Shown here piece by piece: positions 1 through 64,000 of a stretch of 64,000 nt of DNA. Under the pieces are notes generated by a model, which was not told the origin of the DNA, ran no database searches, and saw only the letters and a list, made by a program, of their open reading frames with translations. A program made the translations under genes and the position numbers. This stretch comes from Methylotenera sp. (GTDB lineage Bacteria; Pseudomonadota; Gammaproteobacteria; Burkholderiales; Methylophilaceae): assembly GCF_029946165.1 (NCBI RefSeq), contig NZ_JAQSDZ010000001.1, positions 124,001-188,000 of the forward strand, written 5' to 3'. How positions within the stretch are numbered: the stretch's first letter is position 1; every line of letters starts with the position of its first letter.

Positions 1-1276
1 CGTGCTTTTTTAAGGCTTTGGCAACATTTTGTCTCGAAATTTTAGTTCCAGCAGCTGTAAGAATTTTGCTGATTTCAGCTAGATTAGTTGTTTTATCTGG
101 ATACAGTTCAAGAATTAAATCGATTGAATTTGATTTCCGGCCATCGGGTTTGAGGTTTTCTTCAGCGAAAAACCAATCTTCCGCATCTTCTAGCATGTAA
201 ATTATCCAGAGAGGATATGTGGATTTTTCAGATTCATCATCCAATGCACATATAATTTGATTAGCAAATTTCTCCCAACTTGGAAACTTAACTGCCTCTG
301 CCTGAAGTTTGTTACATACAAAGGGGAAGTTGATTTGCATCATTGCCTGCCAACGCGGCGCTACTTCAGCCCATTCCAAATCAAGAGTTTCCGTGATCAA
401 CTCCTGAATTTCTGCAGCAATCCCCAGATAGTTACCTATAACTATCTCATGGGTCTTGGCACTTGATGCTTTACTATGCAAGCCAACACATACAGCTCTT
501 CTTCTAGCCTGCCGCTGTGCTTTTGCTTCCCATAGTTCAGGCGGCAATGACTTTTGGGTCTTAACTCCAGCATCGCGCCTATGCTGATTTGTAACGTTGG
601 TAGACCGCGCTAGACGGTTAGAAGTATGCTTAACACAAGGATATCTCCGAAAACAAACACTACACCACTTCAATTGCTCTCTTTGAGGCAGTTGTGGTGC
701 GACTGAAGCCAAAGCTGAGATAAAATCCGAAATTAGGCCGAGAGTGGCACAAGTCATATCGAACACTTCCCTTTCGTCACGATCAAAACAAATTTCAGCG
801 TAGACTTCCCCTACCTTGTTAATCATATTTACCAAGCGCTGATAACTTACCTTTTCATAATTCAAATACTTAGAAAGCGGGAAAGGATATCCCAATTGAT
901 AAAATTGCGAATCTACAAATGATCCTTTTGGAAAGATCTTTCGAATTGCTGGGTCTGCCAACTCTTCAACCAACTCTTGAGTGGGGGTAAATCCGCGTGC
1001 GCATGTTCTACCAGGTGAATATTCCGAAAAGGCAATCCCCTTGGTTCTAATCATACCAGCAACGTTATTAACCGCTGTAATCATTAGCGGATTCGCACCA
1101 TAGCAATCAGCCAAGATTGCATCGAATTGATTAAGTACGTAATCAATTCGATTTTGTTTACCTACTACTAAGGAAACATATTTGAATATCCGCCTACTGC
1201 CAGGTAATCGATAACTAGCCTCCAGTTTGGCTGCATCTCTAATCGACAATTGACGTTCTGCCTTAATTCCATTCAT
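1..1276 (-). CDS. Unrecognised protein of the integrated element, partial (3' end beyond the window)
   Basis: An open frame of 425 codons runs leftward from an ATG at 1276-1274 to the window edge with no stop, so the gene continues outside. A GTG eight codons upstream (1300-1298) is an alternative start; AAAGG lies just before the ATG. I do not recognise the family. Visible features are a cysteine cluster C205-x2-C208-x5-C214-x2-H217 followed by an Arg/Lys-rich stretch and C263, which could be a zinc-binding or DNA-binding module. The last 40 visible residues (about 386-425) look like a winged or plain helix-turn-helix (ILELYPDKTTNLAEISKIL). The gene is divergent from the small-ORF/xis/int cluster, so it is probably cargo or a regulator of the island. 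Function unknown. Confidence 0.75.
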   Translation of the reverse strand, partial: MNGIKAERQLSIRDAAKLEASYRLPGSRRIFKYVSLVVGKQNRIDYVLNQFDAILADCYGANPLMITAVNNVAGMIRTKGIAFSEYSPGRTCARGFTPTQELVEELADPAIRKIFPKGSFVDSQFYQLGYPFPLSKYLNYEKVSYQRLVNMINKVGEVYAEICFDRDEREVFDMTCATLGLISDFISALASVAPQLPQREQLKWCSVCFRRYPCVKHTSNRLARSTNVTNQHRRDAGVKTQKSLPPELWEAKAQRQARRRAVCVGLHSKASSAKTHEIVIGNYLGIAAEIQELITETLDLEWAEVAPRWQAMMQINFPFVCNKLQAEAVKFPSWEKFANQIICALDDESEKSTYPLWIIYMLEDAEDWFFAEENLKPDGRKSNSIDLILELYPDKTTNLAEISKILTAAGTKISRQNVAKALKKH

Positions 1277-1406
1277 TTTTTGGCCTTTAGAATCTGTCAC
1301 CCTATTTCCTAACTTTCTGCTTCGATTGTTATTTTTTTAACATATAGAATAAGTTCAATAAAACGCAATTTCGCTTTTATTTTAAACATTATAGAAAGAA
1401 ATACAT

Positions 1407-1559
1407 ATGAAAAAACCATTGCAAACAAATAATGAAAAGCCAATTACTGCAGCCATCCGAACGATGGGCTCCGGATCGGAGAATTTGATGGGGCATCCAG
1501 AACCATTGGATGATATTGAGGTTACACCAAAAAAATCTGCAATCATTAGCTTCTACTGA
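1407..1559 (+). CDS. Small ORF (50 aa), possibly frameshifted at an A7 run
   Basis: ATG at 1407 opens a 50-codon frame ending in TGA at 1557-1559. A run of seven A residues lies at about 1529-1535. Skipping one A there moves translation into a frame that stays open to TAA at 1597-1599 and ends exactly on the next ORF's start (TAATG). The longer product would be about 63 aa. This is either a decayed gene, a sequencing indel, or a slippage site. The protein is Ser/Thr/Pro-rich and unrecognised. It sits directly upstream of the excisionase/integrase genes and probably belongs to their transcript. Confidence 0.4.
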   Translation: MKKPLQTNNEKPITAAIRTMGSGSENLMGHPEPLDDIEVTPKKSAIISFY

Positions 1560-1598
1560 GTTAGTAGATGTTAAACAACTTCCTGGCGTAGACCAATA

Positions 1599-1688
1599 AT
1601 GTCCTTAAAAGAATCTGAAACTACTGTTCTAATGTCAGTCAGTCTTGGTTTTAAACCAAGCACAGAGTTCACACTAATAAATGGTTAA
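1599..1688 (+). CDS. Tiny ORF (29 aa) coupled to the excisionase gene
   Basis: The ATG at 1599-1601 overlaps the TAA of the shifted upstream frame (TAATG). Its own stop (TAA 1686-1688) overlaps the ATG of the next gene at 1681 by eight bases. The 29-residue product begins MSLKESETTVLMS and matches no family I know. It may exist only as a leader that couples translation of the excisionase gene. Support is the tight start/stop packing on both sides, not protein similarity. Confidence 0.35.
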   Translation: MSLKESETTVLMSVSLGFKPSTEFTLING

Positions 1689-1959
1689 GTACGTCACTAT
1701 TAGCAAATTTCATGAGATGACGGGGTACACCGAGGATGCTATTCGGACTAAAATTCGTGATGGTGTTTGGTTCGAAAATAAAGTTTGGATCAAAGCTCTG
1801 GATGGAAGAATTTTAATTATTATTGAGGGGTATAACGAATGGGTGGAATTAGCACTGGCATCAAGGTGGCGTCCGCAACGAGCTATGAAATCGCCTTTAC
1901 CTACAAAGGTGTTAGGTGTCGAGAAAGGGTTAAACTCAAGCCCACTCCCGCTAACCTAA
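1681..1959 (+). CDS. Excisionase-like small DNA-binding protein
   Basis: The first ~58 residues (MVKYVTISKFHEMTGYTEDA and on to GYNEWVE) have the look of small excisionase proteins that precede tyrosine integrases of the DUF3596 type: a short winged-helix-like fold with conserved aromatics. The frame stays open to 92 residues and so overlaps the integrase start by 121 bases. The last ~35 residues are probably a by-product of that overlap, or a natural tail. The role is to steer integrase toward excision of the island from ssrA. Recognition is by context and N-terminal pattern, so the exact family is uncertain. Confidence 0.65.
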   Translation: MVKYVTISKFHEMTGYTEDAIRTKIRDGVWFENKVWIKALDGRILIIIEGYNEWVELALASRWRPQRAMKSPLPTKVLGVEKGLNSSPLPLT

Positions 1960-3029
1960 AAAGAATAAAAAATCATCTTGCTGCAATTAACGATGCAATC
2001 GATAAAGAAACATTTGATTACAGCATTACATTTCCTGAATCAAAACTTAGATTTAAGTTTACATCTCACCAAGGTGAGACCCTCTTAGTTGAAGATTACT
2101 TAGATAATTGGCTCCAAGAAAAAGCTAGAAAACTGAAGGCGTCTTCTCTCCTAGACTACACAAAAGTAGTCAACAACTTAGTTATTCCTAAATTTATCGG
2201 TAAAACACTGACGGAGATCAAACGACCCGCTATAAAAAAATGGCTACTAGAAATGACATGTGGAAATAAGCGGTTAAGTAACATTCAAAGCATACTTAGA
2301 ACCGCACTTCAAGATGCAGTCGATGATGAATTAATCGAAACCAATCCCATGTATGGCTGGAAGTATGAAAACAAAGAAGCACCAAAGAAAGAGGATGACG
2401 TTCAGCCATTCAGCCAAATAGAACAAACTGCAATTTTAAGCGCACTTGAGGGGCAAGGTAAAAATATGGTGCAATTTTTCTTTTGGACAGGATTACGCAC
2501 CAGTGAGTTAGTTGCATTGGATTGGGGCGACATTGACTGGAAGCGTGGCACTATAGTTATAAATAAGGCACTTACTCAAGCTGCCGATGATTGTGAGCAA
2601 CCAAAAACAAGGTCTGGAAATAGGGAAGTTAAAATACTCGCGCCAGCGTTGCAAGCATTAAACCAACAAAAACAGTACACTTATTTGAAAAATGCAGAGA
2701 TATTTCAGAACCCAGCTACCTTTGAGCGCTGGAGTGGGGATCAAGCCATCAGAAAAAATGTTTGGATTTACGCTTTAAAACGCGCAAAAGTTAGATATCG
2801 CAGACCTTACCAAACCAGACACACCTATGCCAGCATGATGCTTACCGCTGGTGAGTCTATTACTTGGTTGGCCTCGCAAATGGGACATAGCGATTGGGGA
2901 ATGTTACGCAAGGTATACGCAAAATTCATCAAAGACTCAATCCCAGATGCGGGCAACAAAGCCGTTCAAATGTTTAGCGCAAATGTTGTCAAAAATGTTG
3001 TCATTTCAGCCCTAAATAGCACCAAATAA
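1839..3029 (+). CDS. Tyrosine recombinase / integrase of an ssrA-targeted element
   Basis: A 396-residue site-specific recombinase. Residues 1-70 match the Arm (DUF3596-like) DNA-binding domain (GIKVAS..., YKGVRCRERVKLKPTPANL). A SAM-like core-binding domain follows (about 85-165), then the catalytic domain. Catalytic elements visible are Arg in TGLRTSEL (about 217), YQTRHT carrying the second Arg with Tyr in place of the usual first His, GHSDW, and the nucleophilic Tyr in KVYAKF (about 360). The ATG at 1839 lies inside the excisionase ORF. The gene ends 55 bases from the CCA end of tmRNA, the standard arrangement for integrases that use the ssrA 3' end. It looks intact. Confidence 0.9.
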   Translation: MGGISTGIKVASATSYEIAFTYKGVRCRERVKLKPTPANLKRIKNHLAAINDAIDKETFDYSITFPESKLRFKFTSHQGETLLVEDYLDNWLQEKARKLKASSLLDYTKVVNNLVIPKFIGKTLTEIKRPAIKKWLLEMTCGNKRLSNIQSILRTALQDAVDDELIETNPMYGWKYENKEAPKKEDDVQPFSQIEQTAILSALEGQGKNMVQFFFWTGLRTSELVALDWGDIDWKRGTIVINKALTQAADDCEQPKTRSGNREVKILAPALQALNQQKQYTYLKNAEIFQNPATFERWSGDQAIRKNVWIYALKRAKVRYRRPYQTRHTYASMMLTAGESITWLASQMGHSDWGMLRKVYAKFIKDSIPDAGNKAVQMFSANVVKNVVISALNSTK

Positions 3030-3050
3030 TGTCATATTTTTTGACAACAT
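2983..3050. repeat. Candidate integrase arm-type sites (three copies of ATGTTGTCA)
   Basis: ATGTTGTCAA occurs at 2983-2992, ATGTTGTCAT at 2995-3004 (same strand, 12-base spacing) and the inverse TTGACAACAT at 3041-3050. The first two lie inside the last codons of the integrase gene and the third between int and ssrA. Spacing and position next to an attachment site suggest Arm-domain binding sites. This is an inference from the repeat pattern only. Confidence 0.4.
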
Positions 3051-3084
3051 AAAACACTAAGTCATTGATTTTATTACAATAAAA

Positions 3085-3125
3085 TGGTGGAGCTGGCGGG
3101 AATCGAACCCGCGTCCGCAAATCCT
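3085..3125. other. Predicted attachment site at the 3' end of ssrA
   Basis: The last ~40 bases of tmRNA (acceptor stem and T-arm) lie right beside the integrase gene. Integrases in this position normally recombine within the tRNA-like end and rebuild it on integration, so this is one att site. The second copy should lie left of the window. The exact crossover cannot be seen from one end. Confidence 0.5.
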
Positions 3126-3451
3126 CCACAGACAGTTCTACATACTTAGCCTTGTTGTTTAATTTAACGTGCAACACACCAACAGACAAGCAGTTTGCAC
3201 GCGAGCTACCTTAAGGTTAATGCAGTGCTAAGTAACCCAACACAACACGTATCCCGTGTATATGACACTACGTATGGGTTACCCCAATCCAACCCACGGG
3301 AGAGCTGGTGTAGCGTCCAGCAGAACTAAGCTGCTAGAGAGTAAGTTTCGTCGTTTGCGACTATACTTGTTTCAGCTGTATTTACGAGGTAATCTGAGCC
3401 TCGGTATGCCCTGCACTGCTTTGTAACCCACGTCGAAACCTGGTCAGCCCC
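3085..3451 (-). ncRNA. ssrA: tmRNA (ssrA), tag ANDETYSLAA
   Basis: Transfer-messenger RNA that rescues stalled ribosomes with SmpB, which is encoded at 12596-13045. Read leftward, the RNA starts GGGGCUG (3451-3445) and ends CAGCUCCACCA (3' end at 3085). These pair as an acceptor stem with one G-U. The T-arm GGGTTCGATTCCCGCC is present. The tag frame lies at 3358-3326: GCA AAC GAC GAA ACT TAC TCT CTA GCA GCT TAG, giving ANDETYSLAA. Length 367 nt is normal for one-piece tmRNA. The 3' end is the integration site for the neighbouring element and is intact. Confidence 0.96.
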
Positions 3452-3666
3452 AAATCAGTATTACTATGACGTACTTACATAACGCTAAGTTCATCAATAA
3501 GTGAATTATACGCTTAAAGCCGCGCCTCTAAAAGCACTATGCTTATTTAAGCAAATTCACTAGCTTGATTTACGCAGCACGCATAGGGTTGGTTTTTAAG
3601 GGCGGCGCATAATGCAACACATGGAGCGAATCATTGTGAATCGCCAAACTAAAAAGGATTAATATC
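3452..3666. promoter_or_regulatory. Divergent control region between ssrA and pqqA
   Basis: This 215-base spacer must carry the leftward ssrA promoter (near 3455-3490) and the rightward pqqA promoter. I see no other gene in it. It holds the AAGGA ribosome site of pqqA (about 3653-3657). No promoter boxes close to consensus were convincing, so none are assigned. Confidence 0.4.
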
Positions 3667-3738
3667 ATGTGGACAACACCAGCAGCTACTGAAATGCGTT
3701 TTGGCTTTGAAGTAACAATGTACGTAATGAACAAATAA
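3667..3738 (+). CDS. pqqA: Coenzyme PQQ precursor peptide PqqA
   Basis: A 23-codon gene whose product begins MWTTPAATE and contains FEVTMY, the PqqA signature. Glu15 and Tyr19 (E-x3-Y) are the two residues that PqqE cross-links to start PQQ synthesis. RBS AAAGGA lies upstream at the proper distance, and a strong terminator follows 19 bases after the stop. The gene therefore forms its own short transcript, separate from pqqBCDE, none of which are in the window. PQQ serves periplasmic methanol dehydrogenases (XoxF/MxaF), fitting a methylotroph. It could be the only pqqA or one of several copies. Confidence 0.93.
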   Translation: MWTTPAATEMRFGFEVTMYVMNK

Positions 3739-3756
3739 GCTTTAACGCTTAAACAA

Positions 3757-3782
3757 CAGCCCGCTTAATGCGGGCTTTTTTA
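3757..3782 (+). terminator. Intrinsic terminator of pqqA
   Basis: AGCCCGC (3758-3764), loop TTAAT, GCGGGCT (3770-3776), then a T run. It ends the pqqA transcript and stops just short of the convergent restriction gene. Confidence 0.92.
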
Positions 3783-3788
3783 TGGCTT

Positions 3789-5396
3789 TTAATCTTGCAG
3801 AATGTTATCCACCTCTGCCATTAAGCGGTGCGTTTCACACAGGGCGTGGATGATTTTTTGATAATGTTGCACATCATCCATATTGAGCGCGCGGCCTTTG
3901 CGATCTTTTAGCCATTTTTGTGCGGGTTGGTAGCCACCAATGTAAAAGCCCCATGCAATGGGCGGCACGTTTTCAAAATACTGCGTGGCATTAATAAACA
4001 CTTTGCCAGCATCGAAACTAGGCTTATCCACCACGTTATTGCCGCCAATTGGGTAGCTTATGTCTGATTTTGTAGGTGCGTTTTCTAGCAGATGTGTTTG
4101 ACGCAGCGCACCACCTAACGCGACTAATTGCCAAAACTGCGCGGCATCTGTGGGATAAGGCACACGCGGAAAATCGATTTTTAAAAACTCTTTATAGGTT
4201 TCGCGGTAGTTGGGGCTGTGCAATACAGCGTAAATATAATCGAGCAAATCAATCGGCGCAAAGGTTTTTAATTCCCCTTCTTTAGAAAGGGTAGCGCGTA
4301 GCGACGGGGTAGTGGTATTTTGCCTCACCAACTCAATTACGCCACTCAAGTTCTTTTTCACTTCAATATCTTGCACATGCAAAACATTCAATCCCAACCC
4401 TCTTAAGTAAGCATCCCTCTCTGCGTCATATTCTTGTTTATCATCGTGAGAGCTTCCGTCAATTTCAACAACCACGCTATATTCATGACAATAAAAATCA
4501 ACAATGTAATTTCCAATCACACGTTGCCTATCAAAATCTAAATCATCTAATTGCTTATTCTTAACTGCATTCCAAAATAAAACTTCGCTTAAATTGCCGG
4601 CTTTGCGAAGCTCGCGCGCTCTTTCTTTTAATGCGGGGTTGTAGGGTAAGTCAGCTAGTTTCGAGTTGTTTTTAACTACCCCGTCACTTCGTGCCACCCC
4701 TTCATTTTGAAGGGGAATAAAATCAGCTGGTTTTAATTCCCCTTCTTTAGAAGGGGTGGCGCGTAGCGACGGGGTAGCCGCTTTTTCTGGCGTAAAACTT
4801 AAGCCCAAACCGAGGGCAATTTTTTGTACGATTTCAGTATTAAGGTTGGGCGTGCGTAACAATTCCCCTTCTTCAGAAGGCGTGGCAGACCAAAGGTCTG
4901 ACGGGGTAGTTGCGAGCAAGTCGTTGGAATCGGGGTAAGTGTAAAGTGCAAAAAGTGTTGGCCCACCACGCCTAAACATATTCACGTCTGTCACTTTATT
5001 GCTAATGAATAGACAATCAAAATAATCTAGATTTGCTGCCTGCGATTGAACTACGGCTACCAAACCTAAATTCTCACCTGCAAGCATATGACGCATTACA
5101 TTTTGACGACCAAAGTCAATTAAGTTTGCATCGTAATAAATGGTTTGATTATCAAATGGTCTATAGGTGGTTGTTTCTATTAACTCTTTATCAAATATTG
5201 CTTTTCTTCTCGCAATATTTAATTGCCAATCACGATTATCTTTTAAATCCATCTCTCTGCGAATGTCATCATCGCTAACTGTTAAATCATAAAAACGCTC
5301 TACTCTCTTTTGAAGCGCATTTATATCAATATCAATCACAAAATGGTCGCGGTGAGTTTTAATGCCACTTGAGTTTAAAGTAAATAAATCATTCAA
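3789..5396 (-). CDS. Restriction-modification fragment 3: specificity region with embedded DUF559 endonuclease domain
   Basis: The C-terminal part of the same gene; its frame opens upstream to the deletion at 5436-5439 and the ATG at 5396 is probably internal. Host sequence such as RTPNLNTEIVQKIALGLG and FAPIDLLDYIYAVLHSPNYR is typical of the Type ISP C-terminal domain. Between LSFTPEKA and FAPIDLL a cassette is inserted: a full palindromic repeat, about 120 residues of a DUF559/Vsr-fold nuclease (YIVDFYC...VVVEIDG, an Asp...Glu-x-Asp pattern) and a half repeat. Another half repeat sits near residue 170. The frame remains open throughout, so the insertions have been tolerated. Confidence 0.8.
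   Translation of the reverse strand: MNDLFTLNSSGIKTHRDHFVIDIDINALQKRVERFYDLTVSDDDIRREMDLKDNRDWQLNIARRKAIFDKELIETTTYRPFDNQTIYYDANLIDFGRQNVMRHMLAGENLGLVAVVQSQAANLDYFDCLFISNKVTDVNMFRRGGPTLFALYTYPDSNDLLATTPSDLWSATPSEEGELLRTPNLNTEIVQKIALGLGLSFTPEKAATPSLRATPSKEGELKPADFIPLQNEGVARSDGVVKNNSKLADLPYNPALKERARELRKAGNLSEVLFWNAVKNKQLDDLDFDRQRVIGNYIVDFYCHEYSVVVEIDGSSHDDKQEYDAERDAYLRGLGLNVLHVQDIEVKKNLSGVIELVRQNTTTPSLRATLSKEGELKTFAPIDLLDYIYAVLHSPNYRETYKEFLKIDFPRVPYPTDAAQFWQLVALGGALRQTHLLENAPTKSDISYPIGGNNVVDKPSFDAGKVFINATQYFENVPPIAWGFYIGGYQPAQKWLKDRKGRALNMDDVQHYQKIIHALCETHRLMAEVDNILQD
4270..4312 (-). repeat. Palindromic element, right half-copy
   Basis: Carries the hairpin CCCCTTCTTTAGAAAGGG and the end GCGACGGGGTAG. 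It matches the right half of the full copies with one changed base in the hairpin. Translated in the same frame as the others (TPSLRATLSKEGEL). Marks the 3' edge of the DUF559 cassette. Confidence 0.8.
4313..4675 (-). mobile_element. DUF559 endonuclease cassette between palindromic repeats
   Basis: About 120 codons with the DUF559 pattern: N-terminal YNPALKERARELRKAGNLSE, then DFDRQRVIGNYIVDFYC, VVVEIDGSSH and LGLNVLHVQ. DUF559 belongs to the PD-(D/E)xK/Vsr-like nuclease fold, and the Asp and Glu expected for metal binding are present. There is no ATG, GTG or TTG at its beginning, so here it can be made only as part of the host protein. A full palindromic repeat abuts its 5' side and a half repeat its 3' side, which suggests the three pieces moved in together. 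Calling it mobile is an inference. Confidence 0.6.
4676..4777 (-). repeat. Palindromic element, full 102-bp copy
   Basis: Outer arms CTACCCCGTC and GACGGGGTAG continue as an imperfect inverted repeat of about 27 bp. Inside are two small hairpins, CCCCTTCATTTTGAAGGGG and CCCCTTCTTTAGAAGGGG. Its length is 34 codons, so it inserts without changing frame. It differs from the copy at 5587-5688 at only two positions. Confidence 0.9.
4861..4909 (-). repeat. Palindromic element, divergent half-copy
   Basis: Right-half copy with CCCCTTCTTCAGAAGG, an extra AGACC-AAA-GGTCT hairpin and the conserved end ACGGGGTAG. Encodes TPSDLWSATPSEEGELL in the same frame as the other copies. It is a separate insertion point in the same gene. 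Confidence 0.75.
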
Positions 5397-7111
5397 AGCA
5401 AACCCTTGTTTATAAACCGCTTCAACTTCTGCATCTTTTGAATAAACAAATACTCAGGCGCTTTATAAGTAATCTCTTGCCATGCAATATTGGCAATGCC
5501 TGCATCGTTTAATGCACCGTATTTTTCTTCACGTTTGCCATAAAGACTGTGGTGAAACACTTTTGCTAATGTTTTACCACTCGCAACTACCCCGTCACTT
5601 CGTGCCACCCCTTCATTTTGAAGGGGAATAAAATCAGCTGGGTTTACTTCCCCTTCTTTAGAAGGGGTGGCGCGTAGCGACGGGGTAGTCAAAGGGATGG
5701 CTGTTTTTACAAACAAGTTAATGCTCACGCCTTGCATAATGTCGAACACGTTTTCATCTTTGCTACCATCGGGCGCGGTTTCTTTTTTCTTTGCGTTACC
5801 ATGCAGGTCTAGAATATAAATTTCATCAAAGCTTTCTAGCAGGTTTTTGCGCATTTGGCGGTGAATAATGCCATCGATAAAGCTGTTATTGCTAATGTAG
5901 GCGAGCACGCCTTCTCCATTTTTATCAATAAAGTGTTGCCCAAAGCGGATAAATTTAATGTAATCGTCTGAAAGCAGTTGTATGTTGCGCTCGTTCAGGT
6001 CTTTTTTATAATCTTTCAGTAAGTCTTGAATCCAATCACTCTTATTACTACTACTCACTGAATAGGGCGGATTACCCATCACCACCATCACAGGTGCATC
6101 GCGCTTAATGCGGTTAGCTTCGTTGGCCTCGTTACTTAGGTAGCTAAACAGCGGTAAATCGGGCGCGTCGTCGTTCTCTAAACTGTTGGTTAAATAAATG
6201 CGTAGCCGTTCTGATGCGCTGGTGTTGACATAGCCTGTTTCGGTTAACAGCATATCGAGCTTTAAGTGCGCCATGGCGTAGCTGGTCATGAGTAGCTCAA
6301 AGCCATTGAGGCGCGGTATTAAATGCTCGCTGACATATTGCGGCCACATGCCTTGCATACTGGAAAATTGGGTGTTGTAAATGTGGCGCACGGTTTGCGC
6401 TAAAAAAGTGCCCGTACCCGTTGCGGGATCTAAAATTTGTACTTTATGAATCTCTTTAGTGAGTTTTTCGGTTTTGCCTTTTTTGCCTGCGCCCTGAACA
6501 TCTACGGTGATTTGCGTTTTACTGGTATCGGCCAAGCCTTTGGGTAAATTAAACTTGGTTTTTAAAATGTCATCTACGGCACGCACAATAAAGTTAACCA
6601 CGGGTTCTGGCGTGTACCAAACACCACGCGCTTTGCGTAGTTTGGGGTCGTATGCAGCTAAAAAGGTTTCGTAAAAGTGCACTACGGGGTCTTGCTGGCG
6701 CGTGGCTTTGCCAAAGTTGCGCATAATGCTAGCTACATCGGTGGCTAAAAATATTTGCACCAGTTCTTCTACAATCCAAAGCAGGCGTTTGCCATCGGTA
6801 TCGTCTAGGTTATAACCTGCCACGGTGCGAAATAGCTGGCGCAAAAATGGGTTGCTTTGCGGTATTAATGTTGCCGCCTCGTGACGCGTAAAGGTGGGCA
6901 AGGTTGGGTCGTGGTAACGTGCCGCAAACATGCCATAGGCAATGGTTTGGGCGTAAATATCGGCAAATTCTGCGTGGCTAATATCGTGAATTAAAACGGT
7001 TTTAAAAGCTTCGTATTGGTTGTAAAGCTCGCTTTGGGTACTATTCTCTTTATCTTCATCAAGTGCTTTATGAATCACATCGGCCATGAGCTTGGCTTTT
7101 GCCGCCATCAT
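5393..7111 (-). CDS. Restriction-modification fragment 2: N6-adenine methyltransferase core
   Basis: The reading frame is open upstream of the Met at 7111 as far as the frameshift at 7412-7415, so 7111 is unlikely to be a natural start. It contains GVWYTPEPVVNFIVRAV, the SAM-binding DPATGTGTF (near 6418-6432) and catalytic NPPYS (near 6065-6080), followed by a Type ISP-like region (FDEIYILDLHGNAKK). A full 102-bp palindromic repeat (5587-5688) is translated inside it as TPSLRATPSKEGEV plus 20 further residues. The last ~16 residues after the 5436-5439 deletion are out of frame. Confidence 0.8.
   Translation of the reverse strand: MMAAKAKLMADVIHKALDEDKENSTQSELYNQYEAFKTVLIHDISHAEFADIYAQTIAYGMFAARYHDPTLPTFTRHEAATLIPQSNPFLRQLFRTVAGYNLDDTDGKRLLWIVEELVQIFLATDVASIMRNFGKATRQQDPVVHFYETFLAAYDPKLRKARGVWYTPEPVVNFIVRAVDDILKTKFNLPKGLADTSKTQITVDVQGAGKKGKTEKLTKEIHKVQILDPATGTGTFLAQTVRHIYNTQFSSMQGMWPQYVSEHLIPRLNGFELLMTSYAMAHLKLDMLLTETGYVNTSASERLRIYLTNSLENDDAPDLPLFSYLSNEANEANRIKRDAPVMVVMGNPPYSVSSSNKSDWIQDLLKDYKKDLNERNIQLLSDDYIKFIRFGQHFIDKNGEGVLAYISNNSFIDGIIHRQMRKNLLESFDEIYILDLHGNAKKKETAPDGSKDENVFDIMQGVSINLFVKTAIPLTTPSLRATPSKEGEVNPADFIPLQNEGVARSDGVVASGKTLAKVFHHSLYGKREEKYGALNDAGIANIAWQEITYKAPEYLFIQKMQKLKRFINKGLL
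5587..5688 (-). repeat. Palindromic element, full 102-bp copy
   Basis: Same structure and length as the copy at 4676-4777, with two base differences. It lies in the methyltransferase fragment between FVKTAIPLT and ASGKTLAKVF and is translated in the same frame. Confidence 0.9.
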
Positions 7112-7368
7112 TTGCGCTAATTTAACGGGCGATTTAATGCTTTGCGTTACGGTAAGCGCAAAGTTCTGAATAAGGCTGGTGAAGGTGTCAAACTGTTGCG
7201 GGTTAGCGTGTACTTTACCATTAGAAAGCTCGCCAATTTCGCAACTTACTACTAATTGGCCTTGCTTGTAAAAGTGAAACTGTAGGTAATCGGTAATAAT
7301 CAGGTTGTCGAGTGCGGCTCTGTAACGATCAAACTGGGCTTTATGTGATTTATGGCCTAGCTCTACAC

Positions 7369-7590
7369 CTACATCTTTTGCCTCAATATAACCAATAGGA
7401 ATGTCTTTGCCTTTTGGCTAATAATGTAATCTGGCGCGCCGCAGTCAATGCGTTTGGGTTCGTTGGTTATGTCTACATTGGGCAAAAGGCTGGCTAGCAA
7501 ATTTTGCAAATCGCCACGGTAACTATGCTCGGTGGCGTTGCCCGCTTGAAAGCGTTGATTGACGATTTGAATGTAGTCGTTTATCGACAT
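7369..7590 (-). CDS. Restriction-modification fragment 1: N-terminal nuclease piece (73 aa)
   Basis: Begins MSINDYIQIVNQRFQAGNAT, the usual start of methylase-nuclease fusions of this class. It carries the Asp of the nuclease site (DCGAPDYII), but after the deletion at 7412-7415 it runs into about 15 wrong residues and a stop. The true frame continues as GKDIPIGYIEAKDVGVEL up to fragment 2, with the missing Glu-x-Lys. On its own this fragment cannot be a working nuclease. Confidence 0.75.
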   Translation of the reverse strand: MSINDYIQIVNQRFQAGNATEHSYRGDLQNLLASLLPNVDITNEPKRIDCGAPDYIISQKAKTFLLVILRQKM

Positions 7591-7733
7591 GATTTTTATT
7601 CTTTATTGTTTTAACGTTCAAAGAGTTTAACCGATTTGAAACTGAAAAGCATATGCACCAATTCGATTACTTGCGGTGGCACTTTGCTTTTTGTTATTAA
7701 TAAAATAATAATCATTAAATACAAAACTAGCTG

Positions 7734-7766
7734 CCCTGCGAGCCAATAGGGACGGACTTCGCAGGG
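7734..7766. repeat. Inverted repeat downstream of recQ
   Basis: CCCTGCGA (7734-7741) and TCGCAGGG (7759-7766) are exact inverse copies, with a short inner GCC/GGAC pairing. On the leftward recQ transcript it lies just after the stop, but it lacks a long U run. It could be a weak terminator or a REP-like element. Confidence 0.45.
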
Positions 7767-7796
7767 TAGGTGTTTTTAGCTTACCTAATTCGAGAA

Positions 7797-9626
7797 TTAT
7801 CTATCTTCTAGCACTTCTAAAAACGCATCGCCATAGCGCTCAAGTTTAGCTTGTCCCACCCCTGTAATTTGGCTCATTTCAGTAAGGCTGCTTGGTTTTT
7901 GATTAAGTATTTCTAGCAGCGTACTGTCATGGAATATCACATAGGGTGGCACGCCTTGTTCTTTGGCGAGCTCCATACGCTTGGCTTTCAGTGCATGCCA
8001 TAGTGGGTCATCAGCCACTTCTTCGTAGCCTTCTTTGGCGCGAGTGCCTCGCTCAGCCTTGCTGACTTTACGGGTGGCGACCACTTCTACATCTTGGCGT
8101 AACCATACTTCCGCCTCGCCTTTTAGCACAGGTTTTGCCGATTCGGCTAACTTTAAGCCGCCGTAGGCTTCAATGTCACTATCCAAATAACCACTGGCGA
8201 CTAACTGCCGATAAACACTGCTCCATTGTGATTGCGTTAAGCCTTTACCAATGCCAAATGTACTTAAACTTTGGTGATTGAATTGTTGAATTTTTGGCGT
8301 ACTTTTACCCAATAAAACATCGATTAAATGCACCACGCCAAAGCGTTGCCCTGTGCGATATACGCATGAAAGCGCCATTCGAGAGGCTTGTGTGGCATCC
8401 CAAGTATCGACTGGGCTTAAGCAGTTATCGCATTGCTCGCAATTGCCAGGGTGGGTTTCACCGAAATAACGTAACAAGGTTTGGTGTCTACAACTGGTAG
8501 ATTCACAAAAGCCTAATAAAGCAACTAATTTTTGTCGTTCTACGGCTTTGCGTTCTTCTGGCGCATCGCCAGAATCTAACATTTTGCGCATACTGACTAC
8601 ATCGCCCAAACCATAAGTCATCCAAGCGTTTGCAGGCAAGCCGTCGCGCCCTGCACGGCCTGTTTCTTGGTAGTAGCCTTCCATGCTTTTAGGTAAGTCT
8701 AAATGCGCCACAAAGCGTACATTTGGCTTATCAATACCCATACCGAACGCCACGGTAGCGACCATTATCACGCCTTCTTCACGTAAAAATCGACGCTGGT
8801 TTTGGTTGCGCACACTTGCATCTAAACCTGCATGGTAAGGCAAAGCATCCCAACCACGTGACTTTAGCCACTCGGCAGTTTCTTCTACTTTTTTACGGCT
8901 TAAACAATAAATAATGCCAGCGTCATTGGCGTGTTCGCTCTCTAAAAAAGCTTCTAATTGCTGACGGGCATTAGCCTTTTGTGTGACGCGGTATTTAATG
9001 TTTGGACGATCAAAACTTGAAACAAACTGTCGCGCTTCTTCAAGTTTCAGCCGCTCAACAATTTCAGCACGCGTCGGTGCATCCGCCGTAGCAGTCAGCG
9101 CAATGCGCGGCACATGCGGAAAACGTTCATGCAATACAGTGAGCTTGCGATACTCAGGACGGAAATCATGCCCCCATTGCGAAACGCAGTGCGCCTCATC
9201 AATCGCAAACAGCGCAATGCCTGCGCCCTCTTCTATTTCATCTAACAACGATAAAAAGCTCGACATTAAAAGTCGCTCTGGTGCTACATAAACAATCTGT
9301 AAGTGCCCGCGCATCAATTGTGCGGTAATTTCGCGTGCTTCATTAGCATCTTGACTCGAGTTTAAAAACGCCGCCCGAACGCCCAGTTGCTTAAGCGCAT
9401 CCACTTGGTCTTGCATCAAAGCAATCAGTGGCGACACCACAATACCAACGCCCTCACGCAACAAAGCTGGCAATTGGTAACACAAAGATTTACCGCCGCC
9501 CGTTGGCATCAATACTAGCGCATCGCCGCCAGTCGTGACATGTTCGACAATAGCTTGTTGCTCACCGCGAAAAGTTGAATAACCAAAGACATCGTGCAGA
9601 GTTTGTAATGCGGGGATATTGGACAT
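7797..9626 (-). CDS. recQ: ATP-dependent DNA helicase RecQ
   Basis: 3'-5' DNA helicase for recombination and fork repair, 609 residues from the chosen ATG at 9626. The frame opens 17 codons further upstream (9677), but [20 protein letters not shown] matches the normal N-terminus. Order: helicase domain 1 with Walker A MPTGGGKS and DEAH ([14 protein letters not shown]), domain 2 ([24 protein letters not shown]), the RecQ zinc site (CRHQ...CEQCDNC), a winged-helix RQC region and a C-terminal HRDC domain (about the last 75 residues). Transcribed alone on the minus strand. Intact. Confidence 0.96.
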
Positions 9627-9688
9627 GGGCGGTATTGTACACCGCGCAGGTTTGACATTTGCTGACAATTCTACCAATCGTATGCTTG

Positions 9689-9718
9689 AAAAAAGGTGAG
9701 TAACAAGTTACCCACCTT
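9689..9718 (-). terminator. Intrinsic terminator after the NTF2-like gene
   Basis: On the minus strand AAGGTGGGTAAC, TT loop, GTTACTCACCTT forms a 12-bp stem with one G-U, followed by a T run. It separates the NTF2-like gene from recQ. Confidence 0.85.
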
Positions 9719-9746
9719 ACGATTGATTTCTATTGTCTGAAATTAA

Positions 9747-10115
9747 TTAAGATTGCATATTCCATACATGCGAGTTTGTGTGCCATTGTCCATCAGAACT
9801 CTGCTCAAGCACGCTCATGGTAATACCACCAAATGAAGATGAGTCTGCGCCATTGGCATTCCATTTAGACACTTGGTAGATAACCTTATCTGACCCACCG
9901 CATTCCACAATTTCTAAGGTATGGTTATGCACACCATTTTCAACAAAACCATTAAATAGTGCCTCTATTTCACCGCGCCCTGCAAGCGTAGTGCCATTGC
10001 CTGGAGATACAGTAGCATTTTCAGTATAAAAACTTGCTAGAGCCTTGATGTTTCCACTATTTAATGCCTTATTCCATTTAGAATTAGCTAACTCGATGAT
10101 TGATTTAATATCCAT
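9747..10115 (-). CDS. SnoaL/DUF4440-like NTF2-fold protein
   Basis: A 122-residue protein with the pattern of small NTF2-fold proteins: N-terminal helix (WNKALNSGNIKALASFYTEN), then ATVSPGNGTTLAGRGEIEAL and strands ending in WHTNSHVWN. Proteins of this fold range from isomerases to polyketide cyclases and uncharacterised stress proteins. No catalytic set can be assigned. There is no signal peptide, so it is probably cytoplasmic. It has its own terminator and lies 109 bases after the OmpA gene on the same strand, so it may share some readthrough. Confidence 0.75.
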   Translation of the reverse strand: MDIKSIIELANSKWNKALNSGNIKALASFYTENATVSPGNGTTLAGRGEIEALFNGFVENGVHNHTLEIVECGGSDKVIYQVSKWNANGADSSSFGGITMSVLEQSSDGQWHTNSHVWNMQS

Positions 10116-10224
10116 TTATTTTCCAATTAATCTTGTGACTATTAACTTTAATGATGATGCAATTAGGATTAATCACATCACCATTATAATAACGGTTAAA
10201 ACCGCAAATTAAGAAAAAATAAAC

Positions 10225-11352
10225 TTAATTACATGCTGCTTGACCTTCAACTTTACGTTGCTCTTCATCTAAAATCACAACACGACGGTTAGGCGCTAAA
10301 CATTCAATAAGTTTTTTGCCTTTAACACCTTTACATTCAGCAACAGGCTCAGACTCACCTTTACCAATCGCTTGTAAGCGACTTGCATCAATACCTTGCG
10401 AAACAATGTAAGCTTTTACTTGATTAGCGCGTTTTTCAGATAGCTTTTGATTGTAAGCTTCTGAACCAATACGGTCAGTATAGCCAGTCACCATCACCAA
10501 TTTGAATTCTGAATGCTCTTTAAGTTTAGTTACAACTTCATCAAGAATTGGTTTAGAGCCCTCTTGAAGTTTAGATTTATCAAAACCAAATAATTTTTCA
10601 GCTGAGATCGTAACAGTTTCAAATTTCGGTTTACATGGCTCAGCAACTGGTACTGGAGCAGGTGCTGGCTCTTGCACTGGCTCAGGTGCTACATATGGCG
10701 CAGCAACTGGTTCAGCTTCTGCAACTACTGGCATTGGCGTAGGTGCGCCAAAGCGGAAAATACCGCCTAAGCTTAACAAAGTATTACTGATTGTTTCAGT
10801 ATTGCTTACGTTAGTTCCATCTAAATTATCATCTAATCCGCCTTTAGCGCGGCTCCATTGTTGACGCAAGTCAGCTTGCATACCAAAAGTGTCGCTCACT
10901 AAATACTGTGCACCAAAACCAACGTTCGCCATCCAGCCAGTTTTAGAGTCGCTCAAATCATTGTTCGGAGCAGGAATAGAGTAGCGTAGTTTGTTGCGCG
11001 CTACGCCACCACCTACTAACACAAACGGACGGAATTTATCACGACTCAACATATATAAGGCATCCAAGCCTAATGTAGTTTGTTTGTATCGACCACTTGC
11101 GCCTGCAATGCCATTTTCATTGGAGGTGTTGTAGCCTAAACCGCCTTGTATATCCCAACTTGGGCTCACTTCTTTACCAAATTTGATAAATGCACCGCCA
11201 CCATTGCCAGCATTTAGATCATTGTCAGTATCCATATAACTAATACCAGGTAAAGCATACCAAGCACCGCGATACATATCTTCAGCTGAAGCAGAGAGTG
11301 CAGTTAAGCCTAATGTAGCTACCACTGCGATTTGAATAAGCCTGTTGTTCAT
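10225..11352 (-). CDS. OmpA-family outer membrane protein with peptidoglycan-binding domain
   Basis: 375 residues: a signal peptide (MNNRLIQIAVVATLGLTALS, cleavage near ASA-ED), an eight-strand type beta-barrel (about 25-205), a Pro/Ala/Val-rich linker (AEPVAAPYVAPEPVQEPAPA) and a C-terminal OmpA domain. The latter contains FGFDKSKLQEGSKPILDEVV and TGYTDRIGSEAYNQKLSEKR, with the Asp and Arg that bind diaminopimelate. Two cysteines near the end (ECKGVKGKKLIEC) may form a disulfide. It links outer membrane to the cell wall. RBS AAAGG precedes the ATG. Confidence 0.92.
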   Translation of the reverse strand: MNNRLIQIAVVATLGLTALSASAEDMYRGAWYALPGISYMDTDNDLNAGNGGGAFIKFGKEVSPSWDIQGGLGYNTSNENGIAGASGRYKQTTLGLDALYMLSRDKFRPFVLVGGGVARNKLRYSIPAPNNDLSDSKTGWMANVGFGAQYLVSDTFGMQADLRQQWSRAKGGLDDNLDGTNVSNTETISNTLLSLGGIFRFGAPTPMPVVAEAEPVAAPYVAPEPVQEPAPAPVPVAEPCKPKFETVTISAEKLFGFDKSKLQEGSKPILDEVVTKLKEHSEFKLVMVTGYTDRIGSEAYNQKLSEKRANQVKAYIVSQGIDASRLQAIGKGESEPVAECKGVKGKKLIECLAPNRRVVILDEEQRKVEGQAACN

Positions 11353-11529
11353 ATTAATTTGCCTTTATTTAAAAATAATTAAATGTTGTTTTCGTTGAGC
11401 TCTGCTTTAGCAGTTGGAGGCATAATACCTGCGTAGGTTAAAATGCTATGTGCGGCAGACAACATAAGGACACTTTTCTTATATAGTTTAGTCGGGCAGA
11501 TGCCAACATTCATATAACTTAATGCTAAT

Positions 11530-11563
11530 AAAAAAGTCTAGCCATTTCTGACTAGACTTTTAT
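11530..11563 (-). terminator. Intrinsic terminator after the Tim44-like gene
   Basis: AAAGTCTAG (11533-11541), a 10-base loop, CTAGACTTT (11552-11560), with A and T runs on either side. It ends the smpB/Tim44-like transcript before the OmpA promoter region. The rest of the 240-base gap 11353-11591 shows no gene. Confidence 0.88.
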
Positions 11564-11591
11564 TGATTATAAAAGCTAACTAGGAACTAAC

Positions 11592-12452
11592 TCATTGAAG
11601 ATTTGTTTGCTGAATACCAGCTAGCAACCATTTAGCATTTTCATCATGAAGATGTTTTTGTATGATCCATACTTCATCTATATTTTCTGGCGATTCGTTA
11701 TTCTCTCTAAGCTGTCCGGTAAAACGAACGCTAGCAACCGAAAAAACAGCATCATCAATCACTTCTAATAACTCAGCGTTAATATCTATCACATCCGTTT
11801 TTTGCAGCGTATTACCACGTTCTTGCATTTGCATGGTAATTTCGGCAAACACTTCTGGCGTTGTGTATTCACGTATATCGTTGCTATCCTTGTTGTCATT
11901 GGCCGCTTGTAAGCGAATAAAAGAGGCTTTTGCACTACGAATAAACGAATCCACAGGAAAACTTGCTGGGATATTGCTATTAATAGAATTAGTGGAACCA
12001 AAATCTGACGCGCCGCCTCGAGAATTTGATTGCGAATCTTGTGGACGATAAGCAGACTCTCCAGCATATTGCATTAATGTTGAAGGGTTCAAGTTACTTG
12101 TTGCCTGAGGTTTTTTTAGCCTTGAAATTAAAAACATCACCAGACCCGCAGCTAGCAGTGCCATTAAAATGGTAGAAAACCCGCCGCCCATTCCGCCCGA
12201 AAACATCGCCATTAAACCTGCGCCTATAGCCAAACCAGCTAAGGGCCCCATCCATTTATTGCCTGCGGGCTTTGCAGGCGATGTGGCTTGCTTATCTTGA
12301 GCGTTTTGCACTTGACGCGGTTGTTGTTGATTTTGCATGGTGCGCTGCTTGCCAAAACTGCTACCGCCGCCGAAACGTCTAGCCTCAGCTACCGTAGCCA
12401 ATAAGCTCGTAGTCATGAGGGCAACCATTAAGAACGTTAAAAACTTTTTCAT
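11592..12452 (-). CDS. Tim44-like domain membrane protein
   Basis: 286 residues from the ATG at 12452. The frame is open 41 codons further up, but MKKFLTFLMVALMTTSLLAT is a clear signal peptide and the better start. A Gly/Arg-rich segment (EARRFGGGSSFGKQR), a Gln-rich stretch and two hydrophobic segments (GPLAGLAIGAGLMAMF; STILMALLAAGLVMFLI) follow. A C-terminal Tim44/MBA1-like domain (about 160-286) includes SFIRLQAANDNKDSNDIREY. Such proteins are common in betaproteobacteria; the function is unknown, probably envelope-associated. It lies downstream of smpB on the same strand. Confidence 0.82.
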   Translation of the reverse strand: MKKFLTFLMVALMTTSLLATVAEARRFGGGSSFGKQRTMQNQQQPRQVQNAQDKQATSPAKPAGNKWMGPLAGLAIGAGLMAMFSGGMGGGFSTILMALLAAGLVMFLISRLKKPQATSNLNPSTLMQYAGESAYRPQDSQSNSRGGASDFGSTNSINSNIPASFPVDSFIRSAKASFIRLQAANDNKDSNDIREYTTPEVFAEITMQMQERGNTLQKTDVIDINAELLEVIDDAVFSVASVRFTGQLRENNESPENIDEVWIIQKHLHDENAKWLLAGIQQTNLQ

Positions 12453-12595
12453 GTGTACCTTAATTCCGTAATTTAAAAAAATGCGTGAAGAAATTAATTC
12501 AACACTTTTACTAATGGGGTCTAATCCGAAGCTAACAAGTGCTGAATTTAAGTTGATTAGAAGTTTGAATTGCAAAAAAGTTTACTTGGGCAAAC

Positions 12596-13045
12596 TTATT
12601 TATTATGAGCTCTCATGATTCTGCCTTTTTCCCGTTCCCAGTCACGCTCTTTTTCGGTATCACGCTTATCATGTTGCTTTTTACCTTTGGCTAGGCCAAT
12701 TTGTACTTTCACACGACCTTTCGAAAAATGCATATCAAGCGGCACTATGGTGTAACCTGCACGCTCTACTTTTGCGATTAGCTTAAGAATTTCTTCACTA
12801 TGCAATAGTAATTTACGTGTTCTGATTGCGTCTGGACGGATATGTGTAGAGGCTGCACCAAGCGGCGTAACATGGCAGCCGATGAGGTAAATTTCGCCTC
12901 GCTGAATAATAACGTAAGCCTCTTTAATATTAACGCGGTTTTCACGGATGGCCTTAACTTCCCAGCCCTCTAAAACCACGCCCGCTTCATACTTATCTTC
13001 AATAAAGTAGTCAAAAAAAGCTTTTTTATTTTGTGCAATGCTCAT
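12596..13045 (-). CDS. smpB: SsrA-binding protein SmpB
   Basis: 149 residues, the usual length. It binds the tRNA-like domain of tmRNA and places it in the A site of stalled ribosomes. The family pattern is continuous: [48 protein letters not shown] and the basic tail [20 protein letters not shown]. Its partner RNA is encoded 9 kb to the left. It is divergent from ratA across 118 bases. Confidence 0.97.
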
Positions 13046-13163
13046 AAAACTAAATATTTCTTGTCGAATGACTTAAAATAACATTTTACTCTAGTTCTCA
13101 CTTAGAGCTAATCCGATTATTTGTCAATTTTACGTAACAGCTTGATTTAACATTTAGGAAACT

Positions 13164-13601
13164 ATGGCGCAAGTTCAAAAATCAGTACTCATCCATCACT
13201 CTGCAAGCCGCATGTATGCTCTGGTGGATGACGTGACCAAGTATCCTGAATTTTTGCCATGGTGCGGCGGTGTCGATTTGATCAAGCAAGATGATGCTTC
13301 TACGATTGCCACTCTGCATATTGCTTATCATGGCATTCATCAAAAATTCACAACAGAAAATCACAAAACTTATCCCAGCGCAATGGATATTAAACTTAAA
13401 GATGGTCCTTTTAGGCAACTTGAAGGCATATGGCGTTTTATAGAATTAAGTGAAGATGCTTGCAAAATAGAGTTTATGCTTAGCTATGAGTTTGCTAATA
13501 GTTTTTTAGAAAAAATAATCGCGCCAGTTTTCAGCCACATTGCCAACACCTTTGTCGATAGTTTCGTAGCGCGAGCTGACGTAGTATATAAAAATAAATA
13601 A
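13164..13601 (+). CDS. ratA: START/COQ10-like RatA family protein
   Basis: 145 residues with the polyketide-cyclase/START fold of the RatA-COQ10 family: QKSVLIHHSASRMYALVDDV, YPEFLPWCGGV, LKDGPFRQLEGIWRF. E. coli RatA was described as a toxin that blocks ribosome subunit joining, but eukaryotic and other homologues bind and deliver ubiquinone, which I think more likely here. It is followed 39 bases later by rnfH, a conserved pair beside smpB in proteobacteria. Confidence 0.9.
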   Translation: MAQVQKSVLIHHSASRMYALVDDVTKYPEFLPWCGGVDLIKQDDASTIATLHIAYHGIHQKFTTENHKTYPSAMDIKLKDGPFRQLEGIWRFIELSEDACKIEFMLSYEFANSFLEKIIAPVFSHIANTFVDSFVARADVVYKNK

Positions 13602-13640
13602 CTTAATTAGAATCAATGCATTAGAATAATAGGAAATGAT

Positions 13641-13967
13641 ATGACCACCGATGAAATGATTGTAGAAGTCGCTTACGCTCTACCCAAAGAGCAATTAATC
13701 ATTCCAATTAAGGTGGCTGATGGCATTACTGTTGAACAGGCAATCAAATCTTCTGGGATGATGGCTAAATACCCAGAAATTGATTTAGCGGTGAACAAAG
13801 TTGGCATTTTTGGCAAATTAACGAAATTAGATACAACTTTGCGTCACCTAGATCGTGTCGAGATTTATCGCTCTTTGATTGCCGACCCTAAAGAAGTGCG
13901 CAAACAACGTGTTGCCGATGGAAAAGTAATGAAAAAAGGCGGTGGAGATGCATCGCCTGAAGTTTGA
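13641..13967 (+). CDS. rnfH: RnfH family ubiquitin-like protein
   Basis: 108 residues of the RnfH/RatB family, a small beta-grasp protein. Visible signature: VEVAYALPKEQLIIPIKVAD, then LAVNKVGIFGKLTKLDTTLR and DRVEIYRSLIADPKEVRKQR. It has been linked by name to Rnf electron transport and to RatA as a supposed antitoxin; neither role is certain. RBS AGGA precedes the ATG. Likely co-transcribed with ratA. Confidence 0.9.
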   Translation: MTTDEMIVEVAYALPKEQLIIPIKVADGITVEQAIKSSGMMAKYPEIDLAVNKVGIFGKLTKLDTTLRHLDRVEIYRSLIADPKEVRKQRVADGKVMKKGGGDASPEV

Positions 13968-14036
13968 TAGTTAGTTTATGTAAAAGTGTTATTTGATAAC
14001 TAAGTGAAATATTACTAAAATAACCACCCAAGGATT

Positions 14037-14561
14037 TTAGTCGCAATACTTCTCGATATCTTTTTGTGCATCGGCTTTGCCTTGCTCAATATCAGCCTCA
14101 CTTAAATATTGCCTATTACCATTTTCATCAGTTTTAGAAATTCTGCCGCCGTTATTGTAGGTACCAAAATTTTGTTTTGCAATAGAACAACTCGCCTGTT
14201 TAGTTTCTAGTTCGGCCTTCTTTTGTTCCTCATCTTGCTTTTTTGTTTCAGCGGCTTGAGCGCGCTTTTTTGCGGCCTCTTCTTTAGTTTTAGCATCACT
14301 AACTTTTACTTCAGTTTTGGCTGTGGACGAATTGGTCTCTTTATTAGCAATATTCGCAGTCGTCGATTCAACAGAGGCAACTGGGGCAACAACTGTAGGC
14401 CTTGGAATTTTTTTACCATATAATGCTTCTTGTGGGACGTTAGAAGGAGGGGGCACGTCACTATAACGAATGACGCCATCTATATCTTTCCATTTGTAGA
14501 TTTCGGCCGAAGCTAAGGTCGGCAATAAAACAACACACAGTAATAAAATACGCAATACCAT
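14037..14561 (-). CDS. DUF4124 domain protein with signal peptide
   Basis: 174 residues. A signal peptide (MVLRILLLCVVLLPTLASA) precedes the DUF4124 motif EIYKWKDIDGVIRYSDVPPP. A low-complexity Lys/Glu/Ala-rich probable coiled coil follows (about 90-130), then a C-terminal segment with RISKTDENGNRQYLSEADIE and two cysteines. Probably periplasmic. DUF4124 proteins are widespread in beta- and gammaproteobacteria with no assigned function. Convergent with rnfH. Confidence 0.8.
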   Translation of the reverse strand: MVLRILLLCVVLLPTLASAEIYKWKDIDGVIRYSDVPPPSNVPQEALYGKKIPRPTVVAPVASVESTTANIANKETNSSTAKTEVKVSDAKTKEEAAKKRAQAAETKKQDEEQKKAELETKQASCSIAKQNFGTYNNGGRISKTDENGNRQYLSEADIEQGKADAQKDIEKYCD

Positions 14562-14806
14562 AGCCTATCCCCTAGATCACTTTTTATTAGTTTAGCTTAG
14601 CAAGACGCTCAAACCATTTATAAATTAATAATATTGCCAGTTATTCATACAAGCAAGCATTATTTAAGCAATTTGACCAAATCTACTAGACATTTTAAAA
14701 TGTATTTATGTCTAACATCAATGAATCGCGATTGAGTATGTAGTAACCATATTTAACAAAATAAAAAATTTTATAGCTAGCACTCGCGCCTTTTATCTTA
14801 AATCTG

Positions 14807-16299
<1,493 letters not shown>

Positions 16300-16312
16300 A
16301 CAACCTTGCTTG

Positions 16313-16349
16313 AAATACGAGTGGTTATTTTAACCACTCGTATTTTTTT
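16313..16349 (+). terminator. Strong hairpin with T run between guaB and guaA
   Basis: AAATACGAGTGGTTA (16313-16327), TTT loop, TAACCACTCGTATTT (16331-16345), then T residues: a perfect 15-bp stem. It should terminate much of the guaB transcript, leaving guaA to partial readthrough or its own promoter. Confidence 0.9.
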
Positions 16350-16373
16350 AACCTTCTCCATTAAGCACACGCT

Positions 16374-17978
16374 ATGCACTCAAAAATCCTCATTTTAGAT
16401 TTCGGCTCACAAGTCACTCAACTTATCGCTCGCCGTGTGCGAGATGCGCATGTCTATTGCGAAATTCACTCATGTGAAGTATCTGACGAATTTGTACGTA
16501 ACTTTGGCGCGGATGGCGTTATCCTTTCAGGTAGCCATGCCAGTGCTTACGAAGAAGAATCAGATAGCGCTCCGCAAGCTGTATTCGAGCTTGGTGTGCC
16601 TGTGTTGGGTATATGTTACGGCATGCAAACCATGGCGCAGCAACTTGGCGGTAAAGTAGAAGCAGGTCATAAACGTGAGTTTGGTTATGCGCAAGTGCGC
16701 GCACGCGGTCACTCTGCCCTATTCCGCGATATTCAAGATAGTTCAAATGCTGAAGGTCATGGCTTTATTGACGTATGGATGAGTCACGGCGATAAAGTGA
16801 CTGAAATACCCGCTGGATTTAAAGTGATTGCTAGTAACGACACTACGCCAATTGCAGCAATGGCTGACGAAACACGTAAATTCTACGCAGTGCAATTTCA
16901 CCCAGAAGTGACGCATACCAAGCAAGGTCAAGCCATGCTTAACCGCTTTGTGTTAGATATTTGTGGTGCAAAACCTGACTGGATTATGGGCGACTACATT
17001 GCTGAAGCGGTGGCAAAAATCAAAGCACAAGTCGGTGATGAAGAGGTCATTTTAGGCTTATCTGGCGGCGTAGATTCTAGCGTTGCAGCCGCACTAATTC
17101 ACCGCGCGATTGGCGATCAGCTTACTTGCGTGTTTGTTGACCACGGTCTACTTCGTCTGAATGAAGGCGATTTAGTGATGGAGATGTTTGCAGGTCGTTT
17201 ACATGTGAATGTGATTCGCGTTGATGCAACAGATCAATTCATGGGTCATTTAGCTGGGGTGAGCGACCCCGAAGCGAAACGTAAAATTATAGGTCGTGAA
17301 TTTGTAGAAGTATTTAAGAATGAAGCCGCTAAACTCAAAGCTGGCACAGGTGGTCATAAAGGCGCAACATTCCTCGCGCAAGGTACGATTTATCCTGACG
17401 TGATTGAGTCTGGTGGCGCAAAATCTAAAAAAGCAGTGACGATTAAAAGCCATCACAACGTGGGCGGTTTACCTGAGCAATTAGGCTTGAAATTACTAGA
17501 GCCACTGCGCGACCTATTTAAAGATGAAGTGCGTGAACTTGGCGTAGCGCTTGGCCTGCCAGCGGACATGGTATATCGCCACCCATTTCCAGGGCCAGGT
17601 TTAGGCGTGCGTATTTTAGGCGAAATCAAAAAGGACTTTGCTGATTTACTTCGCCGTGCCGATGCGATTTTTATCGAAGAGTTACGCACTACTAAAGACC
17701 ACGCAACAGGTAAAACTTGGTATGAACTCACTAGCCAAGCTTTTACGGTGTTCTTACCAGTAAAGTCGGTTGGCGTAATGGGCGATGGCCGTACTTATGA
17801 TTACGTTGTGGCCTTGCGTGCAGTGGTCACCAGTGATTTTATGACCGCACATTGGGCAGAATTACCCTACTCACTTTTAGGGCGTGTTTCAAACCGCATT
17901 ATCAATGAAGTACGTGGCATCAACCGCGTGGTGTATGACGTTTCTGGTAAACCGCCCGCTACGATTGAATGGGAATAA
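16374..17978 (+). CDS. guaA: GMP synthase (glutamine-hydrolysing)
   Basis: Converts XMP, ATP and glutamine to GMP. 534 residues. Class I glutamine amidotransferase domain (1-200) with nucleophile Cys in GICYGMQ and catalytic His-Glu in FHPEVTHT. The ATP-pyrophosphatase domain follows with the P-loop [20 protein letters not shown], and then the C-terminal dimerisation domain ending PPATIEWE. Full length. It lies 74 bases after guaB and is followed after one base by the Gre-family gene. Confidence 0.97.
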
Positions 17979-17979
17979 A

Positions 17980-18477
17980 GTGAGTCGCGGCTTTGTCAAA
18001 GAAGATGATTTAGAAAGAGCTGGCACTGATTTACCTGAACGTCGGGTAAGTGAGTTTCCAAACTATGTCACCCAATTTGGTTTAGCGCAATTACAAAATC
18101 AAGCTAATGCTTTAGAACAGCAACAACAAGCGCTATTACCGAATAAAGATGACCCTGTCACACAACAAACTTTAGCGCCTTTAAGACGAGATTTGCGTTA
18201 TTTAGAAACACGTTTGGAAAGCGTGATTTTAATCGACCCAGCAACACAAGCCAAAGATGTCGTTTTATTTGGTGCTACGGTGAATGTTGAAGATGAAGAA
18301 GGTAATTCTCACCAGTTCACCATCGTAGGCGAAGACGAAGCGGATATCTCGTTAAATAAAGTCAGTTGGGTTTCTCCAATTGCAAAGGCACTCATTGGGC
18401 ATAAAGTTGGTGAAACGGTAAGTTGGCAACGCCCTGCTGGTAATTTAGGTCTAGAAATTCTAGCCATACATTACTAA
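17980..18477 (+). CDS. GreA/GreB-family transcription factor lacking the usual acidic tip
   Basis: 165 residues from GTG at 17980, one base after the guaA stop; the GGGAATAA just before it serves as ribosome site. The frame is open upstream inside guaA, but VSRGFVKEDDLERAG is the natural start. The C-terminal FKBP-like Gre domain is clear (VLFGATVNVEDEEGN, TIVGEDEAD, WVSPIAKALIGHKVGETV, WQRPAG). The N-terminal coiled coil is present (LAQLQNQANALEQQQQALLP), but the GreA/GreB tip with its conserved Asp and Glu (GDRSENADY type) is replaced by NKDDPVTQQT. It may bind the RNA polymerase secondary channel without promoting transcript cleavage. Co-transcribed with guaA. Confidence 0.85.
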   Translation: MSRGFVKEDDLERAGTDLPERRVSEFPNYVTQFGLAQLQNQANALEQQQQALLPNKDDPVTQQTLAPLRRDLRYLETRLESVILIDPATQAKDVVLFGATVNVEDEEGNSHQFTIVGEDEADISLNKVSWVSPIAKALIGHKVGETVSWQRPAGNLGLEILAIHY

Positions 18478-18501
18478 ATCTCTTTAATGAAAGAATATTA
18501 A

Positions 18502-19104
18502 ATGAACGTGAATACCGCGATTGAAACACGTCGCTCAGTTAAGAGTTTTGACCCGCACCACAAAATGACGCAAACTGAAATTGATCAGTTAATGTCTTTA
18601 GCGATGCTGTCACCAACAGCGTTTAATATTCAAAACTGGCGCTTTGTATTAGTCACAGATGCTGTATTGCGCCACCAAATTCGTGCAGTAAGTTGGAATC
18701 AAGCGCAAGTTGAAGAGGCTTCTTTGCTGATTGTATTAACGGCTGATTTAAAAGCATGGGAAAAACAACCTGAACGCTATTGGAAGAATGCGCCTAAAGC
18801 GGCTTCTGACATTTTAGTACCAATGATTGGTCATTATTACGCAAATAACGAACAACTTCAGCGTGATGAAGGTATGCGCTCTTGTGGCATGGCGGCGATG
18901 ACGATTATGCTTGCGGCAAAAGAAATGGGCTATGACACCTGCCCTATGGATGGTTTTGACTTTGATGCAGTAGGTAAATTACTTAACCTTCCAATCGACC
19001 ATACAGTAACCATGTTCGTGGTTGTAGGCAAGCCGTTAAAAGAAGCGCAGCCACGTGGCGGTCAATTAGCCATGAATGAAATCGTCATTAGCAATACATT
19101 TTAG
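18502..19104 (+). CDS. Nitroreductase-family flavoprotein
   Basis: 200 residues of the FMN-dependent nitroreductase fold. The N-terminus AIETRRSVKSFDPHHKMTQ carries the Arg residues that contact FMN phosphate. SPTAFNIQNWRFVLV and MAAMTIMLAAKEMGYDTCPM are the other two typical blocks, and the end (FVVVGKPLKEAQPRGGQ) is intact. These enzymes reduce nitro compounds, quinones or enones with NAD(P)H; the natural substrate is unknown. It follows the Gre-like gene by 24 bases. Confidence 0.88.
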   Translation: MNVNTAIETRRSVKSFDPHHKMTQTEIDQLMSLAMLSPTAFNIQNWRFVLVTDAVLRHQIRAVSWNQAQVEEASLLIVLTADLKAWEKQPERYWKNAPKAASDILVPMIGHYYANNEQLQRDEGMRSCGMAAMTIMLAAKEMGYDTCPMDGFDFDAVGKLLNLPIDHTVTMFVVVGKPLKEAQPRGGQLAMNEIVISNTF

Positions 19105-19161
19105 TTTTAATATCTATACTTTAAAAATACACTTTTAAGAAATACACTTAAGGATTCAACC

Positions 19162-20757
19162 GTGTTAATTAGCAACAATATCACCGTGCAGTTTGGCGCA
19201 AAGCCGCTTTTTGAGAACGTTTCCGTTAAATTTGGCGACAATAACCGCTATGGTTTAATTGGTGCTAATGGTTGCGGAAAATCGACCTACATGAAAGTTC
19301 TGGCTGGCGTTTTAACGCCTAGCGCTGGCAATATCTCAATTGATAGCCATGAACGCATGGCGTTTTTGAAACAAGACCAATTTGCTTACGAGGATCAACG
19401 CGTACTTGATGTCGTGATGATGGGTCATGAGCAAATGTGGAATGCCAATGTAGAGAAAAATGCCATCTACGCAAACTTAGAGGCAACAGAAGACGACTAC
19501 ATGCGTGCCGCTGAGTTAGAAGGCGTATTTGCTGAGTTTGATGGTTACACGGCTGAGGCACGTGCTGGCGAGTTGTTAATGGGCGTGGGTATTCCTATTG
19601 AGCAGCATAATGGCTTAATGAGCTCAGTTGCACCAGGTTGGAAATTACGCGTATTGCTTGTGCAAGCACTGTTTTCTAACCCAGACATTTTGCTATTGGA
19701 TGAGCCAACCAACAACTTAGACATTAACACCATTCGCTGGTTAGAAGATGTGCTGAACAATCGTGATTGCACCATGGTCATTATTTCGCATGACCGTCAC
19801 TTTTTAAACCAAGTATGTACGCATACTTGCGATATGGATTACGGCAAAATTTCGATGTATCCAGGTAATTATGATGATTACATGGAAGCTAGCACTGCAG
19901 CTCGCGCACAGGCTGCCAAAGATAATGATAAAGCTAAACAGATGGTGGCTGATTTACAAGACTTTGTACGCCGCTTCTCTGCCAATGCCTCTAAAGCTAA
20001 GCAAGCAACAAGCCGTGCTAAGAAAATCGACAAAATTAAGATTGAAGAATTCAAACCTTCAAGCCGTCAATATCCATTTATTCGCTTTGAATATGATGAA
20101 CGTGAAAAACTTTACCGCAATGCAGTTGAGTTGAAGAAACTCAGCCACGGCTTTGACAAACCATTATTTAACGATGTAGATATGATGTTTGAAGCTGGTG
20201 AGAAAGTCGCGATTATTGGTGAAAACGGTATTGGTAAAACAACTTTCTTACGTTGTTTAGCGGGTGATTTGCAGCCTAAATTTGGTGAAGTGAAATGGGC
20301 AGAGAAAGCCAATATCGGCTACTTTGCGCAAGATCACGAATACGAGTTTGAAGATGGCGAAGACTTGTTTGAATGGATGACAAAGTTCAGACAAACTGGC
20401 GACGACGACCAAGTGGTTCGCAGCATGTTAGGCCGCTTGCTATTTGGTGGCGATGACACTAAAAAGTCAGTCAAAGTACTCTCTGGTGGCGAAAAAGGCC
20501 GTATGCTTTACGGCAAAATGATGCTGGCTAGAACTAATGTCATGCTAATGGATGAGCCAACTAACCATATGGACATGGAATCTATCGAAGCATTAAATAC
20601 GGCTTTAGATAAATACAAAGGCACGCTATTCTTTGTTAGCCATGACCGCGAATTTGTAAGCTCTATCGCTACTCGCATCATCGAAATTAAAGCGGATGGC
20701 ATTGTAGACTTTACTGGTAATTACGAAGATTACTTGGCGAGTCAAGGCGTAGAGTAG
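19162..20757 (+). CDS. ybiT: ABC-F family ATPase YbiT
   Basis: 531 residues with two ABC ATPase domains and no membrane segment. It starts with GTG. The N-terminus [20 protein letters not shown] and the first-domain signature region [20 protein letters not shown] are typical of YbiT. Walker [10 protein letters not shown] and GENGIGKTT. Walker [12 protein letters not shown] and [11 protein letters not shown]. The inter-domain linker is basic (about 240-300). ABC-F proteins act on the ribosome, probably relieving stalls or translating under stress. The substrate specificity of YbiT is not settled. Confidence 0.93.
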
Positions 20758-20801
20758 CGCCTAATCTCCTAATCACAACGCTCTGGGTAATCTGGCTCGT
20801 T

Positions 20802-21026
20802 GTGATTTGGTTTTTATCATTTGTAGCGCATGCAATCGCGTTTAAAAATGGTGGAGTTGAATCCCTAGCCATTCTGCTAGGAATTTTTTGGCTGATTTAT
20901 ATGTCTGGCTTATGGTTTGAGCAATCACGCATTAATGACACCGCTTGGGCAATGCTACTCGGCTATGCAATTGGTTGCATACGCTTGCTAGACATGATTC
21001 CGAATCAAAAGGAATACGCGCACTAG
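20802..21026 (+). CDS. Small hydrophobic membrane protein (74 aa)
   Basis: Starts at the only usable codon (GTG 20802). Two or three hydrophobic segments are visible: VIWFLSFVAHAIAF, ESLAILLGIFWLIYMSGLWF and TAWAMLLGYAIGCIRLL. Upstream in-frame sequence is also hydrophobic (LITTLWVIWLV), so the real start may be earlier or non-standard. Not recognised. Its stop touches the next small ORF. Confidence 0.45.
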   Translation: MIWFLSFVAHAIAFKNGGVESLAILLGIFWLIYMSGLWFEQSRINDTAWAMLLGYAIGCIRLLDMIPNQKEYAH

Positions 21027-21167
21027 TTGCGATTAATTCCTAAAAGCATTATTGGAATAGTAGCGCTCGCTTTTATTCTAATCTTTATTGGCGTGTTACC
21101 CTTAATTGCCAAAAACATCATCGTATCTCACAAAGCTAAAAATCGAGTTTTGGGTCGTGATACTTAA
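21027..21167 (+). CDS. Small single-span membrane protein (46 aa)
   Basis: TTG at 21027 follows the previous stop with no gap, and AAAGGA lies 14-19 bases upstream. The product has one strong membrane segment (IIGIVALAFILIFIGVLPLI) and a basic tail (HKAKNRVLGRDT), suggesting an N-out/C-in anchor. Not recognised. Support comes from the coupling and the clean hydrophobic segment. Confidence 0.4.
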   Translation: MRLIPKSIIGIVALAFILIFIGVLPLIAKNIIVSHKAKNRVLGRDT

Positions 21168-21333
21168 CTGAAATTTAACCAGTTAATCATAGACTAAACT
21201 CACTAAGCAATAACCATTTAAATATTAAGGCTATTTGATCTGCATCAATACCAGCAGAATCCTTGAGGCGCATATTAACAGCAAGAAGCTAATCAATTTA
21301 GCTTTGTTAATTACAACCGAAAGGATATTCGTC

Positions 21334-21501
21334 ATGCAGTTGCTTATCAATCTTTTTTCTACCGACTATGGTCTGCAAAGCATTGCCGTTATTGTGTTTA
21401 TTTTAGGAATGTTTGTTTGGTTTGGTTTGTATTTCAAACGTCATATTGATGAAGACACTAAAAAAGCTAAAGCCAGTGAGAAATTGGCCAGTGAGAAATA
21501 G
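21334..21501 (+). CDS. DUF3149-like small membrane protein (55 aa)
   Basis: The ATG at 21334 with RBS AAAGGAT is preferred over an open frame that runs 33 codons further up. The pattern MQLLINLFSTDYGLQSIAVI followed by VFILGMFVWFGLYFKRHIDE resembles DUF3149: a short N-terminal amphipathic stretch, one membrane span and a charged tail ending in a duplicated ASEKLASEK. Function unknown. It is followed by a hairpin. Confidence 0.7.
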   Translation: MQLLINLFSTDYGLQSIAVIVFILGMFVWFGLYFKRHIDEDTKKAKASEKLASEK

Positions 21502-21524
21502 TAAGTACAGTAAATAATAATCTA

Positions 21525-21547
21525 TGAAGCCATATTTGGTGGCTTCA
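21525..21547 (+). terminator. Probable terminator after the DUF3149-like gene
   Basis: TGAAGCCA (21525-21532) and TGGCTTCA (21540-21547) form an 8-bp perfect stem with a 7-base loop. The following AAATTATTT is only weakly T-rich, so termination strength is uncertain. Confidence 0.5.
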
Positions 21548-21969
21548 AATTATTTAGTGTTTTCTAAGTATAGAGCCTAACATTCTGCCCCCTCATAAAC
21601 ATTTAACATGCAGCTAAATGTTTAGGACAACCTAACTTTGTTATAGTAAAACTCAATAACAACTAGGTTATTGCATCCCTCTGCAAAATTAGCCACATTT
21701 TGACTTATAGCGGCATATATGACACTATCTGTGAATCGCATTTTCGTAAAAATTTACAAAAATGTAACATTCAAACGATAAAATATTACCATTAATTAAA
21801 TCGACCACCATCTTTCAGCTTGATAGAATATAGCTTAATCGTTGGGTAATTGATTTAAATATATCATGTGAAAATTTCAGAATGGATTTGTCATAATCAA
21901 GCTAACTTTCCGTACAATAGCGTATAGCAGTCAGAAACATTCTAAGACTTCAATTTTGGTCGCTGCATC
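21548..21969. promoter_or_regulatory. Control region upstream of the redox cluster
   Basis: No gene seen in 420 bases. It holds a perfect 10-bp inverted repeat, TAAACATTTA (21596-21605) and TAAATGTTTA (21615-21624), which might be an operator. A candidate promoter is TTGTCA (21888-21893) and TACAAT (21913-21918) with a long 19-base spacer, 52 bases before the ATG. AT-rich palindrome-like sequence lies near 21740-21770. None of these are proven. Confidence 0.35.
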
Positions 21970-24471
21970 ATGTCAAAAAACGTAATTAGCAAGCAAGCCC
22001 CAATGTTAGAACATTTCAATACCATTATTATTGGTTCAGGCCCAAGCGGTTTATCCGCGGCTGTGCGCGCTACTGAGCAGAAATTATCTTACTTACTGCT
22101 TGAAGCCGAGCAAGAACCCGCTAGCACTATTCGCAGTTATCTACGCGGCAAACTCGTTATGTCAGAGCCGCGCGCCCTTCCTATTCGCAGCCCCTTACCT
22201 TTTACCGCATCTTTACGCGAAGTTGTGCTCCACACTTGGGAAAGGACGATTATTGATTACAACTTGAATATTCGTTACGGTTCAAAAGTGATAGGTATAC
22301 ACCGCCGCGAAAAATGGTTGGAATTAGAGTTAGCGGATGGCAGCCAAATCACCGCAGATCATGTGGTGCTGGCCATTGGTGTTCAAGGCAATTTACGTCA
22401 GTTAGAGATTCCTGGTGGCGATGTACCGCAAGTACAGTATCAATTAGATGATCCTCAAGCTTATCAGGATGAAACCATTATAGTCATTGGTGGTGGTGAT
22501 AGCGGCGTGGAAAATGCGCTCGCGCTCACTGGGCGCAACCAAATTATTATTCTTAATCGTGCAGATGACTTTAGCAATTGTAAGGAAAGCAACCTTACTC
22601 AATTGACAGAGGCACGAAAAAGAGGTGCTTTAGATTGGTTGCTAGAAACAAGACCTCAAGCAATTGAAGTAAATACTCAAGGTGAGTTCCCTATCACGGT
22701 GATAGCGAATACCCCAAATGGCATTGAGCGCATTCCATGCCATCGCGTGATTGCGCGACTTGGCGCCCTGCCCTCACGGCCGCTGCTTGAAGGCTTTGGC
22801 GTAGGTTTTCCAACAGATGACTATGCCGCGCTACCTTCATTATCTTCACATTATGAGTCTAGCGTGCCTGGACTTTATATCATTGGTGCACTGGCTGGTT
22901 ATCCGTTAATCAAACAAGGGATTAATCAAGGCTATGAAGTCATTGAGTACATTTTAGGCAACCCAGTAGAACCTGCTGATACAGCCTTATTGCGTGATAA
23001 ATTCGCAAGCTTTTGCAATGACCGTGGCGTAGATGATGTGTTGGAAAAAATACGCAAAAGCGTGCCCTTGCTGAAAATGCTAACGACCTTGCAGCTACGT
23101 GAGTTAGTGTTGCAAAGTAACATCTTGCAGCCCGAGCCTGGTGACATTATCTTTAAACGCAATGATTACAGCACCACCTTTTTCTTTATCGTCGAAGGTG
23201 AGTTAGATGTATTAATTGATGAAGCTGATAAACCAGACGCTAAACTTAAAGCGGGTCAATTCTTTGGTGAAATGGCGCTTGTGTCAGGTCGCCGTAGAGC
23301 CGGCACGGTTCGCGCCAATACAAAATGCGTGCTGATTGAAACGCCTAGACGCGTGATGCAAAAACTTGTTGATTCAGTGCAGTCCATGCGCCGCGTACTC
23401 AATGAAGTGGCCATTAAGTGGGTAGTACACGTATGTATTGGCCTAACGCTAAGTGAAGAGGACTTGAATGATTTAGCTACTCATGCTACGCCTAAAAGCT
23501 TTGCCGCTGGTGAGGAGTTGTTCCATGAAGGCGATCAGGCGGATGGCTTATATTTGATTCAAAGTGGCTCAGTTACAGTTTCGCGCATCATTGGTGGTCG
23601 TGAGGTCGTGCTGTATTACGTCGCGGCAGGCAACTATGTGGGTGAATGGTCTCTGGTCTCTGGAGAACCCCGCTATGCGACCGTACGAGCAGCCGTTGCT
23701 ACCGAAGCCGTTTTGATTGATGCGAGCAGAATGAGTGATATTATCGCGCGCAATCCAGAAATTCGTAGTGAGTTAGATGCGCGCTATCTTAAACATTTAC
23801 AAGATCAGGAAAAACGTCAGCAAATTGAAACGACAGATCATCCAAGTGCGTTAAGCAATCAATCTACACCTTCAAATCTTATCTCATTCCTGATTCAACA
23901 AGGTGTAGGCGAGGCTACTGATGTACTGTTAATTGACGAGTCACTATGTGTGCGCTGCAACTACTGTGAAGACGCTTGCGCGGATACTCATGGTGGAGCA
24001 ACAAGATTAGACCGCGATGCAGGGCCTATTTTTGCAAACATTCGCGTGCCGACTTCATGTCGCCACTGTGAGCACCCACACTGTATGAAAGATTGTCCGC
24101 CTGATGCGATTCACCGCGCACCGCATGGCGAAGTTTACATTGATGACAGCTGTATCGGCTGCGGCAATTGCCAACAAAATTGTCCGTATGATGTTATTCA
24201 GATGGCTGTGATACAAGACCAGCCGGAACGTAGTATCTGGCAAATTTTGCTGGGCATTCACCCTAAAGCCGTACCCATTGTTGGCGGTTCAAAAGTGGCA
24301 GTTAAATGCGATATGTGCAAAGACATTAAAGAGGGGCCTGTGTGTGTACGTGCCTGCCCAGTTGGCGCGGCCTTGCGAGTTAACCCAGAAGAGTTACTCA
24401 ACTATGCAGGCGGTTCTAATAGTGACAGCATTACAAACGAAGTCTTTTTAACTGAATCTGACGGAAATTAG
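21970..24471 (+). CDS. FAD/NAD(P) oxidoreductase with two cyclic-nucleotide-binding domains and four [4Fe-4S] clusters
   Basis: 833 residues in three blocks. Residues 15-325 are a thioredoxin-reductase/YpdA-like flavoprotein with two dinucleotide folds (IIIGSGPSGLSAA; IVIGGGDSGVENA). Two cNMP-binding domains follow (about 355-470 and 485-610; motifs FFGEMALVSGRRRAGTVR and VGEWSLVSGEPRYATVR). Residues 655-800 form a ferredoxin of the DMSO-reductase beta-subunit type with four cysteine groups (CVRCNYCEDAC, CRHCEHPHC, CIGCGNCQQNCP, CDMCK...CVRACP). No signal peptide or membrane span, so it is cytoplasmic. It probably takes electrons from NAD(P)H through FAD to the Fe-S clusters, with activity tuned by cyclic nucleotides, and passes them to the membrane protein encoded next. 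Confidence 0.88.
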   Translation: MSKNVISKQAPMLEHFNTIIIGSGPSGLSAAVRATEQKLSYLLLEAEQEPASTIRSYLRGKLVMSEPRALPIRSPLPFTASLREVVLHTWERTIIDYNLNIRYGSKVIGIHRREKWLELELADGSQITADHVVLAIGVQGNLRQLEIPGGDVPQVQYQLDDPQAYQDETIIVIGGGDSGVENALALTGRNQIIILNRADDFSNCKESNLTQLTEARKRGALDWLLETRPQAIEVNTQGEFPITVIANTPNGIERIPCHRVIARLGALPSRPLLEGFGVGFPTDDYAALPSLSSHYESSVPGLYIIGALAGYPLIKQGINQGYEVIEYILGNPVEPADTALLRDKFASFCNDRGVDDVLEKIRKSVPLLKMLTTLQLRELVLQSNILQPEPGDIIFKRNDYSTTFFFIVEGELDVLIDEADKPDAKLKAGQFFGEMALVSGRRRAGTVRANTKCVLIETPRRVMQKLVDSVQSMRRVLNEVAIKWVVHVCIGLTLSEEDLNDLATHATPKSFAAGEELFHEGDQADGLYLIQSGSVTVSRIIGGREVVLYYVAAGNYVGEWSLVSGEPRYATVRAAVATEAVLIDASRMSDIIARNPEIRSELDARYLKHLQDQEKRQQIETTDHPSALSNQSTPSNLISFLIQQGVGEATDVLLIDESLCVRCNYCEDACADTHGGATRLDRDAGPIFANIRVPTSCRHCEHPHCMKDCPPDAIHRAPHGEVYIDDSCIGCGNCQQNCPYDVIQMAVIQDQPERSIWQILLGIHPKAVPIVGGSKVAVKCDMCKDIKEGPVCVRACPVGAALRVNPEELLNYAGGSNSDSITNEVFLTESDGN

Positions 24472-24480
24472 AGAAATTTC

Positions 24481-25311
24481 ATGCAACGCGGCAATATATT
24501 CGACTACAAAAACTATCGTTACTTCAAACTAGCCATCGTCGTCATTGCTATTGCCTTTAGTGCATTTATGCTATTTGAACCTGCAGTTGGTTACTATGGT
24601 GGAAGCTGGTTAGGCTATGGTCTAGGCACAGTTTCAGCCGCTTTGGTGTTTTGGATGGCATGGTATGGCGTGCGCAAGCGTCGTTATCGAAGTAGCGGCT
24701 CAACACAAGGATGGTTATCCGCGCATATTTATCTAGGTACAGCACTCACAGTTACAGCCACACTTCATAGTGGCTTTCATTTTGGTATTAATATCCACAG
24801 TCTCACTTACGGCTTATTGATTATTGTCGTAGTCAGCGGATTTTTCGGTAATTATGCCTATATGATTTACCCTCGGCTTATGACCGAAAACATGGGTGAA
24901 GATAGCTTGGATGGTCTGTTATTGAGAATTGCAGAAACAGATAAGCTGGCTCGTCAGATTGCTTTAATCATGCCAGATGATATCAACTTCACGGTAGATC
25001 GCGCATGCAGAGAAACCTATATAGGCACGGGGCTAATTGAACAATTAAGAGGTTATCAACCAGATTGCCCGACTGCTGTTGCTGTAGCGAAGCTCACAAT
25101 ACTAGGTAATCATTTAACTGGAGAGCAGCGTAAGTTGTATCGCGAACTATACTCCATAATGGTCCGGCGCCAGTCTTTAGTCAAACGTGCTAGACAAGAT
25201 TTAATGTACCGTGCCAGACTTGGCTTTTGGCTTTACTTTCACACACCTTTTGCAGTGGCCTTATTAGCTGCAATGGTAGTGCATATTGTTGCCGTATTTC
25301 TTTATTGGTAA
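24481..25311 (+). CDS. Membrane cytochrome b-like protein with paired H-x13-H motifs
   Basis: 276 residues with about five membrane spans (near 17-35, 45-63, 80-100, 107-128, 247-275) and a soluble loop of about 115 residues. His82 and His96 (H-x13-H) lie in span 3, and His254 and His268 (also H-x13-H) in the last span. This is the spacing known for the two stacked b hemes of ferric reductases and NADPH oxidases. No flavin domain is attached. I infer a two-heme electron conduit across the inner membrane between the cytoplasmic Fe-S flavoprotein and the periplasmic multiheme protein. The gene is nine bases from the first and three bases from the third. Confidence 0.8.
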   Translation: MQRGNIFDYKNYRYFKLAIVVIAIAFSAFMLFEPAVGYYGGSWLGYGLGTVSAALVFWMAWYGVRKRRYRSSGSTQGWLSAHIYLGTALTVTATLHSGFHFGINIHSLTYGLLIIVVVSGFFGNYAYMIYPRLMTENMGEDSLDGLLLRIAETDKLARQIALIMPDDINFTVDRACRETYIGTGLIEQLRGYQPDCPTAVAVAKLTILGNHLTGEQRKLYRELYSIMVRRQSLVKRARQDLMYRARLGFWLYFHTPFAVALLAAMVVHIVAVFLYW

Positions 25312-25314
25312 GTC

Positions 25315-26952
25315 ATGATTAATTGCCTTTTAATCAAAATTTCACTTAATAAGCGCGGCATGCCCGTGCGTAGCTATCGCACGCTAACAGCAGAAGAGTT
25401 ATCTATTGGACGAGGCGCTGAATGCAACATTCATTTACTCGATCCTCGTATTTCTATGCATCATGCCGTCATCAAGCGCTTAGATGATGGCCAGCTGCAT
25501 TTGGTCTCAGTCAATGGTGAGCTTGAAGTTGATGGTGCTATTTTACAAAATACCGCCCTTACTCATGGTACTCAAGTCATGATTGGCCCATTCCAGTTAA
25601 AGGTCGAACCTGCGCCACCAGATGTGAATATTGCGGTGTCATTAACATTAGTACATTTATTACCAGATGACTTCCAAAACTTAAAAGCACGCACGCACGA
25701 ACCGCTTAGAGGCGCATCTATCTTTAAAAAAAGATTAGCGATATCGTTAGTGGCTTTTATTGCACTTATATTTCTGGTGTTACCATTAGCGCAGAATCTC
25801 ATTCCTAATCTCCATGCCACCATGGCAAAGCTACCTTTAGGATTTGACCGTTTATGGAGCCCTGGGCATATTTCCAACTCTCATTTGCACTTTGGCTCAC
25901 AATGTTTTAATTGCCATGAGGTACTCACTCAACAAGTGAGCGATCAAGCCTGCATTAAATGCCATCTCAACGTTGCACCTCATATTGCTGACCCCAAACT
26001 GCAAGAGAAAGTGTTTAACCACAATAAATTGTTTATGGATGGTATACGCTGTGCTGAATGTCACCGAGAGCACAAGTCTCCGTTTCCACTGGCGCGACAA
26101 GATAACAGCACCTGTGTAAAGTGTCATGGCAATATTAAATCTGTGGATAAATCGTCAAAGCTACCTAATATCCATGACTTTAATCGTGATCATCCTGCGT
26201 TTAAACTCACGTTTTTAACAGGTGACTTAGAGAAGAAAATCGAGCGCATTCCACAAACAGATAAAGCACGATTAGTCGAGAAATCAGGCATCAAGTTTCC
26301 GCATTCTCAGCATTTTGGTAAAGTACAAGGTCCAAATGGCATTTGGGATATACGCGAAATGACTTGTACTAATTGCCATCAGCAAGAAGGCAAGGAAATG
26401 CGCTTTAAACCAGTTTCCTATAATCGCGACTGCGTGACGTGTCATGCCAATCAGCTGACAATGGGGCCTCCAGAGACGCTCATCACTGTACCGCATGGCT
26501 CAGAACAAAATGTAATGAATACCCTAAAGGTTCAAGCACCAAAACAACTTGCGCATTATTCAGAATCATTAAGAACCGATGGTTGCGCCTATTGCCATGA
26601 AATTAATGACTTTAAGGCTAAAACTAAAACTCAAGTAAAAGTTGACTCCAAAGGTAAGGCAAATCCCGATGATGACTTGCCTTGGCATGTGGCACCGTTA
26701 AATATCAACCAAGATTGGTTTAGCAAGGCACGCTTTAATCACGCTTCACACCAAACTCAAAAATGCCAGTCTTGCCATGCCGTAGAAGAGTCTGAATCCA
26801 GTGCAGATGTCGCAATGCCTGACCGCCAATCATGCTTACGCTGTCATTCTGGCAATAGCCCAAAACCTAAACGCATTGCGAGTAGTTGTATGTCGTGCCA
26901 TGACTTTCACGACTCACATGTGATGCATGAAGCTTTAGCAGAATCAAAGTAA
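25315..26952 (+). CDS. FHA domain fused to a membrane-anchored decaheme cytochrome c
   Basis: 545 residues. Residues 15-100 are an FHA phosphothreonine-binding domain (LSIGRGAECNIHLLDPRISM: Gly-Arg and Arg-Ile-Ser present; VNG loop). One membrane span lies at about 142-162 (ISLVAFIALIFLVLPLAQ). The remainder has ten CXXCH heme-binding motifs (CFNCH, CIKCH, CAECH, CVKCH, CTNCH, CVTCH, CAYCH, CQSCH, CLRCH, CMSCH) and many extra His residues for the sixth ligand. The FHA domain would be cytoplasmic and the hemes periplasmic, so the protein could relay a kinase signal to an electron carrier. A terminator follows. Confidence 0.88.
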   Translation: MINCLLIKISLNKRGMPVRSYRTLTAEELSIGRGAECNIHLLDPRISMHHAVIKRLDDGQLHLVSVNGELEVDGAILQNTALTHGTQVMIGPFQLKVEPAPPDVNIAVSLTLVHLLPDDFQNLKARTHEPLRGASIFKKRLAISLVAFIALIFLVLPLAQNLIPNLHATMAKLPLGFDRLWSPGHISNSHLHFGSQCFNCHEVLTQQVSDQACIKCHLNVAPHIADPKLQEKVFNHNKLFMDGIRCAECHREHKSPFPLARQDNSTCVKCHGNIKSVDKSSKLPNIHDFNRDHPAFKLTFLTGDLEKKIERIPQTDKARLVEKSGIKFPHSQHFGKVQGPNGIWDIREMTCTNCHQQEGKEMRFKPVSYNRDCVTCHANQLTMGPPETLITVPHGSEQNVMNTLKVQAPKQLAHYSESLRTDGCAYCHEINDFKAKTKTQVKVDSKGKANPDDDLPWHVAPLNINQDWFSKARFNHASHQTQKCQSCHAVEESESSADVAMPDRQSCLRCHSGNSPKPKRIASSCMSCHDFHDSHVMHEALAESK

Positions 26953-26994
26953 CTCAGTAACCTAATATAGAATTCAACCGATAAATTAAGATAA

Positions 26995-27025
26995 CAAAAA
27001 ACCCAGCAATCAGCTGGGTTTTTTG
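26995..27025. terminator. Bidirectional terminator between the redox cluster and typA
   Basis: A run, ACCCAGC (27001-27007), loop AATCA, GCTGGGT (27013-27019), T run. Works for both converging transcripts. Confidence 0.93.
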
Positions 27026-27046
27026 TTTAAAGCTAACCGTTAAGAA

Positions 27047-28855
27047 TTAGCCTTTAATTGAACGCTTACGCTCATGCTCAAGCAAGTAACGTTTACGGAT
27101 ACGAATAGTTTTCGGTGTAATTTCAACCAACTCATCATCATCAATAAACTCAACTGCAGATTCCAATGACAACGCAATTGGAGTAATCAAACGCACCGCT
27201 TCATCAGTACCTGATGAACGAATGTTAGTGAGCTGTTTACCTTTAATCGGGTTAACAATCAAATCGTTATCACGGCTGTGAATACCAATAATCATGCCTT
27301 CATACAATTTATCACCTGGAACTGTGAACATTTTACCGCGATCTTGCAACTTCCAAAGTGCATAAGCAACCGCTTCGCCACTTTCAGCTGAAATTAATAC
27401 ACCGTTACGACGACCTGGCATATCTGCTTTTACTGGTGCGTAATCATCAAACACATGGCCCATCAAACCTGTACCGCGTGTCATCGTTAAAAATTCACCC
27501 TGGAAACCAATCAAACCACGTGCAGGAATTCTATATTCCAAACGCGTACGGCCGTTACCATCTGATTCCATATTTTGCATTTCACCACGACGACGACCTA
27601 ATTCCTCCATCGCTGCACCTTGATGCTCATCTTCTACGTCAACCGTAAGGATTTCATACGGCTCACATTTTTCACCATTAATTTCACGGTAAACTACTTT
27701 TGGCTTACCTACAGCCATTTCGAAACCTTCACGACGCATATTTTCTAATAAAATCGTCAAATGCAACTCACCACGACCTGATACACGGAATACGTCTGCA
27801 TCTTCAGTATCTTCAACACGCAAGGCAACGTTCACTAATAGCTCTTTAGTTAAACGATCACGGATTTGACGTGAAGTAACGAATTTACCTTCTGTACCAG
27901 CTAATGGTGAAGTGTTCACCATAAAGTCCATGGTTAAGGTTGGCTCATCCACGCCTAAATGTGGCAAGCCTTTAGGATTTTCACGGTCACAAACAGTGAA
28001 GCCAATACCAATATCATCTAAACCTGAAATAATCACAATATCACCAGCTTCAGCTTCTTCAACCGCAACACGCTCTAAACCACGGAAACCAAGCACTTGG
28101 TTGATTTTACCTACAGCGATTTGTTTATCTTCATTCATCACTGTCACGGCTTGGCCAGGTTTGATTTTACCGTTAGTGATACGACCAACGCCTAAACGAC
28201 CTGTATAAGTAGAGTAATCTAATGCAGAAATTTGTAATTGAAGTGGTGCGCTGGTGTCGCCTTCTGGTGGCGCTACATGGCTCAAAATCGTTTCAAACAA
28301 AGCGCGCATATTGTCGCTAGGTGTTTTCATATCCAACATTGCATAACCATTGATTGCAGATGCGTAAACAACTGGGAAATCTAATTGCTCATCAGTTGCA
28401 CCTAAGTTAGCAAACAAATCAAAAGTTTGGTTTACAACCCAATCAGTACGCGCACCTGGACGGTCAACTTTATTAATTACCACGATTGGTTTTAAACCAA
28501 GCGCTAAAGCTTTTTTCGTCACGAAACGTGTTTGCGGCATAGGGCCTTCAACGGCATCTACTAAAAGAACAACACCATCAACCATACCTAATACGCGCTC
28601 AACCTCACCACCAAAGTCAGCATGGCCTGGGGTATCCACTACGTTAATATGTGTACCTTCATAGTTCAAGGCAGTATTTTTTGCCAAAATGGTAATGCCG
28701 CGTTCTTTTTCAATATCGCCGCTATCCATAACACGTTCAGACACAACTTGGTGTCCTGTAAACGTACCAGCTTGATGTAAAAGTTTATCAACCATAGTCG
28801 TTTTACCATGGTCAACGTGGGCGATAATTGCGATATTTCTTAAATTACGAGACAT
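27047..28855 (-). CDS. typA: Ribosome-associated GTPase TypA/BipA
   Basis: 602 residues of the translational GTPase family. G1 [10 protein letters not shown]2 region [13 protein letters not shown]3 [16 protein letters not shown]4 NKVDRPGAR, followed by EF-G-like domains II, III and V and the BipA-specific C-terminal domain ([18 protein letters not shown]). BipA acts in 50S assembly and stress adaptation, notably at low temperature. Intact, transcribed alone. Convergent with the redox cluster and divergent from the DEAD-box helicases. Confidence 0.97.
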
Positions 28856-28934
28856 GAATTGCTACCAGTTCTATTGAAAGGCGGCGATTTTAACACAATA
28901 AATGTCTATTTCCTTTTACTAATGCAATTATTAT

Positions 28935-28962
28935 TTGACATTCTATTTTAAATGGTTATACT
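28935..28962 (+). promoter_or_regulatory. Near-consensus sigma-70 promoter (TTGACA-16-TATACT)
   Basis: TTGACA at 28935-28940 and TATACT at 28957-28962 with a 16-base spacer. Transcription should start near 28969, about 360 bases before the helicase start codon. Confidence 0.75.
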
Positions 28963-28968
28963 GCGCGC

Positions 28969-29327
28969 TTCATTCGCATTACGGCAATTTTGTAATGCTT
29001 GAATCATTGCCCTGACCCTTCTGTTGCTCGTGAAATATTGAAGCAACTATTCAAAAGGTTAAATTTGCAAGTTTGAATTTAATTTTTACTGGTTAGCGGC
29101 TGTGTCCGTGCGCTGGTAAAGATTATATTAGCTTGTTGATATTAAGTTAAATCAAAATGTCGTTCTCTCGACTTATAAGTGATTAACTTAACTAAACCAA
29201 ATATTCTCTGCGTTTATATTGCTCTTGAACATATGCTCAACTAATCGCATGTGCTCAAATGATATGCCCGTTTTTACTTAGCGCCCTTTTTATTGTTTTT
29301 ATGAAACAGCTTTTGAAAGGGACTACT
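28969..29327 (+). promoter_or_regulatory. Long 5' leader of the DEAD-box helicase gene
   Basis: About 360 bases without a convincing ORF between the strong promoter and the first helicase. Long structured leaders are common for cold-induced helicase and cold-shock genes, where they control stability and translation. It could also release a small RNA. I recognise no known RNA family in it. Confidence 0.45.
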
Positions 29328-31172
29328 TTGTCTTTTGAATCACTAAATCTTGATAATGCCTTACTTCGTGCTATTGAAGAATCTGGCTACACCACACCAA
29401 CCGCTATTCAATCACAAGCTATTCCAGTTGTGACTGCAGGCCACGATTTGATGGCTTCTGCCCAAACTGGTACAGGTAAAACCGCAGCATTTATGTTGCC
29501 AGCGCTAAACTTATTAGCCACTCCACACGAATTAAAAAGCCGCGGCCCACGTATTTTGGTATTAGTACCAACTCGTGAACTTGCAACACAAGTAAACGAA
29601 GCTGCACGTAAATACGGTAAATTCATCCGCGCACGTACAGTAAGTATCGTTGGCGGCATGCCTTACCCATTACAAAATAAATTACTATCACAACCATTAG
29701 ATATTCTAGTGGCAACGCCAGGTCGTTTACTTGATCATATGGAACGTGGTCGTATCGATTTATCACGTTTGCAAATGTTGATATTAGATGAAGCTGACCG
29801 TATGTTAGACATGGGTTTCTTGCCTGATGTTGAGCGTATTTGTGAGCAATTATCTGCTGAACGTCAAACACTATTGTTCTCTGCAACTTTAGATGGCGAC
29901 ATTGCACGTGTGGCTAAACAAATTCTTAAAAATCCAAAAACAATCCAAGTGGCTGGCCAAAAAGAAAAACATGCCAACATTGAGCAACGTTTGCACTATG
30001 TTGATGACATGACACATAAAAACAAATTGCTTGAGCATTTATTAATTGCTCCTGAAGTTAACCAAGTAATTATTTTCACTAGCACTAAACGCCATTGCGA
30101 TGTGTTAGCTGAAGATTTATACGCTGCTGGTCACAAAACAGCGGCTTTGCATGGTGATATGACTCAAGGTGCGCGTAACCGTACATTGACAAAATTACGT
30201 CAAGGCGATGTAAAAGTTTTAGTAGCGACTGATGTTGCTGCTCGTGGTATCGATATTAATGGTATCAGCCACGTGATTAACTACGACTTACCAAAATTTG
30301 CTGAGGATTATGTACACCGTATCGGTCGTACTGGTCGTGCTGGTAAAACTGGTATTGCGATTTCTTTCGCATCAAATATGGATCGTCATATCTTACGTAA
30401 AATTGAACAATTCACTGGCAACCGTATGGAACCAGGTGTCGTTGAAGGCTTTGAGCCAAAACGTGCAATGAAAATGGATGGTCCAAGTAATGGTCGTGGT
30501 GATCGTGGTGATATTCGCCGTGATGCACATAAACCAGGTGGTCGCGGTGGATTTAAACCACGTGATGACCGTGGCGGTAATGACAGAGGTGGTTTTAACA
30601 ACCGTAACAGCGAGCCTCGTGGTGACCGTCCAAGCTTTAGTCGTGACAGCAGCAGCCGTGATGAAAACCGTGGCAACCGTGAGTCAGCGCCGCGTGAAAC
30701 GAATGGTAACTCAGCAGGTTACGCTGGCCGCACTGAAAGACCTTCTGGCGACCGTCCACGTAGCTTTGGTGATCGTAACGCAAGTGGCGATCGTAGCCGT
30801 TCTGAACGTCCAAGTGGTGACCGTAGTTTTGGTGACCGTGCTAATGCAGGCGCACCTAACCGCAGCTTTGGCGATAGCGTAGCTTTCGGCAAAAAACCTT
30901 TCTCACGTGACGGCGCTAGCGCTCCACGTAGCGAAGACAACCGTGATAGCCGTGGTAACCGCCCAGATGCAAACCGTGGTGACAACCGTGTGCTAGGCGC
31001 TCGTTATGAAGGCCGCAATGACGCACCTCGTGGTGATCGTTCAAGCGCTCCTTCACGTGACTCTCGTGCTGACAATCGCCCTTCTGGTCGCCCAAACAGC
31101 GATTCACGTAGCTTCGGCAATGCGAATGCTGGTGGTAGCGGTGCTCCACGTCGCCCACGTAGCTTCGCTTAA
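29328..31172 (+). CDS. DEAD-box RNA helicase with Arg/Gly-rich tail (RhlE-like)
   Basis: 614 residues from TTG at 29328, chosen because AAAGGGA lies five bases upstream and LSFESLNLDNALLRAIEESG is the normal N-terminus. The frame is open to an ATG at 29259 with no ribosome site. Core motifs: Q motif (TPTAIQSQAIPV), ASAQTGTGKTA, PTRELA, LDEADRMLDMGF, SATLDG, ATDVAARGIDI, HRIGRTGRAGKTG. Residues about 385-614 are a disordered tail rich in Arg, Gly, Asp and Ser (GGRGGFKPRDDRGGNDRGGF), the kind that binds RNA and promotes condensates. Probable roles are ribosome assembly or RNA decay at low temperature. Confidence 0.93.
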   Translation: MSFESLNLDNALLRAIEESGYTTPTAIQSQAIPVVTAGHDLMASAQTGTGKTAAFMLPALNLLATPHELKSRGPRILVLVPTRELATQVNEAARKYGKFIRARTVSIVGGMPYPLQNKLLSQPLDILVATPGRLLDHMERGRIDLSRLQMLILDEADRMLDMGFLPDVERICEQLSAERQTLLFSATLDGDIARVAKQILKNPKTIQVAGQKEKHANIEQRLHYVDDMTHKNKLLEHLLIAPEVNQVIIFTSTKRHCDVLAEDLYAAGHKTAALHGDMTQGARNRTLTKLRQGDVKVLVATDVAARGIDINGISHVINYDLPKFAEDYVHRIGRTGRAGKTGIAISFASNMDRHILRKIEQFTGNRMEPGVVEGFEPKRAMKMDGPSNGRGDRGDIRRDAHKPGGRGGFKPRDDRGGNDRGGFNNRNSEPRGDRPSFSRDSSSRDENRGNRESAPRETNGNSAGYAGRTERPSGDRPRSFGDRNASGDRSRSERPSGDRSFGDRANAGAPNRSFGDSVAFGKKPFSRDGASAPRSEDNRDSRGNRPDANRGDNRVLGARYEGRNDAPRGDRSSAPSRDSRADNRPSGRPNSDSRSFGNANAGGSGAPRRPRSFA

Positions 31173-31210
31173 GTTATTGACGTAAACCTTAATTGAACAG
31201 TACCCAACCA

Positions 31211-32611
31211 ATGACAGAAACAGTAATTTTAGACAATCTCGCTTTTACAGACTTAGGGTTAGCGCCAGAACTACTTAAAGCGCTCACTGAATCTGGTTAC
31301 ACCAAACCTACGCCAATTCAAGCACAGGCAATCCCTGTGGCTTTGGCTGGGGGCGATTTAATGGCGGGCGCGCAAACTGGAACAGGTAAAACTGCAGCGT
31401 TTGCGCTACCTTTGTTACAAAAATTACTGCCACTGGCAAGCGCAAGTGCTTCACCTGCAAAACACCCAGTCCGCGCGTTGATTTTAACGCCAACACGTGA
31501 ATTGGCGATTCAGGTTGAAGAAAGTGTAAAAGCGTATGCAAAACATACGCCACTACGCTCACTTGTTGTTTATGGTGGTGTAGATATCAAAACCCAAACA
31601 CCACATTTAAAAACAGGTGTAGAAGTTTTGGTCGCCACGCCAGGTCGTTTGTTGGATCATATTGAGCAAAAAACTATTCAGCTAAATCAGGTACAGATTT
31701 TAGTACTTGATGAAGCCGATAGAATGTTAGACATGGGCTTTATGCCTGATTTAAAAAGAATTTTGGCGTTGCTACCTAAGCAGCGTCAAAATTTAATGTT
31801 TTCAGCTACATTTTCAAATGACATTAAAAAATTAGCCGATGAGTTTTTAACGAAACCTCAGTTGATTGAAGTCGCGCGTAGCAATGCGACCAATGATAAC
31901 GTGACGCAAAAAGTCTACGAAGTCGCACAAAGTGATAAAGAAACGCTGTTAATACAGCTATTAAAAGCCGCTAACGCGAGTCAGGTGATTATATTCACCA
32001 AAACCAAAATTACCGCCAGCCGCCTAAGCCGTAGCTTAGCGCGTGAAGGCATTGCCGCTGATGCCATTCATGGGGACAAAACCCAGCAGGAACGCATTAA
32101 AGCCTTAGATGGTTTTAAAGCAGGTACCATCACTGCCTTAGTTGCAACCGATGTTGCCGCACGTGGTTTAGATATTAGCGAATTACCGATGGTGATTAAC
32201 TACGAAATTCCAAGTGCGCCAGAAGATTATGTACACCGTATCGGTCGTACAGGCCGCGCTGGTGCCTTAGGCATTGCCATTTCTTTTGTAAGCCCAGAAG
32301 AAGATAAATACATCGTTGAAATCGAAAAACTGATTAAACGCCAAATTCCAAAAGAGACCGTTGCGCTTGACAAACCAAGCAGTAAAGCACGCCCAACAAG
32401 TAGCAAAGAGTCCAGTTACAAATCAAACCATGCACAAGATGCAAGTGCGACTAAACGCATGCCTCCTAAAAAGAAAAGCAGCGACCCTTGGTTTGACAAG
32501 CCTTACGAAGCTTCAACTGCACCGACTAATGCTAGGCTTGCCGCCAAACCGATTATTGCTAATAAAACACCTATTGCAGCACTGCTTGGTGGATTAAGAA
32601 TTAATAAGTAA
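31211..32611 (+). CDS. Second DEAD-box RNA helicase (RhlE-like)
   Basis: 466 residues from the ATG at 31211. A TTG at 31193 is an alternative start, and neither has a strong ribosome site. Motifs: FTDLGLAPELLKALTESGYT, TPIQAQAIPV, AGAQTGTGKTAA, PTRELAIQ, LDEADRMLDMGF, SATFSND, ATDVAARGLDI, HRIGRTGRAG. The tail is Lys/Ser-rich and short, unlike the Arg/Gly tail of the preceding paralogue. The two genes are 38 bases apart and likely share the upstream promoter, pointing to tandem duplication and divergence of tails. Confidence 0.92.
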   Translation: MTETVILDNLAFTDLGLAPELLKALTESGYTKPTPIQAQAIPVALAGGDLMAGAQTGTGKTAAFALPLLQKLLPLASASASPAKHPVRALILTPTRELAIQVEESVKAYAKHTPLRSLVVYGGVDIKTQTPHLKTGVEVLVATPGRLLDHIEQKTIQLNQVQILVLDEADRMLDMGFMPDLKRILALLPKQRQNLMFSATFSNDIKKLADEFLTKPQLIEVARSNATNDNVTQKVYEVAQSDKETLLIQLLKAANASQVIIFTKTKITASRLSRSLAREGIAADAIHGDKTQQERIKALDGFKAGTITALVATDVAARGLDISELPMVINYEIPSAPEDYVHRIGRTGRAGALGIAISFVSPEEDKYIVEIEKLIKRQIPKETVALDKPSSKARPTSSKESSYKSNHAQDASATKRMPPKKKSSDPWFDKPYEASTAPTNARLAAKPIIANKTPIAALLGGLRINK

Positions 32612-32631
32612 TTGTAGATAAGTAAATTGTA

Positions 32632-33318
32632 GTGAGCTCCAAACTATCAAAATTCCTATGGAATATATTGACTGGTTTGGGCCAGCTACTGCATCAAATT
32701 TCTCCCCCCCGCTGGCTGCGCAGATCGTTCTATTTCTGCGCTGTAACTGGTGCTTTAGTTTATTTAAGCATCTTCATCACCATTGGCAACTACGCCAAGC
32801 AGCTCATCAAAACTCCTCCGACGCAAAAAGCTGATACCGCGCTTATTTTAGGCAATCGTGCCTATTTAAATGATAAACCTAACCCCTGCCTGACTGGTCG
32901 CGTGGATGAAGGACTCTTGTTGGCTCAACAAGGCATAGTGAGCACATTACTAATGTCTGGTGGCTTGGACTACGAAGATAATCGTATAGAAGCACGAGTA
33001 ATGGAGACTCACGCTAGAAACAAAGGTTTCCAAGGGGGAATATTAGTTGAATCACGCTCTAGCTCAACATTAGAAAACTTAACATTTTCTCGCTCTATTT
33101 TAGAGACTGCTGGCATCAAACAAATCATTATTACTTCTGAGCCCTACCATATGTGGCGCGTTAAGAAGCTAGTTGAGGCTGGTCACATGGGTCAAAAAAT
33201 TAATGTGAGTTACGCGGCTGCACCAAGCCAATGCTGGGTTAGTTGGGGTATGGCATTCAAAGGTGCTCTGCGCGAACCGCTAGCAGTGATTAATAATTAT
33301 GTTAAAGGCTACTTTTAG
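32632..33318 (+). CDS. SanA/YdcF-like DUF218 membrane protein
   Basis: 228 residues from a GTG start. One N-terminal membrane span (FYFCAVTGALVYLSIFITI) precedes a DUF218 domain: ADTALILGNRAYLNDKPNPC, LTGRVDEGLLLAQQG, LLMSGG, E-A-x-VMETHA, LVESRSSSTLENLTFS, IIITSEPYHMWRV. E. coli SanA affects vancomycin exclusion and envelope permeability at high temperature; the chemistry is unknown. It overlaps the convergent PEP-CTERM gene by 17 bases. Confidence 0.88.
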   Translation: MSSKLSKFLWNILTGLGQLLHQISPPRWLRRSFYFCAVTGALVYLSIFITIGNYAKQLIKTPPTQKADTALILGNRAYLNDKPNPCLTGRVDEGLLLAQQGIVSTLLMSGGLDYEDNRIEARVMETHARNKGFQGGILVESRSSSTLENLTFSRSILETAGIKQIIITSEPYHMWRVKKLVEAGHMGQKINVSYAAAPSQCWVSWGMAFKGALREPLAVINNYVKGYF

Positions 33319-33847
33319 CACTTTCACTAAATACAGTGTCAGTTAGTTTAAAATAAGAGGTACGTCTGTGCGCAACAAAGGCCATTAATATTAGCCCAGC
33401 AAACATCATGCTGTAGGTTTCTGGCTCAGGTCCAACTTCAATATTTTGGTTGATATTTAATACCGCATAATTACCATAACTGTTATTAGTATCCTTTGGC
33501 ACACTTGAAACAGGACTCAAAAATACCTCACCTTCACTACCGTAGCTTAGCTTTGAAGAAGCGGCTACACGTGAACTTTCGTTCTGAAGACCAGCAGTTA
33601 AATAAGCAGCGCTAAAGGATCTGTGTTTTGGGTATCCAAGCACAGTAATGGCATTATTATCGTTCGAAGCTTCATCCACAAAACTTACACTAGATGTGTC
33701 ATCACCAAACCAAGAACTCCATCCGGAGAGTGTATTACTAGGAGAGTATGTCAGAGTGGAATCTTTAGTTTGACTTGCTTTAACGCCTACAGATAAGCTT
33801 AAAGCTAAGAACACAGTTGAGTATATGGTAAGAAATTTAATTCTCAT
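33302..33847 (-). CDS. PEP-CTERM sorting-signal protein with C-terminal extension
   Basis: 181 residues: signal peptide (MRIKFLTIYSTVFLALSLSV, cleavage near VKA-SQ), a Ser/Thr/Asn-rich exported body and the PEP-CTERM signal PEPETYSMMFAGLILMAFVA followed by HRR. This tail directs recognition by exosortase and attachment to the surface or to exopolysaccharide. Unusually, about 18 residues follow the basic cluster, whereas most family members end within a few residues. Exosortase genes are not in the window. Confidence 0.88.
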   Translation of the reverse strand: MRIKFLTIYSTVFLALSLSVGVKASQTKDSTLTYSPSNTLSGWSSWFGDDTSSVSFVDEASNDNNAITVLGYPKHRSFSAAYLTAGLQNESSRVAASSKLSYGSEGEVFLSPVSSVPKDTNNSYGNYAVLNINQNIEVGPEPETYSMMFAGLILMAFVAHRRTSYFKLTDTVFSESAKSSL

Positions 33848-34182
33848 GGGGGTCTCCGTATATTAAGATAAAACCCCTAATTTGTTTATAACTTTAGGTA
33901 TTCTAAGAACTTTTGTTAAGAATTAGCTCAACTGAACCAGATACTAAAATCATAAAGCGATGCTTGGCTTATTTTTATTGAATAGTTGAAATTATCTATA
34001 TTCATTTGTGCCGCTACCCCGAAAAGTATCATAATTTTGCGATGCTAATCAAGAAATTTTTAGTAAAAAATCAATAACAAATGTTACAAAATGTTAAACT
34101 AGCCTTGTTTCAAACTCATCCTTATAGTAAAAGAAATAGCTCAATACAATCACTTACAAATATGCAAATTATTTGTATGTTA
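33848..34182. other. Intergenic space with no gene seen
   Basis: AT-rich spacer between the PEP-CTERM gene and pgl, both on the minus strand. It should contain the PEP-CTERM promoter. I looked for a sigma-54 type -24/-12 element, known for some PEP-CTERM genes, and did not find one. Confidence 0.4.
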
Positions 34183-34230
34183 TTGCACTTTTACATCATT
34201 GCACCTGTATATCATTGCACTTGTACATCA
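34183..34230. repeat. Three tandem 16-bp repeats at the 3' end of pgl
   Basis: TTGCACTTTTACATCA, TTGCACCTGTATATCA and TTGCACTTGTACATCA lie head to tail. The third and part of the second encode the last codons and stop of pgl, so the repeat grew out of the coding end. Confidence 0.85.
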
Positions 34231-34898
34231 TAACAATAAATATCTACACCATTCGTTGGCGAAATTAAAGTCGCGGGTATTTTCACTCCTTTACGCCAAT
34301 TATCCACTGCCTCCTGTTTACCAGCGCCAGTGACCATAAAAATAACCTCATGCGCATTATTTAAGCGATTTTGGCTAACAGTGACTCGCTCTGCTGGCGG
34401 TTTGGGAGAGTTAAAAACTGGAACAGCATCTGCACTATTGTCTACCTCATGATTCGGAAATAAAGAGGCAGTGTGTCCATCTTCCCCCAAACCTAATAAC
34501 ACCAGATCAAAAGTTGGTGCTCCAGTTAATGTTTCAGCATAGGCTTTTGCCCCTTCAATAGGCCCCAACTCAGCAGGTATATGGTGAACTTGCTGCTCTG
34601 GTATATCGACGTGATCGAGCCAAACCTGATTTGCCATCAAACTATTTCGATCCTCATGATCAATAGGTAAACAGCGCTCATCACCATGGTAAATATGCCA
34701 TTTTGACCAATCCATAGGTAAATCACGTAATACGCTGTAGATGGCTCTGGGCGTGTTTCCGCCTGCAAGGATGATTGAAAATTGACCACGCTTAGCAATA
34801 GCTTCATTAGCGCTTTTAACAATAGCGTCACAAACACCTTGCCTTAATGACTCCATAGTTTCAAAGCTCTGCCATCTGTCGATACTTTTTTCCTGCAT
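34212..34898 (-). CDS. pgl: 6-phosphogluconolactonase
   Basis: Hydrolyses 6-phosphogluconolactone made by glucose-6-phosphate dehydrogenase (zwf, 35923). 228 residues with the usual blocks FSIILAGGNTPRAIYSVL, WHIYHGDERCLP, NSLMANQVWL, LVLLGLGEDGHTASLFP and VIFMVTGAGKQEAV. In RuMP-cycle methylotrophs this reaction belongs to the cyclic oxidation of formaldehyde and supplies NAD(P)H. The last residues (DVQVQ) and stop are encoded by a tandem repeat. Confidence 0.95.
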   Translation of the reverse strand: MQEKSIDRWQSFETMESLRQGVCDAIVKSANEAIAKRGQFSIILAGGNTPRAIYSVLRDLPMDWSKWHIYHGDERCLPIDHEDRNSLMANQVWLDHVDIPEQQVHHIPAELGPIEGAKAYAETLTGAPTFDLVLLGLGEDGHTASLFPNHEVDNSADAVPVFNSPKPPAERVTVSQNRLNNAHEVIFMVTGAGKQEAVDNWRKGVKIPATLISPTNGVDIYCYDVQVQ

Positions 34899-35059
34899 TA
34901 CTGCTCATTTCAATATCAAAAATTAAGTAGACCGAATTTGACACGAAATCGACAAAATTGTCATGCTTTTTATACTTTTTCTATCAAACCACTGTATGAA
35001 TTTGCCTGCTTGCTTTATCATATATGGTTACTGAAAATAGCTTCTATTTGGAACAGAAA

Positions 35060-35848
35060 ATGTTAATTAAAGACAGTGAAGTTGTTGATCTTAATACACC
35101 AACGGGTGAAATGCGCGCACATATATTCCGCCCGGCAGCGCCAGGGAAATATCCTGCAGTTTTGATGTTTTCTGAAATTTTCCAAGTTACAGCCCCCATT
35201 CGCCGTACAGCAGCAATGCTAGCTGGCCACGGTTTTATTGTTGCGTGCCCAGAAATCTATCATGAGTTTGAACCGCTAGGCACTGTGCTCGCATACGATG
35301 AGGCTGGCACAACGCGCGGAAATGAACTAAAAACCACCAAACCTGTAGATGCTTACGATAGTGATGCTAAAGCTGTGTTGGATTATTTAAAATCACGTAG
35401 CGACTGCACTGGCCGTTTAGGCGTAATGGGCATCTGTATAGGCGGCCACCTTGCCTTTCGAGCTGCAATGAACCCAGAAGTACGGGCAGCGGTATGTTTT
35501 TATGCGACAGATATACACAAAAAATCTTTAGGTTTAGGTAAAAACGATAACTCATTAGAGCGTGCAGGTGAAATTAAAGGTGAGTTGCTACATATTTGGG
35601 GGCGCCAAGACCCTCACGTGCCGTTAGAAGGCCGCAATATGGTAAAAGCGCGCCTTGATGAAGTTGGCACGCGCTACACTTGGCATGAGTTTAATGGTCA
35701 ACACGCATTCATGCGCGATGAAGGTCATCGTTATGACCCTGCACTCTCGCGCTTAAGCTGGGATTTATTGTTAGAAGTATTCAATCGCCGCTTAGGCTGG
35801 GGTGATTTGGATATGGAATCAGAAGGCTCCGCAGAAGCTCGTCATTAG
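35060..35848 (+). CDS. Dienelactone hydrolase family protein
   Basis: 262 residues from the ATG at 35060, which has GGA eight bases upstream; the frame opens at 35024 without a ribosome site. Alpha/beta-hydrolase with the dienelactone hydrolase triad: nucleophilic Cys in MGICIGGHLAF, Asp in WGRQDPHVPL and His in GQHAFMRDEG. A conserved glutamate region (MFSEIFQVTAPIRRTAAMLA) is present. The substrate in this organism is unknown. Between pgl and zwf it might act on sugar lactones, but that is a guess. Confidence 0.85.
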   Translation: MLIKDSEVVDLNTPTGEMRAHIFRPAAPGKYPAVLMFSEIFQVTAPIRRTAAMLAGHGFIVACPEIYHEFEPLGTVLAYDEAGTTRGNELKTTKPVDAYDSDAKAVLDYLKSRSDCTGRLGVMGICIGGHLAFRAAMNPEVRAAVCFYATDIHKKSLGLGKNDNSLERAGEIKGELLHIWGRQDPHVPLEGRNMVKARLDEVGTRYTWHEFNGQHAFMRDEGHRYDPALSRLSWDLLLEVFNRRLGWGDLDMESEGSAEARH

Positions 35849-35922
35849 TAATATCCATTTAACTTATACAATAATTAAAATTACATACTTTTCAAAATCC
35901 AATTTAAGGTTTTACTCACATC

Positions 35923-37428
35923 ATGGTTAAAAAAATAGATCCTTGTACGCTAGTTTTGTTTGGTGCTAGCGGCAACCTATCCCGAGTCAAATTAATGCCT
36001 GGTCTGTTCCGCTTAGATGCCGCCGGACGCCTTCCAGAACATATGGCTATTCTTTCTGTGGGCCGTAGTGAAGTATCACGTGATGTTTGGTTAGCAGATA
36101 TCAAAGGCATGTTAGATGCCAAATTCAAAAACGGTTACGATCAAAAAGTGTTTGAACGCTTTATCGCACGTAATCATTACTTTGCTAATGCATCTGATGA
36201 TCCTGATGCTTACAAAAAAATGAGTGCTACGTTAAGTGATGCGAAAACCTTTCCGCAAAATTTCGCTTATTTCTTGTCGGTACGCCCTACTGATTTTGCA
36301 CCAGTTGTTGAGCAACTTTCAGAAGTTGGCTTGCTTGATGAGAGCCAATACTGGCGTCGTGTGCTGATTGAAAAACCATTTGGTACTGATTTAGCTTCTG
36401 CGCAAGATTTGCAAGCCAGACTCACTAAACACCTCAAAGAGAGTCAAATATACCGTATTGACCATTACCTAGGTAAATCAGCAGTTCAAGGCATAATGTT
36501 AACGCGTTTTGCCAATGCCATATTTGAACCATTATGGAACAAAGAGCATATTGACCACGTACAAATTACCAATAACGAAACTTTAGGGGTAGGTGAACGT
36601 ACAACTTTCTACGATGCAACAGGCGCATTGCGCGATATGTTCCAAAGCCATTTATTACAAACACTCGCATTAACTGCGATGGAAAAACCAAAAGATTTAT
36701 CGCCAGATAGTATTCGTGCTGAAAAAATCAAGTTACTACAATCTATTCGTCCAATTGATGTTAATAACTTAAACAAACAAGCTTTCCGTGCGCAATACGC
36801 GGCTGGACGTGTATGTGTAGGCGACGGTCATGGTGAAAATGTAGCTGGATATTTAGAAGAACTAAAACGTGATGGAATTGAATCTAGCATCACCGAAACT
36901 TATGCCGCCGTGAAATTATTTATTGATAATCCACGCTGGCAAGGCGTGCCTTTCTATGTGCGTACTGCGAAACGCATGCACGAAGGTAATGTCGCTATTT
37001 CTGTTAAATTTAAAAAATCTCCAATGCAATTGGTTGATAATCAACACCAAAACTGGTTAGTCATTAGCATTCAACCGAAAGAAACCGTTAAGCTTGAAAT
37101 AGAATCAAAAATTCCAGGATTAGATATTGCCACCCGCACCTTAAGCATTGATGCGCCGCAACGCCAAGCTGGCGATGAGAGCATTGATTCATATGAAACA
37201 CTCATGCTTAATTTGATGGAAGGCGATCCTTCACAATACCTACATATTAGTGAGGTAGAAGCACAATGGAAATTAGTTGACCCAATTGTTAAAGCTTGGG
37301 CAGCCGACAAAACACCGTTACACCAATACCGCGCTGGTAACCGTGACCCTGAAGAATCAAGTGTAATTTTTGAAACATCAGATCAATTCTGGCGTTACAG
37401 CATTGAATTAGGTGGCGATAAGCACTAA
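35923..37428 (+). CDS. zwf: Glucose-6-phosphate 1-dehydrogenase
   Basis: 501 residues. Oxidises glucose-6-phosphate to 6-phosphogluconolactone. N-terminal nucleotide fold LVLFGASGNLSRVKLMPGLF, conserved RVLIEKPFGTDLASA, the substrate signature RIDHYLGKSAVQ (near residue 177) and a C-terminal domain with LMEGDPSQYLHISEVE. With pgl it forms the oxidative branch used for cyclic formaldehyde oxidation in Methylophilaceae. Whether it prefers NAD+ or NADP+ cannot be read here. Terminator follows. Confidence 0.96.
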   Translation: MVKKIDPCTLVLFGASGNLSRVKLMPGLFRLDAAGRLPEHMAILSVGRSEVSRDVWLADIKGMLDAKFKNGYDQKVFERFIARNHYFANASDDPDAYKKMSATLSDAKTFPQNFAYFLSVRPTDFAPVVEQLSEVGLLDESQYWRRVLIEKPFGTDLASAQDLQARLTKHLKESQIYRIDHYLGKSAVQGIMLTRFANAIFEPLWNKEHIDHVQITNNETLGVGERTTFYDATGALRDMFQSHLLQTLALTAMEKPKDLSPDSIRAEKIKLLQSIRPIDVNNLNKQAFRAQYAAGRVCVGDGHGENVAGYLEELKRDGIESSITETYAAVKLFIDNPRWQGVPFYVRTAKRMHEGNVAISVKFKKSPMQLVDNQHQNWLVISIQPKETVKLEIESKIPGLDIATRTLSIDAPQRQAGDESIDSYETLMLNLMEGDPSQYLHISEVEAQWKLVDPIVKAWAADKTPLHQYRAGNRDPEESSVIFETSDQFWRYSIELGGDKH

Positions 37429-37451
37429 TAAATTTTTGAAAAAAAATACAC

Positions 37452-37492
37452 AAAATGCCCATGCACTTTATAATGCATGGGCATTTTATTTT
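37452..37492 (+). terminator. Intrinsic terminator after zwf
   Basis: AAAATGCCCATGCA (37452-37465), 8-base loop, TGCATGGGCATTTT (37474-37487), then T-rich sequence. Confidence 0.92.
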
Positions 37493-37513
37493 AGTCTATG
37501 AATAGGTTAATAC

Positions 37514-38089
37514 ATGAGCATTAAATCAGATAAATGGATTCGCAAAATGGCAGAGCAACACGGCATGATAGAGCCGTTCGAGCCTAACCAAGTCAAGCAG
37601 AATGCTCAAGGTGAGCGTATGGTGTCATATGGCACTTCAAGCTATGGTTACGATATTCGCTGCAGCAAAGAGTTTAAGCTGTTCACCAATATCAATAGCA
37701 CCATTGTTGACCCAAAAAACTTTGACCCAAATTCATTTGTTGAAGTGAATGCTGATTACTGCATCATTCCACCAAACTCATTTGCGTTGGCACGTACTGT
37801 TGAGTATTTCCGCATTCCACGTAATGTGCTCACAATTTGCTTGGGGAAATCAACTTACGCCCGTTGTGGCATTATCGTTAACGTCACGCCATTTGAACCA
37901 GAGTGGGAAGGTTATGTCACACTAGAGTTCAGTAACACCACACCACTACCAGCTAAAATCTACGCAAATGAAGGCTGTGCACAAGTCTTGTTTTTTGAAG
38001 CTGATGAAGATGATGTGTGCGAAACCAGCTATAAAGATCGTGGCGGAAAATACCAAGGTCAAGTTGGCGTGACCTTACCTAAGATTTAA
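37514..38089 (+). CDS. dcd: dCTP deaminase
   Basis: 191 residues, close to the usual length. Deaminates dCTP to dUTP, feeding dTMP synthesis. Visible blocks: [19 protein letters not shown], the catalytic [10 protein letters not shown] (Ser, Arg) and [20 protein letters not shown] with the catalytic Glu, then [13 protein letters not shown]. The C-terminal tail [13 protein letters not shown] closes the trimer active site. Single gene with its own start region after the zwf terminator. Confidence 0.96.
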
Positions 38090-38138
38090 TACTCGTAGTA
38101 TTTAACACCAGTAAGAATTAATTAAGGATTTCTATTTA

Positions 38139-40379
38139 ATGAAATTTCGTTTCCCCGTTGTTATTATCGACGAAGATTTTCGCTCAGAAAACTCATCTGG
38201 TTTAGGCATACGTATGCTCGCCAAAGCTATCGAAACTGAAGGTTTCGAAGTGTTAGGCGTCACCAGTTATGGCGACCTCACCTCTTTTGTGCAGCAACAA
38301 AGTCGTGCATCAGCATTTATCCTGTCGATTGATGATAATGAGTTCATTGAAGGAAATTTAGATGCGCTCGATAACTTACGAAAATTCGTAGACGAAATTC
38401 GCTACCGCAATGAAGAAATTCCTATTTTCCTGCATGGTGAAACGCGCACCTCACGCCACATTCCAAATGAAATTTTGCGTGAGTTAAACGGCTTCATTCA
38501 CATGTATGAGGATACGCCTGAATTCGTGGCTCGCTATATTCTGCGTGAGGCTAAAGCTTACTTAGATAGCTTACCTCCACCATTCTTTAAAGCATTAACA
38601 GAGTATGCCGCTGATGGCTCTTACTCTTGGCACTGCCCAGGGCATTCTGGCGGCGTAGCATTCTTGAAATCTCCTGTTGGGCAAATGTTCCATCAGTTCT
38701 TCGGTGAGAATATGCTACGTGCTGACGTTTGTAATGCAGTAGATGAACTTGGTCAATTGCTTGACCATACAGGCCCTGTTGCCGCTTCTGAACGCAATGC
38801 TGCACGCATTTACAACTGTGACCATCTTTACTTTGTGACTAACGGCACTTCAACCTCAAACAAAATGGTGTGGAATTCTACCGTTGCGCCAGGTGACGTT
38901 GTGGTTGTAGACCGTAACTGTCATAAATCAATACTACACGCGATTATTATGACAGGCGCAATCCCTGTGTTCTTAATGCCTACACGAAATCACTTCGGCA
39001 TTATTGGTCCGATTCCGAAAAGTGAGTTTGAATGGGAAAACATTCAAAAGAAAATTGATCGCAATCCATTTATCATTGATAAAAAATCTAAACCACGTGT
39101 ATTAACCATTACGCAATCAACTTACGACGGCGTACTGTACAACGTGGAAGAAATTAAAGAAATGCTAGATGGCAAAATCGACACATTGCACTTTGATGAA
39201 GCTTGGCTACCACATGCTACTTTCCATGATTTTTATGGCGATTACCACGCTATCGGTGAAGGTCGTCCACGTTGCAAAGAAAGTATGGTATTTTCAACGC
39301 AGTCCACTCATAAATTACTCGCAGGCTTAAGCCAAGCAAGCCAAATTTTGGTGCAAGATGCTGAAAACAATAAACTAGACCGCGACATTTTCAATGAAGC
39401 TTATTTGATGCACACGTCAACTAGCCCGCAATACTCAATCGTGGCAAGTATCGATGTGGCAGCCGCCATGATGGAAGCGCCAGGCGGCACAGCATTAGTA
39501 GAAGAAAGCTTGATGGAAGCGCTAGATTTTCGCCGCGCAATGCGCAAAGTTGACGAAGAATGGGGTACAGACTGGTGGTTTAAAGTTTGGGGTCCTGATG
39601 ACTTGTCAGAAGAAGGCTTGGAAGAGCGTGATGCTTGGATGCTTAAAGCCAATGATGCATGGCATGACTTTGGCAATCTCGCACCGGGCTTCAATATGCT
39701 TGACCCGATTAAGGCGACTATTATTACGCCAGGCTTGGATATTAAAGGTAATTTCTCAGATAAATTTGGTATCCCTGCCGCCATTGTCACCAAATACCTA
39801 GCAGAACATGGTGTGATTGTTGAGAAGACTGGCCTTTATTCATTCTTCATTATGTTTACGATTGGTATTACCAAAGGTCGCTGGAACACTATGGTAGCGT
39901 CTTTACAGCAATTTAAAGATGACTATGACAAGAACCAACCGCTTTGGAAAGTATTACCTGAGTTCGTGCAGAAACAACCTCGTTACGAGAAAATTGGTCT
40001 ACGCGACTTATGTGAACAAATCCATGCAGTTTACAGAGCCAATGACGTAGCGCGCTTGACTACTGAAATGTATCTATCTGACATGGTGCCTGCGATGAAA
40101 CCAACGGATGCGTTTGCCAAAATGGCACACCGCAAAATGGATCGCGTGCCAATTGACGATTTAGAGGGTCGCATAACTGCGGTGTTGTTAACACCCTATC
40201 CTCCGGGCATTCCGCTCCTTATTCCAGGTGAGCGCTTTAACAAGATTATTGTAAATTACCTTAAATTCGCGCGTGAATTTAATGAAAAATTCCCTGGCTT
40301 TGAAGCCGACAATCATGGCTTAGTAAAACAAGTGATAGATGGTAAACCGGCTTATTTTGTTGACTGTGTAGAGCAATAA
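38139..40379 (+). CDS. Orn/Lys/Arg decarboxylase (PLP fold type I)
   Basis: 746 residues of the inducible-type family: an N-terminal response-regulator-like wing domain (1-130, FPVVIIDEDFRSENSSGLGI), a PLP large domain (HCPGHSGGVAFLKSPVG, HFDEAWLPH, the PLP lysine in STQSTHKLLAGLSQ) and a C-terminal domain. Products would be cadaverine, putrescine or agmatine, but the substrate cannot be fixed from sequence. It follows dcd by 49 bases and ends at a strong terminator. Confidence 0.92.
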   Translation: MKFRFPVVIIDEDFRSENSSGLGIRMLAKAIETEGFEVLGVTSYGDLTSFVQQQSRASAFILSIDDNEFIEGNLDALDNLRKFVDEIRYRNEEIPIFLHGETRTSRHIPNEILRELNGFIHMYEDTPEFVARYILREAKAYLDSLPPPFFKALTEYAADGSYSWHCPGHSGGVAFLKSPVGQMFHQFFGENMLRADVCNAVDELGQLLDHTGPVAASERNAARIYNCDHLYFVTNGTSTSNKMVWNSTVAPGDVVVVDRNCHKSILHAIIMTGAIPVFLMPTRNHFGIIGPIPKSEFEWENIQKKIDRNPFIIDKKSKPRVLTITQSTYDGVLYNVEEIKEMLDGKIDTLHFDEAWLPHATFHDFYGDYHAIGEGRPRCKESMVFSTQSTHKLLAGLSQASQILVQDAENNKLDRDIFNEAYLMHTSTSPQYSIVASIDVAAAMMEAPGGTALVEESLMEALDFRRAMRKVDEEWGTDWWFKVWGPDDLSEEGLEERDAWMLKANDAWHDFGNLAPGFNMLDPIKATIITPGLDIKGNFSDKFGIPAAIVTKYLAEHGVIVEKTGLYSFFIMFTIGITKGRWNTMVASLQQFKDDYDKNQPLWKVLPEFVQKQPRYEKIGLRDLCEQIHAVYRANDVARLTTEMYLSDMVPAMKPTDAFAKMAHRKMDRVPIDDLEGRITAVLLTPYPPGIPLLIPGERFNKIIVNYLKFAREFNEKFPGFEADNHGLVKQVIDGKPAYFVDCVEQ

Positions 40380-40429
40380 ATACAATTAATCATAAATAAA
40401 TAATTCGAATAAATTAATATAGATAAGTA

Positions 40430-40467
40430 CCAAAGCAAAAGCCCCGAATTCGGGGCTTTTGCTTTGG
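40430..40467. terminator. Perfect 19-bp palindrome, bidirectional terminator
   Basis: CCAAAGCAAAAGCCCCGAA is followed directly by its exact inverse complement, with GAATTC at the centre and A/T runs within the arms. It lies between the convergent decarboxylase gene and metG. Confidence 0.9.
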
Positions 40468-40542
40468 ATAAACCTTGACTCAGCTTAGTTAGTTTAGCAA
40501 TTATCTCAACACTCACTAAGCCAAGTAAACGGCTACACCTTA

Positions 40543-42603
40543 TTACTTAACGCGCATCCCTAACTGAGCGCCTGCATCGGGACTCAAAATAAATGGGCCA
40601 CCGTTCTCATCACTTGCCGCCAACACCATACCTTCACTCATGCCGAACTTCATTTTGCGTGGTGCTAAGTTTGCCACCATTACCGTCAGGCGCCCGACCA
40701 AAGTTGTAGGGTCGTAAGCAGACTTAATGCCTGCAAACACTTGACGTGGTTTTTCTTCACCGATATCAAGTAATAGTTTAAGTAACTTTTCTGCTCCCTC
40801 AACATGTTCAGCATTAACGATTTTAGCGATACGCAAATCCACTTTTGTGAAGTCGTCTATGCTTATATATTCAGCCTCAGGTAAATTAGCTGTTACTGGG
40901 ACGACCTTACTTACCGTAGGTTCAGTTACTTGTGGTGTGGCTGTTAAGTTTTCTTTATTTGCTTCGGTCATAGCTTCAATCAGTTTCGGGTCTACACGAG
41001 TAATCAAGTGTTCATAGGCTTGAATGCTGTGAGTTGCGAGCAATGATGCGTCTACAGATTGCCAAGTGAGCGGCTCTATATTCAGAAAGCGCTCAATCTC
41101 ATATGCAAGTTTCGGCAATACTGGTTTTAAATATAAGGTTAACAAGCGGAACATCTCAAGTGCATCAGAACACACTTGTTGTAATGCTTCATCTTGCCCT
41201 TCTTGTTTAGCTATGACCCATGGTGCTTTGTCCGCGACAAAGCCATTCGCTATATCAGCTAAACGCATAATTTCACGTAAGGCTTTGCCATACTCGCGTG
41301 CTTCGTAACTCTCAGCGATAGCCTGTGTAGATGCTTTAATTTCTGTCACCACTGGATTAGAAGCGCTTGGATTTAATTTGCCCTCGAATCGCTTATTAAT
41401 AAATCCAGCCGTTCGGCTCGCAATATTAATATACTTACCCACCAAGTCGCTGTTAACGCGTGCGACAAAATCATCTAAGCTCAAATCAATATCTTCCATT
41501 GTGCTATTAATTTTTGCCGCGTAGTAATAACGTAGGTATTCTGGATTTTTGATATGGTCTAAGTAGCTGCGTGCAGTAATAAAGGTACCGCGTGACTTAC
41601 TCATCTTTTCGCCATTTACCGTTAAAAATCCGTGAGCGAAAATTTGGGTGGGTTTACGGTGCTCACTAAACTCTAGTGTTGCTGGCCAAAACAACGCATG
41701 GAAATATAAAATATCTTTACCAATAAAATGATAAAGCTCAGTTTTACTATCTTTTGACCAATACTCATCAAAATCCAAACCTTTAGTCTGGCAAAGATTT
41801 TTAAAACTCGCCATATAACCTATTGGCGCATCTAACCACACATAGAAGTATTTACCTGGCGCATCTGGGATTTCAAAACCAAAATATGGCGCATCGCGGG
41901 AGATATCCCAATCATTTAAACCATTTTCAAACCACTCGCCCATCTTGTTCGCAGCTTCACCTTGCAAGGTACCTGAACGTGTCCAATCCTTTAAGAACTG
42001 CTCGCACTCTGAAAGTTTGAAAAAGTAATGCTCAGTTTCTTTACGAATAGGTGCCGCGCCTGAAACAGCCGAGTATGCATTAATCAACTCTGTTGGATTG
42101 TAGGTAGCGCCACAGACTTCACATGAATCACCATATTGATCCTTCGCATGACATTTTGGGCACTCACCTTTAATAAAGCGGTCGGGCAAGAACATATTTT
42201 TTACAGGATCGTAAAACTGCTCTATGATTTTTGTGGCAATTTTTCCGTTAGCCTTTAATTTTCTATATATGCTTTGTGAAAGCTCTTTATTCTCTGGCGC
42301 ATTGGTTGAATAGTAGTTATCAAACTCAACTAAAAACTCGTTAAAATCTGCGGTATGTTCTTTATGTACGCCATCAATCAAAGCTTCTGGCGTAATGCCC
42401 TCTTTCTCAGCACGCAACATAATCGGTGTGCCATGTGTGTCATCGGCACAAACATAATGCACGGTATGCCCTTGCATTTTTTGAAAACGCACCCAAATAT
42501 CAGTTTGAATATATTCCACCAAATGTCCAAGGTGAATACTGCCATTGGCGTATGGAAGTGCGGAGGTAACGAGAATTTTACGAGGGGTGTTTGCAGTTGC
42601 CAT
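40543..42603 (-). CDS. metG: Methionyl-tRNA synthetase
   Basis: 686 residues. Class I synthetase: HIGH-type motif SIHLGH (about 22-27), a zinc knuckle [24 protein letters not shown] ([11 protein letters not shown], near 332), anticodon-binding helices and a C-terminal tRNA-binding OB domain ([20 protein letters not shown]). The connecting region before the OB domain is Thr/Val-rich. Full length, single gene on the minus strand, divergent from apbC. Confidence 0.97.
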
Positions 42604-42801
42604 GAGATAAATGAATCTATTATGCTAAATCGCTATTCTAGCAAATGACGCGAGCTTCACCCAGCGTTGATTAGCGATTTCAATGAACAAACACGCCTAT
42701 TATCTACCTAATCAAACAGACATTTAATCAAACTATCAGTTAAAATACCTTATCTATTTACTCAAGTTAATCACTTAACTTTTCAATCAGGAAATTAAGC
42801 A

Positions 42802-43890
42802 ATGGCAATTTCAGAATTACTTATCCAAAGCACATTAAAAGTTTGCATAGACCCGAATACTGGCAAAGACTTTATCAGTAGTAAGTCTGCTAAAAATATC
42901 CAAATCAATGGTAACGATGTCAGCGTTGATATTGTGCTTGGTTACCCCGCTAAATCTGTGATGAATGATGTGCAAGCATTGGTGAGCAATGCGCTTAAAG
43001 GTTTGCCAGACATTGGCAACGTAACCGTCAACATTGGTAGCCGCATCGTTGCGCATAAAGCCCAGCAGGGCGTGACTTTATTGCCGAACGTGAAAAACAT
43101 TATTGCGGTAGCATCAGGCAAAGGTGGCGTTGGTAAGTCAACTACCTCTGTTAACCTAGCTTTGGCATTAGCTGCAGAAGGCGCGACCGTTGGTTTGTTA
43201 GATGCAGATATTTACGGCCCAAGCCAACCGCAAATGTTAGGGATTAGTGGCCGCCCAGAAAGTAAAGATGGCAAAACTATGGATCCGATGGAAGCTCATG
43301 GCATACAAGCGATGTCGATTGGATTTTTAATTGATGCTGATACGCCGATGGTTTGGCGCGGCCCAATGGTGACAGGCGCTTTAGAACAGTTATTGCGTGA
43401 AACAAAATGGCGCGATTTAGATTATTTAATCGTAGACTTACCACCTGGCACTGGCGATATTCAATTGACGCTCGCACAAAAGATTCCTGTAACTGGCGCA
43501 ATTATTGTTACCACGCCACAAGACATTGCGCTGTTAGATGCTCGTAAAGGTTTGAAGATGTTTGAAAAAGTCGGCATCCCAATTTTAGGCATTGTCGAAA
43601 ATATGAGTACGCATATTTGCTCTAATTGTGGTCATGAAGAACATATTTTTGGCGCAGGCGGCGGCGCATTAATGTGCAAAGACTACAACGTAGATTTACT
43701 TGGTAGCTTACCTTTAGATATCACGATTCGTGAACAAGCTGATAGTGGACAACCTACAGTTGTTGCCACACCTGATTCTAAAATCGCTAATATTTACAAA
43801 GAAATCGCACGTAAAGCTGCAATTAAAATCGCAAATACCAGTTTAGATCACAGCGGGAAATTTCCAAATATTGTGATTCAAAACACATAA
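42802..43890 (+). CDS. apbC: Iron-sulfur cluster carrier protein ApbC/Mrp
   Basis: 362 residues. An N-terminal MIP18/DUF59-like domain (1-90) precedes the ParA-like P-loop ATPase with deviant Walker A GKGGVGKSTTSVNLALALAA, DADIYGPSQPQMLG, DYLIVDLPPGTGD and the Cys pair CSNCG (near 273-276) that holds the transferred cluster. It delivers [4Fe-4S] clusters to target enzymes. RBS AGGAAA upstream. The divergent neighbour metG is a conserved arrangement. Confidence 0.95.
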   Translation: MAISELLIQSTLKVCIDPNTGKDFISSKSAKNIQINGNDVSVDIVLGYPAKSVMNDVQALVSNALKGLPDIGNVTVNIGSRIVAHKAQQGVTLLPNVKNIIAVASGKGGVGKSTTSVNLALALAAEGATVGLLDADIYGPSQPQMLGISGRPESKDGKTMDPMEAHGIQAMSIGFLIDADTPMVWRGPMVTGALEQLLRETKWRDLDYLIVDLPPGTGDIQLTLAQKIPVTGAIIVTTPQDIALLDARKGLKMFEKVGIPILGIVENMSTHICSNCGHEEHIFGAGGGALMCKDYNVDLLGSLPLDITIREQADSGQPTVVATPDSKIANIYKEIARKAAIKIANTSLDHSGKFPNIVIQNT

Positions 43891-43898
43891 CGTTTTAC

Positions 43899-44501
43899 AT
43901 GCGCTTTCAAGGAAAAATTACCGCATGGAAAGATGAGCAAGGTTTTGGCTTTATCTCACCAAATGGCGGTGGCAAGCAAGTTTATTTGCATATAAAAGAG
44001 TTTACTGGCTATTGTAAACGACCTAAAGGTGATGAGTTAGTAACATACAAACTCATCACTGATACTAAAGGTAGAGCCGCAGCCAGCGAGGTGCTTTATG
44101 TTGGCTCACGTAGGAAAAATCCTCTCAGCTTAGATCAAAGCATAATACCCGTTTACTTAACTTTAGCTTTTTTAAGCATTATTTGTGTTGCCGTTTCTGT
44201 GAATCGGTTATCACCAAATGTTTTGCTAATTTATGCAATTACAAGCTTAGTTACATTTATCTTCTATTGGTTAGATAAACGTGCTGCTAAAAACAATTCT
44301 CAAAGAACATCCGAAACAACCTTGCAGTCCCTCAGTCTTATTGGAGGCTGGCCTGGCGCCCTGCTAGCGCAAAGAATATTTAGACATAAAACCTCTAAAA
44401 AATCCTTTCGAATTACTTTTTGGATTCAGGTATTTTTAAATATTATTGGACTACTTATTATTACATCATCAACAATCAATACGATTATTGGTTTCGCATA
44501 A
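43899..44501 (+). CDS. Cold-shock domain fused to DUF1294 membrane domain
   Basis: 200 residues. Residues 1-67 form a cold-shock domain (GKITAWKDEQGFGFISPNGG with the RNP1-type motif, VYLHIKEF as RNP2). Four hydrophobic segments of DUF1294 follow (PVYLTLAFLSIICVAVSV, VLLIYAITSLVTFIFYWLDK, SLSLIGGWPGALLAQRIF, FWIQVFLNIIGLLIIT). It would tether a nucleic-acid-binding domain to the inner membrane. This fusion is widespread in proteobacteria with no clear function. Eight bases after apbC; it overlaps the convergent globin gene by 17 bases. Confidence 0.88.
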   Translation: MRFQGKITAWKDEQGFGFISPNGGGKQVYLHIKEFTGYCKRPKGDELVTYKLITDTKGRAAASEVLYVGSRRKNPLSLDQSIIPVYLTLAFLSIICVAVSVNRLSPNVLLIYAITSLVTFIFYWLDKRAAKNNSQRTSETTLQSLSLIGGWPGALLAQRIFRHKTSKKSFRITFWIQVFLNIIGLLIITSSTINTIIGFA

Positions 44502-44904
44502 AGTCAGCCACACCGTACAACTGCTCAGCCAATCTTTTCATGAGCAAGTCCTCATAATCCAACTGATGCATCGCCTTAATCATGCAATACATCCACTGGT
44601 CACGGGCAGATTCATCCACTGGGAATGGCATGTGGCGGGCGCGAAGCATCGGGTGACCATAACGCTCGATATAAAGCTGGGGGCCGCCGGTCCATCCAGT
44701 CAAAAACATAAAAAGTTTCTCGCGCGCTGAGGTTAAGTCAGCCGGATGCATTGCTCGAAGCGGTGCAGCTTTAGGGTCGCTTTCCATAATGTCGTAAAAG
44801 GTTTCTACTAAAAGACGGATATTTTCAGTGCCGCTCGCCTCTCCGCCTAGCAGTTCAAAGAACGTACTTTTATTACTACCTGCTTCTTCAATTTTATCTA
44901 GCAT
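44485..44904 (-). CDS. Truncated hemoglobin, group II
   Basis: 139 residues with the 2-on-2 globin pattern of group II (TrHbO-type): FFELLGGEASGTENIRLLVE, FYDIMESDPKAAPLRAMHP, LFMFLTGWTGGPQLYIERYG, HPMLRARHMPFPV with the proximal His, and DQWMYCM with the conserved Trp. Likely roles are NO or peroxide detoxification or oxygen handling. It lies 15 bases downstream of purT on the same strand. Confidence 0.92.
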   Translation of the reverse strand: MLDKIEEAGSNKSTFFELLGGEASGTENIRLLVETFYDIMESDPKAAPLRAMHPADLTSAREKLFMFLTGWTGGPQLYIERYGHPMLRARHMPFPVDESARDQWMYCMIKAMHQLDYEDLLMKRLAEQLYGVADFMRNQ

Positions 44905-44919
44905 TTGAGTTCGACCGAT

Positions 44920-46119
44920 TTATACAACTTTAGGTTTAACTAAACTAGCAGCCAATTTTGCACGACCTCTAGCCTCATCAGTATCTTTACCTGTGGCGAG
45001 CGCCACACCCATACGTCTTTTAACAAAGGATTCTGGCTTGCCGAATAGGCGAATATCGCTATTCGGTACAGCTAAGGCGGCTTCAACACCATCAAACACT
45101 AAGTTTGTCGTTTCATGTTGGCCATAAATAACAGCGCTGGCTGCGGCATCACGTAAGCTAACATCTACTGGTAAGCCCAGAATAGCACGCGCATGAAGGT
45201 CAAATTCACTAAAGCGTTGGCTCGCCATAGTGACCATGCCAGTATCATGCGGACGCGGACTGACTTCGCTGAACCAAACTTTATCGCCTTTGATGAATAG
45301 CTCTACCCCAAACAAGCCAAGACCACCTAAGCTATCCGTCACCGCTTTTGCAATACGTTTAGATTCCTCTAACGCGCCTGTCGTCATTGCCTGAGGCTGC
45401 CAGCTTTCAACATAGTCGCCCTTTTCTTGCACATGACCAATCGGTTCGCAGAAATACGTTTGAGTTTCACCCGCTGCATTTTTAGCACGTACGGTTAGCA
45501 AAGTGATTTCATAATCAAAATCAATCTGCCCTTCAACAATGACCACGCCTTGATTGACGCGACCGCCTGAAGCTGCATAATCCCATGCGGTTTTTACTTC
45601 ACCAGAATTAGTTATACGTGACTGACCTTTACCAGAAGATGACATCGTAGGTTTAATAAAACATGGATAACCAATGCCTGTGTCAATCGCAGCTTGTAAC
45701 TCTGCTTCACTTCTAGCGAATGCATATGGAGAGGTAGGTAAGCTCAACTCTTCCGCGGCTAGTCTGCGTATACCTTCACGGTTCATTGTGAGTTGCACAG
45801 CTTTGACGGTTGGAATTACTGTCGCAATGCCAGAAGACTCAATATCTGCAAGCGTATTGGTATTCAACGCTTCAATTTCTGGCACAATTAAGTGCGGCTT
45901 TTCTTGGGCGATTAAATCACCCAAAGCTTTATCATCAGTCATATCGATAGTGTAAGCGCGATGTGCCACTTGATGACCAGGCGCATTTTTGTAGCGATCT
46001 ACCGCAATCACTTCTACACCTAATCGTTGCAATGCAATAATCACTTCTTTACCTAATTCACCGCTACCGAGCAACATAACGCGAGTAGCATTAGGGCTTA
46101 ATGGTGTACCAATTTGCAT
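44920..46119 (-). CDS. purT: Formate-dependent phosphoribosylglycinamide formyltransferase (PurT)
   Basis: 399 residues, ATP-grasp family. Uses formate and ATP directly in the third step of purine synthesis in place of the folate-dependent PurN. Visible: [40 protein letters not shown], the metal/ATP site [19 protein letters not shown] and the C-terminal [19 protein letters not shown]. Direct use of formate suits a methylotroph. RBS is present upstream. Confidence 0.95.
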
Positions 46120-46270
46120 GATATTTTTCCAGTTTTAATTTGTCCAAATCATACCATGCAGGGGCTTTGCCGTCATTTGAGAATGTGGCGTCAGTGTGAA
46201 ATCTTATTAGGAGTTAACTGATATATTTTCTGAAGGTTTATCTAAAGAACAACTTTACTATTAAAAATAG

Positions 46271-47719
46271 TTATTCTTCAGCTTTAATGTTGAATTGATG
46301 TTTTTCTAAGCGATAACGCATTGTCATACGCGTAATTCCAAGTTTGCGCGCCGCTCTGGACACATTATTATCAGACTCAGCCATTACTTTTAATAGAACT
46401 GCTTTTTCTACTTCATCCAATGTAGCTTGTGAGTTGAGAATTGTATTTTCAACGTGCTGGCTTGCCTCGAGCCGCGCTCTGTTCACAGGAAGTGCTAAAT
46501 CAACTTCAGTGATATTACCTTGATGAGACAACAACATGGCACGGCTCACTTGATGGCGCAACTCACGTACATTACCAGGCCAATGGTAACTTTTAATCAT
46601 AGCAATTGCATCGGTAGAGAAAACTGGCGATGCTAAACCATAGCGCCTCGAAGTCTGCGCGGCAAAATTCTTAGCCAACATCAAAACATCAGCAGCTCTT
46701 TCACGCAATGGCGGCATGGCAACACTCATGACATTTAAGCGGTAATATAAATCTTGTCTAAAACTACCAGTAAGCGACATTTCATGCAAATCGCGATTGG
46801 TGGCGGCAATAAACCTTGCAGGCACGGCACGTTCTTTGGTGGAGCCTATTCTGCGCACCATTCTGCGCTCAAGTACATTGAGCAACTTGGCTTGCAAGGC
46901 TAAAGGCAACTCACCAATTTCATCCAAAAAAAGTGTGCCATCTTCTGCCGCCTCTATTAATCCTGGACGCGTTGCTATTGCGCCCGTGAAAGCGCCCTTC
47001 TCGTGCCCAAACAGTTCGCTTTCCATTAAGTCTGGCGGCAAGGATGCACAATCAATATGCACAAATGGCTTATCGTTATTTTGACCGTTAATCTGACAAG
47101 ATAAATGCAACAGGCGCGCAGCAACATCTTTACCAGTCCCCGTTTCACCACTGATTAACACGGTAGGAGGCACGGTATCGGCGGCGACTAGTTGAGCAAT
47201 ACGTTGAATTTGCATTTTCACACTTTGCATTGCTGGGCTATCTCCCAACAACTCGACACCATCAATCGCATGTGCATTGCGTTGGCGGGAGTAATCCAAA
47301 CTATTACTTTGTATCGCTGAAGCCTCAGCCTTTTGAACAGATAATAATAGCTCTTCTAAATCAATCGGCTTTTTAAGATAGTCGATTGCGCCTTGTTTAA
47401 TGGCATTGACTGCATCACTAATCTCACCATGCGCAGTCATCACAATCACTGCAACATTTTTAGCGACTAAATCAGTCAGAAAATCTAAACCATTACCGTC
47501 AGGCAAACGCATATCAAGTAATACGATATCAGGAGAAAACTGTTTGAAAATAGTGCGCGCATCCTGCAAACTCTCAACATGCGCGCACTCATATCCTGCT
47601 TTCTGCAATCGACGCATCACTGCTCTAGCGAACAATACTTCATCTTCAACAATTAAAATTTTAGATTGTTGCTTTAGTAGTGCCGAGGTGTTACTCGGTG
47701 CGATATACGCTAATTGCAA
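46271..47719 (-). CDS. Sigma-54-dependent response regulator, NtrC family
   Basis: 482 residues from a TTG start with AAGGAAA five bases upstream. A receiver domain (about 20-135) holds the phospho-Asp in IVLLDMRLPDGNG; AAA+ (about 155-395) has Walker A GETGTGKDVAARLLH and the sigma-54 contact motif GAFTGA; a Fis-type HTH is at the end (NNVSRAARKLGITRMTMRYR). The receiver, ATPase and HTH are intact. No sensor kinase gene is adjacent. It lies 24 bases after the TonB receptor gene on the same strand and is probably co-transcribed, so it may sense or respond to receptor-linked nutrient status. Confidence 0.93.
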   Translation of the reverse strand: MQLAYIAPSNTSALLKQQSKILIVEDEVLFARAVMRRLQKAGYECAHVESLQDARTIFKQFSPDIVLLDMRLPDGNGLDFLTDLVAKNVAVIVMTAHGEISDAVNAIKQGAIDYLKKPIDLEELLLSVQKAEASAIQSNSLDYSRQRNAHAIDGVELLGDSPAMQSVKMQIQRIAQLVAADTVPPTVLISGETGTGKDVAARLLHLSCQINGQNNDKPFVHIDCASLPPDLMESELFGHEKGAFTGAIATRPGLIEAAEDGTLFLDEIGELPLALQAKLLNVLERRMVRRIGSTKERAVPARFIAATNRDLHEMSLTGSFRQDLYYRLNVMSVAMPPLRERAADVLMLAKNFAAQTSRRYGLASPVFSTDAIAMIKSYHWPGNVRELRHQVSRAMLLSHQGNITEVDLALPVNRARLEASQHVENTILNSQATLDEVEKAVLLKVMAESDNNVSRAARKLGITRMTMRYRLEKHQFNIKAEE

Positions 47720-47743
47720 AATATTTCCTTAATCTATCAGAAG

Positions 47744-50143
47744 TTATTTTTTGCCGCCAAACTCATAACGTGCACCAATCCAGCCTGCACGTGGTGCGCC
47801 TGGCATTACCATTTTAGATGGTTCGTCGCCACCTGAAAATGCGCCATTTTCAATCCAGTTTTCTCCAAACTGACCACCTGTGGCATATTCTTTATCAAAA
47901 ATATTAATTGCCTTAGCAAATACTTGCCAGCCAGTTTTACCAAATTTATAGCGTGTATCCAAATTCACGATAGTATAGCCGCCAATTTTTCCGCTATTTT
48001 GCACGTGGTCTGGATCACCATCATTCGCACGATGATTGTTATTTTCATTACCACGAACATAAACGTCAGAGAACAGATTGATATTGCTACCAATTGTCCA
48101 GTTAGGTGTAGCTTGATATTGCATGCGCAATTTTAGCGCATGCTCAGGCAAGTTTGCTAAGCGATCGCCTTTTTTCACTAAGATTGTATTGCCATCAGAA
48201 GTTGAATTTAGCGCATTGGTAAGTTCTAGGCCCGTTTCGTAAGTGGCTTGTAAATAGCTATAGCCTGCCTTCCAACTTAATAAACCTAAATTACCAGAAA
48301 GCCCTGCATCTAATCCCATACGGCGGGTCTTACCTACGTTATCGAAATAACCCATACCATTGGTAGCATTAGTTGAGATAAACTGGATATCGTCATGATT
48401 AACTGTGTGGTAAACAGAGGCTGACCATTTAGTGTCTGAAATTAAATTACCACGGGCACCTAATTCAAAAGTTTTTGAAACAACTTTTTCCAGTGGAGGG
48501 TCACCCGCCATTGCATTTGGCAATTTACATGGCACATTTGGATTTGCACAGCCTAACTCCATCGAAGTTGGTGCACGCATGCCTTCATTATAAGATCCAT
48601 ATACAGATAAATCTTTAGTAGGGGTAAAACTCAAACCTACTGCGGGGTTAAAGCGGCTGAAAGTATGATTACCTGAAAGCGTGACATCTTCAAATACTCC
48701 AGGTGAAACTTCTTCAATCGAGCCCTTAGGACTGATTTTGTCGGTATTTTTAACATTAATATGATTGTAGCGACCTGAAAGGGTTAAATGCCACAAGTTA
48801 TTTAATGACAATGTATCTGTCCCAAACAAGCCCCAACTACGAGTTTTACCAAGTAAGTCTACCTCAGCATCTGTATTTTCAATACCTGTACCATCGACAC
48901 CACGCGAGCTATTAATAACTCCAAATTCAGAGGATTGATTAAATTTTATGCGTGATTGATCATAGCCCAAGCCTACAATGAATTGATTTTGCTTTTGCAT
49001 TAAAGGTTGATTGAACGCCAGCTGTGTATTGAAACCGTAGCCTTTTTGGTCTGTTTTGCTCCGATTTAGCGCTCCACTACAAAATTCATCCGCATCGCCA
49101 CCAGTGTTGGCTAAACAATCAGCATCATTTCCAGCAATATCAACATCCAGCTCATAATCATCATTCACATCGCCATTCAAAGTGTTGCGCTTTGATTTAC
49201 GATAATAAGTATTTGCAGTTAACTGTACGTCATCATTAAACCAATGACTACCGTTAAGATTGAAAAATGAAAGTGTATTTTTTGTTTGGTCAGGTTTGGT
49301 ATTGATGGCTTCACGACCGAACTGGTCTATTAACTCTTTTTGCACTAAACCATTACCAATCATGTCGTTATCAGCACCTGTATAACTTAACTCCACACGT
49401 GTTGCATCATTTTGCCAGCCTAATTTACCAAATACTTGTTTGACTTCTGTTGGCGAACTGTCGCGCCAGCCATTTTCGTCAAAATAATTACCAGAAATAA
49501 AATAATCTACTGAGTTATCAGTAGAAACGCCACCAAATTCAGCTGCTACATTTTTGCGCGCCCATGAACCATAGCTTGCTTCAATGCCGCCACCTTGGTG
49601 TGTACGGCCATTTTTTGTTTGTACTGATAACGCCCCGCCTAAAGTGTTTAAACCAAATACTGGATTAGACCCTGGCATCAAGTTCATGCCAGCAATTGCA
49701 TTCACTGGAATTAAATCCCAATTTACAGCATCTCCAAAAGGCTCATTTACTCGCACACCATCTTGAAATACAGAAAGACCTTGTGGCGTACCCAAAAGTG
49801 GAGAAGCCGTGAACCCATGAAACAAAATATCTGGTTGATATGGGTTATTTTGGGTTTCGTTTACGCTCACTCCCAACATGTTATTGTTCATAAAATCAGC
49901 AATTGTCTGATTATTTTGTTGTTGCAAATCCTTAGCTTTCACTGTTTGTACGTTAGATGGAATTTTCTCTAAAGGCAAACCCACTCCAGCTAATGGCGTA
50001 GTGCCAATCACTTCAATTTTACCCAGTTCAATCACTTCAGCTTTATTTTCCGCCATTGCCATTTGCGGCATGGCATAAGCCCCTAAAATTGCGACCAATA
50101 TTAATTTTGGTGTCATGTTTTTTTGTTGTAATGAAATTTGCAT
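47744..50143 (-). CDS. TonB-dependent outer membrane receptor
   Basis: 799 residues. A signal peptide (MTPKLILVAILGAYAMPQMA) ends near AMA-EN, followed by a TonB-box-like stretch and plug domain (about 45-165: FHGFTASPLLGTPQGLSVFQ, NPVFGLNTLGGALSVQTKNG). A 22-strand type barrel follows. The end is GWIGARYEFGGKK. The ligand is unknown: no siderophore- or B12-specific neighbour is present, and I see no riboswitch upstream. RBS AGGGGA precedes the ATG. Confidence 0.93.
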   Translation of the reverse strand: MQISLQQKNMTPKLILVAILGAYAMPQMAMAENKAEVIELGKIEVIGTTPLAGVGLPLEKIPSNVQTVKAKDLQQQNNQTIADFMNNNMLGVSVNETQNNPYQPDILFHGFTASPLLGTPQGLSVFQDGVRVNEPFGDAVNWDLIPVNAIAGMNLMPGSNPVFGLNTLGGALSVQTKNGRTHQGGGIEASYGSWARKNVAAEFGGVSTDNSVDYFISGNYFDENGWRDSSPTEVKQVFGKLGWQNDATRVELSYTGADNDMIGNGLVQKELIDQFGREAINTKPDQTKNTLSFFNLNGSHWFNDDVQLTANTYYRKSKRNTLNGDVNDDYELDVDIAGNDADCLANTGGDADEFCSGALNRSKTDQKGYGFNTQLAFNQPLMQKQNQFIVGLGYDQSRIKFNQSSEFGVINSSRGVDGTGIENTDAEVDLLGKTRSWGLFGTDTLSLNNLWHLTLSGRYNHINVKNTDKISPKGSIEEVSPGVFEDVTLSGNHTFSRFNPAVGLSFTPTKDLSVYGSYNEGMRAPTSMELGCANPNVPCKLPNAMAGDPPLEKVVSKTFELGARGNLISDTKWSASVYHTVNHDDIQFISTNATNGMGYFDNVGKTRRMGLDAGLSGNLGLLSWKAGYSYLQATYETGLELTNALNSTSDGNTILVKKGDRLANLPEHALKLRMQYQATPNWTIGSNINLFSDVYVRGNENNNHRANDGDPDHVQNSGKIGGYTIVNLDTRYKFGKTGWQVFAKAINIFDKEYATGGQFGENWIENGAFSGGDEPSKMVMPGAPRAGWIGARYEFGGKK

Positions 50144-50284
50144 GCGATCCCCTAAGTTAGATGTATTTCAGCCGTATTGAATAAGCAAAATACATTCCTC
50201 AAACTTAATTTTATAAAATAATCAATATAATCAGATAGTAAAGATTAGCCCTGAGGTTAGATAAAAATTGTACACATAAAAACT

Positions 50285-50341
50285 GGTTGTATACAGCCAA
50301 TAATTGGTCAATTTGTGGCCAATTATTGGCTGTATACAACC
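50285..50341 (-). terminator. Perfect 23-bp inverted repeat downstream of the permease gene
   Basis: Arms at 50285-50307 and 50319-50341 are exact inverse complements, beginning GGTTGTATACAGCC, with an 11-base loop. On the minus strand a short T run (GTTTTTATG) follows, so it can end the transporter transcript. The stem is unusually long. Confidence 0.75.
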
Positions 50342-50348
50342 ATATTTA

Positions 50349-52856
50349 TTAAATACTGTTGAGTAGCTGTCTTGCTGGAACATTCAAAAATCCACGTAAA
50401 CCAAGCCAAGCGGCAAGCGGGATAATGAAGGCAGCTATTAGGGTGATGCCTAATGCAAGCGTTGCATTAAACTGAAAAGGAATATTTAATATCTGAGCGT
50501 TGATATAGTAAGCCAACAGGTTAGCGGCAACAGTCGCAATCAACGCGGACACCAAGCCAATACAAGCAAACTCTGCAATGTAAGCAATACTCACTTGGCG
50601 ACGAGATGCGCCGAATACACGCATCAGCGTGGCTTCGGCAATACGTTCTTCTCGGGTGGCGATTAGAGCTGCGTAAAGTACCGCTAAACCCGCAAGCAAG
50701 CTAAAAGCGAAGACGTACTCTATGGTACTGCTCATTTTTTGCATAATGCCGCGTACTTGCTGCATAAGTGCGGCAACATCAATCACCGTCAAATTAGGGT
50801 AGTTTCGTATCAGTTGATTCATCGCCGCATCTGTACCAATGGGCAAGTGAAAACTGCTAATGTAGTTTGCAGAATAATTATCTAATACGCCGGGCGGTGT
50901 AACAGCAAAGAAGTTAGCTCGCATCGTGTCCCAATCTACTTTTCTTAGACTAGTGACAGTAAGTGTAAGTTGATCTCCAGCTACGTCAAAGATTAGCTTA
51001 TCGCCCAATTGAATACCAAGGGTTTTTGCCAAGTCTTGCTCTATGGATAAATAAGGTTTGCCGTATTCTTCGGGCGTCCACCAGCGACCTGACAACAATT
51101 GGTTGTCACTTTGCATTTCGGCAGTCCAAGACAAATTAAACTCACGCTCAGCAAGGCGTTTGGCACGTTCGTCTTGCCATTGTGTTGCGTTAATCTCTTT
51201 ACCGTTTTTACTAATCAAACGACCACGCACCATAGGAAAAATGCTTCCGCCTTTGATTTCCTGTTTCAGAAAAAACTGCTTAATGCCATCGATTTGGCTG
51301 GGCTGAATATTAATAATAAAGCGATTAGGCGCATCAATCGGTAATGATGCCTGCCAGTTGCGAATTAAATCTCCACGTATCAAAGCTAGCAACATCAACA
51401 CCATCAAGCCCATACTGAAACCTATCATCTGCACCGTAGATAATCCAAATCGGCGCTTAAGCCCTAGCACCCCAAGCTTCATATCGTTCAGCACCTGACT
51501 TTTCGGCGACAACATGAACAAACGGTTCGCCAAAGTAACCAACACATAAGAAAAACCAACAATCGCTATGCACAGCAATGCTAAAGCGACCATCGTCGAA
51601 GCTGCTAATTTAACATCACGTGCTTGCCAAAAAATCATCGCACACATCACTAATGCTGCAGGTAGAAACTTAGCTTGTGCTGAAATTGGTTGAGCCAGCG
51701 TTTCGCGGCGTAAAATATTCATAGCTGTTAAGTTTCGCATTTGCCAAGCATGCGGCAACACCACTGCAAACATCATGGCAATACTAGCTGCTAAACCTAT
51801 AAACACAGGGGAGCTAGAAGCTGGTGGAAGTGACTCTAAAAACAAGCTACCCGCTAATGTTGCCAAACCAAACTGCGCTATGAACCCAAGTAACACGCCC
51901 AACAAAGCACTAAAAAATGCAATTAAAATGGTTTGTATGGCTAACACTTGCAACACCGTACTTTTTGAAGCGCCAAAACAACGCATTAAGGCAAAGGTAT
52001 CTAAACTTTGTTTGATGTAAGGCAAGCTGGAAAGCAACATGGCGACCATGGCTAAAATCACGCTGACCATAGCGGATAAGCCTAAAAATTGTTGCGCCTT
52101 GTCTAAAGCGGATTTAATTTCAGGGCGCGCATTTCGCACATCTTGTATTTTCTCGCCTCGGCTTAATGAAGACTTGTTTTGTGCGTTGTATTGATTGATT
52201 TTTTGCGGGCTAGCAGCGAGTAGTAACTGATATTTCACTCGGCTGCCATACTGAATCAACTTGGTGGAAGGCAAATCAGCGGCATTCATCATTAGGCGCG
52301 GAGCAAAGCCAAACATGTCTCCACCACGGGATGGCTCGCGTACCAATATTGCACTGATAAGCAACTTGCGCTCACCTACTTCAACATCATCACCCACCTT
52401 AATATTCAGTAAGTTTGCAAGTCTGGGTTCGATCCAAACCTCACCCTGCTTAGGAGAGGTTTTAACTACTACGCCTACATCAGTGACATGTTTGCCTAAA
52501 GTTAAATCACCCCTCAATGGAAAGGCTTGTTCAACCGCCTTGATTTCCGCGAGTTGACTGCCTTCACCAAACACCACCATGCTAGAAAACTCATAAGTTT
52601 TAGCGGTTTCTATGCCTTGTTTTTCTGCGCTAATTAACAACGCATCGGGTATAGCATGATCTGCAATCACAGCAATATCGCCACCTAGCAATAAGCCTCC
52701 TTGCTGATTTAAGGCAGTCTCTACGCGTTGCGTAAAGAAGCCAATCGCGGAAATAGCTGTTACTGCTAAAACTAAGGAAAAAACCAGCACCCTCAATGCG
52801 CCAGAACGCCACAAGCTGAGCGTTTGTGTCCAAGCCAACCTAATACTTAAACTCAT
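50349..52856 (-). CDS. ABC transporter permease, FtsX/YbbP type
   Basis: 835 residues. An N-terminal span (VLVFSLVLAVTAISAIGFF) is followed by a MacB-like periplasmic core domain and FtsX domain 1 (about 265-370, LDTFALMRCFGASKSTVLQV). Further spans, a second periplasmic region and FtsX domain 2 (about 705-825, EATLMRVFGASRRQV) follow. YbbP-type permeases with YbbA ATPases are thought to extract or release envelope lipids or lipoproteins, not to import. The start overlaps the ATPase gene end (ATGA type), so the two are coupled. Confidence 0.9.
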   Translation of the reverse strand: MSLSIRLAWTQTLSLWRSGALRVLVFSLVLAVTAISAIGFFTQRVETALNQQGGLLLGGDIAVIADHAIPDALLISAEKQGIETAKTYEFSSMVVFGEGSQLAEIKAVEQAFPLRGDLTLGKHVTDVGVVVKTSPKQGEVWIEPRLANLLNIKVGDDVEVGERKLLISAILVREPSRGGDMFGFAPRLMMNAADLPSTKLIQYGSRVKYQLLLAASPQKINQYNAQNKSSLSRGEKIQDVRNARPEIKSALDKAQQFLGLSAMVSVILAMVAMLLSSLPYIKQSLDTFALMRCFGASKSTVLQVLAIQTILIAFFSALLGVLLGFIAQFGLATLAGSLFLESLPPASSSPVFIGLAASIAMMFAVVLPHAWQMRNLTAMNILRRETLAQPISAQAKFLPAALVMCAMIFWQARDVKLAASTMVALALLCIAIVGFSYVLVTLANRLFMLSPKSQVLNDMKLGVLGLKRRFGLSTVQMIGFSMGLMVLMLLALIRGDLIRNWQASLPIDAPNRFIINIQPSQIDGIKQFFLKQEIKGGSIFPMVRGRLISKNGKEINATQWQDERAKRLAEREFNLSWTAEMQSDNQLLSGRWWTPEEYGKPYLSIEQDLAKTLGIQLGDKLIFDVAGDQLTLTVTSLRKVDWDTMRANFFAVTPPGVLDNYSANYISSFHLPIGTDAAMNQLIRNYPNLTVIDVAALMQQVRGIMQKMSSTIEYVFAFSLLAGLAVLYAALIATREERIAEATLMRVFGASRRQVSIAYIAEFACIGLVSALIATVAANLLAYYINAQILNIPFQFNATLALGITLIAAFIIPLAAWLGLRGFLNVPARQLLNSI

Positions 52857-53578
52857 GCTGTAGCCAAATCTGTTTGCTCAGTTAACACACCATTTTCAAG
52901 CTTTAGTTGACGCTGGCATCGGTTTGCCAAATGCACATCATGGGTGACTAAAACCAAAGTTGTACCCGCCTCCATATTCATTTTGAATAACAGCTCAATG
53001 ATGATCTGTCCTGTTGAGTTATCCAAATTCCCGGTAGGCTCATCTGCAAACAAAATGGCTGGTTGAGTGGCAAAGGCACGCGCAATAGCCACGCGCTGTT
53101 GCTCGCCACCTGAAAGCTGCTTCGGGTAATGTTGCACGCGCGCGCTCAAACCTACTTTAGCTAAGGCCTCAAGGCTCAGCTCTTTTGCGTTAGCTTGGCC
53201 TTTCAATTGCAATGGCAACATGACATTTTCTAAAGCTGTGAGTGATGGTAGCAACTGGAATGACTGGAATATAAACCCCATACTTTTGGCACGTACTGCT
53301 GCTCTGCCGTCTTCATCTAAACCACTAAATGGATTGTTTTGAATTTGAACGCTACCACTACTTGGAATGTCCAACCCTGCAAGCAAGCTGAGTAAGGTAG
53401 ATTTACCAGAACCTGAGCTACCGATAATGGCAATTTGCTCGCCATTAAAAATAGATAAATTTAAATCCCGTAAAACCTGAATATGGTTATCATGACTAAC
53501 GAATTCATATGTTAAATTTTGTGCTTGGATTATTGTCGCTTGGCTTATTTTTGTTTGCATAGCAGGAGGTTGTTGCAT
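52853..53578 (-). CDS. ABC transporter ATP-binding protein, YbbA type
   Basis: About 241 residues from the ATG at 53578; a TTG three bases upstream is possible. GGAAA lies at a good distance. Walker A GSSGSGKSTLLSLLAGLD, Q-loop MGFIFQSFQLLPSLTALENV, signature LSGGEQQRVAIARAFA, Walker B ILFADEPTGNLD and H-loop VLVTHDVHLA. It pairs with the overlapping FtsX-type permease. Divergent from tesA with essentially no space between the starts, the arrangement known for ybbA/tesA. Confidence 0.93.
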   Translation of the reverse strand: MQQPPAMQTKISQATIIQAQNLTYEFVSHDNHIQVLRDLNLSIFNGEQIAIIGSSGSGKSTLLSLLAGLDIPSSGSVQIQNNPFSGLDEDGRAAVRAKSMGFIFQSFQLLPSLTALENVMLPLQLKGQANAKELSLEALAKVGLSARVQHYPKQLSGGEQQRVAIARAFATQPAILFADEPTGNLDNSTGQIIIELLFKMNMEAGTTLVLVTHDVHLANRCQRQLKLENGVLTEQTDLATA

Positions 53579-53580
53579 CA

Positions 53581-54285
53581 ATGTTTTTCCACTTATTATT
53601 AATTTTAAAAAAGCTAAATTCTAAACTTAAACAATCAAAACCAGTGCAATCTAAATTATGGTTACGAAAGTTACTTTGCATTAGTCTACTGAGTTTCAGT
53701 TTCGTTGCATCCATTTCACAGGCAAACGCCGCTAATCCTAAAATTTTAGTTTATGGCGATAGCTTATCTGCCGCATACGGAATTGCGAAATCTCAAGGTT
53801 GGGTAGCACTCTTACAAAAAAAGTTGGCAGATCAGCATTATCAATACGATGTGATTAATGCCAGCATTAGCGGAGAAACCACAAGCGGCGGTTTAACTAG
53901 ATTAGAAACAGCGCTTTCAAAAGTACAACCCAATATCATTATTATAGAGCTCGGTGCTAACGACGGTTTACGCGGTTTACCCGTAAAAGACATGACTGAG
54001 AACCTTGATACCATGATTACACAAAGCAAGAAAGCCAATGCAAAAATACTGTTAATCGGCATGAAAATACCGCCTAACTATGGTCCTAAATATACAGAGG
54101 CTTTCAGCAACACATACCCTGATTTAAGCCTGCAACATAAAGTTTCGTTAGTGCCATTTTTGCTAGAAAATGTTGCAGCCCAACCAAAACTAATTCAAGA
54201 CGATGGTTTGCATCCGAATGTGTCAGGGCAGCCGATTATTCTTGATAATATTTGGCCAAAGCTTAAGCCATTACTTAAACGATGA
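53581..54285 (+). CDS. tesA: Arylesterase / acyl-CoA thioesterase I (GDSL family)
   Basis: 234 residues. AGGAGG lies 11 bases before the ATG. A long basic N-terminus leads into a signal peptide (LLCISLLSFSFVASISQANA), so the enzyme is periplasmic. SGNH blocks: ILVYGDSLSAAYGI (Ser), SISGETTSGG (Gly), LGANDGLRG (Asn), DDGLHPN (Asp-His). Hydrolyses thioesters, esters and lysophospholipids. Divergent from the YbbA/YbbP-type transporter, which supports a role in envelope lipid turnover. Confidence 0.93.
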   Translation: MFFHLLLILKKLNSKLKQSKPVQSKLWLRKLLCISLLSFSFVASISQANAANPKILVYGDSLSAAYGIAKSQGWVALLQKKLADQHYQYDVINASISGETTSGGLTRLETALSKVQPNIIIIELGANDGLRGLPVKDMTENLDTMITQSKKANAKILLIGMKIPPNYGPKYTEAFSNTYPDLSLQHKVSLVPFLLENVAAQPKLIQDDGLHPNVSGQPIILDNIWPKLKPLLKR

Positions 54286-54300
54286 TTACGTGGTTCAGAC

Positions 54301-55671
54301 CTAAATATCTTGCCAAATAATATCTATTCCAAGTTCACCTTCGCCAGCTCGCAGCTCATGCGTTATGCCAATATTTGGCACTAAGGCTAAAGTATCATGC
54401 CAATATATAAGGGGTAAATACTCACGCTGCCAAGGTGGAATATTGGCTTCTTGCAGTAGATGTTTAAGCGTTCTAGTTGGCCTTAGTACATCTGGCTTAA
54501 AGCGCTCACCGCCATCCCGATTTGTGATTCTCAGCTTAGTCATGCCATGCTTTAGCGCCAGGCCTGAGCCTATCACTTGCTTAAAATGTAACTGACCGCC
54601 ATTGGGTAAGTCTAAATGCGACTCCCCATTCCAAGTCATATCAAACGTCTCGACTACACGTTCAGCGCATAAATAAGCGCGTTGTTGATAGCGCTTTAAA
54701 CTTAAGTGTTGTAACTGGATATTGATATTGGCATCAGCCTTAGCATTGAATAACTGCAAAATAATTTCATTCAAATGCTCAGAGGTTGGCATGGAGAGTT
54801 GGTTTTGTGCAAACCACCAGCGTAGTAGATTTTTGGCGCGCGGAAGGTCTAAGCTGGTTAAACCTTGCAAACATAGGCTGTTGTTTTGCAATAAATTAAC
54901 AGCGTCAATTCTCGCTAAACTATCCAGCAATTCATTCGCTTCAGCCAAGTGTGAGGCCGTTCGTGCAAGCACTGATTTAACTGAAGGATAACGATTCGCC
55001 AGAATGGGGAGGATACCATGCCGCACAAAATTGCGCTCGTATTGGGTATTCTCGTTGCTCTCATCGTTACACCACGAAATATTATGCTGCTCCGCATAAT
55101 CCTGCAACGTTTGGCGCGACACATCAAGCAAGGGACGCATTAAGCGCCTAGCTTCATCTATTGCCGCCATAGAGGCCATGCCTTTTACACCAGCGCCTCT
55201 AAACATTTGTAAAAGCAACGTTTCAGCTTGGTCATCTTGATGATGCGCTGTGACGATAAAATCTAGTGCAATTTCATTAAGCTTACAATCAAACAACGCC
55301 TCATAGCGCAACTGCCTAGCAGCTGCCTCTATGCCAAGTTTAGAACTTGGATCGAGCTGAACATATACAACTTCAATTGGCACATTCAAAAGCTCACATT
55401 GTTGCGTGCAGAAGTCCGCCCAAGCATCGGCATTTTGGCTTAAACCATGATGCACATGCATGGCATGCAACTCGAAAGAGTTAGATTGTTTCGCTGCAAC
55501 AAGCAAATGCAACAGCACTGTAGAATCTAAGCCGCCACTTAACGCCAACAACAGGCGCTGATTGGGCTTTAAGTGGCGACCTAGAAATTGATTGAGTTGT
55601 GAAAGTAAAGGATGAGTTACAAGAGCTGTAACTTTCTTGCTATTTTTCAGCGACTTCTTTGTATTTGCCAT
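54301..55671 (-). CDS. tilS: tRNA(Ile)-lysidine synthase
   Basis: 456 residues. Adds lysine to C34 of tRNA-Ile(CAU) so that it reads AUA. P-loop [19 protein letters not shown]-PPase blocks [19 protein letters not shown] and [15 protein letters not shown], then the middle and C-terminal domains ([20 protein letters not shown]). Its start overlaps the end of accA by 32 bases, so translation is probably coupled. Essential in most bacteria. Confidence 0.95.
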
Positions 55672-56611
55672 AGCCCATTAAGCGCTCATAACGGCTAACC
55701 AGTAAAGTCTTAATTGATTTTGGCTTTAATTTGGCGAGCTCTTCTTTTAGTGCAACACGTAAAGTTTCCATCACCACTTCTGGCGCACGATGTGAGCCGC
55801 CTAATGGTTCAGCCACTATACGGTCTATCAAACCTAATGCTTTAAGACGCGTTGCGGTTATAGCCAAAGACTCTGCAGCAATGGAAGCTTTATCTGCACT
55901 CTTATACAGAATAGAAGCACACCCTTCAGGTGAAATAACCGAGTAAGTACCATATTGCAACATTAACAATTGGTCGACCACACCTAAAGCCAACGCACCA
56001 CCAGAGCCACCTTCGCCAATAATTACACCGATAATAGGTGTTTCAAGCTCAGCCATCACATAAAGATTACGTGCAATCGCTTCTGATTGGCCGCGCTCTT
56101 CGGCACCAATACCAGGATAAGCGCCAGGAGTATCAATCAAGGTAATGATAGGAATATGGAATTTTTCAGCCAAGCGGAATAAGCGTAGCGCTTTACGGTA
56201 ACCTTCAGGGCGAGGCATACCAAAGTTACGGTATTGGCGCTCTTTTACATCCCGACCTTTTTGGTGACCAATCACCATCACGGGCTGACCTTCAAATTTT
56301 GCCAAACCGCCTACAATCGCAGGATCGTCTGCATAAGCTCTATCGCCATGCAGCTCTTCAAAGTCAGTAAATAAAGCCTTGATATAGTCTAAAGTGTAAG
56401 GACGTTGTGGATGACGCGCCAACTGCGAAATTTGCCATGCAGTTAAATTACCATAAATATCTTCAGATAATTTTTTATTTTTCTTTTCTAATGCAATAAG
56501 CTCTTTAGAAATATCCAAAGCATCATTGTCATCGTGCGCTGACTGTAAACCTTCAATTCTGGCTTCAAGTTCTGCGATAGGTTGTTCAAAATCTAAATAA
56601 CTTATTTTCAT
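55640..56611 (-). CDS. accA: Acetyl-CoA carboxylase carboxyltransferase subunit alpha
   Basis: 323 residues. With AccD it transfers CO2 from carboxybiotin to acetyl-CoA. Blocks: [82 protein letters not shown] and the oxyanion region [15 protein letters not shown]. The order dnaE-accA-tilS is widely conserved in proteobacteria. accD is not in the window. Confidence 0.97.
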
Positions 56612-56652
56612 ATATTTAACTCAATAATCGTAACTTATTTCTTAAAGACTAT

Positions 56653-56776
56653 ATTCATCAATGCATTCGCATTAAGACAAGGCGCTTATTCAGATAGTGT
56701 TGTTGAGTTTCGTAGACAGTACAACTAGTACGGCAAGACCCAACAACGCAGTATTAATTCGAATGCATTGATGAAT
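56653..56776. mobile_element. MITE-like palindromic element between dnaE and accA
   Basis: Terminal arms ATTCATCAATGCATTCG (56653-56669) and CGAATGCATTGATGAAT (56760-56776) are exact inverse complements. With two mismatches the pairing extends to 26 bp. Inside are a second pair GTTGTTG/CAACAAC (56699-56705, 56741-56747) and a small GTAC-AACTA-GTAC hairpin. It has no ORF. Its right end stops three bases before the dnaE stop codon position. It fills most of the 167-base gap. Confidence 0.6.
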
Positions 56777-56778
56777 GT

Positions 56779-59700
56779 CTAATTATATAGGATTTTTACG
56801 TTTTCTCGACTCAACCACGCAGTTAATCCTGCAATCAATTCATCATGCAAATCCACTCGCCAGTCATTGCCAAGCATCAACTCTACTTTGCTGGTTTTAT
56901 TGTGATATTCAACTTTTACCGCGCAACCTCGCACTTCATCAGAAGCACTTTTACAATAAGGTTTCAGCAAGGCTTTTAGTTTCACCGCATCAGCTTGTCC
57001 ATTGCAAGATATTTTCAAAAAGCTAGCTTTGCTATTTCTTAACGTAGGTAAATCGAAAATCTTTCTTGCGTTAACTCTTACGCCGCCAGAGAATTCATCA
57101 TTACTAACACGGCCTTCTATGATGATAAGTTGGTCATCTTTTAATAAAGCCTGTTGCTGATTAAGTAACTCACTACCCACTACTACCTCTAGTCGCGTAG
57201 TACCGTCATCTAAGCCCACAATCGCCATTTTGCCACGTCCAGTCATGCGAATACGCACACCTGAAACGATTCCTGCTAATAATTGCGGATGCTCTTTAGG
57301 TGCTAAATTTGCCAACGTCGTCGAAATAAACTGACTTAAATCTTTTTGGTACGCCCAATAAGGATGCCCACTGAAATAAAAACCCAAGGCTGCTTTTTCT
57401 TCTTGCAAGCGTTGTTGCTCAGTCCAATCTGGCACCGTAGGTAAAATATTCGCTGCTTTATCTGCAACTTCGCCAAATAAACTATTCTGGTTACTATTGG
57501 CGCTATTTTGTTCTGCCGCGGCCATAGCCATGGCAACGCCTGCTAATAATGCATTTCGGCTAGGCGAAAGTTTATCAAATGCGCCAGCGCGAATTAATGA
57601 TTCCACTACTCGGCGATTTACTTTGCGCAAGTCTAGGCGATTACAGAAATCGAAAAGGTCTTTAAATGGCCCATCTTTACGTCGAGCTTGCAAAATCACT
57701 TCAATCGCCGCTTGCCCGGTGCCTTTAACTGCGCCCAAACCATAAAGCACTTGGTTTTTGCTAATAGGTGTAAATTTAAACTCACTTTGATTCACATCTG
57801 GCGACAATATTTCCACCTGATTCGGCGCGCAATCTTCATAGAAAATACGCACACTATCCGTATTGTTCATATCCGCAGACATGGTTGAAGCTAAAAAGGC
57901 TGCTGGATAATGCGCCTTCAAATAGGCGGTTTGATAAGCAACCAGTGCATAGGCGGCGGCGTGAGATTTATTAAATCCGTAACCCGCAAACTTTTCGAGC
58001 AAGTCAAACAATTCAGTAGCTTGTCGCTCCGTCATGTTATTTTTAACCGCGCCCTCCGTAAAGGTTTTGCGCTGCGCATCCATTTCTTCTTGCTTTTTCT
58101 TACCCATCGCACGGCGAAGCAAATCGGCGCCACCAAGGCTGTAGCCCGCGACCACTTGCGCAATCTGCATCACTTGTTCTTGATAAACAGCGATACCATA
58201 AGTCTCTTTTAAGATAGGCTCAGTCAGCGGATGCGGGTACTCCACACGCTGCTTACCATGCTTGCGTCGACAGAAATCTGGAATCAAATCCATAGGACCA
58301 GGTCGATACAATGCCACCAGCGCGATAATATCTTCAAAGCAATCAGGCATCGCTTGTTTAAGCATATCCTTCATACCCTTGGACTCTAGCTGGAACACCG
58401 CAGTGGTATTGGCGGTTTTTAATAGCTGGAATGTAGGCTTATCATTTAGCGGTAAGGTTTCGAATGATAATGGCGCTAAGCCCTCAGCGGCACGCTGTTT
58501 ATTGGCGTTGACTAAAGCCAGTTCCAAAATGGTTAATGTACGTAAGCCCAAAAAGTCGAACTTAACTAACCCTACTGCTTCAACATCATCTTTATCATAT
58601 TGGCTGACTAAACTTGCGCCATCTGCCTGGCAATAAACGGGCGAGAAATCGGAAATTTTTCCTGGTGAAATCAACACACCACCCGCATGCATACCGATAT
58701 TACGCACCAAACCTTCTAGTCGCAATGCCAGTTCTAGCAGCTCTTTCAGTTCTTCTTCAGTTTCACGACGCTCAGCTAATTGCGGCTCCTTTACCAAAGC
58801 ATCGGACAAGGTAATACCCAACTCAAGCGGAATAAGCTTACTGATACCATCCACAAAATAGAATGGCAAATCCAGCACCCGACCCACATCGCGAATCACG
58901 GCCTTTGCCGCCATGGTACCGAAAGTGGCGATTTGTGAAACGGCATCTAAACCATATTTTTGTTTCACGTAATCAATGACGCGATCTCGACCTTCTTGAC
59001 AGAAGTCAATATCGAAGTCGGGCATCGAAACGCGGTCTGGATTTAGAAATCGTTCGAATAGTAAATTGTACTCTAATGGATCTAAGTCAGTAATTTTTAA
59101 ACTATAGGCAACCACAGAGCCAGCACCAGAACCACGCCCTGGACCAACTGGCACACCGTTACCTTTAGCCCACTGAATAAAATCGGCCACAATTAAGAAG
59201 TAGCCCGCAAAACCCATTTGGTTAATGACTTGAGTTTCAAAGTCTAAACGTGCGTCATAGTCAGGTTTTTTCGCGGCACGTACTTCTTCATTTGGATAAA
59301 GTACCTCTAATCTTTGCGCCAAGCCTCTACGCGCTTCTTCTATAAGAAAATCATTTAAACTTTCATTATTTGGCGTTGGAAAGTTAGGTAAATAATTTTT
59401 ACCTAAAGTGAGCATTAAGTTACAGCGTTTGGCAATTTCTACACTATTAGCCAGCGCTTCAGGCATATCGTCAAACAACGCCGCCATATCTGCTTGAGGT
59501 TTAAAATATTGCTCGGTAGTAAAGTTTTTAGGGCGACGAGTATCCGCTAATACATAACCCTCAGAAATACAGGTGCGCGCTTCGTGGGCTCTAAAATCAT
59601 CTGGCGTGATAAATTGTATGGGATGCGTAGCAACGATGGGCAGGTTTAGACTATGGGCAATTGAACGCACTTGCTGAATATAATGCTCTTGCAGATGTTG

Positions 59701-60288
59701 CAGAGCATTATTCTCTGAAGTGCTATTTTCTGAAATACTAGCGGTGCGCTGTACTTCTAAATAAAACCGGTTTGGAAATAAATTTTCCCAAGCTTGAGCA
59801 AGCTTAGTCGCTAACGCTAAATTATCTTGCGTGCATGCTTGACCCACGTCACCAGCCAATGCGCCAGAGAGCACAATGAGCCCATCTGTACCGCATTCAA
59901 CGAACCATTCACGCTTGAATTCTGCACGTCCTCGATATTGATTACTCAGATATGCGCGGCTAAGTAGTTGGCATAACAATAAATAGCCTGCATGTGACTG
60001 ACATAACAGCAATAAACGTGTTGGCTGGTCACGATTAGCCGTGTTTTCCAACCAAATATCGCAGCCTAAAATAGGCTTAATACCTTTGCCTCTGGCGGCT
60101 TTATAAAATTTAATAGCGCCAAATAAATTGCTTAAGTCGGTTAATGCCAGCGCTGGCATTTTATCGTTCAAGGCCTGCTTTACATAGTCATCAATTCGCA
60201 CAATGCCATCGATAATGGAGTACTCACTATGGCAGCGTAAATGGACGAATGTAGGCTTTTTTAAATCTGTTTGACTGGTTTGCAACAT
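56779..60288 (-). CDS. dnaE: DNA polymerase III subunit alpha
   Basis: 1,169 residues, the replicative polymerase. An N-terminal PHP domain (about 10-280; VHLRCHSEYSIIDGIVRIDD) precedes palm, thumb and fingers with catalytic PDFDIDFCQEGRDRVIDYV (near 421) and a helix-hairpin-helix region. An OB fold lies near 1010 (VSGVRIRMTGRGKMAIVGLD), and a C-terminal domain follows. Full length with no inteins. Upstream of accA and tilS on the same strand. Confidence 0.97.
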   Translation of the reverse strand: MLQTSQTDLKKPTFVHLRCHSEYSIIDGIVRIDDYVKQALNDKMPALALTDLSNLFGAIKFYKAARGKGIKPILGCDIWLENTANRDQPTRLLLLCQSHAGYLLLCQLLSRAYLSNQYRGRAEFKREWFVECGTDGLIVLSGALAGDVGQACTQDNLALATKLAQAWENLFPNRFYLEVQRTASISENSTSENNALQHLQEHYIQQVRSIAHSLNLPIVATHPIQFITPDDFRAHEARTCISEGYVLADTRRPKNFTTEQYFKPQADMAALFDDMPEALANSVEIAKRCNLMLTLGKNYLPNFPTPNNESLNDFLIEEARRGLAQRLEVLYPNEEVRAAKKPDYDARLDFETQVINQMGFAGYFLIVADFIQWAKGNGVPVGPGRGSGAGSVVAYSLKITDLDPLEYNLLFERFLNPDRVSMPDFDIDFCQEGRDRVIDYVKQKYGLDAVSQIATFGTMAAKAVIRDVGRVLDLPFYFVDGISKLIPLELGITLSDALVKEPQLAERRETEEELKELLELALRLEGLVRNIGMHAGGVLISPGKISDFSPVYCQADGASLVSQYDKDDVEAVGLVKFDFLGLRTLTILELALVNANKQRAAEGLAPLSFETLPLNDKPTFQLLKTANTTAVFQLESKGMKDMLKQAMPDCFEDIIALVALYRPGPMDLIPDFCRRKHGKQRVEYPHPLTEPILKETYGIAVYQEQVMQIAQVVAGYSLGGADLLRRAMGKKKQEEMDAQRKTFTEGAVKNNMTERQATELFDLLEKFAGYGFNKSHAAAYALVAYQTAYLKAHYPAAFLASTMSADMNNTDSVRIFYEDCAPNQVEILSPDVNQSEFKFTPISKNQVLYGLGAVKGTGQAAIEVILQARRKDGPFKDLFDFCNRLDLRKVNRRVVESLIRAGAFDKLSPSRNALLAGVAMAMAAAEQNSANSNQNSLFGEVADKAANILPTVPDWTEQQRLQEEKAALGFYFSGHPYWAYQKDLSQFISTTLANLAPKEHPQLLAGIVSGVRIRMTGRGKMAIVGLDDGTTRLEVVVGSELLNQQQALLKDDQLIIIEGRVSNDEFSGGVRVNARKIFDLPTLRNSKASFLKISCNGQADAVKLKALLKPYCKSASDEVRGCAVKVEYHNKTSKVELMLGNDWRVDLHDELIAGLTAWLSRENVKILYN

Positions 60289-60358
60289 AAGGTAAATTTT
60301 ACCTTATTGAGGAAGCTTTAGAGAATAAAACTTAGTGAGATTTGTGACAAAAAGTTTG

Positions 60359-60400
60359 AACTATCTACATTATTGTCCTTGACAATAATGTAGATAGTTT
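60359..60400 (-). terminator. Perfect 19-bp hairpin after the chemosensory kinase gene
   Basis: AACTATCTACATTATTGTC (60359-60377), CTT loop, then its exact inverse (60381-60399). It begins right after the kinase stop codon. On the minus strand a T-rich stretch follows a few bases later. Confidence 0.85.
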
Positions 60401-63400
60401 TTATTTGTTAAGCAAAACTTTTACCTGCTCAATGAGTTCTTCGTCTTGCACTGGTTTGCCCAAGAACGCATTCACGCCCAACTCTTTGGCGACATTTCTG
60501 TGTTTTTCAGCAGTGCGTGAACTGATGACGATTAATGGAATATTGGCAGTCATTTCGTTATCACGCACATGACGAGAAAACTCAAAACCATCCATGCGAG
60601 GCATCTCAATATCCGTCAAAATAATATCAGGTGTGATAAGTTGAAGTTTTTGAATCGCATCCATACCATCATTGGCGGTAATCACCTCAAAGTCTTCACG
60701 CTCAAGTACGCGAGAAAGCACTTTACGCATAGTAAGTGAATCATCTACTACCAAGGCGACCTTCTTCACCACCTCAGCAACTGGCGCAAACGTCGTTACC
60801 TTAATGGCGCCAATTGAAAGCGCTTCACGATTAGCTAGTTGCACTGGGTTAATCACCAAGACAATAACCCCATCACCCAATACTGTGGCGCCAATCATAC
60901 CTGGTACGCGCGCAAGCTGCGTGCCAATCTGTTTCATCACAACCTCTTGGTTGCCGATAATTTCGTCTACGTGTAACGCAGTCCGATAAGTACCACTACG
61001 TAATAAAACGACGGGGGTATAAGTATGTTGCTGTGCTACATGGTCAACATCACCAATTAACTTGGATAAATAATGTAAAGGATAATCTCTACCAGCCCAG
61101 CTTACATTGTGCGCTTGGTAGGCACTCAGCAAATCGGCTTGCTTGAGCTTTTGCACTTGTTCTACCATCACAGATGGAATCGCAAACATCTTATTACCCA
61201 CGCGCGCCATAATCACTTGTGCCACTGATAGTGTAACGGGCAAGTAGATATTAAACATTGCGCCCATACCAGTCACATTACTCACATCAATACGACCACT
61301 CAACGCAGCAATATCACTACGTACCGCATCTAAACCAACGCCACGTCCTGCAATCTGGGAGATGCTGTCAGCTGTTGAGAATCCTGGCTCAAAAATAACC
61401 GCCATTAATGCTTGATCTGATACTTCTTGGTCTACGCTTAACAATCCTCTTTCAATGGCTTTTTGTTTTACTTTGGCAAGATTAATGCCCCCGCCATCAT
61501 CAGTCACAATCAGTGTGATTTCATCATTTTCTAAGCTGACTTTTAACTTGATTTGACCAGCCTCTGGTTTACCAAGCTTCTTACGCTCATCTGTAGACTC
61601 CAGACCGTGCGCAACTGCATTACGTAACAAATGCTCTAAGGGAGCGCCCATTTTGTCTAGAACGCCGCGATCCAGCTCAATATTCTCACCTTGAATCTCC
61701 ATTTCAACACGTTTATTCAACTCTCTTGCAGTTTGTCGAACAATACGTTGCAAGCGTTCCGATATGGTGGCGAATGGCAACATACGAACACCCATCAAGC
61801 CTTGTTGCAATTCACGATTCATACGGTTTTGCTGCTGCAAAGCCGCATCCGTTTGGTCTAGATTTAGCACTAATCCATGCTGAATGGTTGCAACGTCGTT
61901 AACGCTCTCGGCCATCATACGGGTGAGTTCTTGCAAGCGTGTGAATCGGTCAAACTCTAATGGGTCGAATGTCTCATTAGCCTCTTGCAATAAGCTCATA
62001 CGAGATTGCATCTGTGTTTCAGCTTCAATTTCTAACTCGCGTAAATAAGCACGCATTCTGCTGATGCTATCAGTTAAGTCCGACGAAGACTGCTTGAAGC
62101 TTTGCATCTCTCGATCCATTCGAGAGCGCATAATTGAAACTTCACCAGCCTCGTTAATTAATCTATCCAGCACGTCAGCACGCATCCGTAAGAATTGTGA
62201 CTTACGCTCAGCTGAGCGCGTTGGCACAGTTGCTGTAGCCGCCACTTCTATATCTTGAATAGAAACTTTTGCACCACCAGTAATATCTTCTAGCATGTAG
62301 CCAATATGATCGAACTCGACAAACATTTCATCAAAGTCATCAGCAGTGGCTTTATGACGTAGGGCGTGAATCACGCGATCTTCCATTTTGTGTACGCTGT
62401 CGCCAATATTACTTTGTCCAGCCATACGCGCACTACCTTTTAAGGTATGCAAAGCACGTTGTAGAGAATCTGGATATTCGGCCTCATGTGGATTTGCTCG
62501 CCAGCCACGTAAATCTCTGCCAACTTGCGGCACTAGTTCACGCGCTTCTTCAACAAACAAACCAAGCAATTCTTGATCTACAGCCAATTCTTTAAGTTTA
62601 TTCACTGGGATATCAGCCAACACTGCACTATTCAATAACAATGGAGTAGCTTCAGCTTGTTCCTTAACCTCTTGTATTGCTTCAGCTATTTCATTTTCAT
62701 CAATCGCAGTTGGTATAATCTCAATGGTTGCTTCATTAATTTCTTCATCCAGCTGAACTCCATCTGTTGCTAAATTTTCATAAGTATTGAGATTTTGAGC
62801 CGATTGCCCGATTGCATCCGTTTGATGCTCTAGTACTGCTGCTTCGGCTTGCTGAGTTGCAATTGCTTGCATTGCCGCGGTTGATTCGCTTAAGGCAAGA
62901 ATTAAGGCACGAGCTGACTTTGGATTTTTAAGCGCTTTTGCCTTTTTCAAACCATCAGCCAAAGCCTTAACTACATTGCCATATAAGGTAATATGTTGTT
63001 CAGTCCATATACTTGTATGTTCATCTAACCAACGCTCTAAAGCTCGAGCTAAATCTCCTGTTGGATTAAAACCTGCAGTGAGCGCATTGCTACCTAAGGT
63101 ATGTGCAGCACGGCAGCTATCATCCGTAGGTAACTCTGTTGAATTGACCACTAATGCTTTCTGAGCATCAACTAAAGTTTCAAGATGTTGCTGTGCTTCA
63201 GCTAAGAAAATATTAAAGAACGCCTTGCTTAATGTTCTTGTACCGCCGATGAGAACCTCTTCTTTTTGCGGCTTAGGCTTGTTTACAGCTAAATCATGTT
63301 CGAACTCTGATTCAAGTTCGGTTGCTCGTTGTTGAAACGGGGTAGGATCTAACGTAACGGTTTGATTTTCCTGTAACTCTGCTACCCAGCCAGCAAAGTC

Positions 63401-64000
63401 TGCGCTGACATTCTCCACAAATGCCAGTTGCTTCACCGAAGGAAAAGCTTTGCGTTCCATGACTAAATTGAGTAACTTTTCAACTGCCCAAGCTACATCA
63501 CTGATACCAAGCAAGCCGACAGTGCGACCACTACCCTTAAGTGTATGATAAGCGCGACGCACTTCAATCAAAGCTTCGCTTTCAGTTGGATTAACGCGTA
63601 AAGTTTGTAGATGTTGCGCCAAGCTTGCCAATACTTCTTCAGCTTCAGTTAAGAATATATCTTGAAGTTCTTCATCGACCGCTTTGTCTGTTACTGCTTT
63701 ATTTACATTAGCCTCTAAATCGACAACAGCCATTTCAGTTGATAAGTGAGCAGTATCTGAAATTTCGAGCACATCACCTGCAGGCAATTCACTTTCGGCT
63801 TGATCACTGTTTTCTACTAGAACATTCAGTGCTTTTGCGCCTTGCTCTAATCGCATTAAAGCGCTAGATAAAGCAGATTCAGACTCAGCCCTAATATTAG
63901 GTAGTTCTTCCGCATATAGCCCCAACATACTCAAACTTTCCGCTACCAACTCAAATTGGGAATGACTGCTAGCACCGTCAGAGTGAACTTTGAAATGCTC
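60401..64000 (-). CDS. ChpA/PilL-type chemosensory hybrid histidine kinase, partial (5' end beyond the window)
   Basis: The frame is open through the right edge, so 1,199 or more residues are present and the N-terminus is missing. From the edge leftward: three visible HPt domains with phospho-His in AYHTLKGSGRTVG (near 63550), AAHTLGSNALTAG (near 63100) and ALHTLKGSARMAG (near 62450), a dimerisation region, a CheA-like ATPase (HLLRNAVAHGLES, DDGGGIN, GRGVGLDAVRSDI), a CheW domain and a C-terminal receiver with phospho-Asp in IILTDIEMPRMDGFEF. This is the kinase of Pil-Chp systems that control type IV pili and twitching motility. Neighbouring pilGHIJ genes should lie to the right. Confidence 0.92.
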   Translation of the reverse strand, partial: EHFKVHSDGASSHSQFELVAESLSMLGLYAEELPNIRAESESALSSALMRLEQGAKALNVLVENSDQAESELPAGDVLEISDTAHLSTEMAVVDLEANVNKAVTDKAVDEELQDIFLTEAEEVLASLAQHLQTLRVNPTESEALIEVRRAYHTLKGSGRTVGLLGISDVAWAVEKLLNLVMERKAFPSVKQLAFVENVSADFAGWVAELQENQTVTLDPTPFQQRATELESEFEHDLAVNKPKPQKEEVLIGGTRTLSKAFFNIFLAEAQQHLETLVDAQKALVVNSTELPTDDSCRAAHTLGSNALTAGFNPTGDLARALERWLDEHTSIWTEQHITLYGNVVKALADGLKKAKALKNPKSARALILALSESTAAMQAIATQQAEAAVLEHQTDAIGQSAQNLNTYENLATDGVQLDEEINEATIEIIPTAIDENEIAEAIQEVKEQAEATPLLLNSAVLADIPVNKLKELAVDQELLGLFVEEARELVPQVGRDLRGWRANPHEAEYPDSLQRALHTLKGSARMAGQSNIGDSVHKMEDRVIHALRHKATADDFDEMFVEFDHIGYMLEDITGGAKVSIQDIEVAATATVPTRSAERKSQFLRMRADVLDRLINEAGEVSIMRSRMDREMQSFKQSSSDLTDSISRMRAYLRELEIEAETQMQSRMSLLQEANETFDPLEFDRFTRLQELTRMMAESVNDVATIQHGLVLNLDQTDAALQQQNRMNRELQQGLMGVRMLPFATISERLQRIVRQTARELNKRVEMEIQGENIELDRGVLDKMGAPLEHLLRNAVAHGLESTDERKKLGKPEAGQIKLKVSLENDEITLIVTDDGGGINLAKVKQKAIERGLLSVDQEVSDQALMAVIFEPGFSTADSISQIAGRGVGLDAVRSDIAALSGRIDVSNVTGMGAMFNIYLPVTLSVAQVIMARVGNKMFAIPSVMVEQVQKLKQADLLSAYQAHNVSWAGRDYPLHYLSKLIGDVDHVAQQHTYTPVVLLRSGTYRTALHVDEIIGNQEVVMKQIGTQLARVPGMIGATVLGDGVIVLVINPVQLANREALSIGAIKVTTFAPVAEVVKKVALVVDDSLTMRKVLSRVLEREDFEVITANDGMDAIQKLQLITPDIILTDIEMPRMDGFEFSRHVRDNEMTANIPLIVISSRTAEKHRNVAKELGVNAFLGKPVQDEELIEQVKVLLNK

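Follow-up and report, generated by a model that had tools for sequence, protein, structure and literature searches.

By sequence comparison, three adjacent genes (A, B and C) in a 64,000-nucleotide stretch of Methylotenera sp. DNA, hereafter the window, form a conserved module. We lean toward the interpretation that this trio is the inner-membrane module of a cyclic-nucleotide-gated, NAD(P)H-driven trans-envelope electron conduit. Cytoplasmic A would pass electrons from NAD(P)H through FAD to four [4Fe-4S] clusters and would dock on B. Through a stacked pair of b haems in B, the electrons would cross the inner membrane and reach the ten periplasmic c haems of C, a cytochrome anchored by one helix. 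The flow would be gated when the paired cNMP domains of A bind cyclic nucleotide, and C may be tethered to A or to a different partner with the help of its cytoplasmic FHA head. From C, electrons would continue to an outer module in many alpha- and betaproteobacteria; the acceptor in Methylotenera may lie in the periplasm.

Layout and conservation of the three-gene locus

The three ORFs all lie on the + strand, with intergenic gaps of 9 bp (A/B) and 3 bp (B/C). These coordinates agree with the tight packing reported in the preliminary description of this DNA. The features of the locus are as follows.

21970..24471, + strand: gene A, 833 aa; predicted cytoplasmic FAD/NAD(P) oxidoreductase with two cNMP domains and four [4Fe-4S] motifs
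22018..22932, + strand: FAD/NAD(P) domain of A, YpdA/thioredoxin-reductase-like, no CxxC; Pfam PF07992 (Pyr_redox), residues 17-321
23134..23373 (contig 147134-147373), + strand: cNMP domain 1 of A; FGE..R phosphate cassette with E434 and R443
23494..23754, + strand: cNMP domain 2 of A; VGE..R cassette with E559 and R568
23917..24399, + strand: four Cys4 [4Fe-4S] motifs of A, HydN/HycB/DmsB-like
24481..25311, + strand: gene B, 276 aa inner-membrane protein; two putative b-haem sites
24724-24726 (H82), 24766-24768 (H96), 25240-25242 (H254) and 25282-25284 (H268), + strand: putative haem ligands of B
25315..26952, + strand: gene C, 545 aa FHA-decahaem c-type cytochrome
25402..25587, + strand: FHA domain of C, predicted cytoplasmic; Pfam PF00498, residues 30-91, 35.1 bits (cut-off 20.7)
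25735..25791, + strand: single TM helix of C, residues 141-159; five K/R in the preceding 15 residues and one in the following 15
25903..26901, + strand: ten CXXCH motifs of C, predicted periplasmic; motif columns kept in 93-95 of 95 rows
26993..27027, no strand assigned (listed on -): palindrome forming a 15-pair stem, with a T-run; candidate terminator downstream of C

The stem after C is weak evidence for a terminator, because six terminator-like sites were observed in the region compared to 5.0 in shuffled sequences. Residue conservation was counted over 79 A, 100 B and 95 C aligned rows, which include the window's own proteins and were subject to length limits. The retention of ligand residues across these rows implies that the motifs of the trio are not due to chance.

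Full-length A was found in 17 of 397 Pseudomonadota genomes (its own included), all of them among the 18 with a strong B match. B was matched in 34 genomes of the phylum, of which 16 with weak matches (E 1e-13 to 1e-3) were left uncounted; three of these weak places were opened (L180, L181 and L182). B adjoined C in 97 of 99 fetched loci, and the other two were cut by contig ends. A adjoined B in 81 of the 99 and was fused to it in one more (L164). These 99 loci are not independent samples: 39 are Methylotenera-like, and some genomes may duplicate named records, which are the best 80 of 169 relatives in a contig scan. The proposal that the three genes form one unit is thus strengthened by the constant presence of B in genomes with A, by the B-C adjacency and by the fusion. 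Homologues regularly found alone had been named as evidence that would count against it. Sixteen loci, 10 with at least 3.6 kb of upstream sequence and 6 with 0.4-1.4 kb, contain B-C but no A, which implies that A is not essential to B-C. Eleven of these 16 loci are titled Burkholderiales or Betaproteobacteria. One extra A copy stands alone (L183), and further lone copies could have been missed, since the A search scored two candidates per genome. Cytochrome c maturation-like genes were seen by eye upstream of several A-less loci, and L162 contains a CcmH-like TPR gene.

Domains of A and C

The top PDB match of the A flavin domain was the YpdA-type enzyme Bdr (7a7b). Thioredoxin reductases carry a redox-active CxxC. 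No CxxC is present in residues 1-340 of A, which scored 106.7 bits against TIGR04018 (curated cut-off 339.9) and 56.9 bits against TRX_reduct (cut-off 343.45). By these criteria, A falls outside the thioredoxin and bacillithiol disulfide reductases. The cNMP_binding match of A reached 126.3 bits (cut-off 27.5), and the region is PKG/PKA-regulatory-like (E 5.4e-32), aligning to the FGE..R cassette of PKG. The Glu and Arg of this phosphate cassette have a role in CRP/PKA-type cNMP sites. E434, R443 and E559 are conserved in 79/79 A rows and R568 in 78/79. A therefore appears to have the fold and the Glu/Arg pairs of CRP/PKA-type cyclic-nucleotide-binding proteins, and the initial assignment of cyclic-nucleotide domains to A stands, with one Arg missing once. 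Each of the 16 cluster cysteines is present in all 79 rows, and PF13247 was matched at 36.4 bits (cut-off 26.2).

Fewer than ten CXXCH motifs were counted in 7 of the 95 C rows: five have one CX4CH instead, L103 is without one, and L082 is cut by a contig end. Because the FHA domain precedes the sole TM helix of C, the FHA and cNMP domains both fall on the predicted cytoplasmic side. The preliminary description had placed signaling domains at both ends of the electron path and had joined the trio into one regulated transmembrane reductase. The single unit is supported and an order of NAD(P)H, FAD, Fe-S, b haem and c haem is plausible, but the FHA domain is predicted to be cytoplasmic and not at the periplasmic end. 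A phosphothreonine-reading FHA pocket consists of Arg, Ser, His and Asn, which correspond to R33, S47, H50 and N67 in the window's C. Across the 95 rows, Arg is kept in 94, His in 77, Asn in 38 and Ser in 16. Reading of a phosphothreonine on A was considered but set aside, since the phosphothreonine-contacting Ser47 is Ser in so few rows, and the FHA domain is treated here only as a putative docking head.

B and the proposed porin-cytochrome clusters

B contains two WX3HX13H motifs, with the His of each pair (H82/H96 and H254/H268) 14 residues apart. W78, H82, H96, W250, H254, H268, G120 and G123 are invariant in 100/100 B rows, and S119 is kept in 96/100. The putative b-haem ligands of the membrane protein are therefore fully conserved at the sequence level, consistent with predicted loading of two haems. 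The AF2 model of B shows five long helices (pLDDT 85.2) and replaced an earlier model built from 11 rows (pLDDT 66.6). A Foldseek search of the PDB with this model returned nothing at E 0.001; its best match, to sensor domains at E 0.22, was given no weight. Two regulator-like ORFs, in L035 and L036, matched stretches of 41-69 residues in B; these matches were probably due to chance and were dropped.

PCC3 and PCC4 are putative porin-cytochrome clusters that have been proposed to function in Fe(II) oxidation, with the quinone pool as the proposed inner partner of their inner-membrane proteins (He et al. 2017; PMC5566968). B aligned by hhalign to PCC3-like inner-membrane proteins at E 2.7e-17, with the four His aligned, and to the inner-membrane protein of the PCC4-like locus L182 at E 4.3e-13. 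It has the features of the PCC3/PCC4 inner-membrane superfamily, namely two WX3HX13H motifs, SGXXG on TM4 and five TM helices. The B tree contained 70 B rows, including the window's, and four PCC3-like proteins, with most Methylotenera copies thinned out. This homology implies that the trio is a variant of an already proposed kind of putative conduit.

The trio also has the gene order of PCC4 subgroup II (a pfam13247 Fe-S protein, an inner-membrane protein with two WX3HX13H motifs, and a ten-haem cytochrome), a likeness to the published description (PMC5566968). In three loci (L124, L127 and L177), A-B-C is joined by a barrel-like protein and by PCC4-like cytochromes with 4 and 5 haems. By contrast, neither a porin gene nor a periplasmic cytochrome with 4 or 5 haems was seen beside the trio in the window. 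L182 conforms to PCC4 as published but departs from the trio: its Fe-S protein carries a cNMP domain and lacks FAD, its NAD/FAD/2Fe-2S reductase is a protein apart, and its decahaem protein gave no FHA match. The main text of PMC5566968 does not contain the terms FHA, cyclic nucleotide or FAD.

Ten of the weak B places from a family search were fetched, and eight were PCC3-like (L034, L039, L040, L041, L042, L046, L047 and L050). In all eight of these Methylophilaceae loci, a divergent FAD-FeS gene lies by the inner-membrane protein gene, whose product is homologous to B. They differ from the trio in having a 27-haem cytochrome beside that gene in 7/8, the eighth being cut by a contig end, and the one FAD-FeS protein scanned (L041) had no cNMP match, unlike A. 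Flavoproteins thus recur near such inner-membrane proteins, as the reductase and cNMP-FeS protein of L182 and as the FAD-FeS gene of the PCC3-like loci, which suggests NAD(P)H rather than quinol as donor.

NADPH oxidase and ferric reductase conduits have a cytoplasmic NAD(P)H-FAD donor, as predicted for the trio. They also contain two HX13H pairs and two stacked b haems (PF01794), a likeness drawn in PMC5566968. However, 48 B rows matched six families at E 0.01, and PF01794 (ferric reductase transmembrane domain) was not one of them. hhalign gave no match of B to E. coli MsrQ or HyaC, where single-sequence templates are a weak test of distant kinship. The flavin domain of A is of another family and is joined by four Fe-S clusters.

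A Gallionellaceae 'Forkhead-associated protein' (cluster 403) with ten haem motifs occurs in 27 of 87 iron-oxidizer genomes (PMC10734462, Table 1). It is listed there under 'Other', and the text uses the term a single time, assigning it neither an operon nor a partner or function. Matched by description, this cluster is probably C. The statement that no named system has this composition was therefore too strong, given that B groups with PCC3/PCC4 inner-membrane proteins (PMC5566968) and that a ten-haem FHA protein has its own row in PMC10734462.

Electron routes and neighboring genes

Outside Methylotenera, the trio usually lies beside an outer module (HbpS-like, barrel-like and large multihaem cytochrome genes) or PCC4-like genes. 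Of the 46 non-Methylotenera loci that extend at least 5.7 kb downstream, 35 have a barrel-like gene module near C. The 'barrel' label reflects place and look; Pfam gave no match to the barrel-like proteins of L090, L127, L162, L177 and L182, and that of L124 has a Cds6_C domain at its start. Barrel-like and 5-haem probes detected no outer genes in any of the 39 Methylotenera-like stretches; in 25 of these, the downstream sequence is at least 5.7 kb long. By eye, none of the ORFs flanking the trio in the window looked like a porin gene, and no other CXXCH-rich ORF was seen in 17000-33000. In the trio's own genome, neither the L090 barrel-like probe (which does not cover the PCC4 type) nor the 27-haem PCC3 protein gave a match, an empty result that does not equal absence. 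No other C-like cytochrome was found in that genome, where the sole weak match was to the FHA region (E 0.34).

These neighborhoods bear on the electron route. In a quinone-linked conduit, which we regard as unlikely, B would exchange electrons with the quinone pool and A would be accessory or regulatory. B-C without A is consistent with such a conduit, as is the resemblance to cytochrome b561 that 25 of 48 B rows show at E 0.01 (the window's B scored 28.5 bits against PF01292, under the curated cut-off of 30.1), and this model was put forward for PCC3/PCC4 in section 17 of PMC5566968. However, 82 of 99 loci have A next to B or fused with it, the cofactor residues of A are kept, and flavin/NAD proteins recur beside PCC3-like and PCC4-like inner-membrane genes.

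Inward flow, in which electrons from outside (Fe(II), minerals or humics) would pass through C and B to A and reduce NAD(P)+ or feed biosynthesis, seems rather improbable. Flow to NAD(P)+ would run against redox potential and membrane potential, and no outer module is visible in the 39 Methylotenera-like stretches. In its favor, three loci are Gallionella or Gallionellaceae records among the 80 with names (the best 80 of 169 relatives), and Fe(II) oxidation is the function proposed for PCC3/PCC4 (PMC5566968). The same Methylotenera-like stretches, and the maturation-like genes by several A-less loci, would fit periplasmic redox maintenance (e.g., thiol, haem or oxide reduction) with no outside link in any host; the barrel-like modules near C elsewhere make this very doubtful. 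That the three are adjacent but independent genes is scarcely credible: A and B-C are separable in a minority of loci, but co-occurrence is 17/17, adjacency is 97/99 and A is once fused to B.

The outward, NAD(P)H-driven conduit that we favor would also be subject to gating by a cAMP-like ligand. More tentatively, we propose that the trio acts as an electron valve, in which the PKA/PKG-like cNMP pair of A would switch electron export via B to C, the inner module would plug into at least two outer exit modules across Pseudomonadota, and in sphingomonads it would have a phosphodiesterase of its own nearby. The putative PCC3 and PCC4 conduits are candidate extracellular electron routes, and the neighborhoods point to an NAD(P)H-linked, cyclic-nucleotide-sensing partner. 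Were this correct, electron export would answer directly to a second messenger and to the redox state of the cell, and the range of these conduits would come to include methylotrophs and sphingomonad-like bacteria.

Together with the outer modules, a CpdA-like phosphodiesterase gene is a new neighbor of the trio outside Methylotenera. In the nine sphingomonad-like (f53) genomes with strong B, and likewise in the two Sphingobium plasmid loci opened (2 of 12 records), it lies 0-220 bp after C. The CpdA-like protein scored far under the curated cut-offs of both PDE models that it matched, one of which, SpdA, is a named 2',3'-cyclic nucleotide enzyme. The trio's own Methylotenera genome encodes a class III cyclase and three Ser/Thr kinases.

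Conserved features of the three proteins

The three open reading frames of the preliminary description were confirmed, with intergenic gaps of 9 and 3 bp:

21970-24471, + strand: A, 833 aa; FAD/NAD(P) domain (residues 17-321), two cyclic-nucleotide (cNMP) domains, and four Cys4 Fe-S motifs
24481-25311, + strand: B, 276 aa; cytochrome b561 match below threshold
25315-26952, + strand: C, 545 aa; FHA domain, one transmembrane helix (141-159), and ten CXXCH motifs

The nearest PDB matches of the flavin part of A are the YpdA bacillithiol reductase and thioredoxin reductases. The absence of a CxxC motif from the sequence of this part suggests that it hands electrons to the Fe-S part of A itself, and not to a dithiol target. 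With a best E of 5.4e-32, the cNMP part resembles the regulatory domains of PKG and PKA, which are also arranged in tandem. In 79 aligned A sequences, including that of the window, the 16 cluster cysteines are all invariant, as are R197 of the NAD(P) site, E434 and R443 of the first cNMP domain, and E559 of the second, where R568 is kept in 78/79. We read this conservation of cNMP residues as pointing to ligand-binding domains.

Histidines H82, H96, H254, and H268 of B are invariant (100/100 aligned sequences). AlphaFold2, run on 48 sequences, gives a model (pLDDT 85.2, pTM 0.75) with long helices at 13-31, 43-66, 73-97, 105-138, and 214-275, and a helical region of ≈75 residues separating the last two of these. 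The charge pattern suggests that the N terminus and the ≈75-residue region are cytoplasmic, in which case each pair would have one histidine close to either membrane face. A structure search with this model was uninformative. Short matches (36-54%) of the cytoplasmic loop to the start of two ORFs that look like sigma-54-type regulators (fetched loci L035:5211-6587 and L036:6852-8210) are probably due to chance.

In C, five K/R residues precede the transmembrane helix and one follows it; this charge pattern and the domain order predict a cytoplasmic FHA domain and ten periplasmic haems. Thus, the signalling domains proposed for both ends of the path are present, as cNMP domains in A and FHA in C, but the latter is predicted to lie across the membrane from the haems. 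The haem-motif columns are kept in 93 to 95 of 95 C sequences; seven have fewer than ten strict CXXCH motifs (five with one CX4CH, one lacking a motif, and one cut at a contig end). All four residues that we take to form the FHA phosphothreonine pocket (R33, S47, H50, and N67) occur in the window's C. Among the 95 sequences, R33 is kept in 94 and H50 in 77, Ser47 in just 16, and Asn67 in 38, with Ala at position 47 in 25 of 37 Methylotenera-like sequences. The poor conservation of S47 and N67 makes it doubtful that the FHA head reads phosphothreonine.

Linkage and co-occurrence

We compared 99 loci, which are not independent of each other: the best 80 of 169 relatives in a contig scan with B, two Sphingobium plasmid loci, and 17 stretches from a phylum search. 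B and C are co-directional neighbours in 97/99 loci (median gap 7 bp, maximum 809 bp), and the remaining two are cut off by a contig edge. A adjoins B in 81/99 loci, and A and B are fused in L164 as one 1118-residue ORF (L164:6850-10203). A is missing in 17/99 loci, ten with at least 3.6 kb upstream, six with 0.4-1.4 kb, and L117 with just 236 bp; leaving out L117, 11/16 carry Burkholderiales or Betaproteobacteria titles. The A-less sequences need three changes in the B tree, so that a few gains or losses of A are probable.

Cytochrome c maturation-like genes (CcmF and others, identified by eye) lie upstream of A-less loci L090-L092, L100, and L106, and also beside the PCC3-like cluster L034. 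The titles of L106, L111, L127, and L129 (Mycobacteriaceae, Marinimicrobia, Mesoflavibacter) clash with their proteobacterial position in the B tree, and these records are possibly mislabelled or misbinned. Near one A-B-C cluster is a 914-aa ORF (L032:1-2744) whose start presumably resembles a Cas9 protein.

B matched 59 of 187 family genomes at E 0.001, of which 47 were counted as orthologues, namely 46 with an E of 3e-100 or less and a split one in G035; orthologues occur in 42/52 members of the window's genus. Among 397 Pseudomonadota genomes, the window's own included, 34 have a B match at E 0.001, for 18 of them a strong one (E below 1e-70). A search for A found it at full length (E below 1e-60) in 17/397 genomes, with two candidates scored per genome, such that further copies could be missed. 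That all 17 hold a strong B agrees with the proposal that the genes form one unit. Against strict linkage, the one other strong-B genome, G545 (L169), has B and a decahaem-type cytochrome lacking an FHA match but no A, and genome G187 has a second full-length A (L183:8485-10962) with no B or C within the 19.9 kb fetched around it.

Relation to porin-cytochrome clusters

The motifs WX3HX13H (twice) and SGXXG, described by He et al. (2017; PMC5566968) for inner-membrane proteins (IMPs) of the putative porin-cytochrome clusters PCC3 and PCC4, are likewise present in B. The B profile matched eight PCC3-like Methylophilaceae IMPs with the histidines aligned (probability 98.9, E 2.7e-17) and the IMP of L182 (probability 97.9, E 4.3e-13). 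L182 encodes a 5-haem cytochrome, a barrel-like protein (so labelled from gene place and look), a reductase, a 4-haem cytochrome, an Fe-S protein, the IMP, and a 10-haem cytochrome, and fits PCC4 subgroup II as described (PMC5566968). The trio falls short of a complete PCC4 cluster, because the porin and 4- and 5-haem cytochromes are absent beside it, A has its own FAD domain, and C has an FHA domain. It is best called a new variant within PCC3/PCC4-type inner modules. The preliminary description knew of no named system of this composition; in the open-access papers searched, we found no account of the three genes as a unit or of such a conduit being controlled by a cyclic nucleotide, but the PCC3/PCC4 kinship qualifies that statement, as does a ten-haem FHA protein already listed, with no function in the table, in 27/87 Gallionellaceae iron oxidisers (cluster 403, "Forkhead-associated protein"; PMC10734462, Table 1).

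In alpha- and betaproteobacterial loci, an outer module of HbpS-like protein, barrel-like protein (about 610 aa, no Pfam match), and large multihaem cytochrome is common beyond C. It lies on C's strand or, as in sphingomonad-like L161, L162, L168, L170, L173, and L175, on the other one. Sixty of the loci are not Methylotenera-like, and 46 of these extend 5.7 kb or more past C: the module's barrel-like gene occurs in 32 (21 with A, 11 without), PCC4-like 4- and 5-haem cytochromes with a related barrel-like gene in three (L124, L127, L177), and neither set in 11, including L167, where the outer module lies further off (L190). No gene of either set is seen in the 39 Methylotenera-like stretches, 25 of which have at least 5.7 kb downstream and six under 1 kb. 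Searches of the window's own genome matched neither the 27-haem protein of PCC3 nor the barrel-like protein of L090, which is weak evidence of absence.

Electron donor and signalling

He et al. propose the PCC3/PCC4 IMP as quinone-active (PMC5566968), and the A-less B-C loci argue against an NAD(P)H link. Three observations, largely of gene neighbourhood, lead us to favour NAD(P)H. In A itself, the residues of the flavin, nucleotide, and cluster sites are conserved. All eight fetched Methylophilaceae PCC3-like loci (L034, L039, L040, L041, L042, L046, L047, L050) carry a short FAD-FeS gene divergent from the IMP gene, of which we found no mention in the available parts of the PCC3 papers; the L041 protein has Pyr_redox and Fer4 matches and no cNMP match. 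Finally, PCC4-like L182 holds an NAD/FAD/2Fe-2S reductase and a cNMP-FeS protein. The most likely route, with moderate confidence, would run from NAD(P)H to the FAD of A, through its four Fe-S clusters to the two b haems of B, and outward to the ten c haems of C, with a cyclic nucleotide at A gating the flow. An outward direction fits the redox as well as the membrane potential.

The window's genome has genes for a class III nucleotide cyclase (212.8 bits) and for three Ser/Thr kinases scoring above cut-off, so its organism could make both kinds of signal. A metallophosphoesterase gene, named CpdA in one record, lies 0-220 bp beyond C, and in its direction, in the nine strong-B genomes of family f53, called sphingomonad-like because Sphingobium sequences sit inside it in the B tree, and in the two Sphingobium plasmid loci compared; in L167 (family f52) it is 4.8 kb from C. 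Against the NCBIfam models, the protein reaches 135 bits for SpdA (cut-off 400) and 84 for CpdA (cut-off 225), below threshold in both cases. In L161 and L162, the whole cluster, outer module, and CpdA-like gene are on large Sphingobium plasmids (0.96 and 1.28 Mb), two of the 12 Sphingobium plasmid records that B matches.
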